Virus record (IMG/VR): IMGVR_UViG_3300037258_000433
Location: 1-25,524 of that record
Length of the DNA stretch: 25,524 nucleotides
Strand: one strand, 5' to 3'
Source of the DNA: a virus
A program made the position numbers and the translations under genes. Shown in pieces: positions 1-25,524 of the stretch (positions within the stretch are counted from its first letter, which is position 1; each line of letters starts with the position of its first letter). The notes beneath the pieces are model-generated. The model did not search any database. It was given only the letters and a program-made list of their open reading frames with translations, and had not been told where the DNA came from.

Positions 1-1
1 C

Positions 2-46
2 ACCGTTCACAAGCGTCTACGCACCATCGTCAACGTAAAGGGATAA
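2..46 (+). CDS. possible 3' end of an upstream gene (partial)
   Basis: One frame is open from the window edge to a TAA at 44-46, just before the next start codon, and would encode a C-terminal tail ending in VNVKG. Tight spacing to the next gene fits the gene-dense style of this arm. The other frames are also open over this short stretch, so the call is weak. Confidence 0.3.
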   Translation, partial: TVHKRLRTIVNVKG

Positions 47-49
47 CAC

Positions 50-565
50 ATGGTCGGAACTGACCTCGCAACCAACACAAACAAAGACGTGCCAACCTTG
101 GTGGAGCTTATTGAGGCTGCCGGCGCCGACGCTCAACTCGGCACGCCGATGAATGAGCCGAGCTACACCGCCATTCATGCAGCCGCCGTCGCGCTCGAAA
201 CCGAGTACGCCGTCGCGCGTGCCGAACTCAGCACGAAGGCGGTCGAATACCTCCAGGTGTTCAAGCAGCTTGAGGCGCTGCAAGACCTCTACGATCTGGA
301 GAGCAATGAGGCCGACGCCTACGCCAAGAAGATGCATGCATCCGATGGCGCGGTGCAGGTACTCTACGAATATCTCCTTTCGCTCGGCAATCCGTTGCCC
401 GAAACCACCGACGAAATCAAAGCGGCGATCGGCGAAGCGATGGCTCGTGTGCAAAACAAGGGATCGCGCGGCGCCGGCACAGTCGGCGTCAAGATCGGTC
501 CCGACGGCAAGCTAACCACCAAGATCACCGAGGAGTCGGCGCCGCTGATCGAGCTGGAGAGCTGA
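50..565 (+). CDS. hypothetical phage protein, 171 aa, helical
   Basis: I do not recognise the family. The ATG at 50 follows a good ribosome-binding sequence (AAAGGGAT) about 7 nt upstream. The middle of the protein (about residues 50-100) is rich in Ala, Glu, Leu and Lys and is probably helical or coiled coil. The last 35 residues look like a beta-rich tail (GTVGVKIGPDGKL). No membrane segment or catalytic motif is visible. It is the first complete gene of a plus-strand run, and its TGA shares a base with the next ATG (TGATG), so the two are probably translationally coupled. Confidence 0.75.
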   Translation: MVGTDLATNTNKDVPTLVELIEAAGADAQLGTPMNEPSYTAIHAAAVALETEYAVARAELSTKAVEYLQVFKQLEALQDLYDLESNEADAYAKKMHASDGAVQVLYEYLLSLGNPLPETTDEIKAAIGEAMARVQNKGSRGAGTVGVKIGPDGKLTTKITEESAPLIELES

Positions 566-798
566 TGGTCTTTAGCGGCGATCAAATCACCGTCGCCGCA
601 CAGGCATGGCTCGATTCTGTGCGGCGACAAATGTTGGCGCGAAATCCAGATCGCCCACTATTCATTCCGTCGCTGATGGAAATGCCAATGGCGGATCGCG
701 TCATGCTTTTGCGGGCGATGAAAACGGCGCTCGCAGCGACCGACCCGAAGAACGTGCAACAGGTGAGGGATCGCGATGCGCAAAATTCTGTTCCTTGA
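565..798 (+). CDS. hypothetical protein, 77 aa
   Basis: Unknown function. The start ATG overlaps the previous stop by one base, and the 3' end overlaps the following HAD-like gene by 23 nt, which is typical of compact phage operons. The sequence is probably all helical, with two amphipathic stretches (about residues 8-25 and 40-60). No motif is recognised. Confidence 0.6.
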   Translation: MVFSGDQITVAAQAWLDSVRRQMLARNPDRPLFIPSLMEMPMADRVMLLRAMKTALAATDPKNVQQVRDRDAQNSVP

Positions 799-1285
799 TA
801 TGGATGGCGTAGTGCTGTCGTTGGACGATCTCCACACGACGCACAATCACCGCTATCTGAACCCGAACAAGGTCGCGTTTCTTAATCGCATCGCCGAAGA
901 GTCGCGGTGTCAATTCGTTATGTCCTCGGTGTGGCGCAGCGATCCGAGCGTGCGCGGCCTATTAAAGGATGCCGGCTTTATCGGCGAATGGGCGCGACCC
1001 TGGAAGACGCCTCACGATCCTGGCATTCCCGGCGAGTGTACGCGCCGCGGCATAGAAATTGCTGCTTGGTTCAAGCAAGCGCGCCTCGATCCGGCCGAGG
1101 TGAATTACGTCATCCTCGATGATGACTCGGACATGCTGCCCGAACAGATGCCGTACTTTCTAAAAGTGCCGTGTCAGACCGGGCTTAACCGCGCGCACGT
1201 CATGAATGCCGTGGGCATTCTCAACCGCGAGCGATTACCTTCAGACGCCAACCGCAATCCTCATGTCGCTGCGCTAAATCAATAA
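776..1285 (+). CDS. HAD-superfamily phosphatase-like protein
   Basis: A 169-aa protein with a clear HAD (haloacid dehalogenase) phosphatase layout. Motif I is FLDMDGV with the nucleophile D8 and the acid/base D10. Motif II is the serine of the SSVWR stretch at about residues 50-54. The metal-binding acidic motif is ILDDDSDM at about residues 113-120. The combination of DxDGV, SSxWR and a terminal D-D-D-S-D is that of the small HAD domain named for 'Swiss Army Knife' RNA-repair proteins (HAD_SAK_2), found alone in many phages. It may remove phosphates from nucleic-acid ends or nucleotides, but the substrate cannot be read from sequence. The start is the ATG after GTGAGGGATCGCG. It overlaps the previous gene by 23 nt. 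Confidence 0.8.
   Translation: MRKILFLDMDGVVLSLDDLHTTHNHRYLNPNKVAFLNRIAEESRCQFVMSSVWRSDPSVRGLLKDAGFIGEWARPWKTPHDPGIPGECTRRGIEIAAWFKQARLDPAEVNYVILDDDSDMLPEQMPYFLKVPCQTGLNRAHVMNAVGILNRERLPSDANRNPHVAALNQ
1243..1260 (+). promoter_or_regulatory. class B promoter-like box (copy 1)
   Basis: GCCAACCGCAATCC lies inside the 3' end of the HAD gene, 53 nt before the next start codon. It matches the box found upstream of several left-arm genes (consensus GCCTACCGCAATCC). A GCTAAATC sequence that fits the alphaproteobacterial -10 style follows at 1273-1280. The second conserved box is not clear here. Confidence 0.45.
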
Positions 1286-1313
1286 GAGCAAAGCAGCACA
1301 CAGGGGAACCCCA

Positions 1314-1748
1314 ATGGCAAGACTGGTATTTGACGCGAAGGACGTGAAGCGAGTCGTGGAACACGCGCTCGCTGCGCCCGCGCATCAAGAGAAGGTGATC
1401 GACTACGACAAGGAATTTAAGGCGATCACGGAGCCGGGTAAGCCCGCCGTGATTCTCGTGCATGACGAAGGCGTGTACCTGATGTCAAATGGTACGCCGC
1501 ATGATCCGGCCGATCTAACAACGCCCGATCACAAGCGCTTCTGCGCCTACGCCTTGAACTGTCACCCGGAGCGCGACGGCGACGATTGCTGGGACAATTC
1601 CCGAGAACTCGTCGGCGGCGACGACTTCGCCGAAACGCTGCCCTGGTGCGAACCGATCAAGGCGTATCTCGACGCCGGCGCCACGCACATCATCATCAAT
1701 TTCGGGGCTCGCCAGTTGAGCCTCTCAGCGAAGGGAATGCGCAAATGA
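1314..1748 (+). CDS. DUF3085-like protein
   Basis: A 144-aa protein whose signature GVYLMSNG (residues 53-60) and following acidic WDN...GGDDFAE stretch match my recollection of DUF3085, a family of unknown function on alphaproteobacterial plasmids and phages. There is no membrane segment. The start ATG follows CAGGGGAACCCCA. A class B box lies 53 nt upstream, so this gene may begin a transcription unit. The stop overlaps the next ATG in ATGA form, suggesting coupling. The function is unknown. The family call is from memory of the motif, not from a search. Confidence 0.75.
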   Translation: MARLVFDAKDVKRVVEHALAAPAHQEKVIDYDKEFKAITEPGKPAVILVHDEGVYLMSNGTPHDPADLTTPDHKRFCAYALNCHPERDGDDCWDNSRELVGGDDFAETLPWCEPIKAYLDAGATHIIINFGARQLSLSAKGMRK

Positions 1749-2221
1749 AGAGGCATCATAAAAATCGCCTACTTAGATTGGCGAAGCTTTTGCGCACCGA
1801 CGCGCGCCGAAAGACCGGGGCGAAATTCAACCTAATCGCGTTCGCCGCACCGGATCAAAACTTTGTTTCGGCCCATTCTGGGTTTTCAAAGAAACTCAAA
1901 AAAATTCCAGTTTCTTGCGAGACTCAGGCTTGCGCCATCGGCCTGGCGTGCATCTCCGGCGAGTTTAAGCGCGAGGGCTTCGGCTTTAATTATGAAATCA
2001 ATCAAGATGGTTGGCGCAAATCCTATGTTTTGCAGCCGACCTATCGCGGCATGACGCGCTGGAAAGCCATTACGAAATTTTTCGGCATCACCAGCGAAGA
2101 GGCTGATCGCTTATTCCTTGCGGCCTCGTACGAGAATTACATCGGCGCTTCCGCAGAACGGGCTGTAGCCAATCGTATCTGTGCGCTGGTGCGCGGCGAG
2201 GAAATCGGGGCAGCCGCATAA
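1745..2221 (+). CDS. hypothetical protein, 158 aa, basic
   Basis: I chose the ATG at 1745 because it overlaps the preceding TGA (ATGA); the frame is open upstream but that part is antisense-like. The N-terminus is strongly basic (KRHHKNRLLRLAKLLRTDARRK). The middle holds two cysteines (SCETQACAIG, about residues 57-65) and the C-terminal half is probably helical. The Cys-containing pattern with 'ACAIGLACISGEF' resembles small unannotated phage proteins in alphaproteobacteria. The function is unknown. The stop overlaps the next ATG (TAATG). Confidence 0.7.
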   Translation: MKRHHKNRLLRLAKLLRTDARRKTGAKFNLIAFAAPDQNFVSAHSGFSKKLKKIPVSCETQACAIGLACISGEFKREGFGFNYEINQDGWRKSYVLQPTYRGMTRWKAITKFFGITSEEADRLFLAASYENYIGASAERAVANRICALVRGEEIGAAA

Positions 2222-2403
2222 TGGATGCTCAATTTGAGGCCTTTCTCAAAAGGCTTGAGAAGCGAACGGAGCAGATTGATTCGCTTATGAGGGACTCAAC
2301 GCCGATGGCCGGGAAGGGCTATCACGTCGGCGTGTATCTCTCGGAAGTGAAACACGCCATCGATGCAGCGAGGAAAAAGTGCGAGCCGATCTCGGTCCCA
2401 TAG
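2221..2403 (+). CDS. hypothetical protein, 60 aa
   Basis: A small, mostly helical protein of unknown role. Its ATG shares a base with the preceding TAA. The N-terminal 30 residues (FEAFLKRLEKRTEQID) are charged and likely coiled coil. No motif is recognised. It is supported mainly by the uninterrupted tiling of starts and stops on both sides. Confidence 0.6.
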   Translation: MDAQFEAFLKRLEKRTEQIDSLMRDSTPMAGKGYHVGVYLSEVKHAIDAARKKCEPISVP

Positions 2404-2420
2404 ACACGTCAAAGGTCACG

Positions 2421-2621
2421 ATGCTCGACCTCGCGATCGCCTCGGCGGTCGATGATGTGGATGCGGCTGTTCTGCGCCTGCAAGAGATTGCCAGTATTCA
2501 GGATGGCGGCGTGTGCGGGCAGCATTTTAATCCAGAGTCATGGGCGCATCTTACGCCGAAGGAGCGCATCGAAAAGCTGATCGAATGGCTCAAAACCGAA
2601 CAACGCGGGAGCGAGGAATGA
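2421..2621 (+). CDS. hypothetical protein, 66 aa
   Basis: I chose the ATG at 2421 because AAAGG lies 6 nt upstream. A GTG at 2379 in the same frame would overlap the previous gene. The protein is acidic and helical, with a C-terminal LTPKERIEKLIEWLK helix that looks amphipathic. No family is recognised. The stop is ATGA-coupled to the next gene. Confidence 0.6.
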   Translation: MLDLAIASAVDDVDAAVLRLQEIASIQDGGVCGQHFNPESWAHLTPKERIEKLIEWLKTEQRGSEE

Positions 2622-2866
2622 CGAAGCTTTGGCGCAGAGACATGATGATTTGCGGCACGGTCTACATCAAAGCCGATACCGCCGCGGAAGCCGAGCGCAT
2701 TGCGCAGGCGATGAAAGACACCAGCATGGAAATCAGCGAGGTAAACGGCGATCACGAGGTCAGTGGTCTGCAATTCGATAACCCCGCGCTGCCCGACGTT
2801 AGCTTTACGCCGCCATGCAACATCATTCGGCCCGTCGAGGGCGGGGCGCCCGAGGAGGTCGAATAA
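2618..2866 (+). CDS. hypothetical protein, 82 aa
   Basis: The ATG at 2618 sits in GCGAGGAATGA, so the ribosome-binding site and the overlap with the upstream stop both support it. The protein looks like a small alpha/beta fold: a predicted strand (MICGTVYIKA), then a helix (AAEAERIAQAM), then a strand. The pattern MICGTVYIKADTAAEAERIAQ is shared by small phage proteins annotated only as hypothetical. The stop overlaps the next ATG (TAATG). Confidence 0.6.
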   Translation: MTKLWRRDMMICGTVYIKADTAAEAERIAQAMKDTSMEISEVNGDHEVSGLQFDNPALPDVSFTPPCNIIRPVEGGAPEEVE

Positions 2867-3027
2867 TGCCTTGGGAACCAAAACACTGCTGGAAAGATGG
2901 GCGCAGTCTCGGCCGCCAGGAGCGGTGCAAGACCTGCGACTGCAATCCAAAATTCACGCCGGCGCCATCTGACGAAGATTACATCAAGGCGCTGCCATTC
3001 GAAAAAACGAAAGCGAGCGCCGAATGA
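2866..3027 (+). CDS. small Cys-rich hypothetical protein, 53 aa
   Basis: The gene starts at the ATG of TAATG and is ATGA-coupled to the next ORF. It has four cysteines (C8, C21, C24, C26), including a CKTCDC cluster that could bind a metal, but the spacing does not match a standard zinc ribbon. The C-terminus is acidic then basic. The function is unknown. Confidence 0.5.
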   Translation: MPWEPKHCWKDGRSLGRQERCKTCDCNPKFTPAPSDEDYIKALPFEKTKASAE

Positions 3028-3203
3028 TCGCAAATAGCGACGAGCTGGATTTTGAAGGTCTATCCGGCGCGCGTGCGCGCGATACGATAAAATCGACCCA
3101 GCATATAAAAAGATTTGGGTCGAGGCGCTCCGGTCTGGTGCGTTTACGCCACATCGAGGCGCCTGAGTTCAGCATGAATACTGATTGGAGGATGCCGAAA
3201 TGA
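3024..3203 (+). CDS. possible small basic protein, 59 aa
   Basis: This ORF begins with an ATG that overlaps the preceding stop (ATGA) and ends with a TGA that overlaps the next ATG (ATGA). Two such exact junctions support a real gene. The protein is Arg-rich (RFGSRRSGLVRLRH) with no known motif. Against coding: the middle of the stretch holds an 8-bp inverted repeat and an AT-rich spacer that look regulatory, so it could be a leader for the next gene. Confidence 0.45.
   Translation: MIANSDELDFEGLSGARARDTIKSTQHIKRFGSRRSGLVRLRHIEAPEFSMNTDWRMPK
3093..3123 (+). repeat. 8-bp inverted repeat
   Basis: TCGACCCA at 3093-3100 and TGGGTCGA at 3116-3123 are exact reverse complements around a 15-nt AT-rich spacer (GCATATAAAAAGATT). 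It could be an operator or an mRNA hairpin about 80 nt upstream of the gene at 3200. It lies inside a possible small ORF. Confidence 0.4.
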
Positions 3204-3496
3204 AAAAGTCCCACAAATACTTGATCGACGCCATCGCTGCGCTCGATCCGACGGAAGCCAAGGCGGTCGCTAAGATCAGCCTGGTAAGGGCGAACGGCGT
3301 CGTGTTCATGGCGAAAGACGTGACCGTTGCCGACGGCATGGTATTCGCGCGCCACTGCCTCGATGTAAATCAATGGTTCTACGTGCCGACAGATGAAATC
3401 GTCGGTTTGATCGTGGACATCGATCCCAAGAAATGCGCCGAAATGAAGATCGAGCCAACGCTGCCGGCGGTGCTGGCACATGCGCTCTCGCGATAG
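3200..3496 (+). CDS. hypothetical protein, 98 aa
   Basis: The ATG at 3200 has an excellent GGAGG 9 nt upstream; an in-frame TTG at 3185 is less likely. The fold looks alpha/beta, with a strand-rich centre (VVFMAKDVTVADGMVFA) and a DEIVGLIVDIDP stretch. No catalytic motif or membrane segment is seen. The function is unknown. The gene ends just before a class B regulatory box. Confidence 0.65.
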   Translation: MKKSHKYLIDAIAALDPTEAKAVAKISLVRANGVVFMAKDVTVADGMVFARHCLDVNQWFYVPTDEIVGLIVDIDPKKCAEMKIEPTLPAVLAHALSR

Positions 3497-3532
3497 CTGC
3501 CTACCGCAATTCAAATAAATTCGTGCGACGTT
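3495..3532 (+). promoter_or_regulatory. class B two-box promoter-like element
   Basis: Box 1 (AGCTGCCTACCGCAATTC, 3495-3512) is followed after exactly 11 nt by box 2 (TGCGACGTT, 3524-3532). The same arrangement recurs at 4972, 7695, 8707 and 9147. It lies 30 nt before the ATG at 3563, so it is probably the promoter or activator site for that unit. Confidence 0.6.
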
Positions 3533-3562
3533 GCAAGAGAACAAGAGCAACGCGAGGGCAAG

Positions 3563-3853
3563 ATGGCTGACAAATATCTCGATGGCATCATGCGAAGATT
3601 GGATGTTGTAGCCGATGTCGGCTGCAAAGCCTCGCTGGAAACAGTTCAACCGGCGCTCGACGTATTGATTATCGATCCGCCTGCGCCGCCGATACTGCAC
3701 GAAAAGATGGTGTCGCTGCGCTTAAGGGATCTCAAGGCGCTCGTGAGTATCGCCGACGTATTTTGCGACACCGCCGAAGAGCCGCTCGCAACTGACTGCG
3801 GTGTGGCGATCGAGAACGCCAAACACCGAATTAAAATGGCGACACACGAATGA
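3563..3853 (+). CDS. hypothetical protein, 96 aa
   Basis: The ATG is preceded by GCGAGGGCAAG, a good ribosome-binding site. The protein has a Pro-rich centre (DPPAPPILHEK) followed by a helical C-terminal half. No family is recognised. It is the first gene after a class B element and is ATGA-coupled to a membrane micropeptide. Confidence 0.65.
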   Translation: MADKYLDGIMRRLDVVADVGCKASLETVQPALDVLIIDPPAPPILHEKMVSLRLRDLKALVSIADVFCDTAEEPLATDCGVAIENAKHRIKMATHE

Positions 3854-3957
3854 GCTTCTGGGATAGCCCCATAGAAATTCTTGAAATTGCGAGCGTCAGC
3901 GTTCTCATCTGGCTAATCGCTCGACATGCTTGGTTAAAAATACGAGGGCGAGGATGA
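3850..3957 (+). CDS. single-span membrane micropeptide, 35 aa
   Basis: A 35-codon ORF joined to both neighbours by 4-nt ATGA overlaps. It has a short acidic N-terminus, one hydrophobic segment (about residues 8-25, ASVSVLIWLIA in the middle) and a basic tail (KIRGRG). That layout predicts one inner-membrane helix with the tail in the cytoplasm. Phages use such peptides in host takeover, lysis control or exclusion; which applies here cannot be told. Confidence 0.6.
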   Translation: MSFWDSPIEILEIASVSVLIWLIARHAWLKIRGRG

Positions 3958-4223
3958 AGGTCATTCTCGCTAATTACCCGCACCCGCCGATCATCGTAAA
4001 GGGCGACGAGCGCCAAGCCTGTGTCTCGGCCGAGACGATCATTCGCACGACCCACAGCAAGGGCATTTCCGTGGCGCTCGACGTGATCGGCGACGAGATA
4101 GAGGTCGCCGGCGCTGTGGAGCGCACGAAGGAATATCTCTCCGGCGTCATTACGGAGATCCAGAACGACGACACCTTCTTCGATGCCCCGCCAATCATCT
4201 TTCAACGAGAGGAAAAGGCATGA
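3954..4223 (+). CDS. hypothetical protein, 89 aa
   Basis: The ATG at 3954 follows AGGGCGAGG and overlaps the previous stop; an in-frame TTG upstream was rejected. The protein looks like a small alpha/beta domain with alternating strands (VILANY, SVALDVIG, EIEVAG) and a C-terminal helix. The function is unknown. Its stop is ATGA-coupled to the next gene. Confidence 0.65.
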   Translation: MKVILANYPHPPIIVKGDERQACVSAETIIRTTHSKGISVALDVIGDEIEVAGAVERTKEYLSGVITEIQNDDTFFDAPPIIFQREEKA

Positions 4224-4456
4224 ATTACAATCGCGCCTTCGCTGAGCTGCCAAAACAGCAATCCCTATACGAAGCCGCCAAGCAACGCCTCGCCTTTATG
4301 CAAGGCGCTCTCTATTACGCGCGCCGCTACTGCGTGAACTCCGAAATCACGTACTGGAGTAGAGAGGTGCTAGCCGCGCTCGATCACCTTTGGGATCAAC
4401 AGTGCCGATTGAATTGGGTTGGCACTCTTACTCGTCCAGGCAGATTCGCGGCCTAA
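4220..4456 (+). CDS. hypothetical helical protein, 78 aa
   Basis: A Tyr/Ala-rich helical protein (LYEAAKQRLAFMQGALYYARR) with Cys at about residues 38 and 62. The start is fixed by the ATGA overlap. No family is recognised. A weak class B-like box overlaps its 3' end. Confidence 0.6.
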   Translation: MNYNRAFAELPKQQSLYEAAKQRLAFMQGALYYARRYCVNSEITYWSREVLAALDHLWDQQCRLNWVGTLTRPGRFAA

Positions 4457-4465
4457 TTGCGATCC
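4448..4465 (+). promoter_or_regulatory. weak class B-like box
   Basis: GCCTAATTGCGATCC matches the class B box with one inserted base, 37 nt before the ATG at 4503. It is followed by two copies of TAAGGCAA 11 bp apart (4478-4485 and 4489-4496). The second box of the element is not clear. Confidence 0.3.
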
Positions 4466-4502
4466 GTGTGGCGCGATTAAGGCAAAATAAGGCAAGGAGA
4501 GC

Positions 4503-4721
4503 ATGAGCGCATTTCAGACCAAGGGCGTGATCGAGCGGCTGCAAAAGGCGCTCGATAGTTCGCAAAAGGTGATGGTCGCATCCAGCAAATCGCAGGAGAT
4601 TCTTATCGCGGCAATCAACCAAGAAATCAAAATGCTAAGGGACATCAAAGACACGCCTGACTTCCGCGCATGGCTCGAAGGCGAGCGCTTCGATTTAACA
4701 AAGGCGATGGGCAGAAAATGA
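4503..4721 (+). CDS. hypothetical protein, 72 aa (paralogue of the 9933-10154 gene)
   Basis: The ATG has AAGGAG directly upstream. The protein is helical and ends in a distinctive module: F-x-AW-(L/I)-x-GERFDL. The minus-strand gene at 9933-10154 shares the same N-terminus (MSA-F-x-TK) and the same C-terminal module at similar length, so the two are paralogues. The function is unknown. The conserved GERFDL end may be an interaction motif (inference). The stop is ATGA-coupled to the next gene. Confidence 0.75.
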   Translation: MSAFQTKGVIERLQKALDSSQKVMVASSKSQEILIAAINQEIKMLRDIKDTPDFRAWLEGERFDLTKAMGRK

Positions 4722-4972
4722 CAGCAAAACCTACCTTCTTTGAAATGCAACTCCACTGCCGCGCCGATAGTCCGTCACTGATGATTGGCGTTGACCTATG
4801 CAATCAGCTTGGGCCGGACGACTACGCCACATTGCGGGCAAAAGCTTCGAGTGAATGGATGGAGCGCTCGAAGCCCAATAATTACGCCTGGTTCCATTTC
4901 TCATATGAGGACTATATTTTTCGCGCCCGCTACCGCCCCGGTAACTGGCTGGAGGTCGAGCTATTGCCGTGA
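4718..4972 (+). CDS. hypothetical protein, 84 aa
   Basis: The start is the ATG overlapping the previous TGA. The protein is rich in aromatic residues and looks alpha/beta (WFHFSYEDYIFRARYR near residues 58-73). No motif is recognised. The gene ends at the edge of a class B element. Confidence 0.6.
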   Translation: MTAKPTFFEMQLHCRADSPSLMIGVDLCNQLGPDDYATLRAKASSEWMERSKPNNYAWFHFSYEDYIFRARYRPGNWLEVELLP

Positions 4973-5015
4973 GCTGCCGACCGACATCCTCGCTCGCGTG
5001 TGCGACGCTATAAGT
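4972..5015 (+). promoter_or_regulatory. class B two-box element with GCTATAAGT
   Basis: Box 1 (AGCTGCCGACCGACATCC, 4972-4989), an 11-nt spacer and box 2 (TGCGACGCT, 5001-5009), continuing into GCTATAAGT (5007-5015). GCTATAAG resembles the alphaproteobacterial -10 consensus GCTANAW. It precedes the small ORF at 5038. Confidence 0.55.
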
Positions 5016-5037
5016 AACGCAACAGCGAGGGTGGACG

Positions 5038-5109
5038 ATGAAAGCGGAACTCACAATCACGGAATTGGGCGCGATCTTCCCGGCGACAACCGTAAAGAGC
5101 GCGGCATGA
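5038..5109 (+). CDS. possible leader peptide, 23 aa
   Basis: A 23-codon ORF with a strong GAGGGTGG upstream and an ATGA overlap with the next gene. The junction suggests it is translated and couples translation of the downstream gene. It has no recognisable motif and could be a leader peptide or a very small gene. Confidence 0.5.
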   Translation: MKAELTITELGAIFPATTVKSAA

Positions 5110-5384
5110 AGCCCGTAACCTGGATCGAGGTCACCGAGGAGCGTTACGACGAAATGCTCGGCGTGCTCCCGCCGGCGCTGATGATAGGCGATGGCTTCCT
5201 AGTCGGCGAGCCCAGCGATCATCGCATGTGCGAGGTCACTGGCAACAACTACACCCCAACATGGGCCGCCTTTGTGCATATCGGCCCCGCCGTAGCGGGA
5301 ACTTGGCGCGGCCCGCAAACCAAATTCTATGAGTCGGATCGGGCACTTACCAAGGCCGAGTTCAGAAAGGCGAACCGCCCGTGA
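5106..5384 (+). CDS. DUF1419-like protein
   Basis: A 92-aa protein. EERYDEMLGVLPP followed by FLVGEP and a compact C-terminal beta region resembles DUF1419, a family of unknown function common on alphaproteobacterial plasmids and in phages. The assignment is from memory of the motif, not a search. The start is the ATG overlapping the stop of the 23-aa ORF; longer forms of the frame run back through unrelated sequence. It is GTGA-coupled to the next gene. No enzyme motif is visible. Confidence 0.6.
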   Translation: MKPVTWIEVTEERYDEMLGVLPPALMIGDGFLVGEPSDHRMCEVTGNNYTPTWAAFVHIGPAVAGTWRGPQTKFYESDRALTKAEFRKANRP

Positions 5385-5689
5385 CCGCAAAATATCCCTA
5401 CGAAGTTCTGCTCGCCAATCGGGGCAATCCCGATCATCGTCAGGATCCTGATCGCAAACTCCCCGGCACGCCTTCCGATCTATGGATGCCGACGGTGGAC
5501 TATCTCGACGCCTCAAAGCAATGCCGCGCCTACATCGAAAACAACGACCTCGGCGGCGGCAACTGGACCGGCGGCGCGCTGCGGGATCGCATCACCAAAG
5601 AGGCTGTCGGTAGCATCAGCTACAACGGCAAGGTTTGGCCGCCCGGCAAAGACGCATGGAAAGGCGCACCGCTCTGGGCGCCGACATGA
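5381..5689 (+). CDS. hypothetical protein, 102 aa
   Basis: It starts with GTG in a GTGA overlap with the previous stop. The protein is rich in Gly, Pro, Asn and Trp (LGGGNWTGG, VWPPGKDAWKGAPLW) and looks more like a small beta fold than a helical one. No family is recognised. It ends in an ATGA junction with the kinase-like gene. Confidence 0.6.
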   Translation: MTAKYPYEVLLANRGNPDHRQDPDRKLPGTPSDLWMPTVDYLDASKQCRAYIENNDLGGGNWTGGALRDRITKEAVGSISYNGKVWPPGKDAWKGAPLWAPT

Positions 5690-6621
5690 TCTGCTTTGAG
5701 GATGACGGGGCGAGGCTTCATGAGTTCTTGGAAGAAACCAGCTTTGCCAAGCGCCTAGCGATGGAATGGCAACCGGGTTATTTGCCCGAACAAATAGCCT
5801 TTAATCCTCCGCATCTGAATCAACTCGATAGCAAAGAGGTCGCCATCGTGGCTAAGCGGCCGTGGCAGAAAATGATCTGGTGCCGGCAGGAGGCGAACGA
5901 GGAGATGGCGGAATGGATTGGGCGTGAGGAAGATGACCAACGCACCGAGGTAGCCGCCTTCAGCGACCAGCCGGAACCCGCACGGCAATCTGCAATGCTT
6001 AACGAAACAGCAAAGCAGAGGAGCCCTGGCATGTGGCGCAATCGGTTCCATTTCGAGCAAAGCCTTAAGAGGCGCGGCTTTAGGCAGATCGGCGACGGTA
6101 TGTTCGCCGCCGTCTACGCAAAGCCCGGCTCAAACAAGGTCATCAAGATCGCAGGCGACAAGGACTCGTGGCCAATCTACATCGCCTGGGCCAGCAAAAA
6201 CGGCTACTTGGGCACATTCGCGCCCAATGTGACCTCTTTTCGTGTATTCGACACCGGCTATGACACCTTCTACGTCGCGGTGATGGAGCGCCTGTCGATG
6301 ACGCTCCGTCAAATCGAAGAAAGCGGCCAAAACCACCCCGCACTCGACAAGCGCCGAGACATGATGAAGTACGGCCATTTTCGGTCAATGGCCGAAATCA
6401 AGAAGAACGTGCCCGAATGGGCCGAATTTATCGAAGGGCTATTAGATTGCGGTAATGAAAGCGGCGTGCATTTCGACGTTCACCGAGGAAACTGGATGGT
6501 CATAGACGATCGCCTAGTCCTAACGGACCCGTTCTCCGGCGGCTCCAATACAAGCGCGGCAACGCTTGATGCGGCAACGACCTTCCGTGCTCGCAAATCC
6601 TCAATGCGTATCGCCGCATAG
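5686..6621 (+). CDS. protein-kinase-like phage protein
   Basis: A 311-aa protein with two parts. Residues 1-115 are an acidic, unrecognised N-terminal region. Residues 116-290 look like a small protein-kinase/phosphotransferase fold. It has a glycine-loop-like GDGMFAAVY (137-144), a candidate ATP-binding lysine in VIKIA (K154), a catalytic-loop-like HFDVHRGNW (D264, N269) and a metal-binding DPF (D281) in place of DFG. Similar lone kinase-like proteins with 'D-x-H-x-x-N' and 'DPF' occur in many phages, where the substrate is usually unknown. I start at the ATG overlapping the previous stop. An internal ATG at 6031 would give the kinase part alone, so two products are possible. Confidence 0.7.
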   Translation: MICFEDDGARLHEFLEETSFAKRLAMEWQPGYLPEQIAFNPPHLNQLDSKEVAIVAKRPWQKMIWCRQEANEEMAEWIGREEDDQRTEVAAFSDQPEPARQSAMLNETAKQRSPGMWRNRFHFEQSLKRRGFRQIGDGMFAAVYAKPGSNKVIKIAGDKDSWPIYIAWASKNGYLGTFAPNVTSFRVFDTGYDTFYVAVMERLSMTLRQIEESGQNHPALDKRRDMMKYGHFRSMAEIKKNVPEWAEFIEGLLDCGNESGVHFDVHRGNWMVIDDRLVLTDPFSGGSNTSAATLDAATTFRARKSSMRIAA

Positions 6622-6630
6622 CCACAACCA

Positions 6631-6652
6631 TAAGTAAGTCATACCTTACGAA
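6631..6652 (+). promoter_or_regulatory. degenerate class A-like operator
   Basis: TAAGTAAGTCATACCTTA (6631-6648) has one good TAAGT arm and a degenerate right arm. Shifted by 4 nt (6635-6652) it also resembles the element at 7621. It lies about 70 nt before a small ORF and after the end of the left-arm run, so it may be a promoter/operator. Confidence 0.35.
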
Positions 6653-6719
6653 TCTATCCAATTCCGACGTGCGATTCACCAACAAGCCATGGTGCGACGA
6701 CTCGACCACAAGGACAAAA

Positions 6720-6848
6720 ATGACACCGCAAACAGTCCGTATTTCGGCTTTCCTACGTGTCGCAAAGGTAGTAGTCCTGTCCGCCCAATCCGCAATAATC
6801 AGCGGCACCGGTCTTAAAAGATCGGCCACGGGAGCGGCCAAGCAATAA
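6720..6848 (+). CDS. possible small basic peptide, 42 aa
   Basis: The ATG has AAGGA 5 nt upstream, the best ribosome-binding site in this control region. The peptide (MTPQTVRISAFLRVAKVVVL...) is basic and has a short hydrophobic stretch, but is not convincingly membrane-spanning. No family is recognised. Confidence 0.45.
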   Translation: MTPQTVRISAFLRVAKVVVLSAQSAIISGTGLKRSATGAAKQ

Positions 6849-6878
6849 AGTTACAATCCAACCACCTTAAAGTTACAA
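6846..6878 (+). repeat. 22-bp-spaced direct repeat TAAAGTTACAA
   Basis: TAAAGTTACAA occurs at 6846-6856 and again at 6868-6878. The 22-bp period is two helical turns, so both copies face the same side of the helix. It could be a paired protein-binding site. The first copy overlaps the stop of the small ORF. Confidence 0.4.
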
Positions 6879-7125
6879 AGTGACCCAATTTCACATAAGA
6901 GCCCCAATGAGCAATTCGACCAAATGAATTGCACGAAGCGGCAATAAGCATCTACTTACCAAATAACACGCACCAGGCCATTAGAAATAGATCAGCGCTC
7001 GCACACATGCAGACACAATTTCCCACGCATCAGTGACGCTTAGAATGAGACTGTGAGCATAGGGGCGTAAGAGCGAGCAACGCAATAAACGTCGGTTTAG
7101 AGAAAGGGGTGTAAAGAGGCGGGAT
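6849..7125 (+). other. non-coding interval
   Basis: Apart from the TAAAGTTACAA repeat I see no gene or clear signal here. Plus-strand ORFs are under 10 codons. The antisense ORF across the right part has no good start site and Leu/Ser/Arg-rich content typical of a chance reading frame. The base composition is A- and C-rich. Confidence 0.4.
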
Positions 7126-7407
7126 ATGGACTTAAATAGCAGCGAAAGCAGGAATACGCAGGCGGGCCGGTCGCTCACTCTGCCGTTTCCCAATTTCACC
7201 CCCGAAACGCGCCTTTTGCATTCCAATCTCGCATCGTGTATCAAATTTGCACAGCACGAACGCGCTCATGGGGTGTGCGTCGAGCTGGTCTCGCTTTGCA
7301 CAGTCGCCACGGTCCTCGGGTGCCCCTTCACAATAGCGCCTACGAATGACCGGCGAACAACTTGGGTCGGTGGAGCGCTGAAAGGCGCTTGCCGACCCGA
7401 TTTTTGA
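7126..7407 (+). CDS. doubtful ORF, 93 aa
   Basis: The ATG has GAGG 6 nt upstream, and the frame is open for 93 codons. The protein has no recognisable motif and an unusual Cys/Thr-rich C-terminal half. A longer antisense frame covers the same DNA. I keep it only because of its start signal; it may be non-coding. Confidence 0.3.
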   Translation: MDLNSSESRNTQAGRSLTLPFPNFTPETRLLHSNLASCIKFAQHERAHGVCVELVSLCTVATVLGCPFTIAPTNDRRTTWVGGALKGACRPDF

Positions 7408-7572
7408 CCGTTGATCCGCCATGGACCGAATTACCGTGGCACGGGCGCTGATAAGTTTTCGGCAGGCGATGGGTCTTCCCGAGCGCGGGTCGAGTGGACT
7501 TCGGTGTAGCTCCTTGGAGAGACCATGGCGACCCGCCTTAGTAAACCGCGGGTATGAATATCGCCTTCCTTG

Positions 7573-7590
7573 GTCTCTTACTGTCTTTCT
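7573..7590 (+). repeat. dispersed 18-bp repeat, copy 1
   Basis: GTCTCTTACTGTCTTTCT differs by one base from the sequence at 21087-21104. Both copies are on the same strand in non-coding DNA upstream of a TAAGT/class A-like site. Confidence 0.5.
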
Positions 7591-7627
7591 GAAAAGAGCC
7601 GCGGGCTGACCAAGAGACTGTAAGTAT

Positions 7628-7642
7628 TGCCTTACGCATTTC
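7628..7642 (+). promoter_or_regulatory. weak class B-like box
   Basis: TGCCTTACGCATTTC matches 12 of 15 positions of TGCCTACCGCAATTC (the 3498-3512 copy). It lies 67 nt upstream of the stronger copy at 7695 and may be the first of two tandem elements. Confidence 0.35.
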
Positions 7643-7694
7643 AAGGGGTGACCATGAAATTATTTTCAAAATTCATGGAGCCGGATGAGCCTTG

Positions 7695-7732
7695 AGCTAC
7701 CTACCGCATTCCTTACCGCGTTCTGCTTTGCT
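7695..7732 (+). promoter_or_regulatory. class B two-box promoter-like element
   Basis: Box 1 (AGCTACCTACCGCATTCC, 7695-7712), exactly 11 nt, then box 2 (TGCTTTGCT, 7724-7732). Box 2 is identical to that at 8736. It lies 50 nt before the ATG at 7783. Confidence 0.6.
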
Positions 7733-7769
7733 CGTTTTGTCGCTCAAATTGAGGCGGCAGCAAAACGAG
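7731..7769 (+). repeat. leader inverted repeat abutting the ribosome-binding site
   Basis: CTCGTTTTG (7731-7739) and CAAAACGAG (7761-7769) are exact reverse complements with a 21-nt loop. The right arm overlaps the start of the GAGGAG ribosome-binding site of the 7783 gene, and the left arm overlaps box 2. It could be an mRNA 5' stem-loop controlling translation or stability, or a DNA operator. Confidence 0.55.
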
Positions 7770-7782
7770 GAGTTTCACTATC

Positions 7783-8622
7783 ATGGCACGCAAGAACCGG
7801 GGCAAAGGCATTGCCCAAAAGCTCGCCGATGCTTTGACTGGCAGCGCCGAGCCCGAAATCAAGCAGAACCTGGAGACCGCCGCCACGTCAGTCGTGGAAG
7901 AGGCTGTCGCCAAGCTCGAAGAGACCGAAGGCACCGAAACGCCAGGACCGCGCGACGAGAAGCCGATCGAGCCCGTTGCTCCCGGCCCGCTGACTGCTTC
8001 GAGCAATGACTTCACGGCGATGCTCGCCGCGATCAGCGTGGAAGACGCCACCGAAATGTCGGCGAAGGCGACTGCCTCCGTTGACGAGCGTGCGTCCTTC
8101 GAGGCTGTGAAGGATTCTTCCAACACGAAGATTCAGGCGACACTGAAGAAGGTGCGCGCGGGGCTCACCAATCTCGATGCGGCCCGCGTCCTGATCGCCA
8201 GCAATGTCGATCCGAACATCTTCAATCGCGAGGTTCACACTGGCTCGCGATACAACGTCTATGCCCTCGGCAAGCTTGTCGATGCCATGAACGCGATTGG
8301 CACCGACGGCAAGAAGGTGACGAACGCCATCAATCTCGCCTGCATGAGGTCGTTGTTCCAGTTCCGGGCCAACGGCGCGCAGTTCACCGGCGAGATGGCA
8401 AAAGCCGCTGCTTCCGACAAGATCCGCGTGTCCGCCTCCATCAGCGCGATGTTGGTGCGTCATACGGTGTCGGCTTCGACGGCGCCGACCCAGGCTTCCA
8501 GCACCATGCAGGCGCTGGAGACGCTCGGGATCGTCAAGCGCTCGGGCAACACCCGCAACCCCAACTTCGACCTGATCGACAGCCCGATCACTGCGCGGTT
8601 GGAACAGGCGCTCGCGGCGTAA
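7783..8622 (+). CDS. hypothetical phage protein, 279 aa (paralogue of the 10660-11256 gene)
   Basis: The ATG follows GAGGAG. Residues 1-20 are basic, about 25-70 are an acidic Glu/Pro-rich linker, and about 100-279 form a helical core. The core aligns with the minus-strand gene at 10660-11256: NTKIQATL versus NTSIQSTL, ASNVDPNIFN versus ASNVAPDFIN, RYNVYA versus RFNVYA, and a shared T-x-AS(T)/TQ(A/S)SS-x-x-ALxx end. I do not recognise the family. The gene has its own promoter-like element, leader inverted repeat and terminator, as a strongly expressed phage gene would. Confidence 0.8.
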   Translation: MARKNRGKGIAQKLADALTGSAEPEIKQNLETAATSVVEEAVAKLEETEGTETPGPRDEKPIEPVAPGPLTASSNDFTAMLAAISVEDATEMSAKATASVDERASFEAVKDSSNTKIQATLKKVRAGLTNLDAARVLIASNVDPNIFNREVHTGSRYNVYALGKLVDAMNAIGTDGKKVTNAINLACMRSLFQFRANGAQFTGEMAKAAASDKIRVSASISAMLVRHTVSASTAPTQASSTMQALETLGIVKRSGNTRNPNFDLIDSPITARLEQALAA

Positions 8623-8642
8623 GGCGAGCGACACGAGGATAC

Positions 8643-8668
8643 AGGGGCGCCCTAGGGCGCCCCTTCTT
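8643..8668 (+). terminator. rho-independent terminator
   Basis: A perfect 22-bp palindrome (8643-8664, GGGGCGCCC arms around a central CCTAGG) is followed by TTCTTC, 20 nt after the stop of the 7783 gene. The U tract is short but the stem is very GC-rich. Confidence 0.75.
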
Positions 8669-8688
8669 CGTGCGCAAGGTGAGACCAT

Positions 8689-8744
8689 GGCGCTATAAGT
8701 ACCGTGACGCGCCACCCGCTATCCTCGCCGACACATGCTTTGCT
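8689..8744 (+). promoter_or_regulatory. promoter region: GGCGCTATAAGT plus class B two-box element
   Basis: GGCGCTATAAGT (8689-8700) is followed by box 1 (ACGCGCCACCCGCTATCC, 8707-8724), 11 nt, and box 2 (TGCTTTGCT, 8736-8744). The first 36 nt closely match the region at 9129. No clear -35 (TTGAC) is seen, so a phage-encoded activator may be needed. Confidence 0.6.
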
Positions 8745-8768
8745 GAAAGCGCGAAACAAACAGCAAAG
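8738..8768 (+). repeat. leader inverted repeat next to the ribosome-binding site
   Basis: CTTTGCTG (8738-8745) and CAGCAAAG (8761-8768) are exact reverse complements with a 15-nt loop. The right arm ends directly before the GGAG of the 8780 gene. The arrangement mirrors that at 7731-7769. Confidence 0.55.
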
Positions 8769-8779
8769 TGGAGACGAAT

Positions 8780-9037
8780 ATGGCTATGCGCGGACTGACA
8801 AAGATCAATGATCGCTGGTGTGCGGGGCGGCTCGTCGGCGACAAGCTGGCGAACGGTAAAGAGGGGTATCACGCCTCGCATTCCTTCTACGTCGAATGGA
8901 AACGCGGCCCGCAGGGGCAGGGCTGGTTCTTCGGCTCGAACAGTTCGTGGAAAGGCCCGTACAAGACTTCGGATGAGGCGTACGAGCGGTGCGTCAATCC
9001 ACCGCAGCCGTTCGGCCGCAAGAAGATCGCAGCGTAA
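8780..9037 (+). CDS. hypothetical protein, 85 aa
   Basis: The ATG at 8780 has GGAG 6 nt upstream; an in-frame GTG at 8768 lies inside the leader repeat. The protein is rich in Gly, Trp, Tyr and Phe (FYVEWKRG, GWFFGSNSSWKGPY) and likely a small beta-rich domain, with a basic tail (GRKKIAA). I do not recognise the family. It is monocistronic, flanked by its own promoter region and a strong terminator. Confidence 0.75.
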   Translation: MAMRGLTKINDRWCAGRLVGDKLANGKEGYHASHSFYVEWKRGPQGQGWFFGSNSSWKGPYKTSDEAYERCVNPPQPFGRKKIAA

Positions 9038-9043
9038 GGCACT

Positions 9044-9068
9044 GGGGCGCTCAGGCGCCCCTTTGCTT
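9044..9068 (+). terminator. rho-independent terminator
   Basis: GGGGCGC (9044-9050), TCAG loop and GCGCCCC (9055-9061), followed by TTTGCTTT. It is placed 6 nt after the stop of the 8780 gene. Confidence 0.85.
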
Positions 9069-9128
9069 TGCCGATCACAGTCCATGGTCACTGGTTCCTG
9101 GAGAGCAGTCCGTGCATCGCGGTTCCGT

Positions 9129-9184
9129 GGCGCTATAAGTGCCTCAACATGCCTACCGCAATCCATAAGTAAGTATGCGATTAT
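9129..9184 (+). promoter_or_regulatory. promoter region: GGCGCTATAAGT plus class B two-box element
   Basis: GGCGCTATAAGT (9129-9140), box 1 (ACATGCCTACCGCAATCC, 9147-9164), 11 nt, box 2 (TGCGATTAT, 9176-9184). A degenerate class A-like sequence (TAAGTAAGTATGCGATTA, 9166-9183) overlaps. It lies 34 nt before the ATG at 9219. Confidence 0.6.
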
Positions 9185-9218
9185 TGATCTGCAAACGCGA
9201 GAAAAGGACAAAACAATC

Positions 9219-9362
9219 ATGCCTTCACGTTTCGGAATACTGCTGGAGGCTTTCGTGGTGTTCGCGATCATGGGAACTATCCTGATCGCCGGCAGGACGA
9301 TCGAGCACCAGCATCGCATCAACCGCGGGCTTGCCATCTACAACGAAGGGCAGACCCGATGA
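9219..9362 (+). CDS. membrane micropeptide, 47 aa
   Basis: The ATG is preceded by GAAAAGGACAAAACAATC. The peptide has one hydrophobic helix (about residues 6-24, LLEAFVVFAIMGTILIA) followed by a polar, positively charged tail (GRTIEHQHRINRG). The layout predicts a single-span inner-membrane protein. It is ATGA-coupled to the next gene. The role is unknown. Confidence 0.65.
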   Translation: MPSRFGILLEAFVVFAIMGTILIAGRTIEHQHRINRGLAIYNEGQTR

Positions 9363-9667
9363 CGAGTCTCCCCGCAACCGACACCGCGATGCGCGAATTG
9401 GGGCATCTGTTTTGCCCTTCGATGACGCCGCTTGATTTCCCGCGGGTGCGCAAGCTGCCGGAGTGCCCGAACTGTCGCAAGGAAAAGCCGCTGTCGGCCC
9501 TCTATTGCTGGCGCTGCTTCAATGCCGTCGAGGCTGGAAACAATGAGGTGCGCGCAACCGAAGATGCGCGCCTGACAATGATTGAACGGGCGCTCGAATG
9601 TGTGGAGCGCACCGACGCACTGATCGCTCAAAGGAGAGCGGCGCATGAAACGAGGATAGCGGTATAG
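9359..9667 (+). CDS. zinc-ribbon-like protein, 102 aa
   Basis: The start overlaps the previous stop (ATGA). The pattern C36-P-N-C39 ... C50-W-R-C53 has the CxxC-x10-CxxC spacing of a small zinc ribbon or knuckle, which usually binds nucleic acid or protein. The C-terminal 45 residues are helical. The function is unknown. It is the last plus-strand gene before a convergent minus-strand block. Confidence 0.7.
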   Translation: MTSLPATDTAMRELGHLFCPSMTPLDFPRVRKLPECPNCRKEKPLSALYCWRCFNAVEAGNNEVRATEDARLTMIERALECVERTDALIAQRRAAHETRIAV

Positions 9668-9682
9668 AGTGGTTTCCGGCCT

Positions 9683-9856
9683 TCACCCAATCTGCGTAGC
9701 CCCTGACAAGGCCCGCGGCAAATACAAGCGAGCCAGAATTAAACCATGGACCCGATCCGAATCATTTAATTCGTGCTCGGAAAAATCGCCGTCGCCCGGC
9801 GAGAACGAATAGCCCAAGGAGTTTTTAGGCGGCGCCACCAGGCGCGCCGCGTCCAT
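9683..9856 (-). CDS. possible small protein, 57 aa
   Basis: An ORF with ATG at 9856 and an AGGG sequence upstream. The protein is balanced and protein-like (GYSFSPGDGDFSEHELNDSD), unlike the Arg/Ser-rich chance frames nearby. No family is recognised. It occupies most of the gap between the convergent neighbours. The CGCCATGGAC start context also occurs on the same strand at 9872-9881. Confidence 0.4.
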   Translation of the reverse strand: MDAARLVAPPKNSLGYSFSPGDGDFSEHELNDSDRVHGLILARLYLPRALSGATQIG

Positions 9857-9932
9857 GGCGACCCTATAGACAGTCCATGGCGCCGGGATTTGCGGCTAGA
9901 ATGCCACTGTAGCTGAGAAGAGGCAGTTTGGC

Positions 9933-10154
9933 TTATTTCTTACGCGCTCGAATCGTCGCCAGGTCGAAGCGCTCGCCCCCGATCCACGCTGCAAAGCCGG
10001 CGGTGTTCTGTATCGCCTCGACTAGCTTAATCTCTTTTTCCAGCGCCTGCTTCATGATGAACACGGCGCGCTCTGGATCCGTTTGCTTGTCGGATAGCGC
10101 TATCGCGGCGCGCAGTCTATCCGCATAGCTCTTTGTGGCGAATACGGCGCTCAC
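9933..10154 (-). CDS. hypothetical protein, 73 aa (paralogue of the 4503-4721 gene)
   Basis: I start at the GTG at 10154, which overlaps the upstream micropeptide stop (GTGA). This gives MSAVFATK, matching the MSAFQTK start of the paralogue at 4503; a longer ATG start at 10175 would add 7 unmatched residues. The shared C-terminal module is T-x-x-F-x-AW-I-x-GERFDL near residues 52-68. The function is unknown. Its location far from its paralogue and on the other strand suggests duplication or separate acquisition. Confidence 0.75.
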   Translation of the reverse strand: MSAVFATKSYADRLRAAIALSDKQTDPERAVFIMKQALEKEIKLVEAIQNTAGFAAWIGGERFDLATIRARKK

Positions 10155-10294
10155 AACGTCACCGCCGCGGCGCATGTGAGACAGGCGATCAATACGGTGA
10201 GCAGGGCGCAGATCGTTCTTTTCAGGACAATATATTCGATGCCGGCGCAGATCAGCAGCAGGTTGGCGCAGATCAAGAGGATGGTAGTCTGCAT
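10151..10294 (-). CDS. membrane micropeptide, 47 aa
   Basis: The ATG at 10294 has AAGGA about 8 nt upstream. The peptide is strongly hydrophobic, in two blocks (about residues 4-22 and 29-46) separated by a short polar turn with KR, so it may span the membrane twice. It has four cysteines. It overlaps the next gene by GTGA. No family is recognised. Confidence 0.6.
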   Translation of the reverse strand: MQTTILLICANLLLICAGIEYIVLKRTICALLTVLIACLTCAAAVTL

Positions 10295-10303
10295 AACGGA
10301 AAT

Positions 10304-10334
10304 CCTTGAAAAAGTCGGGAGCATTTGCGCTCCC
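10304..10334 (-). terminator. rho-independent terminator (minus strand)
   Basis: Read on the minus strand, GGGAGC, a 6-nt loop and GCTCCC are followed by GACTTTTTC. It lies 24 nt after the stop of the 10358-10564 gene and just before the ribosome-binding site of the membrane micropeptide, so it may partly uncouple them. Confidence 0.65.
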
Positions 10335-10357
10335 GCAGTTTGGAGGTTCGGGGTGAA

Positions 10358-10564
10358 TCAGCGGCCGTGAAAGTAACGAATCTCGCGATCGAAGTTTGAG
10401 TAGTCGTCGCCCATCGCTTCCACGACCCGCTCGTTATGCGCGGCCTGGCGCAGCGCTTCGGCTTCGGGTTCGTCATGCTCGATCCGATCAATGATCGGCC
10501 AGTCACGATTGCGAGCCTTAAGGCGTCGGGCGGCATCGCGGAACATTGTGATTCGATCAGTCAT
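10358..10564 (-). CDS. hypothetical helical protein, 68 aa
   Basis: A charged helical protein (MTDRITMFRDAARRLKAR ... DRIEHDEPEAEALRQ). No motif is recognised. An overlapping frame on the same strand is Arg/Pro/Ser-rich and is rejected. It sits between the GG-free gene and the terminator at 10304. Confidence 0.6.
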   Translation of the reverse strand: MTDRITMFRDAARRLKARNRDWPIIDRIEHDEPEAEALRQAAHNERVVEAMGDDYSNFDREIRYFHGR

Positions 10565-10612
10565 GGTAGTCTCGCTTGCTTGTGTTTCGCCGTTTCGGGC
10601 GTGCGCTCTTTA

Positions 10613-10660
10613 GAGCACAGTGGAGCGCTGCACTTTGTCTGTGCAGCGCTCTCTGTGCTC
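10613..10660 (-). repeat. long near-perfect hairpin after the 10660 gene
   Basis: GAGCACAG (10613-10620) pairs with CTGTGCTC (10653-10660). After a small internal bulge GAGCGCTGCAC pairs with GTGCAGCGCTC, giving 19 bp around a 7-nt loop. The outer end touches the stop codon of the upstream minus-strand gene. No U tract follows on either strand, so it may be an mRNA stabiliser or processing site rather than a simple terminator. Confidence 0.65.
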
Positions 10661-11256
10661 TACTGCGCAACTAGCTCGCGCAGCGCTGTCACTGTGTCGT
10701 TGTCGTTGAGCGTATAAGCGACGTGATTTGCAGTGTCGCGCGTCTCAGTCAGCACGTTGAACACTTGCAGCGCGTTGATGCTGCTCGACGACTGAGTCGA
10801 AGCAGTGTTCGCAGCAACATGCTTTGCGTAGCGTGCGCTCTTGATGATTGCAGCACGCGACTTGTCTTTATGCGTGACTGACATGCTGCACGCTGCTACA
10901 GCGTCAGCATGATTGAGCGTCGTTTCAGCAGTTTTGAGAGCGATAGCAGCGCGCACAATCGCGAGTGTGTAGTGATTCAGCGTCGCGCTTTTCGCAATCG
11001 CTTGTGCGAGATTTGCGACTTTCTCGCTCGCATAGACATTGAAGCGATTCGACGTGCGCTCAGACTTATTGATAAAGTCGGGCGCGACGTTGCTTGCGCA
11101 CATGATCGCGGCGATGGCGTCGCGGTCGAATGTCTTAACGAGCGAGTCGAGTGTCGATTGAATCGACGTGTTCGCGTCGTTTTTGCTCTGCTCGTATGAC
11201 TTACGCGCTGCACATGCGGCGAGCAATTCAGTCTTATATTCGCTTTGCTGTGTCAT
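10660..11256 (-). CDS. GG-free hypothetical protein gene, 198 aa (paralogue of the 7783-8622 gene)
   Basis: I start at the ATG at 11256; an in-frame TTG at 11292 would add 12 residues. The protein aligns with residues 110-279 of the 7783 gene product (ASNVAPDFIN, RFNVYA, TQSSSS). The coding strand has no GG dinucleotide at all and only about six CC by my count, although its GC content is moderate. The protein has no Gly, no Trp and one Pro, exactly the residues whose codons all need GG or CC. The avoidance crosses codon boundaries, so it acts on nucleic acid rather than on protein. A class A operator lies upstream and a long hairpin follows the stop. The family is not recognised. Confidence 0.75.
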   Translation of the reverse strand: MTQQSEYKTELLAACAARKSYEQSKNDANTSIQSTLDSLVKTFDRDAIAAIMCASNVAPDFINKSERTSNRFNVYASEKVANLAQAIAKSATLNHYTLAIVRAAIALKTAETTLNHADAVAACSMSVTHKDKSRAAIIKSARYAKHVAANTASTQSSSSINALQVFNVLTETRDTANHVAYTLNDNDTVTALRELVAQ

Positions 11257-11329
11257 TGTTTTGACTTTCGTTTGCGAGATCGCGTTGTGCAATCTCTATA
11301 AATGACAATACACGCTGCACAATATGGGA

Positions 11330-11347
11330 CAAGTAAAAACTGACTTA
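11330..11347 (-). promoter_or_regulatory. class A operator (copy)
   Basis: CAAGTAAAAACTGACTTA matches the 18-bp inverted repeat TAAGTCA-N4-TGACTTA with two mismatches. It lies 74 nt upstream of the minus-strand gene starting at 11256. Confidence 0.6.
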
Positions 11348-11728
11348 TTATGAGCAATAAAAGTGTTATGTTTAATGACTTTGCGCAATTATCTTAGCTA
11401 TGATGGCGTTGCATAGCTACTGCAATGGGGCGATACATTGTTGCGCTGCTATCGAAGTCCGCGCAAGATTATTACGCGGCGAACCCTATGCCGCCTGAGT
11501 TCTCAGCGTTTTTAATCCCTAGCCTTGGCGCTTAAATGTCTCTTAAACTGCGCATTATCCCGCTTAGTGGCTATCTATACGTTGACGATTGAGCGCCGGC
11601 GTATCTCTATGAGTTGACGCGACCAGGCCCTACCCTAATTATGCGCCTAGGGGCGCCCGAGCGTGATCTGCCAAGTTCCCGAATAAAGACGGGCTATCTC
11701 TTATAAATGTTGCTCAGATGTTCGTCCC

Positions 11729-11746
11729 AAATTTGTATACAAATTT
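11729..11746. repeat. 18-bp perfect palindrome
   Basis: AAATTTGTATACAAATTT reads the same on both strands. The TTGTATACAA centre resembles operators of GntR/FadR-type (FCD) repressors (established pattern, family assignment inferred). It lies about 200 nt upstream of the 11947 gene. No GntR-type gene is seen in the window. Confidence 0.6.
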
Positions 11747-11769
11747 CGGACAGCCTGCCCTTGGCGCTC

Positions 11770-11785
11770 ATAAGCCGGCGCTTAT
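11770..11785. repeat. 16-bp inverted repeat
   Basis: ATAAGC (11770-11775), CGGC, GCTTAT (11780-11785). It lies 24 bp downstream of the 18-bp palindrome, so the two may form one control site. A GCTATAACT sequence follows at 11811. Confidence 0.5.
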
Positions 11786-11946
11786 CCGAGAACACGCCCG
11801 CGCGCTCAGCGCTATAACTGAGACGTATCGACGCTCGCGTGGCACAAAATCTTGAAGGGCCTAGGTGTGCTCCGCTCAACGAGATTGGCCGTAGTTCCGT
11901 AAGGTGCGGTCTCACGCGGGCGCCGATCTGTCATTTGGAGAGCGCC

Positions 11947-12258
11947 ATGCGAATGCCCCAGGACTTTGTTGACGCCATTAACGCCGCTGTTCGTGAGATC
12001 AATCCAAACGCCGGCATCATGGTAGACGGCTCGATGACGCTGGGCTCAGACTTTGACGAATGGCTAGGGCCACAGGCGCTCAAGAAGTACGGCTTTGGAC
12101 CTATGCCGGCGGACGCCATAGCCGCGTTCGAGGCGAAGTTTGAAGAGAAGCGCGCCGAGCTGAAGGAAGCGGTTGTCGCCTCTGCGATCGAGGTTGAGAA
12201 GAAAATTATGAGAGGCGAGCTTGGCGACTTTAATTTCGGCGACAGCAACCGCGTCTAA
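11947..12258 (+). CDS. hypothetical protein, 103 aa
   Basis: The ATG at 11947 has TTGGAGAG about 6 nt upstream; the upstream in-frame extension is rejected as non-coding leader. The N-terminal half (about 1-55) is mixed, with an acidic SDFDEWLG loop. The C-terminal part (about 60-92) is a long charged helix (FEAKFEEKRAELKEAVV), likely coiled coil. The family is unknown. Confidence 0.65.
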   Translation: MRMPQDFVDAINAAVREINPNAGIMVDGSMTLGSDFDEWLGPQALKKYGFGPMPADAIAAFEAKFEEKRAELKEAVVASAIEVEKKIMRGELGDFNFGDSNRV

Positions 12259-12271
12259 ATAGGAATCTAAA

Positions 12272-12469
12272 ATGATCTCAGCCGATCAACCGCGAGAAAA
12301 TCCCGTCCTGGTCAAGATCGCCGAGCCTGGCGAGGACGTTGAGCTGAAGGCGATCGCCTACGTTCAGTCTGTGCTCACGTCGCTGCCAGTGGAGAGTCAC
12401 CAGCGAGTGCTGGACTATCTTTACAGCCGGCTACCGAACATTTTCACTTTTGAAGGCCGCCGCGAATAA
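12272..12469 (+). CDS. hypothetical protein, 65 aa
   Basis: The ATG follows AGGAATCTAAA. The protein has a helix-rich C-terminal two-thirds (ELKAIAYVQSVLTSLP, HQRVLDYLYSRL), reminiscent of small phage helical-hairpin proteins. It overlaps the convergent ribbon-helix-helix gene by 26 nt at the 3' ends. Confidence 0.6.
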   Translation: MISADQPRENPVLVKIAEPGEDVELKAIAYVQSVLTSLPVESHQRVLDYLYSRLPNIFTFEGRRE

Positions 12470-12617
12470 GCGCCTTGAGCTGCTTATCGCCGTATTTCTC
12501 CACCCACGTCTTGAATGAGGCTTCGAGCAGTTCTCTCATGCTCATGCCGTTGAGCGTGGCCGCGAGCTTGAAGGCGCGGTGAAATGCTGGCTCGATCTTG
12601 AAATTGAGGTCTTGCAT
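12444..12617 (-). CDS. ribbon-helix-helix-like DNA-binding protein, 57 aa
   Basis: The order is one beta-strand (LNFKI, residues 4-8), helix (PAFHRAFKLAATLNG) and helix (SMRELLEASFKTWVEKYG). It fits the ribbon-helix-helix fold of CopG/Arc/ParG-type regulators, which bind DNA as dimers through the strand. The length suits such a protein. The ribosome-binding site is weak. It is convergent with 12272-12469. No toxin partner is adjacent, so a phage transcription regulator is more likely than an antitoxin (inference). Confidence 0.65.
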   Translation of the reverse strand: MQDLNFKIEPAFHRAFKLAATLNGMSMRELLEASFKTWVEKYGDKQLKALIRGGLQK

Positions 12618-12712
12618 GGCGATCTCGTATCGCGGTTCGGGTCATCACTCCCGACTTAGCCATCGCCTTATGAAGTTCCAGCGACAGACCACGATTAGCG
12701 AAATCGCTCTAT

Positions 12713-13120
12713 TTAGGCAAGCCGGCGCCCGGACTTAATGAGGCCATTCATCAACTGAACGCCGAAGTGCTCGATGGAGTAGGCTTCGAACTCCTCTGAA
12801 GGATTTGGCTCGCCGATCAGATTGCACAAGGCTCGAAACACATGCACGGCCTCGTGAAAAATAACGCCCTGCGCTTTTACGGAGCCGACCTTGTAGAGAT
12901 CGTCAGCCGCGGAGACGATAACGGCAAGACCACCATTGTCGTTGTGAAATTTCGTGGTGAAAGCCTGCGATAGTTTCATCGCCGGCGGATAGGCGCTTTC
13001 CTTGACGCGCAGCCGGCGCATCTCCTTGTCCCAGGCTTTCTCGGACGGGCAAAAGCCATAGGTGAACGGGAAGTAGCCGTGATCGCACCAGATGACTTTA
13101 TGAATTATTCTTTTAGCCAT
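12713..13120 (-). CDS. HEXXH zinc-metallopeptidase-like protein
   Basis: A 135-aa protein with HEAVH at residues 89-93 (two zinc-binding His and the catalytic Glu) and a downstream SEEFEAYSIEH (109-117) that could supply a third ligand (E112). There is no signal peptide. Similar lone small proteins with HEAVH and a following E-F-E-A-Y occur in phages, with unknown substrates. It is the last of a run that begins with the helicase, 5 nt after the preceding gene. A GTTAA...TTAAC inverted repeat sits in the junction. Confidence 0.65.
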   Translation of the reverse strand: MAKRIIHKVIWCDHGYFPFTYGFCPSEKAWDKEMRRLRVKESAYPPAMKLSQAFTTKFHNDNGGLAVIVSAADDLYKVGSVKAQGVIFHEAVHVFRALCNLIGEPNPSEEFEAYSIEHFGVQLMNGLIKSGRRLA

Positions 13121-13125
13121 AATCG

Positions 13126-13869
13126 TTAAGTGCCTTTAACTTCCAAGATGCCGCCGTCGTAGTACGAGGGTAACGAGTAGCCCCACAGGGACTTGAGACG
13201 AGATGGCGAAATGTATTCCGAGGGTTTGGTGTGTCGTGACCATTTCTCTTTGATCGACTCGCCATGATCAGTCGCCCACTTATCGAGCGAGATAGACGAC
13301 GCCTCGTCTACGAAAATGCCCGTAGGCTCAAAGCCTTTTATAACCGGCGGCTCGGCCTTATACATTTCGGCCATCTTGCGCATTTCTTCGGCATCGAAGA
13401 TTGGAGACGCCTTCGTGATAGTCTCGATCTCAGCCGTGAAATCGTGCGGAGCATCTGCCGGCACAAATTGCGGGTAGTCGAAGATCCATTCGTATTCGAG
13501 AAAGGTGTCGAGCTTCACCGCGGCCCAGGTAAATCTCTCGCAATCGCGCGTGGTTTCGAGAGTGACGGCCGCATAAGGCGGAGTCTTCATGGACACTAGC
13601 TGCTCATAGCTATCGCCCACCATTGATGCTTTTCTAATCGCGTCGATGGACCAGCAAACAGTTTCGATTTTGAAAATATGACTTTCACCAGAAGCGATTG
13701 GTGACGGAGAGGGCCACATAGCGCCGGGCGTTAGCCATTCCGCTTCGGGATCAAGGTCAAGCTTGATTACTCGAACATCCCGCACATCGCCCTCGCGATC
13801 GTTCAGCCATCCGACGACTTTGCCTAGATAGCGAACCTCAAGAGCGTTCTCTGCGCGATCGGCTGACAT
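13126..13869 (-). CDS. hypothetical protein, 247 aa
   Basis: I do not recognise the family. The protein is acidic and mixed alpha/beta, with many Trp and Tyr and no membrane segment. An N-terminal V-R-Y-L-G-K-V-V-G-W-L strand pair and a C-terminal Y-I-S-P-S-R-L-K-S-L-W-G-Y stretch may be domain ends. It overlaps the kinase gene upstream by one base (TAATG), so the two are likely co-translated. Confidence 0.7.
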   Translation of the reverse strand: MSADRAENALEVRYLGKVVGWLNDREGDVRDVRVIKLDLDPEAEWLTPGAMWPSPSPIASGESHIFKIETVCWSIDAIRKASMVGDSYEQLVSMKTPPYAAVTLETTRDCERFTWAAVKLDTFLEYEWIFDYPQFVPADAPHDFTAEIETITKASPIFDAEEMRKMAEMYKAEPPVIKGFEPTGIFVDEASSISLDKWATDHGESIKEKWSRHTKPSEYISPSRLKSLWGYSLPSYYDGGILEVKGT

Positions 13870-14462
13870 TAGACTTTCTGATTACCAAGCGTTACCGTCT
13901 TGATGGCCGCCGAGACCTTCTCAACGAGGTCTTTGTACGCTTCGGCGTGAGAAAGACCGCGCGACAGACCATCATTGTTGATCCAGATATCGACGTACTC
14001 TTCGCGTATCTGATCGAAGGCATAGGGAGAGTTGGGAACATCGGGCCGACGAAGGCCGATCACAACGCCGCCGAGCTTCTTGTAGAAAGCGCCCTGACTC
14101 TTACGGCAGGAAGCATCGCAGTACGGGCCAGGATCGCCATCGGCGATCGAGCGAGTGATCATCCAGGGCGTCGCGGCATCACCGTGCATTTCCTCGAAGC
14201 GATTGCCAAGCTCGCCAAGCAATTCACGCACCTGCCATTTGCGGCCGAGCACTTCGACGAACTCCAATTTGCCTTCCTGCGTGAAAACCTGATCACGAGT
14301 CAGCCCGTATTGGTCCATCGCGATTTGCCGAAGCGGCAGGCCGCTGTCGATCGGCTTGGCGCCGATCATGTCGGCGAGAATTTGCTGAACAAGAGACTTG
14401 CCGGACTTGGGTTGGCCGACGAGAGCGATGATGCGTGGGAATTGCGGGGCTTGATCTATCAT
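13869..14462 (-). CDS. P-loop (deoxy)nucleoside monophosphate kinase-like protein
   Basis: A 197-aa protein with a P-loop GQPKSGKS (residues 16-23). Downstream, GRKWQVRELLGELGNRF and a later W-I-T-R-S resemble the phage-type dNMP kinase (T4 gene 1-like) fold, where this region holds LID and substrate-binding residues. Such enzymes phosphorylate dNMPs for phage DNA synthesis, including modified ones. The substrate is not predictable here. A class A operator immediately precedes the ATG. The gene begins the run 14462 to 12713 on the minus strand. Confidence 0.7.
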   Translation of the reverse strand: MIDQAPQFPRIIALVGQPKSGKSLVQQILADMIGAKPIDSGLPLRQIAMDQYGLTRDQVFTQEGKLEFVEVLGRKWQVRELLGELGNRFEEMHGDAATPWMITRSIADGDPGPYCDASCRKSQGAFYKKLGGVVIGLRRPDVPNSPYAFDQIREEYVDIWINNDGLSRGLSHAEAYKDLVEKVSAAIKTVTLGNQKV

Positions 14463-14479
14463 AAGTAAACTCTGACTGT
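14462..14479 (-). promoter_or_regulatory. class A operator abutting the kinase start codon
   Basis: On the plus strand TAAGTAAACTCTGACTGT. On the minus strand it ends in TTACTTATG, so the right arm touches the start codon of the kinase gene. A site this close could block ribosome binding as RNA or RNA polymerase as DNA. Confidence 0.6.
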
Positions 14480-14522
14480 TGAAGGTGAACGCAGAAATGG
14501 CGTCGGCGGCCCGACGCAGCGG

Positions 14523-14723
14523 CTAATGCTTCTCGATTTTCTCAGTCACACGATGATCGCCGCCATTTCGCTCGATCTGGGCACGCAACAATCGCGTGAG
14601 ACGTTGAACCTCATCTTCAAGAGCCTCATTCCGATCGAGCAAATACTTTAAGGTGAGAACGGGCGTGCCCTCACTGTTGAAGAAATGTACCGGATCAACG
14701 AGTCTCGTGTTTCTCTCTGTCAT
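14523..14723 (-). CDS. coiled-coil protein, 66 aa
   Basis: The ATG at 14723 has AAAGAG 6 nt upstream. After a short N-terminal part, residues 27-50 (LLDRNEALEDEVQRLTRLL) are a clear leucine-rich coiled coil. The tail is charged. The function is unknown. It lies 12 nt after the helicase gene and is likely in the same unit. Confidence 0.65.
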   Translation of the reverse strand: MTERNTRLVDPVHFFNSEGTPVLTLKYLLDRNEALEDEVQRLTRLLRAQIERNGGDHRVTEKIEKH

Positions 14724-14734
14724 TTATAGCTCTT

Positions 14735-16327
14735 TCATGCAGCTTTGCGTTCGGAGAACAGTTCCCAAGGAAAGTCCGCGCCTGGTGGAAGGATATTTTC
14801 AGCGAAACCAGGTGTCGCCTCGATAATTCCGCGTCGTTGACGCGCGTGATCGCGCAAATGACTGTTTAGATCGTCGGTAAAGTCCACAACGAACGTCACG
14901 TTCGCGCCAGACTTCTTGGCGCGCAGACCGCGGCCGACTCTTTGACGTAAAGCGACCTCGGCTTTGCCGCCGCCGGCAAGAATGACCATGCCAATCGCGG
15001 GGACATCGATACCGACATCCAAAATCGTTGTGCCGATCAAAACATCAATATGGCCGAAGCCAAAACCATTGAGGGCTCGCTTCCGCTCAGTTTGTTTGTT
15101 CTCACCTTGTAAAAATTGTGAGACCAGGCCGGTATGTCGAAGCATTTTTAGCAATATCGCGCCATGTTCCTTTCGCTGAACCAGAATAAGCACGGGCAAG
15201 CTGTGTTCTTTACATTTTTTCGCATAATGCACGATGCACTCGTTTCGAAACGTCGCGTCAACGATGCCAAACGTCACGGCTCGCTGATAGGGCGAAGATT
15301 TGCGCAGTTTCGGGTGAGGGGGCGGCGATCGGTAGAGAAAATAGGGCTTTGCCAAGATCCCGCGCTTGATGAGAAGCTGTTCGCTGACCTTTAGCAGAAT
15401 TGGGCCAAAAGCGGCCATCAGCCGCATGTTGTCCTCGGCGTCCGCGCGCATAAATGGCGTGGCGGTGAGAGCAACGCGAATGTCGGCGTTTTTGCACCAC
15501 TTCAGAATGTCGTAGTATGAATTGCCGCCGGCTTCGTGCGCCTCTTCGCCGATGACTATCTCGACCATCTCCAAAAGCTTGATTGTGCGTCGGCGCACTT
15601 TGATCTTCTCGTCGAAGCAAACCTGCGCCTCGGCAACACACTGAGCGCGCGTCATTGTGATGCCGGCCTTGGCAGTACGCTTCACGACCTGGCGAATCTC
15701 TTCATCCATCTTCGGCTCTTCGAGCTGCGAGATCAGTGACTGCACCATGCCCACGTTAATGCCGCGCGTCGGCGCCCACTCGCCATCCCCGATGACGCCA
15801 ACGCTAAATTTGCAGTCCTTTAAGAGCTGATCGCGCATCTGGTACATCAGAACGCCGCGAGTGGTGATAAACATCGTCATCCGACGATATCGCGAGACAA
15901 TCAATTTGGCGATTTTGGACTTGCCGCCACCGGTGGCGACCTGAATGATACCGCGGCCGTGCTTCTCGACCTGGCGCACCGCCCGAAGCTGAAAGTCGTA
16001 GTCGGGATTGTCATTGCCAAACTCATCGACGACAGGGCTCTCCGGCCCCAGTGGCTCGGGCGCGGGCTTCTTAACGATGTGTACGCTGTAGCCGGCGCGT
16101 GTCAGCTCGCCATGAACCAGATGCACAAAGCCCGCGGGAAACGTGCAGGTTCGCCTGGCAAAGAAACTAGAGCGCCCGTTCCACCCGCCGGTGGCGAACG
16201 CCTGCATAAACTCGTGGCCCTCGACCAGATAGCTAAGCTTCTCCGTAACCAGATTCTTCACCTGATCGTCGGCGTGAACAATCTTCGCCACAACGGCATT
16301 GGCTGCGATTATTAGTTGCTTAGGCAT
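14735..16327 (-). CDS. SF2 DNA helicase, UvsW-like
   Basis: A 530-aa superfamily 2 helicase. Visible elements: Q-motif (Q113), Walker A ATGGGKS (131-137), motif II GEEAH (260-264, where DEAH is usual), motif III TATPF (288-292) and motif VI QRVGRGLR (462-469). The N-terminal 110 residues form an extra domain (WNGRSSFF near 49-56), as in T4 UvsW and related phage helicases that branch-migrate forks. A charged insert lies between Ib and II (about 205-255). It is the first gene of a minus-strand unit; a class A site lies between it and the divergent ParB operon. It probably acts in replication or recombination. Confidence 0.85.
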   Translation of the reverse strand: MPKQLIIAANAVVAKIVHADDQVKNLVTEKLSYLVEGHEFMQAFATGGWNGRSSFFARRTCTFPAGFVHLVHGELTRAGYSVHIVKKPAPEPLGPESPVVDEFGNDNPDYDFQLRAVRQVEKHGRGIIQVATGGGKSKIAKLIVSRYRRMTMFITTRGVLMYQMRDQLLKDCKFSVGVIGDGEWAPTRGINVGMVQSLISQLEEPKMDEEIRQVVKRTAKAGITMTRAQCVAEAQVCFDEKIKVRRRTIKLLEMVEIVIGEEAHEAGGNSYYDILKWCKNADIRVALTATPFMRADAEDNMRLMAAFGPILLKVSEQLLIKRGILAKPYFLYRSPPPHPKLRKSSPYQRAVTFGIVDATFRNECIVHYAKKCKEHSLPVLILVQRKEHGAILLKMLRHTGLVSQFLQGENKQTERKRALNGFGFGHIDVLIGTTILDVGIDVPAIGMVILAGGGKAEVALRQRVGRGLRAKKSGANVTFVVDFTDDLNSHLRDHARQRRGIIEATPGFAENILPPGADFPWELFSERKAA

Positions 16328-16357
16328 TGACGCGAGGTCTTTTTCATGGCTATGTGA

Positions 16358-16375
16358 TAAGTCAATACTGACTGT
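16358..16375. promoter_or_regulatory. class A operator between divergent helicase and ParB units
   Basis: TAAGTCAATACTGACTGT, with a perfect GTCA-N4-TGAC core. It is 31 nt upstream of the helicase start on one side and 16 nt upstream of the ParB start on the other, so one site could control both directions. Confidence 0.65.
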
Positions 16376-16390
16376 TGAGGTAAATAGCTA

Positions 16391-17050
16391 GTGGCAAATC
16401 TAATTTCCGTGCATCCAAGCCGGCTGCGGGCAAACCCGTGGAATACGAACTTCGTGTCGCCCGAGAATGAGATCAAGCTCGCGAGATCGCTTGCGGAGCT
16501 GGGCGAGTTCAAGCCGATTATAGTTCGAGAACTTTCCGACGGCACGACTGACTTCGAAATTCTTGGCGGCGAACATCGATGGAGCATCGTGCGCGATAGC
16601 GGCGCCGATGAGATTTCCATCTACAATCTTGGCGTTGTCGATGATTTGAAGGCGAAGAAGATATCGCTTGCAGACAACCCTCGCTATGGCGCCGACGACA
16701 CCCTGGCGCTCGCAAAGCTTCTTGAGGAAATCGGCACCGCGGACGAAATTCAACAGTTCTTGCCTTTTACCGACAGTGACATCTCAGCGATCTTCAGCGC
16801 TTCAGATATAGCGCTTGAAGAGCTGGAGTTGCCGGAAAGTTTCGAGGAAAAGGCAGACGCTCTCGAAATCAAGCCGGAGCGCGCGCCGAAAACGCATACG
16901 ATCATGCGCTTCAAGGTGCCGCTTGGTGACGCCGAGCGCATTACCGAAGTAATCACTAAAACGCAGAAGCGCCAGGGCTACAGCTCATCGGACGAGCTGA
17001 CTAATGCCGGCGACGCGCTCGTGCATCTCATCTTCGCGGACAAAGAGTGA
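16391..17050 (+). CDS. ParB-domain protein 1
   Basis: A 219-aa protein with an N-terminal ParB/sulfiredoxin-like domain. V-H-P-S-x-L-x-x-N-P-W-N opens it, and the nucleotide-binding box is GEHRW (60-64), where chromosomal ParB has GERR. A helical stretch follows. There is no ParB HTH DNA-binding domain or dimer domain that I can see. It starts at GTG after GAGGTAAATAGCTA. Such single-domain ParB proteins are common in phages, often near DNA-modification genes, and may bind nucleotides or act on DNA. It opens the operon that includes the second ParB protein and the ABC-ATPase/GNAT pair, and ends in TGATG coupling. Confidence 0.8.
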   Translation: MANLISVHPSRLRANPWNTNFVSPENEIKLARSLAELGEFKPIIVRELSDGTTDFEILGGEHRWSIVRDSGADEISIYNLGVVDDLKAKKISLADNPRYGADDTLALAKLLEEIGTADEIQQFLPFTDSDISAIFSASDIALEELELPESFEEKADALEIKPERAPKTHTIMRFKVPLGDAERITEVITKTQKRQGYSSSDELTNAGDALVHLIFADKE

Positions 17051-17250
17051 TGGGGCCGCCGTTCAAAGAGCGCTTCACCGGCAGACACCCTGAATGCCGA
17101 CAGTGCGTCCACTTCAAACCAAATGCAGGCTCGATTCACTGCCTGAACTGCGGCGCCGGCGAGTTCTTCGAGGAAAAGGTCGATGACGAAGGCCCGGATG
17201 AGGACGATCTGAGAATTATATTTTCGAGCATGGATGGTGACTATGACTGA
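17050..17250 (+). CDS. small zinc-ribbon protein, 66 aa
   Basis: The ATG at 17050 shares a base with the preceding stop; a GTG at 17047 is also possible. It has C16-x-x-C19 and C31-x-x-C34, the classic zinc-ribbon spacing, followed by an acidic C-terminal half (KVDDEGPDEDD). Position between two ParB genes suggests an adaptor or nucleic-acid-binding partner (inference). It overlaps the next gene by 17 nt. Confidence 0.75.
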   Translation: MGPPFKERFTGRHPECRQCVHFKPNAGSIHCLNCGAGEFFEEKVDDEGPDEDDLRIIFSSMDGDYD

Positions 17251-17911
17251 AAAATCAAAGCAGCCGATCGAGCTGTGGGATATCGACAAGATAATCCCGT
17301 ACCCAAAGAACCCAAAGAAGCACTCGCAAGAACAGGTCGAGCGCCTCGCGCGCTCCATCGAGCGCTTCGGCATCACGCCCTTACAGGTCGAAGGCAATCA
17401 GGAAGGCTGTACGCCCGGATTGATCATCGCGGGTCACGGGCGCCGGCTGTCGATCATTCATCTCGGCCGCAAGAAAGCGCCGGTGATTGTTCGCAACGAT
17501 CTATCGAAGATGGAATGCGACGCGCTGCGCATCTCGGATAACGCCGCGGTGTCGAATGACATCGATTACGACCTTCTAGGCGAAGAGACAATTCGACTAG
17601 GCGAAGAGGGCTTTGAATTGAGCGATCTCGGCATGACCGACGCCGAACTGAAGGCTCTCACGACCGATATTGGCGAGATCGACGAAACGGCTTTCACGAC
17701 CGACATCACGGCGGCGGTCGAAGAGCAGAAGAAAGACAACGCCAAAAAGGAAGCTGAAATCGACGACAAAGAAGGCCCTGTCGGCGAAGCGCTCGGCTTC
17801 AAGAAAGTAACGACCGAACAGAGCCGCATCATTCGCGGCTTCATGGCTCGCGTCGAAGCAGAGACGGGCCTCAAAGGAGCCGCTGCGCTTGTTGCGCATA
17901 TCGGCGCGTAA
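17234..17911 (+). CDS. ParB-domain protein 2
   Basis: A 225-aa protein with an N-terminal ParB-like domain: I-P-Y-P-x-N-P opening, IIAGHGRR (64-71) in the nucleotide-binding box, and ISDNAA (100-105). The GHGR form is that of the phage and methylase-linked ParB-like family, not of chromosomal ParB. A charged linker (about 155-185) and a C-terminal helix follow, with no HTH domain seen. The start is ATG at 17234 or 17243. The operon partner ParB 1 has GEHR instead, so the two domains are not redundant copies. A class A operator overlaps the stop codon. Confidence 0.8.
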   Translation: MVTMTEKSKQPIELWDIDKIIPYPKNPKKHSQEQVERLARSIERFGITPLQVEGNQEGCTPGLIIAGHGRRLSIIHLGRKKAPVIVRNDLSKMECDALRISDNAAVSNDIDYDLLGEETIRLGEEGFELSDLGMTDAELKALTTDIGEIDETAFTTDITAAVEEQKKDNAKKEAEIDDKEGPVGEALGFKKVTTEQSRIIRGFMARVEAETGLKGAAALVAHIGA

Positions 17912-17926
17912 ATCAAAACTGAATTA
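17909..17926 (+). promoter_or_regulatory. class A operator upstream of the ParA-like gene
   Basis: TAAATCAAAACTGAATTA, two mismatches to the consensus. It overlaps the stop of ParB 2 and lies 20 nt before the ATG at 17947, suggesting an internal promoter or operator within the operon. Confidence 0.6.
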
Positions 17927-17946
17927 TCACAGGACTGGAACCTAAA

Positions 17947-18636
17947 ATGCTGACCAAGCCAAGCTGCAAGAACACCTTCATCCTCGTCGGCGCCGATAAA
18001 GGCGGCGTGGGCAAAACGACATTCTCACGATTGCTGCTCGAATATCTCGCGCAGTATCCGTGCTCGATGCGCGTATTCGACACCGAGCCCGGCCCTGGCG
18101 TGCTGCGTCGATTCTGGCCATCGGCCGAACAGATCAACCTCGCCGACCCAATCGATCAAGCCAAGGTCATCGATGGCCTAGGCGCGGCGCGCGTGACACT
18201 CGTGGACATTCGAGCCGGCCTTCTCTCGCCGACACTTCACCTGTTTCAGCGTATCGGTCTGGAACACGGCGTTGAAGCGCACCTCGCGGTGTTTCATGTG
18301 CTGGGCAATACGATCGCCTCATTCGGCGAGATCGCCACGACTGCGGCCATGCTAAAAAACAACGGCGACCACATCATCGTCAAGAACCACACCAACGCCG
18401 GCGCCTTCGTCGATGTGGAAGACAAGATCGCATCGCTCGGCCCCGAGACCAACATCATCGACATCGGCAATCTGGAAGCCGTTGCCGCGGAGCGAGTGGA
18501 TCAGCGCAGTCAGACCTTCGCCGACTTCACCTCGGACAAGACCAACTCGCGCACCATCCGCGGTATCACGCGATCTTGGTACGACGCTTCATTCGCCGAA
18601 CTCAACCAAGCCGGCGTCAACGCTCTCGTGAGCTAA
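17947..18636 (+). CDS. ParA/MinD-like P-loop ATPase
   Basis: A 229-aa protein with a deviant Walker A motif KGGVGKTT (18-25) whose signature lysine (K18) defines ParA/MinD ATPases, Walker A' aspartate in VFDTEPGPG (D45) and Walker B-like VTLVDIRAG (D87). ParA proteins dimerise on ATP and position DNA or complexes. Normal ParA works with a ParB bound to a centromere site. Here two ParB-domain proteins lie upstream, but neither has an HTH, so classic plasmid partition is not proven. It may instead be a MinD/MipZ-like or mobile-element family member. Confidence 0.8.
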   Translation: MLTKPSCKNTFILVGADKGGVGKTTFSRLLLEYLAQYPCSMRVFDTEPGPGVLRRFWPSAEQINLADPIDQAKVIDGLGAARVTLVDIRAGLLSPTLHLFQRIGLEHGVEAHLAVFHVLGNTIASFGEIATTAAMLKNNGDHIIVKNHTNAGAFVDVEDKIASLGPETNIIDIGNLEAVAAERVDQRSQTFADFTSDKTNSRTIRGITRSWYDASFAELNQAGVNALVS

Positions 18637-18641
18637 AGAAA

Positions 18642-18995
18642 GTGTCCGAAGAGCCAGAACAATCAAATGTAGTTGGTCTTTTCGATAAAAAGATCAGCGC
18701 CTCAAACGACGAGAAAGCGCCGGCCGAAAAGCCGGCGCAGCTCGTCGATCTCGCGGGTGTCGATCAAAACTCCGTGCGAACGCTTAATAGCGTCATCGAA
18801 GCGGTGCTGAAGCGAAAAGTGTCGGGTGTTTGCGTAATGGCCACGGGCGAAAATGGTCTGGGCTCATTTTGGCTCAGCTTCCCAGTGGGCAAACAAGCGC
18901 AGGTCGAAGCAACGCGATATCTCGGCCTGCTGGAACTATTCAAATCGATCGTGATCGAGGTTGTCGCGAATGGCGTTCAAGGCGAAGATGAATGA
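18642..18995 (+). CDS. hypothetical protein, 117 aa
   Basis: I choose the GTG at 18642 because the upstream part of the frame lies within the ParA gene and is Arg-rich. The N-terminal 45 residues are polar and disordered (NDEKAPAEKPAQ). The C-terminal part looks like a compact alpha/beta domain (GVCVMATGENGLGSFWLSF). No family is recognised. It is ATGA-coupled to the ABC ATPase, so it is likely to be a partner of it. Confidence 0.65.
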   Translation: MSEEPEQSNVVGLFDKKISASNDEKAPAEKPAQLVDLAGVDQNSVRTLNSVIEAVLKRKVSGVCVMATGENGLGSFWLSFPVGKQAQVEATRYLGLLELFKSIVIEVVANGVQGEDE

Positions 18996-19618
18996 AATAT
19001 ATCATCGATAAGCGCTTCAACACATCCGTCGAACGAACGCCGCGCGTTCTGGAGATCGCCGAAAGCTTTGGGCTTGGGCTCTCGCTCAAAGAGTTCGTCA
19101 TCTACGATCGCCTATCGATCGAGGTGAACCCCGGCGATGTGATCTACATCACGGGCCAATCGGGCTCTGGTAAATCGCTTCTGTTGCGCGAATTAGCGCA
19201 ACAGATGTCGAAAACATTCAGCGTTGTCAGCCTCGAAGACTTCGCCTTACCAAATAAGCCGGTCATTGAATGCCTCGGCGATACCACGACGCACGCGGCC
19301 GACTTGCTCGCAAAGGCAGGCATTTCGGACGCATGGATCTACATTCGAAATCCAAAAGAGCTGTCCGACGGCCAACGCTATCGCCTGCGCCTGGCGATGC
19401 TCATGGATATAAAGGCCGACGTGTGGGTGGCGGATGAATTTGGCGCCGTGCTCGACCGCGTCACGGCAAAATGCGTCGCGTTCAACATACAGAAGATGGC
19501 GCGCGCTCTAGGCAAAACTCTGATCGTGGCAACAACGCATACGGATCTGAAGGAAGAGTTAGGCCCATCGCTGACGATCACCAAGCGATTTCGCGAGAAG
19601 GTCATTATCGAGCGATGA
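18992..19618 (+). CDS. ABC-type ATPase (soluble, COG2401-like)
   Basis: A 208-aa ATPase with a full ABC set: Walker A GQSGSGKS (55-62), signature LSDGQ (124-128), Walker B VWVADE (144-149, catalytic E149), D-loop LD (154-155) and H-loop H183. No transmembrane partner is nearby. The nearest known arrangement is COG2401, an ABC ATPase fused to a predicted acetyltransferase in archaea; here the two are separate genes overlapping by 4 nt. It probably powers or regulates the acyltransferase complex rather than transport (inference). It is expressed from the ParB operon. Confidence 0.8.
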   Translation: MKYIIDKRFNTSVERTPRVLEIAESFGLGLSLKEFVIYDRLSIEVNPGDVIYITGQSGSGKSLLLRELAQQMSKTFSVVSLEDFALPNKPVIECLGDTTTHAADLLAKAGISDAWIYIRNPKELSDGQRYRLRLAMLMDIKADVWVADEFGAVLDRVTAKCVAFNIQKMARALGKTLIVATTHTDLKEELGPSLTITKRFREKVIIER

Positions 19619-20535
19619 TCGCAGGGAACGTCGCTGACGCGCTGCGCGACGAAAGAGACACCGAGACAGTCATCGAGCGAACGGCAGCACCGGCACCGCG
19701 TTTCTCGCTCACTGAGCGTATGTTTATAGAGCGGGGAGACAGGTCAGACTGGGATCTGTTGCACGATCTGCATTACAAGGCAGAAAATCTCCCGATCGGC
19801 CCGAAATTCTGGAAACTGACGCTTGAAGGCGAGACCATTGGCGTGCTCGTCACGGGAAATCCGAAAGGACTTCTAAAAGAGCGCCACATCGCTTTCCCGT
19901 CGATCAAGCCGACTGGCAAAGATACGAAGCTCACCAACACGCAGCGCTACGTCTACATCAACCGAAATTTTCGCGTGGTGTCGCGATTTGTCGTGGACAC
20001 GATGTATCGCGGCATCGGCGTCGGCTATCGAATGATGAATTTAGTGGCTCGCATGGAGGGAAAGACCTTCATGGAGATCCAGTCATCCATGTCGAAGTTC
20101 AATCTGTTCGGGCAGAAGGCGGGCTTTCATTTCGTCTCGCCGCGCAACTCCAACAAATACGAAGAGGGCCTCAAGTTCTTTCGCGGACACTTTACGGCAA
20201 GCCCGCAGGACTTCGTCGCAATTCTCGATGAGCTGAAGACGAAGGCGCCGGCAGAGCGCGAAAGCCTGCTTCAAGACTGCAAGACCTTCTACTACCGGCA
20301 CTCAGCGATGGAAAAGACCGGCGTGTCTTTGCATCACCGCGATACCGCGGAAGATCGCGTGAACGCGATGGGTGAAGGCGAAGTAATTCGAAAATTGCAG
20401 CAGCTAACCATGACATCGCCACTCTACGGCGTGTGGAAGTGTCCCGACAAAACGCCGGCACCACAGCGGCTGCCGCTAAGCGCATTCGATTGGCAAAAGC
20501 CAAACGAGAAATTCAAACCGAGAGAGTTTGCATGA
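19615..20535 (+). CDS. GNAT-family acyltransferase linked to the ABC ATPase
   Basis: A 306-aa protein starting at the ATG that overlaps the ABC stop (ATGA). The GNAT acetyl-CoA pyrophosphate loop is YRGIGVG (131-137), the R/Q-x-x-G-x-G motif. LHDLHYK (49-55), G-E-T-I-G-V-L (72-78) and a long basic C-terminal half (about 190-306) complete it. LHYK near the N-terminus and the ABC partner recall the GNAT half of COG2401, and phage Mu Mom, the DNA-modifying enzyme, is itself a GNAT-related protein (established). Substrates could be DNA bases, proteins or small molecules. That it modifies phage DNA is inference. Confidence 0.75.
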   Translation: MIAGNVADALRDERDTETVIERTAAPAPRFSLTERMFIERGDRSDWDLLHDLHYKAENLPIGPKFWKLTLEGETIGVLVTGNPKGLLKERHIAFPSIKPTGKDTKLTNTQRYVYINRNFRVVSRFVVDTMYRGIGVGYRMMNLVARMEGKTFMEIQSSMSKFNLFGQKAGFHFVSPRNSNKYEEGLKFFRGHFTASPQDFVAILDELKTKAPAERESLLQDCKTFYYRHSAMEKTGVSLHHRDTAEDRVNAMGEGEVIRKLQQLTMTSPLYGVWKCPDKTPAPQRLPLSAFDWQKPNEKFKPREFA

Positions 20536-20792
20536 ACGAAAATATCTTCGCCTACACAGCGCCGCCGTCAGAACATGCTTCAATGCCGCCGTACCTTTCG
20601 ACCAATCGCCAGGCGAACGGCATGATCGGCATCACAGTGCGCAGTTCGGTAGAGCTGGGCAGCACGACGGCGTACATCGAGCTAACCGAAGAACAATGGC
20701 TCGACTTTTTGCGTGAAAGCAACGCAAACGCGGCGCGCAAGCACAAACGAGAAGTTCTGGACAAGAAGCCCGAGGAACCCGAGGTCGCGTAA
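20532..20792 (+). CDS. hypothetical protein, 86 aa
   Basis: It starts at the ATG overlapping the GNAT stop. The N-terminal part is Pro/Ser-rich, the centre is a possible beta region (GMIGITVRSSVELGSTTAYI) and the C-terminus is basic and helical. The function is unknown. Coupling to the GNAT gene suggests it belongs to the same system. Confidence 0.65.
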   Translation: MNENIFAYTAPPSEHASMPPYLSTNRQANGMIGITVRSSVELGSTTAYIELTEEQWLDFLRESNANAARKHKREVLDKKPEEPEVA

Positions 20793-21064
20793 TGGGCGCT
20801 CACTACGAATTTGCGCAGACCGACAAACAGACCGAGATCATGAAGCTGATCCTCGCGCAGGCGGATCTCGGCAGCTACATCACGTTGACCGCTCTCCGGG
20901 AGCAGCTTTCGTACAAGCCATCCAAGCAGGCCATCTTGTGCTCGGTGCGGGTGCTAGAAGGACATGGCTTTTTAACCAAGATCCACCACGGCTGCCGGAC
21001 GATGGAGATTATACCGACAGCTCTCGCTTACTCCACCTTTAGAGCAACGCCGACCCGATTCTGA
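20792..21064 (+). CDS. winged-helix DNA-binding protein, 90 aa
   Basis: The ATG overlaps the previous stop (TAATG). Helices at about residues 12-23, 30-38 and 45-59 followed by a short wing (GFLTKIHHG ... TMEIIPTALAY) fit a small winged helix-turn-helix, a family common in phages. It is the last gene of the operon and could regulate it or the downstream terminase unit (inference). Confidence 0.65.
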   Translation: MGAHYEFAQTDKQTEIMKLILAQADLGSYITLTALREQLSYKPSKQAILCSVRVLEGHGFLTKIHHGCRTMEIIPTALAYSTFRATPTRF

Positions 21065-21086
21065 GCCGGATATTTGACCGTCTTTC

Positions 21087-21104
21087 GTCTCTTACTTTCT
21101 TTCT
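21087..21104 (+). repeat. dispersed 18-bp repeat, copy 2
   Basis: GTCTCTTACTTTCTTTCT, one mismatch from the copy at 7573-7590. It overlaps a 15-bp palindrome (CTTTCTTTAAGAAAG). The location between the ParB operon and the terminase unit suggests a regulatory role. Confidence 0.5.
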
Positions 21105-21163
21105 TTAAGAAAGAGTAGTAGTATAGAGCTTACTGACGGACCCGGATATTCGGAGAGAATCGA

Positions 21164-21181
21164 TAAATCAGGTCTGACTTA
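21164..21181 (+). promoter_or_regulatory. class A operator upstream of the terminase unit
   Basis: TAAATCAGGTCTGACTTA, one mismatch to a perfect inverted repeat. It lies 10 nt before the ATG at 21192, directly in front of the GGAG ribosome-binding site. Confidence 0.7.
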
Positions 21182-21191
21182 CGGAGCTAAA

Positions 21192-21923
21192 ATGTCTGAA
21201 GATACCCTACGACCGAGCGAAGGTGTCGTGGAGGAACCTGCGGAAGTTGTACCAGCACCGGCTGATGATACCCCGGAAGAAGACGCAGATGGCGTCGCTG
21301 GCAAGCGCTATTCCAAAGCAACCTGGGCAGAAATCGAGACGCATTGGCAATGCGGCACGATGAACGCCAAACAACTGATCGAAAAGTATGGCGTGTCGCA
21401 AGGCGCGCTTACGAAGCATTTCGCGCGCCATAAAATCCTACAATTCAGCAAGATGCACGTCCTCAAGCGTGAGGCGGAGATCAAGATCATGGGCGCCGCC
21501 GCGGCCGCCATTGATCCAAAGGCTGTTGAGTGGGAGACGAAAAAGAAGGGGCGCATCGCTGAAACCCGAGAGCATATCTATAACCTCTCGCGCGCCACAT
21601 ACGCGCGGGCGCTACGAATTGGTAAGGATATTCAAGACGGTGTTCGCAAAGAGGCTGAATGCGCAAACGATATAAAGATGCTTCGGCACATGGAAGCATT
21701 CATCGAGAAGAACCTCGCCAACCGCATGAACGTGCTGGAGGCGGAGAAGGAGATCGACGAGTCGCAGATGCCGACCCTGATCTTTCGCGATCTTACCGAA
21801 GAGGAAATTCAGGCGAAGGCCGAGTCAGACGGCGATGATGACGAGCTGGGCTTGGATGCGCCGGCAGATTCGACTCTGACGCTGGATGATGAAGACAGCG
21901 TAGTGGATGAAGGTGGCGTGTGA
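21192..21923 (+). CDS. terminase small subunit-like protein
   Basis: A 243-aa protein placed directly upstream of the terminase large subunit, as small subunits usually are. Residues 45-80 (WAEIETHWQCGTMNAKQL, then a helix with VSQGALTKHF) form a helix-turn-helix like that of phage small terminases, which recognise packaging sites. The N-terminus is disordered and the C-terminus is acidic (DDDELGLD...). The ATG has GGAG upstream. The stop overlaps the next start (GTGA). Confidence 0.75.
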   Translation: MSEDTLRPSEGVVEEPAEVVPAPADDTPEEDADGVAGKRYSKATWAEIETHWQCGTMNAKQLIEKYGVSQGALTKHFARHKILQFSKMHVLKREAEIKIMGAAAAAIDPKAVEWETKKKGRIAETREHIYNLSRATYARALRIGKDIQDGVRKEAECANDIKMLRHMEAFIEKNLANRMNVLEAEKEIDESQMPTLIFRDLTEEEIQAKAESDGDDDELGLDAPADSTLTLDDEDSVVDEGGV

Positions 21924-23224
21924 CCACCTCTCTTCTGCTGAGCACCACGGTAGAGCCGATCAAAAGCCCGGTGCTCACGCTCCACAAAGGGCAACGCAAG
22001 GTATTTAGCGATCATCGCCGGTTCAAGGTGGTGGTCGCTGGTCGTCGTTGGGGAAAGACACAAACAGCGAAGCTCGCGATCTTGCGGCGCGCGGTGCGCA
22101 AACGACAGCTCATCTGGTACGTGGCGCCGACTTACGGCATGGCCCGATCGATTTTGTGGGAGGAGCTGAAAGAGGCGATCCCGCGGGAATGGGTGCGTTC
22201 GATCAATGAAACCCGCATGTCTATTCTGCTCTACAACAAGACCAAGATCGAGCTGAAAGGCGCCGATAAGCCCGACACCCTACGCGGCGTGGGCCTGGAT
22301 CTTCTCATCATCGACGAGGCGCAGGATATTCGCGAAGTCACCTGGTTCAAGGTGCTGCGGCCGACGCTGGCGTCTACCCGCGGCGACGCGCTCATCATCG
22401 GCACGCCCAAGTCGTTCAACTGGCTTTACGACCTCTACATGCTGGGTCAGCGCGGCGACACCTATATCAGCAAGCGCGGCAAGCTGCTCATCAATCCGTG
22501 GAAGAGCTGGCAGTTCCCGACATACACCTCGCCGTTTATCCCGCGCTCGGAAATAGAAGCGGCGAAGGCGGATATGGACGAGAAATCGTTCAATCAGGAG
22601 TTCAACGCCAGCTTCGAAACGATGTCGGGGCGCGTGTATTACGCCTTCGATCGCGCCGTGCATGTCGGCATGTATCCATTCAATCCGAAGCTGCCGATCT
22701 TGATAGGCCAGGACTTTAACATCGACCCGATGTCCTCGGTCATCATGCAACAGCAGCCAAATGGCGAAATTTGGATTGTTGATGAGTGCATTTTGAACGG
22801 TTCGAACACGCAGGAGACGGCGGATGAGATTTCGCGCCGTTATTTCAAATGGACAAAGAACGTCATCTTCTACCCGGATCCCGCCGGCGCCAGCCGATCG
22901 ACGAAGGGCAGGGGCGAGAGCGATCTGGATATTCTGCGCGACGCCGGCTTCACACGACTAAAGTACCGCCGGAAGCATCCCAAGGTCGCCGATCGTATCA
23001 ACTCGGTGAACCGCATGTGGAAAGCGGCCGACGGCTCAATTCGGATGCGAATAAACAACACCTGCAAGGTGACCATCAACTCGATGGAGCAGACGATCTA
23101 CAAGCCAGGCACTCGTGAAGTAGACAAGTCGGCGGGCCTGGAGCACGCCGGCGACGCGCTTGGCTATTACATCGACCTCGAATTTCCCGTGCGCAATATC
23201 AAGATCATGGGTATTTCTCTGTAA
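21920..23224 (+). CDS. terminase large subunit (packaging ATPase-nuclease)
   Basis: A 434-aa protein with the terminase ATPase Walker A GRRWGKT (41-47), Walker B LLIIDE (128-133) and a C-terminal nuclease domain beginning at IGQDFNIDP (262-270, D265 candidate metal ligand), with later acidic residues. It powers DNA packaging into the head and cuts the genome. Start GTG at 21920 in the GTGA overlap with the small subunit, supported by AAGGTGG upstream. This gene is the firmest evidence that the window is phage DNA. Confidence 0.95.
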   Translation: MTTSLLLSTTVEPIKSPVLTLHKGQRKVFSDHRRFKVVVAGRRWGKTQTAKLAILRRAVRKRQLIWYVAPTYGMARSILWEELKEAIPREWVRSINETRMSILLYNKTKIELKGADKPDTLRGVGLDLLIIDEAQDIREVTWFKVLRPTLASTRGDALIIGTPKSFNWLYDLYMLGQRGDTYISKRGKLLINPWKSWQFPTYTSPFIPRSEIEAAKADMDEKSFNQEFNASFETMSGRVYYAFDRAVHVGMYPFNPKLPILIGQDFNIDPMSSVIMQQQPNGEIWIVDECILNGSNTQETADEISRRYFKWTKNVIFYPDPAGASRSTKGRGESDLDILRDAGFTRLKYRRKHPKVADRINSVNRMWKAADGSIRMRINNTCKVTINSMEQTIYKPGTREVDKSAGLEHAGDALGYYIDLEFPVRNIKIMGISL

Positions 23225-23232
23225 GCAAATAG

Positions 23233-23250
23233 TAAGTCAGTCTTGACTTA
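23233..23250 (+). promoter_or_regulatory. class A operator, perfect inverted repeat
   Basis: TAAGTCAGTCTTGACTTA is an exact 7+4+7 inverted repeat, the best copy in the window. TTGACT within it (23243-23248), 16 nt and TAGTAT (23265-23270) could be a promoter whose start point would be near the portal ATG. Confidence 0.75.
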
Positions 23251-23276
23251 TCTAACAACCGCGGTAGTATCGAAAA

Positions 23277-25013
23277 ATGTCAGACCAATCTCAGGCGGGC
23301 TACCCTTCCTCAGTGGAAGCCTTCACGCCGGCTTTTCAGTCGGATGTGCAGTTGGCAGCGGGCTTGCTTAACGCCCAAGGGCCACAGCCGGCGATCGGTG
23401 GGGCGGACGATCAACAGCAGCGCCTATTGGCGTTTTTGAAGCGTCGGCACCCTCAGTATGAGGAGATGCTGCGACATTGGATCTTCGCGGAAGAGACGTA
23501 CAACGGTGGGCGGGAGTGGTTCAAGCCGCACAACATTTTCCGATACATTAAGGAAGGCGATAAGGAATTTCACGATCGCCTGGCGCGCTGCTATCGGTTC
23601 AATCACACGCGAGAAGTAACGGATCTCGTTCAGAAATACATCTTCAAGTCGCCGGTTACTCGAAATACCGAAGACGCGCCGGCGGAGGTAAAAGCCTTTT
23701 GGCTGAAGGCGACGCTATCCGGTCTAAACATTGATCAATTCGCCAAGACCATTTCGACCGCAAGCTCGATCTTCGGACGCCCTTGGGTGTTCGTCGATTC
23801 GACAAAAACGGAAGATATTCAGTCGAAGGATGACGAAAAGAAATCAGGCGTTGGCGTCTATGCTTATGTCGTAGGGCCGCGCGACATTCTCGATATCGGC
23901 TTCACCGATCGCGGCGACGTGAATTGGGTGCTGGTGCGCGAGACGGTGCGCGACGACGGTGATCCAGTCAACTCGTCCGGTGCAATGTTCGACCGCTATC
24001 GCCTTTGGACCCGAACCGAATGGGTTCTATATAAAATTGAGGAAACGGCAGACTCAAGCGCGGCGAAGAGCAAGAAAAAGAGCAGGCTTGTCGTAATCGA
24101 GCTGGATCGCGGCAATCATGATCTCGGCGAAGTGCCGGGCTTCCCGTGCGATCACACCGTCGGCGACTATCGATATTCGGCGCCGTCGCTGATTGGCGAC
24201 ATTGTCTATCTCGACCGCGCCGTGGCCAACTATCTCTCGAACCTAGACGCCATCATTCAGGATCAAACCTTTTCGCAGCTCGCAATGCCCGCTCAAGCGG
24301 TGCTACCGGGCCAGGATGCCTATGATGCGCTGGTCGAAATGGGCACGAAGCGAGTGTTCGTTTATGACGGCGAGGGCAACGCTAAACCGGAATATCTGTC
24401 TCCTGACGTAAAACAGGCTCGCCTGGTCATGGAGACGATCAGCATGATCATCGCTGAGATTTATCACACCATCGGCATGGCGGGCGAGCGCACCAAAAGC
24501 GACAACACGGTTGGCATCGACGACTCATCGGGTGTCGCTAAGGCATACGATTTTGAGCGCATGAACTCGCTTCTGACATCAAAGGCGGACTCGCTTGAAA
24601 ACGTGGAAAACAAGCTGATCCGTCTCGTGATGCTCTGGCATGACAAGGCGGCGCAAGTGCCGCCCGACAGCCTGGTGAAATACCCGGATACGTTCGACGT
24701 GCGCAGCTTGTTCGACGAGTTCACAATCGCCGAGCGTCTTGCGCTGGTAGAAGCGCCCGACGGCGTGCGTCAGGAGCAGATGAAGCAGGTCATCGCCAAG
24801 CTGTTTCCGCGGCTCGCGGTGGATCTGAAGAACAAGCTGATCGATGGCCTGAAAGATTGGCCGCCAGAGCTGAACCTGGTTGTCACCGAGACAGCGGGCG
24901 GCAGCGGGCAGCCTGCAAAATTCCCATCGACGGGCAAGCGGCAGACGCAGCCTGGATCGAATTTGAAGCGACCGAAAAACGCCAAAACGACGAACACACA
25001 AGGACAAGCCTAA
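23277..25013 (+). CDS. portal protein
   Basis: A 578-aa protein immediately after the terminase large subunit. The length, the R-Y-x-F-N-H-T-R-E motif (about residues 117-124), V-G-P-R-D-I-L-D-I-G-F and a D-N-T-V-G-I-D-D-S-S-G stretch near residues 405-415 fit phage portal proteins. The portal forms the ring at the head vertex through which DNA is packaged and ejected. No clear Shine-Dalgarno sequence precedes the ATG. The tail is Pro/Lys/Thr-rich. It overlaps the next gene by one base. Confidence 0.8.
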   Translation: MSDQSQAGYPSSVEAFTPAFQSDVQLAAGLLNAQGPQPAIGGADDQQQRLLAFLKRRHPQYEEMLRHWIFAEETYNGGREWFKPHNIFRYIKEGDKEFHDRLARCYRFNHTREVTDLVQKYIFKSPVTRNTEDAPAEVKAFWLKATLSGLNIDQFAKTISTASSIFGRPWVFVDSTKTEDIQSKDDEKKSGVGVYAYVVGPRDILDIGFTDRGDVNWVLVRETVRDDGDPVNSSGAMFDRYRLWTRTEWVLYKIEETADSSAAKSKKKSRLVVIELDRGNHDLGEVPGFPCDHTVGDYRYSAPSLIGDIVYLDRAVANYLSNLDAIIQDQTFSQLAMPAQAVLPGQDAYDALVEMGTKRVFVYDGEGNAKPEYLSPDVKQARLVMETISMIIAEIYHTIGMAGERTKSDNTVGIDDSSGVAKAYDFERMNSLLTSKADSLENVENKLIRLVMLWHDKAAQVPPDSLVKYPDTFDVRSLFDEFTIAERLALVEAPDGVRQEQMKQVIAKLFPRLAVDLKNKLIDGLKDWPPELNLVVTETAGGSGQPAKFPSTGKRQTQPGSNLKRPKNAKTTNTQGQA

Positions 25014-25255
25014 TGGCAGCGATGCGCGCGAAGATGAAGATTTCGAAGATCGAAAAGCACGAAGGCGGCAATGAAACGCTGCACTTCTTTGCGGTTGCTC
25101 GCTCGGACAGTTATCCGGCCGATGGCAGCGACGAGAACAATACCTACGCGAAATGGTCCCCATCGGGACAGCTCCAACTGACAGTCGCAAACCCGGACCT
25201 GCACGGGAAGTTCAACGCAGGCGAGGAATACTACCTCGACTTCACTAAAGCGTAA
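25013..25255 (+). CDS. conserved hypothetical phage protein, 80 aa
   Basis: The ATG shares a base with the portal stop. The pattern of a basic start (AKMKISKIEKHEGGNETL), a D-G-S-D-E-N-N-T-Y-A-K-W segment and an ending in Y-L-D-F resembles a small protein often encoded between portal and capsid genes in phages. It is probably a single beta-rich domain. The exact role (structural or accessory) is unknown. Confidence 0.7.
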   Translation: MAAMRAKMKISKIEKHEGGNETLHFFAVARSDSYPADGSDENNTYAKWSPSGQLQLTVANPDLHGKFNAGEEYYLDFTKA

Positions 25256-25261
25256 CCGCCC

Positions 25262-25305
25262 GAAGCCATCCCGGCTTCAACCTTTGGGCTCAAGAGAACG
25301 AGCCT
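25262..25305 (+). terminator. tandem weak hairpins
   Basis: GAAGCC/GGCTTC (25262-25278) and GGCTC/GAGCC (around 25287-25305) lie between the 25255 stop and the next start. The second is followed by TTC only. They could be weak terminators or mRNA processing signals. Confidence 0.35.
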
Positions 25306-25335
25306 TCACTACAGACCGAGAGAGTGGTCCGAACT

Positions 25336-25524
25336 ATGACGCCAGAAGAACAAGCTATCGCCGACGCCGCTGCCGCAACTGCTGCCGCAGCCGCCAAGGT
25401 ACTCGCCGACAAGCTCGCTGCTGACAAAGCTGCCGCCGATAAGGCCGCGGCCGAGAAAGCTGTTGCGGAAAAAGCGGCGGCCGACAAGCTCGCTGCTGAA
25501 GAAGCCGCGCGCATTGCGGCGAGC
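25336..25524 (+). CDS. Ala/Lys-rich coiled-coil protein, partial
   Basis: Open from the ATG at 25336 to the window end (63 codons so far). The sequence is almost only Ala, Lys, Asp, Glu and Leu in repeated AADKLAAD and AAAEKA units, typical of a long helical rod or coiled coil. Position after the portal suggests a scaffold or head-assembly protein, or the N-terminal helical arm of a larger one (inference). The rest lies outside the window. Confidence 0.6.
   Translation, partial: MTPEEQAIADAAAATAAAAAKVLADKLAADKAAADKAAAEKAVAEKAAADKLAAEEAARIAAS

Follow-up and report, generated by a model that had tools for sequence, protein, structure and literature searches.

A conserved island of GG and CC exclusion around a predicted winged-helix gene in Rhizobiales phages and phage-plasmids

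The window analysed here is the whole stretch of 25,524 nucleotides of IMG/VR virus record IMGVR_UViG_3300037258_000433, in which a block of genes follows the order known from the RHEph10/pLM21S1 group: two winged-helix paralogues, a helicase, a ParB-like protein, a terminase and a portal. RIIA, RIIB and repC were not seen in this 25.5-kb fragment and would fall outside it. The first paralogue (7783-8622, plus strand) encodes 279 residues with ordinary glycine and proline contents, while the second (10660-11256, minus strand) encodes 198 residues with no glycine, no tryptophan and a single proline. A previous sequence-only reading had considered them as paralogues, which is borne out by 31% identity (E 2e-16). 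It had also pointed to a lack of CC on the plus strand around the second gene, and this description is exact. A CC dinucleotide occurs at 10590 and the next one at 11459, leaving a gap of 869 b; elsewhere in the window, no stretch free of CC exceeds 146 b. The coding (minus) strand is consequently free of GG from 10592 to 11458. Inside the gene itself, the coding strand contains no GG and six CC, seen on the plus strand as the six GG (11080, 11081, 11110, 11116, 11124 and 11218) that the earlier reading had estimated at about that number. The plus strand is also devoid of GG from 10622 to 11080 (458 b).

Such a gap is far beyond chance. The longest run without CC in 300 first-order Markov simulations of the window averaged 155 b and never exceeded 260 b. 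When the protein was kept fixed and recoded 20,000 times with the codon usage of the window, the gene contained on average 19.2 GG (minimum 7) and 35.9 CC (minimum 13, compared with the six observed). Shuffling its synonymous codons gave a mean of 15.2 GG and never zero; the avoidance thus crosses codon boundaries, as had been proposed. These three tests confirm that the GG/CC depletion in the window is real.

Prediction places a promoter and a probable terminator near the limits of the island. A sigma70-like promoter was predicted by consensus on the minus strand at 11332-11305, with a -35 box TTGTCC (11332-11327), a spacer of 16 and a -10 box TATTGT (11310-11305), which would place the transcription start near 11297. 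The sense CCC found at the predicted -35 is the last CC ahead of the island transcript. At the other end, a nested hairpin (10611-10662, minus strand) is predicted by folding directly 3' of the stop codon, and its inner stem (10623-10651, AGCGCTGCAC/GTGCAGCGCT) contains neither GG nor CC. Sense CC resumes at the foot of this hairpin (10622-10623), which is a probable terminator.

The AlphaFold model of the island protein (mean pLDDT of 90.4) displays a helical N-terminal part followed by a C-terminal winged helix, a domain also carried at the C-terminus of the ordinary paralogue. Residues 93-198 match MarR/ArsR-type winged helices in VIA-align, where the top rows are mostly winged-helix proteins (Z up to 8.9; MepR superposes with an rmsd of 2.0 over 77 residues). 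No significant match was obtained with Foldseek against the PDB, a Pfam scan returned nothing above cut-off, and the best matches among viral structures are unnamed phage proteins. The natural reading of this model is that the island protein is presumably a DNA-binding regulator.

The island is not restricted to the window. It was found at the same place in 33 records of the RHEph10/pLM21S1 group (0.7-2.4 kb), a count that includes L149, L150 and G411 as well as some close relatives and hence does not amount to 33 independent cases. Homologues with normal GG and CC contents would have pointed to a local accident; the opposite was observed, and together with the simulations this conservation rules out both an accident and simple base composition. 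Whole-genome scans revealed exactly one long GG/CC-free island per carrier, located between the ordinary winged-helix gene, which is present in every compared genome of the group, and the helicase/ParA/ParB block. The group consists of Rhizobiales phages and phage-plasmids. Carriers include the cultured Rhizobium phages V1VFA-S, X66, N1_15 and RHEph10, the phage-plasmids pLM21S1, pAMS5a and those of Shinella, R. beringeri and Pararhizobium, and many IMG/VR records. Two other virus records encode relatives of the island protein with ~55% identity to it, and the GG-free stretches around them measure 930 and 1,343 b. In pAMS5a, 1,706 b are free of GG within DNA of 65% GC, and the longest island (2.4 kb) is found in G013. 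Island proteins have diverged to 20-30% identity and are hardly alignable between carrier subgroups (27% identity, E about 0.02-0.09); nearly all of them have neither glycine nor tryptophan, and proline is almost absent. Of 397 genomes searched within the order, two had the family. Members of the group have been described as plasmid-like prophages (PMC4447125; B1VFA and V1VFA-S in PMC12509600), in passages that deal with replication, partition and metabolic genes and make no mention of the island. The GenBank annotation of RHEph10 (JX483881) is misleading at this locus: gp148 (99105-99785) runs antisense to the island gene and gp142 (96170-97060) is out of frame with the ordinary paralogue, the real genes being at ~99195-99764 (minus strand) and ~96324-96890 (plus strand), respectively.

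The exclusion was quantified by pooling dinucleotides of 30 records from 60 nt upstream of the gene to its stop codon. With 11 occurrences, sense GG falls to 0.01 of the expected number, and CC to 0.07. Since CG and GC are raised to 1.7-1.8 of expectation, G and C are not avoided as such; AG (0.97), GA (1.18), CT (1.23) and TG (1.25) are close to or slightly above expectation, and the GC content of the region stays at about 50%. Across codon boundaries, 8 GG were seen against 389 expected from shuffling of the same codons (27 against 228 for CC), which excludes a codon, tRNA or amino-acid effect. These data show that the exclusion acts on nucleotides, independently of codons and of the protein sequence, and that it is conserved.

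Most islands are depleted of GG and CC on both strands, and genes that accept some CC still keep GG out, with GG/CC counts per gene of 2/28 in L105, 0/10 in L104, 0/6 in the window and 0/5 in G001 (the start codons used for RHEph10, L117, L097 and Rber are a few codons off, which leaves the key counts unaffected). In L105 (IMG/VR 3300046474_000274, 11880-12668), only sense GG is banned and CC is far less depleted, so that the exclusion of CC can disappear on its own. Depletion of sense GG only is also seen in stretches neighbouring the island in pLM21S1, RHEph10, pAMS5a, G002 and G013, and the stretch directly upstream of the ordinary paralogue gene is GG-poor as well. Near-zero sense GG with much CC was noted in further short genes or leaders near the island, at 63081-63875 (minus strand) in G002, at 97576-98063 and 98198-98976 (both minus strand) in G013, and at 65739-66225 (plus strand) in pLM21S1.

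Predicted promoters and, where checked, hairpins delimit the ban in other carriers in a similar way. The region from -100 to -40 contains 81 GG and 61 CC, and the 29 predicted core promoters still contain 5 GG and 17 CC, compared with no GG and 6 CC in predicted 5' untranslated regions that total 1,569 nt. Both dinucleotides therefore extend into the -35 box and spacer of the predicted promoters and cease near the predicted start site. The 3' regions of island units fold with energies of ~-27 to -59 kcal/mol into stems without GG or CC, and in the window, L101, L102 and L107, GG/CC resume at the foot of such a hairpin or within ~15 nt of it. Prediction thus supports a ban that begins at about the transcription start, extends to the terminator hairpin and is stricter for the sense strand, and a zone with these limits suggests that the ban follows the transcript. 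These strong GG-free hairpins also contradict an avoidance of structured RNA, one of the causes put forward in the sequence-only reading. Avoidance of Shine-Dalgarno-like sequences, another of them, is on its own too weak to strip every GG from ~1 kb; many island genes keep a purine-rich leader without GG (AGAGAG).

A natural control is provided by the phage-plasmid of Methylobacterium (M.) oryzae (NZ_CP090351), which carries the orthologous gene in the right place and no island. In a tree of five conserved proteins, this plasmid is sister to G013 and nested among carriers, implying that the ban was lost in its lineage. Its gene now displays 3.0 GG and 8.7 CC per 100 nt, a GC3 of 0.90 and still no more than two glycine codons. 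The dinucleotides were regained mainly across codon boundaries and at third positions: 16 of the 18 GG lie across codon boundaries, and 52 of the 53 CC are at codon positions 2-3 or across boundaries. This relaxation shows that the protein does not need the ban and that the ban can be lifted; it is the protein that follows the DNA, having formerly been shaped by the exclusion. A metagenomic fragment (L119) shows a similar relaxation. The island-free genome G014 contains a glycine-free ORF for 98 residues (reverse strand, 1197-1493) with 0 GG and 12 CC, and A. crimeensis, in which no island was seen, carries the ordinary gene as a truncated remnant.

Gene content was then compared using ~70 pAMS5a families present in at least 7 of the 12 other genomes. 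RIIB is the sole family found in all ten other carriers and missing from both island-free genomes (M. oryzae and G014). It was present in each of the 20 carriers tested (pAMS5a, ten other full carriers, eight further ones and G411) and absent from three non-carriers, A. crimeensis being the third. G411 was found through a scan for RIIB alone and turned out to contain a GG-free island of 909 b encoding a glycine-free protein of 198 residues, a small out-of-sample success for the RIIB link. RIIA and a small protein of 93 residues each occur in nine of the ten other carriers, RIIA not being found in V1VFA-S. The pattern of the small protein (75143-75424 in pAMS5a, and relatives) is near that of RIIB, with absences in M. 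oryzae, G014 and G001. Thousands of phages encode RIIB, and no island was seen in two unrelated ones that carry it, Citromicrobium phage vB_CbaS-RXM (100 of 104 kb scanned) and Pseudomonas phage vB_PaP_HN01, which rules it out as a sufficient cause. At most, RIIB is necessary for the island, few independent losses standing behind the correlation.

The RegB family nuclease (PF10715) was found in none of 11 genomes at E <= 1, and when 20-odd conserved proteins of unknown function were scanned against Pfam and PHROG, no RNase and no DNA-modifying enzyme turned up. PADLOC matches on RIIA are confined to its ATPase domain. The tRNAs encoded by the phages vary (Met, Asn, Trp or none). In V1VFA-S (MT778838), an RNA ligase (PF09414) is encoded beside RIIB and an RNA ligase annotated as RtcB-type lies further along (107263-107868 and 112801-114234); the occurrence of such genes for RNA repair in this carrier would agree with RNA cleavage during infection.

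Taken together, these observations suggest that GG-containing messages are exposed to some activity in the infected cell and that the island gene must get through. Our preferred, still tentative reading is that the island message escapes a GG-directed process at the RNA level, most likely an endoribonuclease comparable to RegB of phage T4. The island would be a complete transcription unit whose RNA is selected strictly for zero GG and less strictly for few CC. In the infected or lysogenic cell, the agent may be a sequence-specific endoribonuclease, phage-borne or phage-triggered, resembling RegB with a motif shorter than GGAG. Most messages would be inactivated while the island unit is still expressed, and its product, the small winged-helix paralogue, might then regulate that phase. 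We propose with equal reserve that the process is linked to RIIB and disqualifies transcripts with GG and, less strictly, CC, so that one regulator unit rebuilt from promoter to terminator passes alone. The transcript rather than the DNA is favored as the target because GG and CC are allowed inside promoters but not past the start, sense GG is the stricter part of the ban, and in several neighbouring stretches the depletion concerns sense GG alone. The evasion of a GG/CC reader, proposed from the sequence, hence remains the best-fitting idea with its target moved from DNA cut by a nuclease or CRISPR system to RNA. Two points count against this reading: a purely GG-directed RNase leaves the sense-CC depletion unaccounted for, and no RegB homologue was found in 11 genomes, nor any other GG-cutting RNase among the conserved proteins scanned.

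To our knowledge, no system of this kind has been described, and we found nothing relevant in the open-access literature on GG-dinucleotide avoidance in phages or on glycine-free phage genes. The nearest parallel is T4 RegB, which cuts GGAG/U mainly at Shine-Dalgarno sites of early mRNAs (PMC9409239). As we propose for the island, whose leaders are without GG, a phage-controlled GG-containing motif decides there which messages survive a phase change. However, RegB needs GGAG/U and mainly targets translation initiation regions, whereas the island lacks nearly every GG and most CC over the whole transcript, and none of 11 genomes gave a RegB homologue. Messages without ACA escape the toxin MazF, and a transcript lacking the cleavage motif likewise remains translatable while others are cut; the motif of MazF is nevertheless a different and longer one, and its avoidance is usually engineered or a statistical bias, unlike the total exclusion conserved here in one viral gene. 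We know of no RNA-cutting activity of RIIA or RIIB. In T4, rIIA has been called a counter-defence GHKL ATPase and rIIB a possible transcription factor (PMC7824862); the likeness lies in the presence of RIIB in every island carrier tested, and the difference in its wide occurrence and in the two RIIB phages without an island.

The main rival to an RNA-level process is a transcription block on modified DNA, in which cytosine (or guanine) in CC/GG would be modified by the phage or the host. Modified CC on the template strand (sense GG) would stop RNA polymerase strictly and modified CC on the other strand mildly, the island being the one unit readable by an unadapted polymerase, for instance the first gene expressed after injection. 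We consider this unlikely enough to rank below RNA cleavage, even though it accounts better for the CC depletion and fits the strict loss of sense GG, the weaker loss of sense CC and the coincidence of the zone with the transcribed stretch. Nucleotide-metabolism genes (ThyX, RNR or dUTPase in several phages) and a conserved P-loop kinase-like protein would also suit it. Against it, no DNA-hypermodification enzyme appeared among the scanned conserved proteins and none tracks the island, while core promoters tolerate GG and CC. Moreover, B1VFA and V1VFA-S were sequenced from ordinary Illumina libraries, and no difficulty was reported (PMC12509600).

The remaining alternatives are less likely, in the order given here. 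A group-specific DNA-binding protein, such as the ordinary paralogue, could bind CC/GG half-sites, nucleate at CCATGG palindromes clustered around the island and block transcription wherever GG/CC occur, the island escaping. Both paralogues have a winged helix, and CCATGG sites are concentrated within 8 kb of the island in many genomes (8/8 in the window, 20/33 in G001, 18/27 in G002 and 25/36 in G013). Such a roadblock is nonetheless improbable, as the islands of V1VFA-S and pLM21S1 are perfect although these genomes contain hardly any CCATGG (CCTAGG occurs in V1VFA-S), the strand bias is left unexplained, and a DNA-binding protein needs a longer site than a dinucleotide. Evasion of a DNA-targeting defence (a restriction or nicking enzyme, or a CRISPR system with a GG/CC PAM) agrees with depletion on both strands in most islands. 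We judge it slightly more improbable still, given that it would protect only ~1% of each genome at one invariant locus in hosts ranging from Rhizobium to Methylobacterium, that GG and CC enter the promoter, and that the bias is toward the sense strand, with much CC kept in islands such as that of L105.

Mutational erosion, in which a transcription-coupled mutator (e.g. deamination or oxidation in R-loops) destroys GG on the non-template strand, would yield a sense-biased zone tracking the transcript. It is very unlikely: the product dinucleotides AG, GA, CT and TG are not strongly enriched while GC and CG are, GC content holds at ~50%, and terminator stems remain paired without GG or CC. Finally, a shortage of glycine, tryptophan or proline or of tRNAs with CC/GG anticodons, which the composition of island proteins might evoke, is ruled out for practical purposes by the codon-boundary counts, and the GG-free 5' untranslated regions and terminators and the relaxed M. 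oryzae gene speak against it as well.

If GG-directed RNA cleavage is indeed at work, the island would reveal a previously unseen layer of phage control. The near-total loss of a dinucleotide over a whole transcription unit can be considered as the fingerprint of a sequence-specific activity that has yet to be named, and the sequence reveals what this activity reads (GG, then CC), points to RNA as its most likely target molecule and shows the phages concerned. The cultured members V1VFA-S, B1VFA and RHEph10, together with the M. oryzae plasmid as a natural escapee, make the idea testable. Besides, it may offer a handle on the long-standing question of RIIA/RIIB function, and motif-exclusion islands could serve more generally as a search principle to expose hidden nucleases or modifications.

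Some longer motifs are also unevenly distributed in these genomes. GGTACC does not occur in any compared genome of the group and CTGCAG is missing from the window, G002 and G014, which looks like restriction-site avoidance. CCATGG is found in the window at 6687, 7419, 7523, 8685, 9082, 9744, 9853 and 9875, and its clustering near the island was also noted in RHEph10, Pararhizobium and pAMS5a; it may be recognised by DNA-binding proteins encoded in this region.

Follow-up and report, generated by a model that had tools for sequence, protein, structure and literature searches.

The window analysed here is an entire IMG/VR record (25,524 bases). It contains six good copies of an 18-bp palindrome, in which two 7-bp arms are separated by 4 bp (Table 1). 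As the sequence-only reading had proposed, the copies lie directly upstream of genes on both strands, -1 to 37 nt from the start codon (or 70 nt, if the alternative start behind the 11330 copy is used), and the copy at 23233 is indeed a perfect repeat. The 14462 copy shares one base with the kinase gene, the A of its ATG, and the 17909 copy opens with the three-base stop codon of the second ParB-like gene, which precedes it. That reading had also joined helicase, kinase, ParB, ParA, terminase and portal units in one regulon. The dispersed operator is well supported by the results below, but the gene behind the 11330 copy belongs to phrog_9272 and is none of the named units.

Table 1. Copies of the palindrome in the window. 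Scores are from a matrix built from relatives only; distances run from the end of the site to the start codon.
Feature	Position	Strand	Score (bits)	Adjacent genes	Distance (nt)
Putative operator copy	11330..11347	-	17.2	Upstream of gene 10660-11292 (phrog_9272, unknown function)	37 (70 with the ATG at 11259 as start)
Putative operator copy	14462..14479	-	17.2	Start of deoxynucleoside monophosphate kinase-like gene 13869-14462	-1
Putative operator copy	16358..16375	both	24.2	Between divergent helicase (14735-16327, -) and ParB-like (16391-17050, +) genes	30 (minus strand), 15 (plus strand)
Putative operator copy, weakest	17909..17926	+	13.0	Upstream of ParA-like gene 17947-18636	20
Putative operator copy	21164..21181	+	21.5	Upstream of terminase unit, first gene 21192-21923 (DNA-binding, phrog_867)	10
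Putative operator copy, perfect	23233..23250	+	24.9	Between large terminase (21920-23224) and portal-position gene (23277-25013)	26

We searched the window for TAAGTCA-N4-TGACTTA with up to 3 mismatches and compared the result with shuffled sequence. There were 9 matches versus 0.32 expected, and none of 100 shuffles reached 9. Six of the nine are the sites in Table 1; the remaining three (at 4647, 6631, and 6635) are weak. Because this pattern was itself derived from the window, which makes the search circular, we also used a matrix that was built from 76 sites of relatives only. With this matrix, the same six sites are the top six matches in the window, and the seventh match scores just 7.2 bits. 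Random sequence of the same dinucleotide make-up is expected to contain 0.015 matches of at least 13.0 bits. The six copies are therefore real.

The large terminase of the window is 62-67% identical to those of the Rhizobium phages RHph_N1_15 (hereafter N1_15), RHEph10, and B1VFA, which have genomes of 115-122 kb, and it is 56% identical to the terminase of SSU5. Among plasmids, pAMS5a from Methylobacterium matches best (70%), and plasmids of Methylobacterium oryzae, Shinella, Pararhizobium, Rhizobium, Cupriavidus, and Acinetobacter come next. Judging by the terminase matches among plasmids, related elements are common in Acinetobacter. A scan of genome contigs matched at least seven relatives. 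Annotated relatives carry plasmid replication genes (RepC, RepM, or TrfA), so the window appears to be a fragment of a phage-plasmid: most likely about a quarter (25.5 kb) of a ~115-kb element of the RHEph10/SSU5 supergroup. SSU5-type elements are among the main groups of phage-plasmids, with hosts in Salmonella, Klebsiella, and other enterobacteria (PMC11652158).

When given no motif, a de novo search for gapped palindromes recovered the same 7+4+7 design in complete relatives, with drifting letters. In N1_15, B1VFA, and pAMS5a, the half-site can be written as TMARTMA (for example, TAAGTCA or TAAGTAA). B1VFA has 27 perfect copies of TAAGTAA-N4-TTACTTA, versus 0.009 expected. The half-site is TCAGTCA in both pAMS5a and Cupriavidus, AATCA/AGTCA in N1_15, AGTAA in pABTJ2, and, more weakly, TAGGTAA/TAAGTA in SSU5. 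The palindrome is also found in elements from β- and γ-Proteobacteria.

In the three complete relatives that we analyzed for position, the regulon goes far beyond six sites. We found 40 sites in N1_15, 39 in B1VFA, and 51 in pAMS5a. Nearly all of those in N1_15 (37/40) and B1VFA (37/39), and 38/51 in pAMS5a, are intergenic, while 9-10% would be expected to be. Most sites are 10-60 nt upstream of a start codon, and 33, 29, and 32 sites, respectively, are within 60 nt of one (8-9% expected). Among gaps of at least 45 nt, which could hold a promoter, 30/60 in N1_15, 34/60 in B1VFA, and 32/60 in pAMS5a contain a site. Far from being no commoner than chance or away from starts, which the sequence-only reading had named as evidence against its proposal, the sites show a strong intergenic and start-proximal excess. 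A reversed-pattern control is poor for TCAGTCA-type motifs, as the reversed motif resembles the true one, so we relied instead on shuffles, on expected intergenic fractions, and on the fixed position of sites behind the terminase gene.

The sites are also conserved gene by gene. At the orthologous genes of pAMS5a, we found counterparts for five window sites out of six, and N1_15 and B1VFA share four of those five. The kinase gene and the phrog_867 gene are preceded by a site in all three relatives, and the position between the divergent genes at 16358 is likewise kept in all three. For the 11330 copy, the orthologous gene of pAMS5a has a site 61 nt upstream. The ParA-like gene behind the 17909 copy has no homologue in the relatives compared. 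Among 106 related terminase loci, which include some duplicates of one contig, 98 have a site that starts within 44 nt of the terminase stop codon (4.0 expected), nearly always 7-12 nt after it.

With a possible 7-bp stem and 4-nt loop, and with many sites predicted to be transcribed in part, the palindrome could act as a 5'-leader RNA hairpin in the control of translation or processing. Such a hairpin should show compensatory changes, yet the arms agree with each other no more often than independent arms would at every variable position. At the variable positions of N1_15, the arms agree in 18, 18, and 19 of 40 sites, versus 20.2, 19.8, and 23.9 if independent; at position 2 in pAMS5a they agree in 23 of 51, versus 24.1. 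Also, one site (16358) serves two divergent genes. We rejected the hairpin because of the independence of the arms, and consider it very unlikely. Half-sites that vary independently point to a DNA-bound dimer instead, and fit what is predicted for a symmetric protein dimer. We consider the palindrome to be almost certainly a protein-binding operator.

The upstream flanks of the sites, when aligned, show a -10-like box, which is enriched directly upstream of the site. In B1VFA, TATAA is present in the 14 nt before 10 of 31 sites, mostly starting 7-9 nt before the site, versus 2.5% elsewhere upstream. In pAMS5a, it precedes 4 of 31 sites and none was found elsewhere upstream. In N1_15, clear enrichment is seen only for a looser form of the box, and by eye, the boxes in the window are weak. 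The usual spacing from the -10 element to the transcription start is 6-8 nt. With a box just upstream, transcription is predicted to start inside the palindrome, so a bound protein should cover the start. This geometry suggests a repressor, as an activator would be expected to bind further upstream.

A candidate for this protein is a small XRE protein, which matches Pfam HTH_3 above the cut-off in B1VFA and pABTJ2. In annotated relatives, its gene is near a replication or integrase gene and CobT/CobS/DNA polymerase III. Of the IMG/VR genomes above 90 kb, all 8 encode it, as do 23 of another 24 records (the single miss is a 63-kb record). It is also present in RHEph10, RHph_Y2_11, and N1_10. 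Among the scanned relatives of at least 85 kb, all except SSU5 encode it. We did not find it in three shorter fragments or in the window. Cyrano, an SSU5-like phage-plasmid of E. coli LF82, encodes a homologue, CYRAN_45 (69.7 bits). A study of LF82 names CYRAN_45 as putative repressor, gives its transcription in lysogenic culture as 10-fold above background, and reports that genotoxic stress induces Cyrano (PMC9928086).

SSU5, which was isolated as a phage, has no match to the XRE protein. Compared with N1_10, the XRE gene of N1_15 lacks one base of a CCC run, a difference that could be real or a sequencing error. A link of these two cases to lytic isolation is suggestive only; several plaque-forming Rhizobium phages keep an intact XRE gene, so a phage can be isolated lytically without having lost it. 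In a few relatives, there was no good operator directly upstream of the XRE gene itself.

The sequence-only reading had suggested trying the HTH, RHH, and winged-helix proteins of the phage as binders. A phage protein does seem likely, but the likely binder is of the Cro/CI type and is not one of the DNA-binding proteins that the window encodes; its gene is expected in the unsequenced rest of the source genome, outside the 25.5-kb fragment. We also considered the phrog_9272-type proteins that the window encodes (7783-8622 and 10660-11292). We found no homologue of these proteins in pABTJ2, Cupriavidus, or SSU5, all of which keep the operator, so we rejected them.

For 28 non-redundant genomes, we computed the leave-one-out R2 of each XRE column as a predictor of the operator base. 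The best predictor of position 6 is the column of Asn37 of B1VFA (R2 = 0.73; the next column reaches 0.41). Lysine or arginine at this column occurs with C in 15/15 rows and asparagine with A in 12/12 rows; rows with glutamine or serine are mostly mixed. The profile of the XRE protein matches 434 Cro and the 434 repressor, and in the profile alignment, this column aligns with the first glutamine of the 434-type recognition helix, which we take to be Gln28. Gln28 of 434 has long been known as a specificity residue.

On the tree, the correlation comes down to about three evolutionary switches, which leave only 2-3 independent pairs, all of them concordant. Control proteins with no role reach R2 values of 0.4-0.8 (as much as 0.66 with 25-26 genomes, and 0.79 with 18) because of shared ancestry, so the correlation alone is no proof of binding. 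Nevertheless, the link between residue and base is apt both chemically and in its position. AlphaFold models of six close XRE sequences had a mean pLDDT of 52, which is too poor to use. Overall, the XRE protein is very probably the binder of the palindrome.

We propose that the operators serve mainly for genome-wide repression in the lysogen, under one master repressor; we give this reading a probability of roughly 0.78. In the quiescent plasmid state, a dimer of a phage-encoded Cro/CI-type (XRE, HTH_3) repressor of ~130-150 residues would bind each operator. As the operator lies directly behind a -10-like box and is thus predicted to span the transcription start, the bound repressor would block RNA polymerase. 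An operator is present in about half of the promoter-capable gaps of the complete relatives, so a single protein would silence most operons, with replication, packaging, head, tail, and nucleotide genes being shut off at once. The same repressor would give immunity to related phages. The sites, their distribution in relatives, their promoter-like placement, their conservation, the independence of their arms, and the near-universal XRE gene with its residue-to-base correlation were observed; physical binding, repression rather than activation, the role in lysogeny, and the presence of the repressor gene in the rest of the source genome are inferred.

Another phage protein might bind the sites instead. 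For instance, two ParB-like proteins are conserved across the group and adjoin an operator, and the palindrome could be a dispersed centromere or silencing element within promoters; the phage-plasmid N15 has dispersed centromeres. However, ~40 copies, at one per operon and tied to start codons and -10-like boxes, would be unexpected for a centromere, and the XRE column is a better predictor of the operator letter than columns of the ParB-like proteins are (R2 of 0.73 versus 0.47 and 0.42). We consider this unlikely. It is about equally improbable that the palindrome is an activator site or a promoter element for middle or late transcription, perhaps with a phage sigma factor. The sites are at many replication and structural operons, and several relatives have an annotated sigma-like gene. 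But the -10-like box is upstream of the site, which implies that the site overlaps or follows the start, and sigma factors read asymmetric promoters. Also, Cyrano and Cupriavidus keep the operator without an annotated sigma gene near CobT/CobS. A phage sigma factor as the reader of the palindrome was rejected, as it has the wrong geometry and is not annotated throughout the group.

The sites could also be targets of a host regulator, for example CtrA, whose sites control genes of some alphaproteobacterial phages (PMC9437464). But the CtrA box, TTAA-N7-TTAA, occurs just once in the window, as expected by chance, and is not at any of the six sites, and the palindrome is also found in β- and γ-proteobacterial elements. 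We rejected CtrA boxes as having the wrong sequence, and this is the least likely of the alternatives, slightly below even the hairpin.

Master repression by the XRE protein may extend across the supergroup. We speculate, at somewhat less than even odds, that supergroup members in α-, β-, and γ-Proteobacteria are silenced by one small repressor at 30-50 operators per genome, each overlapping a promoter, and that immunity types are set mainly by one residue of the recognition helix, with lysine or arginine reading C:G and asparagine reading A:T. If this is true, then superinfection immunity would be predictable from sequence. A known operator and repressor would explain how SSU5-type phage-plasmids stay dormant and would let immunity groups be predicted in the same way. 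A known operator would also point out the regulated transcription units of largely unannotated genomes. We found no description of this regulon in the literature that we searched, which leaves out most subscription papers.

It's useful to compare this system with other dispersed phage sites. The sequence-only reading had likened the palindrome to stoperators and start-associated sequences. The many dispersed copies are indeed a shared feature, but both of those are asymmetric and mostly in one orientation, whereas here a palindrome abuts a -10-like element, in the manner of a promoter operator. The stoperators of Cluster A mycobacteriophages such as L5 and Bxb1 stop elongation; these 13-mers favor one orientation, most of them lie off promoters, and their consensus drifts with the repressor among relatives (PMC6550527). 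The palindrome shares the many sites per genome and the drift of the consensus, but not the length, the single orientation, or the position off promoters. Cluster K mycobacteriophages have start-associated sequences, asymmetric 13-mers (GGGATAGGAGCCC) that mostly point the same way and are proposed to act in translation (PMC3203893). They too are found just upstream of many start codons and are conserved gene by gene, but the palindrome is symmetric, has another sequence, and varies widely in its distance from the start.

Phage P1 has 22 dispersed operators for its C1 repressor, which are asymmetric 17-mers, ATTGCTCTAATAAATTT (PMC8546580). Like P1, these elements are phage-plasmids with many dispersed operators (~40-50 per genome in complete relatives) for one phage-encoded repressor, which is a candidate here. 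In contrast to P1, the sites are symmetric and 18 bp long (7+4+7), and the candidate repressor is a small protein of the Cro/CI type. The features that we tested (symmetry, orientation, and promoter position) exclude membership in either the P1 C1 type or the Cluster A stoperators. The operators of 434 and of P22 C2 resemble the palindrome in being symmetric sites for one HTH dimer, here probably the XRE protein, whose specificity column lies in the recognition helix. They differ in being few and clustered in one control region, whereas here there are single operators across the genome. Given the HTH_3/XRE protein in relatives, which the window fragment itself lacks, and a symmetric 7+4+7 site with independent arms, the system is, on these sequence features, best called a Cro/CI-type repressor-operator system that is spread over the genome.

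Two pairs of related proteins are encoded in the window. The phrog_9272-like proteins, whose function is unknown, are paralogous (32% identical), and each has a separate best match on the Methylobacterium plasmid pAMS5a; it is the second paralogue whose gene has the operator (the dispersed 7+4+7-bp palindrome). Two small proteins encoded on opposite strands are also related (38% identity across 77 residues), and our analysis found no known family for them.

Paired and ParA-like genes of the window
Product	Position	Strand	Remark
phrog_9272-like protein, first paralogue	7783-8622	+	
phrog_9272-like protein, second paralogue	10660-11292	-	
Small protein	4503-4721	+	
Small protein	9933-10175	-	
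ParA-like protein	17947-18636		immediately after two ParB-like genes

While the ParA-like gene lies directly behind the ParB-like genes, ParA is located elsewhere in the complete relatives that we compared, and we found no homologue of the window's ParA-like protein in any of these. The operator of this gene is the weakest of the six in the window.

Plasmids of 34-44 kb from Gemmobacter, Cereibacter, Lichenihabitans, and Thauera encode relatives of the candidate XRE repressor. In Rhizobium phage RHph_N1_15, the candidate repressor gene (around 11806-12213) has lost one base within a CCC run relative to its counterpart in RHph_N1_10, which leaves EVB78_078, as annotated, truncated. This deletion could be either a mutation or a sequencing error.

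In the related phage SSU5, the palindrome AAACAA-N1-TTGTTT is also dispersed, with 11 exact copies versus 0.013 expected, and it differs from the 7+4+7 operator. This second palindrome is shared with Cyrano, a phage-plasmid of E. coli LF82, and might define a second regulon.

Follow-up and report, generated by a model that had tools for sequence, protein, structure and literature searches.

An ABC-ATPase-coupled GNAT system for acyl modification of DNA was reportedly predicted by Iyer et al. in 2013 (NAR, doi 10.1093/nar/gkt573). The locus described here shares with that system a phage GNAT coupled to a soluble ABC ATPase, with a DNA base as the predicted substrate, but its ABC and GNAT proteins are encoded by separate genes, accompanied by two ParB proteins, a zinc ribbon and a winged-helix-like protein. 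The prediction has been restated with Tenacibaculum phage pT24 as an example (PMC7824862). Homologs are found outside the SSU5-like group of phage-plasmids, where ABC and GNAT form one polypeptide (phrog_11143) with the ABC part as its N-terminal half; carriers include Leptospira phage LE4, Gordonia phage Sisko, Rhodococcus phage Jace and Vibrio phage VmeM-32. Both halves are homologous to the proteins of our locus, usually with one ParB gene upstream and often a terminase gene downstream; in our locus, however, the module is split and carries two ParBs.

Three other systems resemble the locus in part. Mom of phage Mu (PF25680, PDB 8bv8) has the GNAT fold with an invariant His-Tyr pair and an Arg, which may be equivalent to those of the window GNAT, and serves an acyl-type modification of DNA adenine, comparable to the one proposed for the module; some Mom genes also adjoin an upstream ParB gene. 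Unlike the protein studied here, Mom works without an ABC partner, and the canonical RxxGxG is missing from its pyrophosphate loop. The ParB-methyltransferase fusions of phrog_498 contain the same type of ParB domain as our ParB2, often with terminase genes shortly downstream, but have a methyltransferase in place of ABC-GNAT. Finally, DpdB and DndB belong to the ParB superfamily and act with the deazaguanine and the phosphorothioate DNA modification systems, respectively (PMC12839542, PMC10853773). They too serve DNA modification systems, albeit with other enzymes and chemistry, and these modification and defence systems are encoded by the host.

A conserved gene order upstream of the terminase genes

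The window, by which we mean the whole 25,524-nucleotide stretch of viral DNA analysed (IMG/VR record IMGVR_UViG_3300037258_000433), carries nine plus-strand reading frames between positions 16391 and 21064, all of them open; the genes for the small and the large terminase subunit follow closely downstream (Table 1). The original prediction of nine closely spaced or overlapping genes on one strand was verified from the sequence for both coordinates and strand; neighbouring genes overlap by about 4-17 bases or are separated by gaps of at most 35.

Table 1. Features of the module and its flanks in the window
Feature	Coordinates	Strand	Basis or remark
UvsW-type DEAD/DEAH helicase, divergent neighbour	14735..16327	-	HMM of relatives
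ParB1	16391..17050	+	GTG start; ParB/Srx N-terminal domain
Zinc-ribbon-like protein, 67 aa	17047..17250	+	CxxC...CxxC; HMM matches in relatives
ParB2, GHGR-type ParB domain	17234..17911	+	PHROGs, PADLOC
ParA-like ATPase	17947..18636	+	KGGVGKTT; weak CbiA match
117-aa protein	18642..18995	+	No function assigned
Soluble ABC ATPase, 208 aa, core	18992..19618	+	Pfam, PHROGs, motifs
GNAT acyltransferase, 306 aa, core	19615..20535	+	phrog_886, alignment, AlphaFold2
86-aa protein	20532..20792	+	No function assigned; ATG start at 20532
90-aa probable winged-helix protein, last core gene	20792..21064	+	phrog_900 E 9.2e-12; winged helix assigned by eye
Intergenic gap, module to terminase small subunit	21065..21191		Inverted repeats in sequence
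Terminase small subunit, neighbour	21192..21923	+	phrog_867 E 1.4e-22; synteny
Terminase large subunit, neighbour	21920..23224	+	tblastn to SSU5-like records

The window belongs to the SSU5-like phage-plasmids, as it has an SSU5-type terminase and is syntenic with SSU5 and with a circular Methylobacterium plasmid. In tblastn searches its large terminase (TerL) matched 30 SSU5-like records at 52.8-66.7%, the next best matches reaching about 42%. The gap between the module and the small terminase gene corresponds to the point where the SSU5 record is opened, i.e. to the ends of that record, and may represent the cos/pac site.

Comparison with relatives defined a core consisting of ParB1, the zinc ribbon (found by HMM in roughly half of the relatives), ParB2, the ABC ATPase, the GNAT and the small probable winged-helix protein, the last being present in those relatives whose sequence spans its region. 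The order of the core was identical in every relative of sufficient length, so that the conserved co-occurrence across phages for which a check had been proposed was indeed found; since gene order is kept across approximately 100 loci, a chance origin is excluded. The remaining genes behaved differently. A ParA gene occurred within the module in none of 80 relatives, the 117-aa gene was confined to a few close relatives (L007, L024), and HMM comparison of the loci detected no counterpart of the 86-aa gene. Judged by this distribution, these three genes are lineage additions; the idea of a multi-part system thus stands for the conserved core but not for all nine genes. The helicase gene, whose position is kept in L001-L005 and in most of L007-L101, was left out of the core because it lies on the opposite strand.

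A GNAT of the window type is present in exactly those 30 phage records that have this type of terminase (30/30). In addition, 905 plasmid records carry it, many of them SSU5-like phage-plasmids of about 100-120 kb; SSU5-like phage-plasmids occur widely in Klebsiella, Escherichia, Salmonella, Enterobacter and Acinetobacter. Such core status would be unusual for a dispensable anti-restriction function, and to that extent counts against a role in DNA modification.

The ABC ATPase and its GNAT partner

The ABC protein matched Pfam ABC_tran (E 1.6e-13) and phrog_293 (E 2.1e-43). It contains Walker A (GQSGSGKS), signature (LSDGQ), Walker B (VWVADE), D-loop (LD) and H-loop (ATTH) motifs; Walker A, signature, Walker B and H-loop are invariant among its relatives. 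A full set of soluble ABC motifs had been claimed; these five are present, but a Q-loop is not obvious. An ABC transporter was considered and rejected, as Pfam and PHROGs identified no permease among the operon proteins. In PADLOC the protein had matches of the ATPase type only, the best to mad3 (E 7.9e-15) and another to mad8, which are components of one defence system.

The ABC and GNAT genes are adjacent and overlapping, and are homologous to the fused ABC-GNAT. Of 69 fused loci, 59 have a ParB gene no more than 400 bases upstream, and TerL follows in at least 27 of 67, although in VmeM-32 the fused gene is located away from the terminase genes.

The GNAT contains the expected loop YRGIGVG. 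Its Pfam GNAT matches were below the cut-off, it matched phrog_886 with E 2.5e-112, and its AlphaFold2 model (pLDDT 85.1) supports a GNAT fold. In an alignment of 62 sequences, H53-Y54-K55, R124, R132-x-x-G135, S157, K161 and N163 were invariant. The family is homologous to the fused GNAT (hhalign 96.4%, E 1.3e-9), and the His-Tyr pair and the Arg are invariant in both; in Mom, the apparently equivalent H58/Y59 and R111 are likewise invariant. The His-Tyr motif is shared more weakly with Mu Mom than with the fused proteins, and the link to Mom is remote. In a weak hhalign match the HY of the window GNAT aligned on the HY of Mom, with the Arg equivalence reached via the fused family; probabilities against the Mom profile were 17-20% directly and 66-69% via the fused family, and an enlarged Mom alignment of 88 sequences left the direct match at 20%. 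As there was also no match to Pfam PF25680, membership in the Mom family by sequence was rejected.

In a structure comparison against the PDB, the GNAT model placed Mu Mom (8bv8) at rank 2 (Z 11.5 over 143 residues, rmsd 3.3 A), tied with other GNATs, as Z-scores were equally high for GNATs acting on proteins and on small molecules. Mom was absent among the 50 matches listed for a model of the fused ABC-GNAT, which still leaves room for a lower-ranking Mom match, and a sequence search of solved structures with the GNAT profile returned only chance annexin matches.

ParB proteins and their DNA-modifying partners

Both predicted ParB boxes, GGEHRW and GHGRR, were found. ParB1, which carries GGEHRW and DNxR motifs in a conserved column pattern, matched Pfam ParB_N (E 7.4e-7; 29.6 bits against a cut-off of 26.3) and phrog_723 (E 1.6e-56). 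ParB2 scored 19.5 bits with ParB_N, below the cut-off, and matched phrog_930 (E 3.3e-55), the ParB-methyltransferases of phrog_498 (E 3.6e-30) and the ParB part of PADLOC MTase_II (E 3e-18). As had been proposed, no helix-turn-helix (HTH) was found in either ParB: only the N-terminal domain was matched, with no hit to the ParB HTH domain in Pfam or PHROGs.

We then took a census of the 80 viral-contig relatives closest to the GHGR-type ParB domain. About 75 of these 80 ParBs had a DNA-modifying enzyme as fusion partner or as the product of the following gene, although the census may favour methyltransferase-fused relatives because its first query sequence is itself such a fusion. A methyltransferase was fused in 44 cases and nearby in 2; a Mom-family protein followed in 16 and an ABC-GNAT in 3. 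Among the remaining 15, three adjoined C5-methyltransferases, four adjoined or were fused to N6/N4-methyltransferases, and three to four adjoined TET-associated glycosyltransferases. Within the same loci, methyltransferase, Mom or ABC-GNAT matches were found in 21 of 101 ParB-adjacent frames as against 5 of 890 elsewhere (Fisher p 9e-18). In Microbacterium phage Pickles13, a genuine Mom (Pfam E 1.2e-46) is encoded directly 3' of the ParB gene. Conversely, when 80 loci with a Mu-type Mom were inspected, ParB was a neighbour in only one, and Mom enzymes in general thus do not need ParB. These DNA-modifying partners of the ParB relatives are the strongest clue to the function of the module.

Proposed function and alternatives

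We consider it likely that the conserved core is a ParB-guided, ATP-driven module for acylation of phage DNA rather than a plasmid partition system. This preference, already expressed in the original prediction, is favoured by the co-occurrence, the DNA-modifying ParB partners, the fused ABC-GNAT and the His-Tyr motif; it is weakened in that not all nine genes belong to the module and the link to Mom is remote. The GNAT would most likely move an acyl group from acyl-CoA to the exocyclic amine of a DNA base, while the ABC ATPase may spend ATP to clamp, travel along or distort DNA, making the base accessible. The ParB-domain proteins, without the HTH with which partition ParBs bind their sites, could clamp DNA in an NTP-dependent manner, load other components or confer specificity, since such domains are used beside methyltransferases, Mom and DNA glycosyltransferases. 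Given the position of the module immediately before the terminase genes, the mark would probably be placed on phage DNA that has been replicated, either ahead of packaging or while it proceeds. We know of no modified nucleoside in any carrier, and the titles and abstracts of the literature searched mentioned no modified bases for either SSU5 or RHEph10. It is possible, if doubtful, that the ATP-driven ABC-GNAT and NTP-binding ParB clamps lay down an undescribed, packaging-coupled DNA acyl mark by which phage-plasmids distinguish virion-bound DNA from that of plasmid or host.

The invariant site immediately upstream of terS/terL, the presence of the core gene in all 30 SSU5-like records and the common adjacency of fused ABC-GNAT to TerL would also suit a regulator of packaging. 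Here an SMC-like clamp made of ParB and ABC would sit where packaging starts, and the GNAT would control the change between plasmid and virion states by acylating the terminase, ParB or a host protein. This is unlikely, as the same slot holds methyltransferases, Mom and TET-associated glycosyltransferases, all acting on DNA, and some ABC-GNATs, that of VmeM-32 for one, are not encoded near terminase genes. Very unlikely is an anti-host system, in which the GNAT modifies a host protein or RNA in the manner of RNA polymerase-acylating GNATs, with ABC and ParB accessory or unrelated: the fold resembles RimI, Ard1 and other protein N-acetyltransferases just as closely, but unrelated phages strictly keep the GNAT genetically coupled to ParB and ABC, and the ParB partners are DNA-modifying enzymes. 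Partition of a phage-plasmid by ParA, ParB and a centromere is largely excluded and deserves hardly any credence: the window operon does combine ParB domains with a KGGVGKTT ParA (the motif is there as predicted, but the ParA match is weak, with CbiA at 3.8e-4, below the cut-off) and the relatives are phage-plasmids (PMC12977533), yet neither ParB has a detectable HTH, ParA is missing from the module in 80 of 80 relatives, SSU5 and the Methylobacterium plasmid have a separate ParA gene elsewhere, the fused ABC-GNAT occurs in other phage types, and the ABC and GNAT would be left unexplained.

In conclusion, DNA acyl modification by ABC-GNAT had been predicted earlier, and the split, two-ParB form is a variant of it; this form and the DNA-modifying company of its ParBs make the earlier prediction much firmer. 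Carriers are recorded in E. coli K-12, among them Escherichia phage PhiR41_1, and the module is therefore directly testable. Our data further suggest a rule that HTH-less phage ParB genes mark DNA-modification enzymes, which would provide a handle on undiscovered base modifications and correct many 'partition' annotations. If SSU5-like phage-plasmids modify their own DNA, this would affect how they evade restriction and how they are packaged.

Anatomy and gene order of the module

In the window, a 25.5-kb virus fragment from IMG/VR, the genes of the nine-gene block overlap or lie at most 35 bases apart, and a 127-base gap separates them from terS-terL-portal downstream. As originally noted, domain searches found two ParB/Srx domains, with HTH detected in neither, a soluble ABC ATPase whose catalytic motifs are intact, and a GNAT protein; the ParA-like P-loop protein gave a weak match. 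The gap contains inverted repeats, and the linear SSU5 record was opened in the same gap, which suggests a cos or pac site there. Elsewhere in the window, two apparent paralogues, encoded one on each strand, have a repeated sequence pattern in common (SNVDPNIFN...RYNVYALGK / SNVAPDFIN...RFNVYASEK).

Eighty IMG/VR loci were searched with profiles taken from the window and from five named phages. Fragments of sufficient length displayed the order helicase (minus strand), ParB1, (zinc ribbon), ParB2, ABC, GNAT, a small wHTH-like gene, TerS and TerL; the ParB labels were apparently swapped in one locus (L029), and another (L042) had a second ParB2-like frame. The module order recurred, over the length available, in 15 contigs of bacterial genomes ranging from Methylocystis to Xenorhabdus, and also in an Acinetobacter baumannii plasmid and in SSU5 and phages of Klebsiella, Pseudomonas, Stenotrophomonas and Rhizobium. 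A circular Methylobacterium plasmid, one of the closest named relatives, has it as well. The expected co-occurrence across phages holds for the core. The nine-gene operon stood as to strand and spacing but not as a conserved set: relative to the relatives compared, a ParA gene inside the module is confined to the window, the 117-aa gene to the window and two relatives, and the 86-aa gene to the window alone. A homologue of the ParA-like protein lies 3' of the terminase and portal genes, outside the module, in three loci (L012, L018, L087); in the A. baumannii phage-plasmid module, a thioredoxin-family gene sits between ABC and GNAT.

Window-type GNAT occurred in 30 phage records, and the terminase search ranked the same 30 ahead of a steep fall in identity, from 52.8% to about 42%. 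SSU5-like phages therefore have the GNAT as a core gene. A total of 905 plasmid records also carry it; the phage-plasmid status of SSU5-related elements is established (PMC12977533). Its presence in every phage of the group is consistent with a more integral role than an optional anti-restriction one.

Positions of features in the window and in comparison loci
Feature	Locus	Position	Strand
Nine-gene block	window	16391-21064	+
86-aa gene	window	start 20532	+
Module-terS gap	window	21065-21191	
Repeat-pattern protein	window	7783-8622	+
Repeat-pattern protein	window	10660-11292	-
ParA-like homologue	L087	14976-15734	
Thioredoxin-family gene	L107	7607-7960	
Annotated aspartate decarboxylase	L105	6101-7212	
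ParB, then phosphatase-cytidylyltransferase	L279	1434-2384	
ParB, then phosphatase-cytidylyltransferase	L314	5728-6681	

Fused ABC-GNAT proteins and the partners of ParB

In more distant phages (Leptospira LE4, Gordonia Sisko, Rhodococcus Jace, Vibrio VmeM-32), ABC and GNAT form one protein, family phrog_11143. The best 80 loci of at least 600 IMG/VR matches were read together with five loci of named phages. Of the 69 with enough flanking sequence, 59 had a ParB gene ending no more than 400 bases from the fusion. TerL was detected 3' of the fusion in at least 27 of 67; the crude TerL model makes this count a minimum. That ParB, ABC and GNAT stand apart in one phage group and are partly joined in unrelated phages, with their order unchanged, is strong evidence that they form a functional unit. 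Three fragments (L192, L202, L204) carry two fusion genes in tandem. In Jace, a gene annotated as aspartate decarboxylase immediately follows the fusion; its product could provide or modify the acyl donor, or the annotation could be wrong.

With the GHGR-type ParB domain alone as query, the nearest 80 IMG/VR loci were read, a sample that may be biased because the first query member is a ParB-methyltransferase fusion. The domain was fused to a methyltransferase in 44, followed by a Mom-family protein in 16 or an ABC-GNAT fusion in three, and near a methyltransferase in two. Among the remaining 15, Pfam and PHROGs (PHROGs only for L296, L297 and L311) identified C5-cytosine methyltransferases (L244, L267, L293), N6/N4 methyltransferases (L263, L264, L294, L311) and TET-associated glycosyltransferases (L249, L296, L297, weakly L250), and gave no clear assignment at L279, L310, L313 and L314. 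In total, about 75 of the 80 have a DNA-modifying partner. Methyltransferase, Mom or ABC-GNAT matches fell in 21/101 ParB-adjacent frames versus 5/890 other frames of the same loci (Fisher p 9e-18). In Microbacterium phage Pickles13, a genuine Mom lies immediately 3' of a ParB gene; Mu-type Mom genes mostly stand without one (ParB next to 1/80). Published deazaguanine and phosphorothioate systems of DNA modification have ParB-superfamily partners, DpdB and DndB (PMC12839542, PMC10853773). It looks like a general rule that phage HTH-less ParB, in the great majority of cases, adjoins or fuses to DNA-modifying enzymes, often just 5' of terminase. At L279 and L314, ParB precedes a histidine-phosphatase and cytidylyltransferase fusion, which could be part of an unrecognised sugar-type DNA modification.

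Family relations of the GNAT

In the window GNAT, H53, Y54, K55, R124, R132, G135, S157, K161 and N163 are invariant across 62 relatives. The His-Tyr pair and central-strand Arg are likewise invariant in the fused family, and profile comparison links the two families (96.4%, E 1.3e-9) and pairs these residues. In Mom proteins H58-Y59 and R111 (NC_000929 numbering) are invariant too; a mutational study of Mom reportedly names their equivalents H48, Y49 and R101, numbered 10 lower. Fused GNAT matched Mom at 66-69%, whereas the direct match of window GNAT to Mom was weak (17-20%). For the AlphaFold2 model (pLDDT 85.1, pTM 0.75), Mu Mom (8bv8) ranked second (Z 11.5, 143 residues), with many other GNATs within one Z unit; in BFVD a Mom ranked fourth and the LE4 ABC-GNAT sixth. 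These comparisons support a window GNAT akin to the fused phage family and possibly to Mom, but not membership of the Mom family.

A candidate DNA-marking system

From the observed anatomy, conservation and family relations, we infer a substrate, acyl donor, direct contacts and timing: the GNAT would acylate phage DNA, the ABC ATPase would provide ATP-driven access to it, the ParB proteins would serve as NTP-dependent clamps or confer specificity, and, with the module expressed alongside the packaging genes, progeny DNA would be marked. We regard this as the best explanation and a reasonably probable one. That the module is instead a packaging regulator whose GNAT acts on a protein, the main rival, seems improbable, and the two readings could be combined.

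An ABC-coupled GNAT system for acyl modification of DNA was predicted in 2013, as restated in the 2021 account (PMC7824862). We read the split two-ParB module as a variant of that predicted system. New here are the split form and its place in the core of SSU5-like phage-plasmids, together with the ParB-ABC-GNAT-terminase synteny across unrelated phages and the census of ParB partners.
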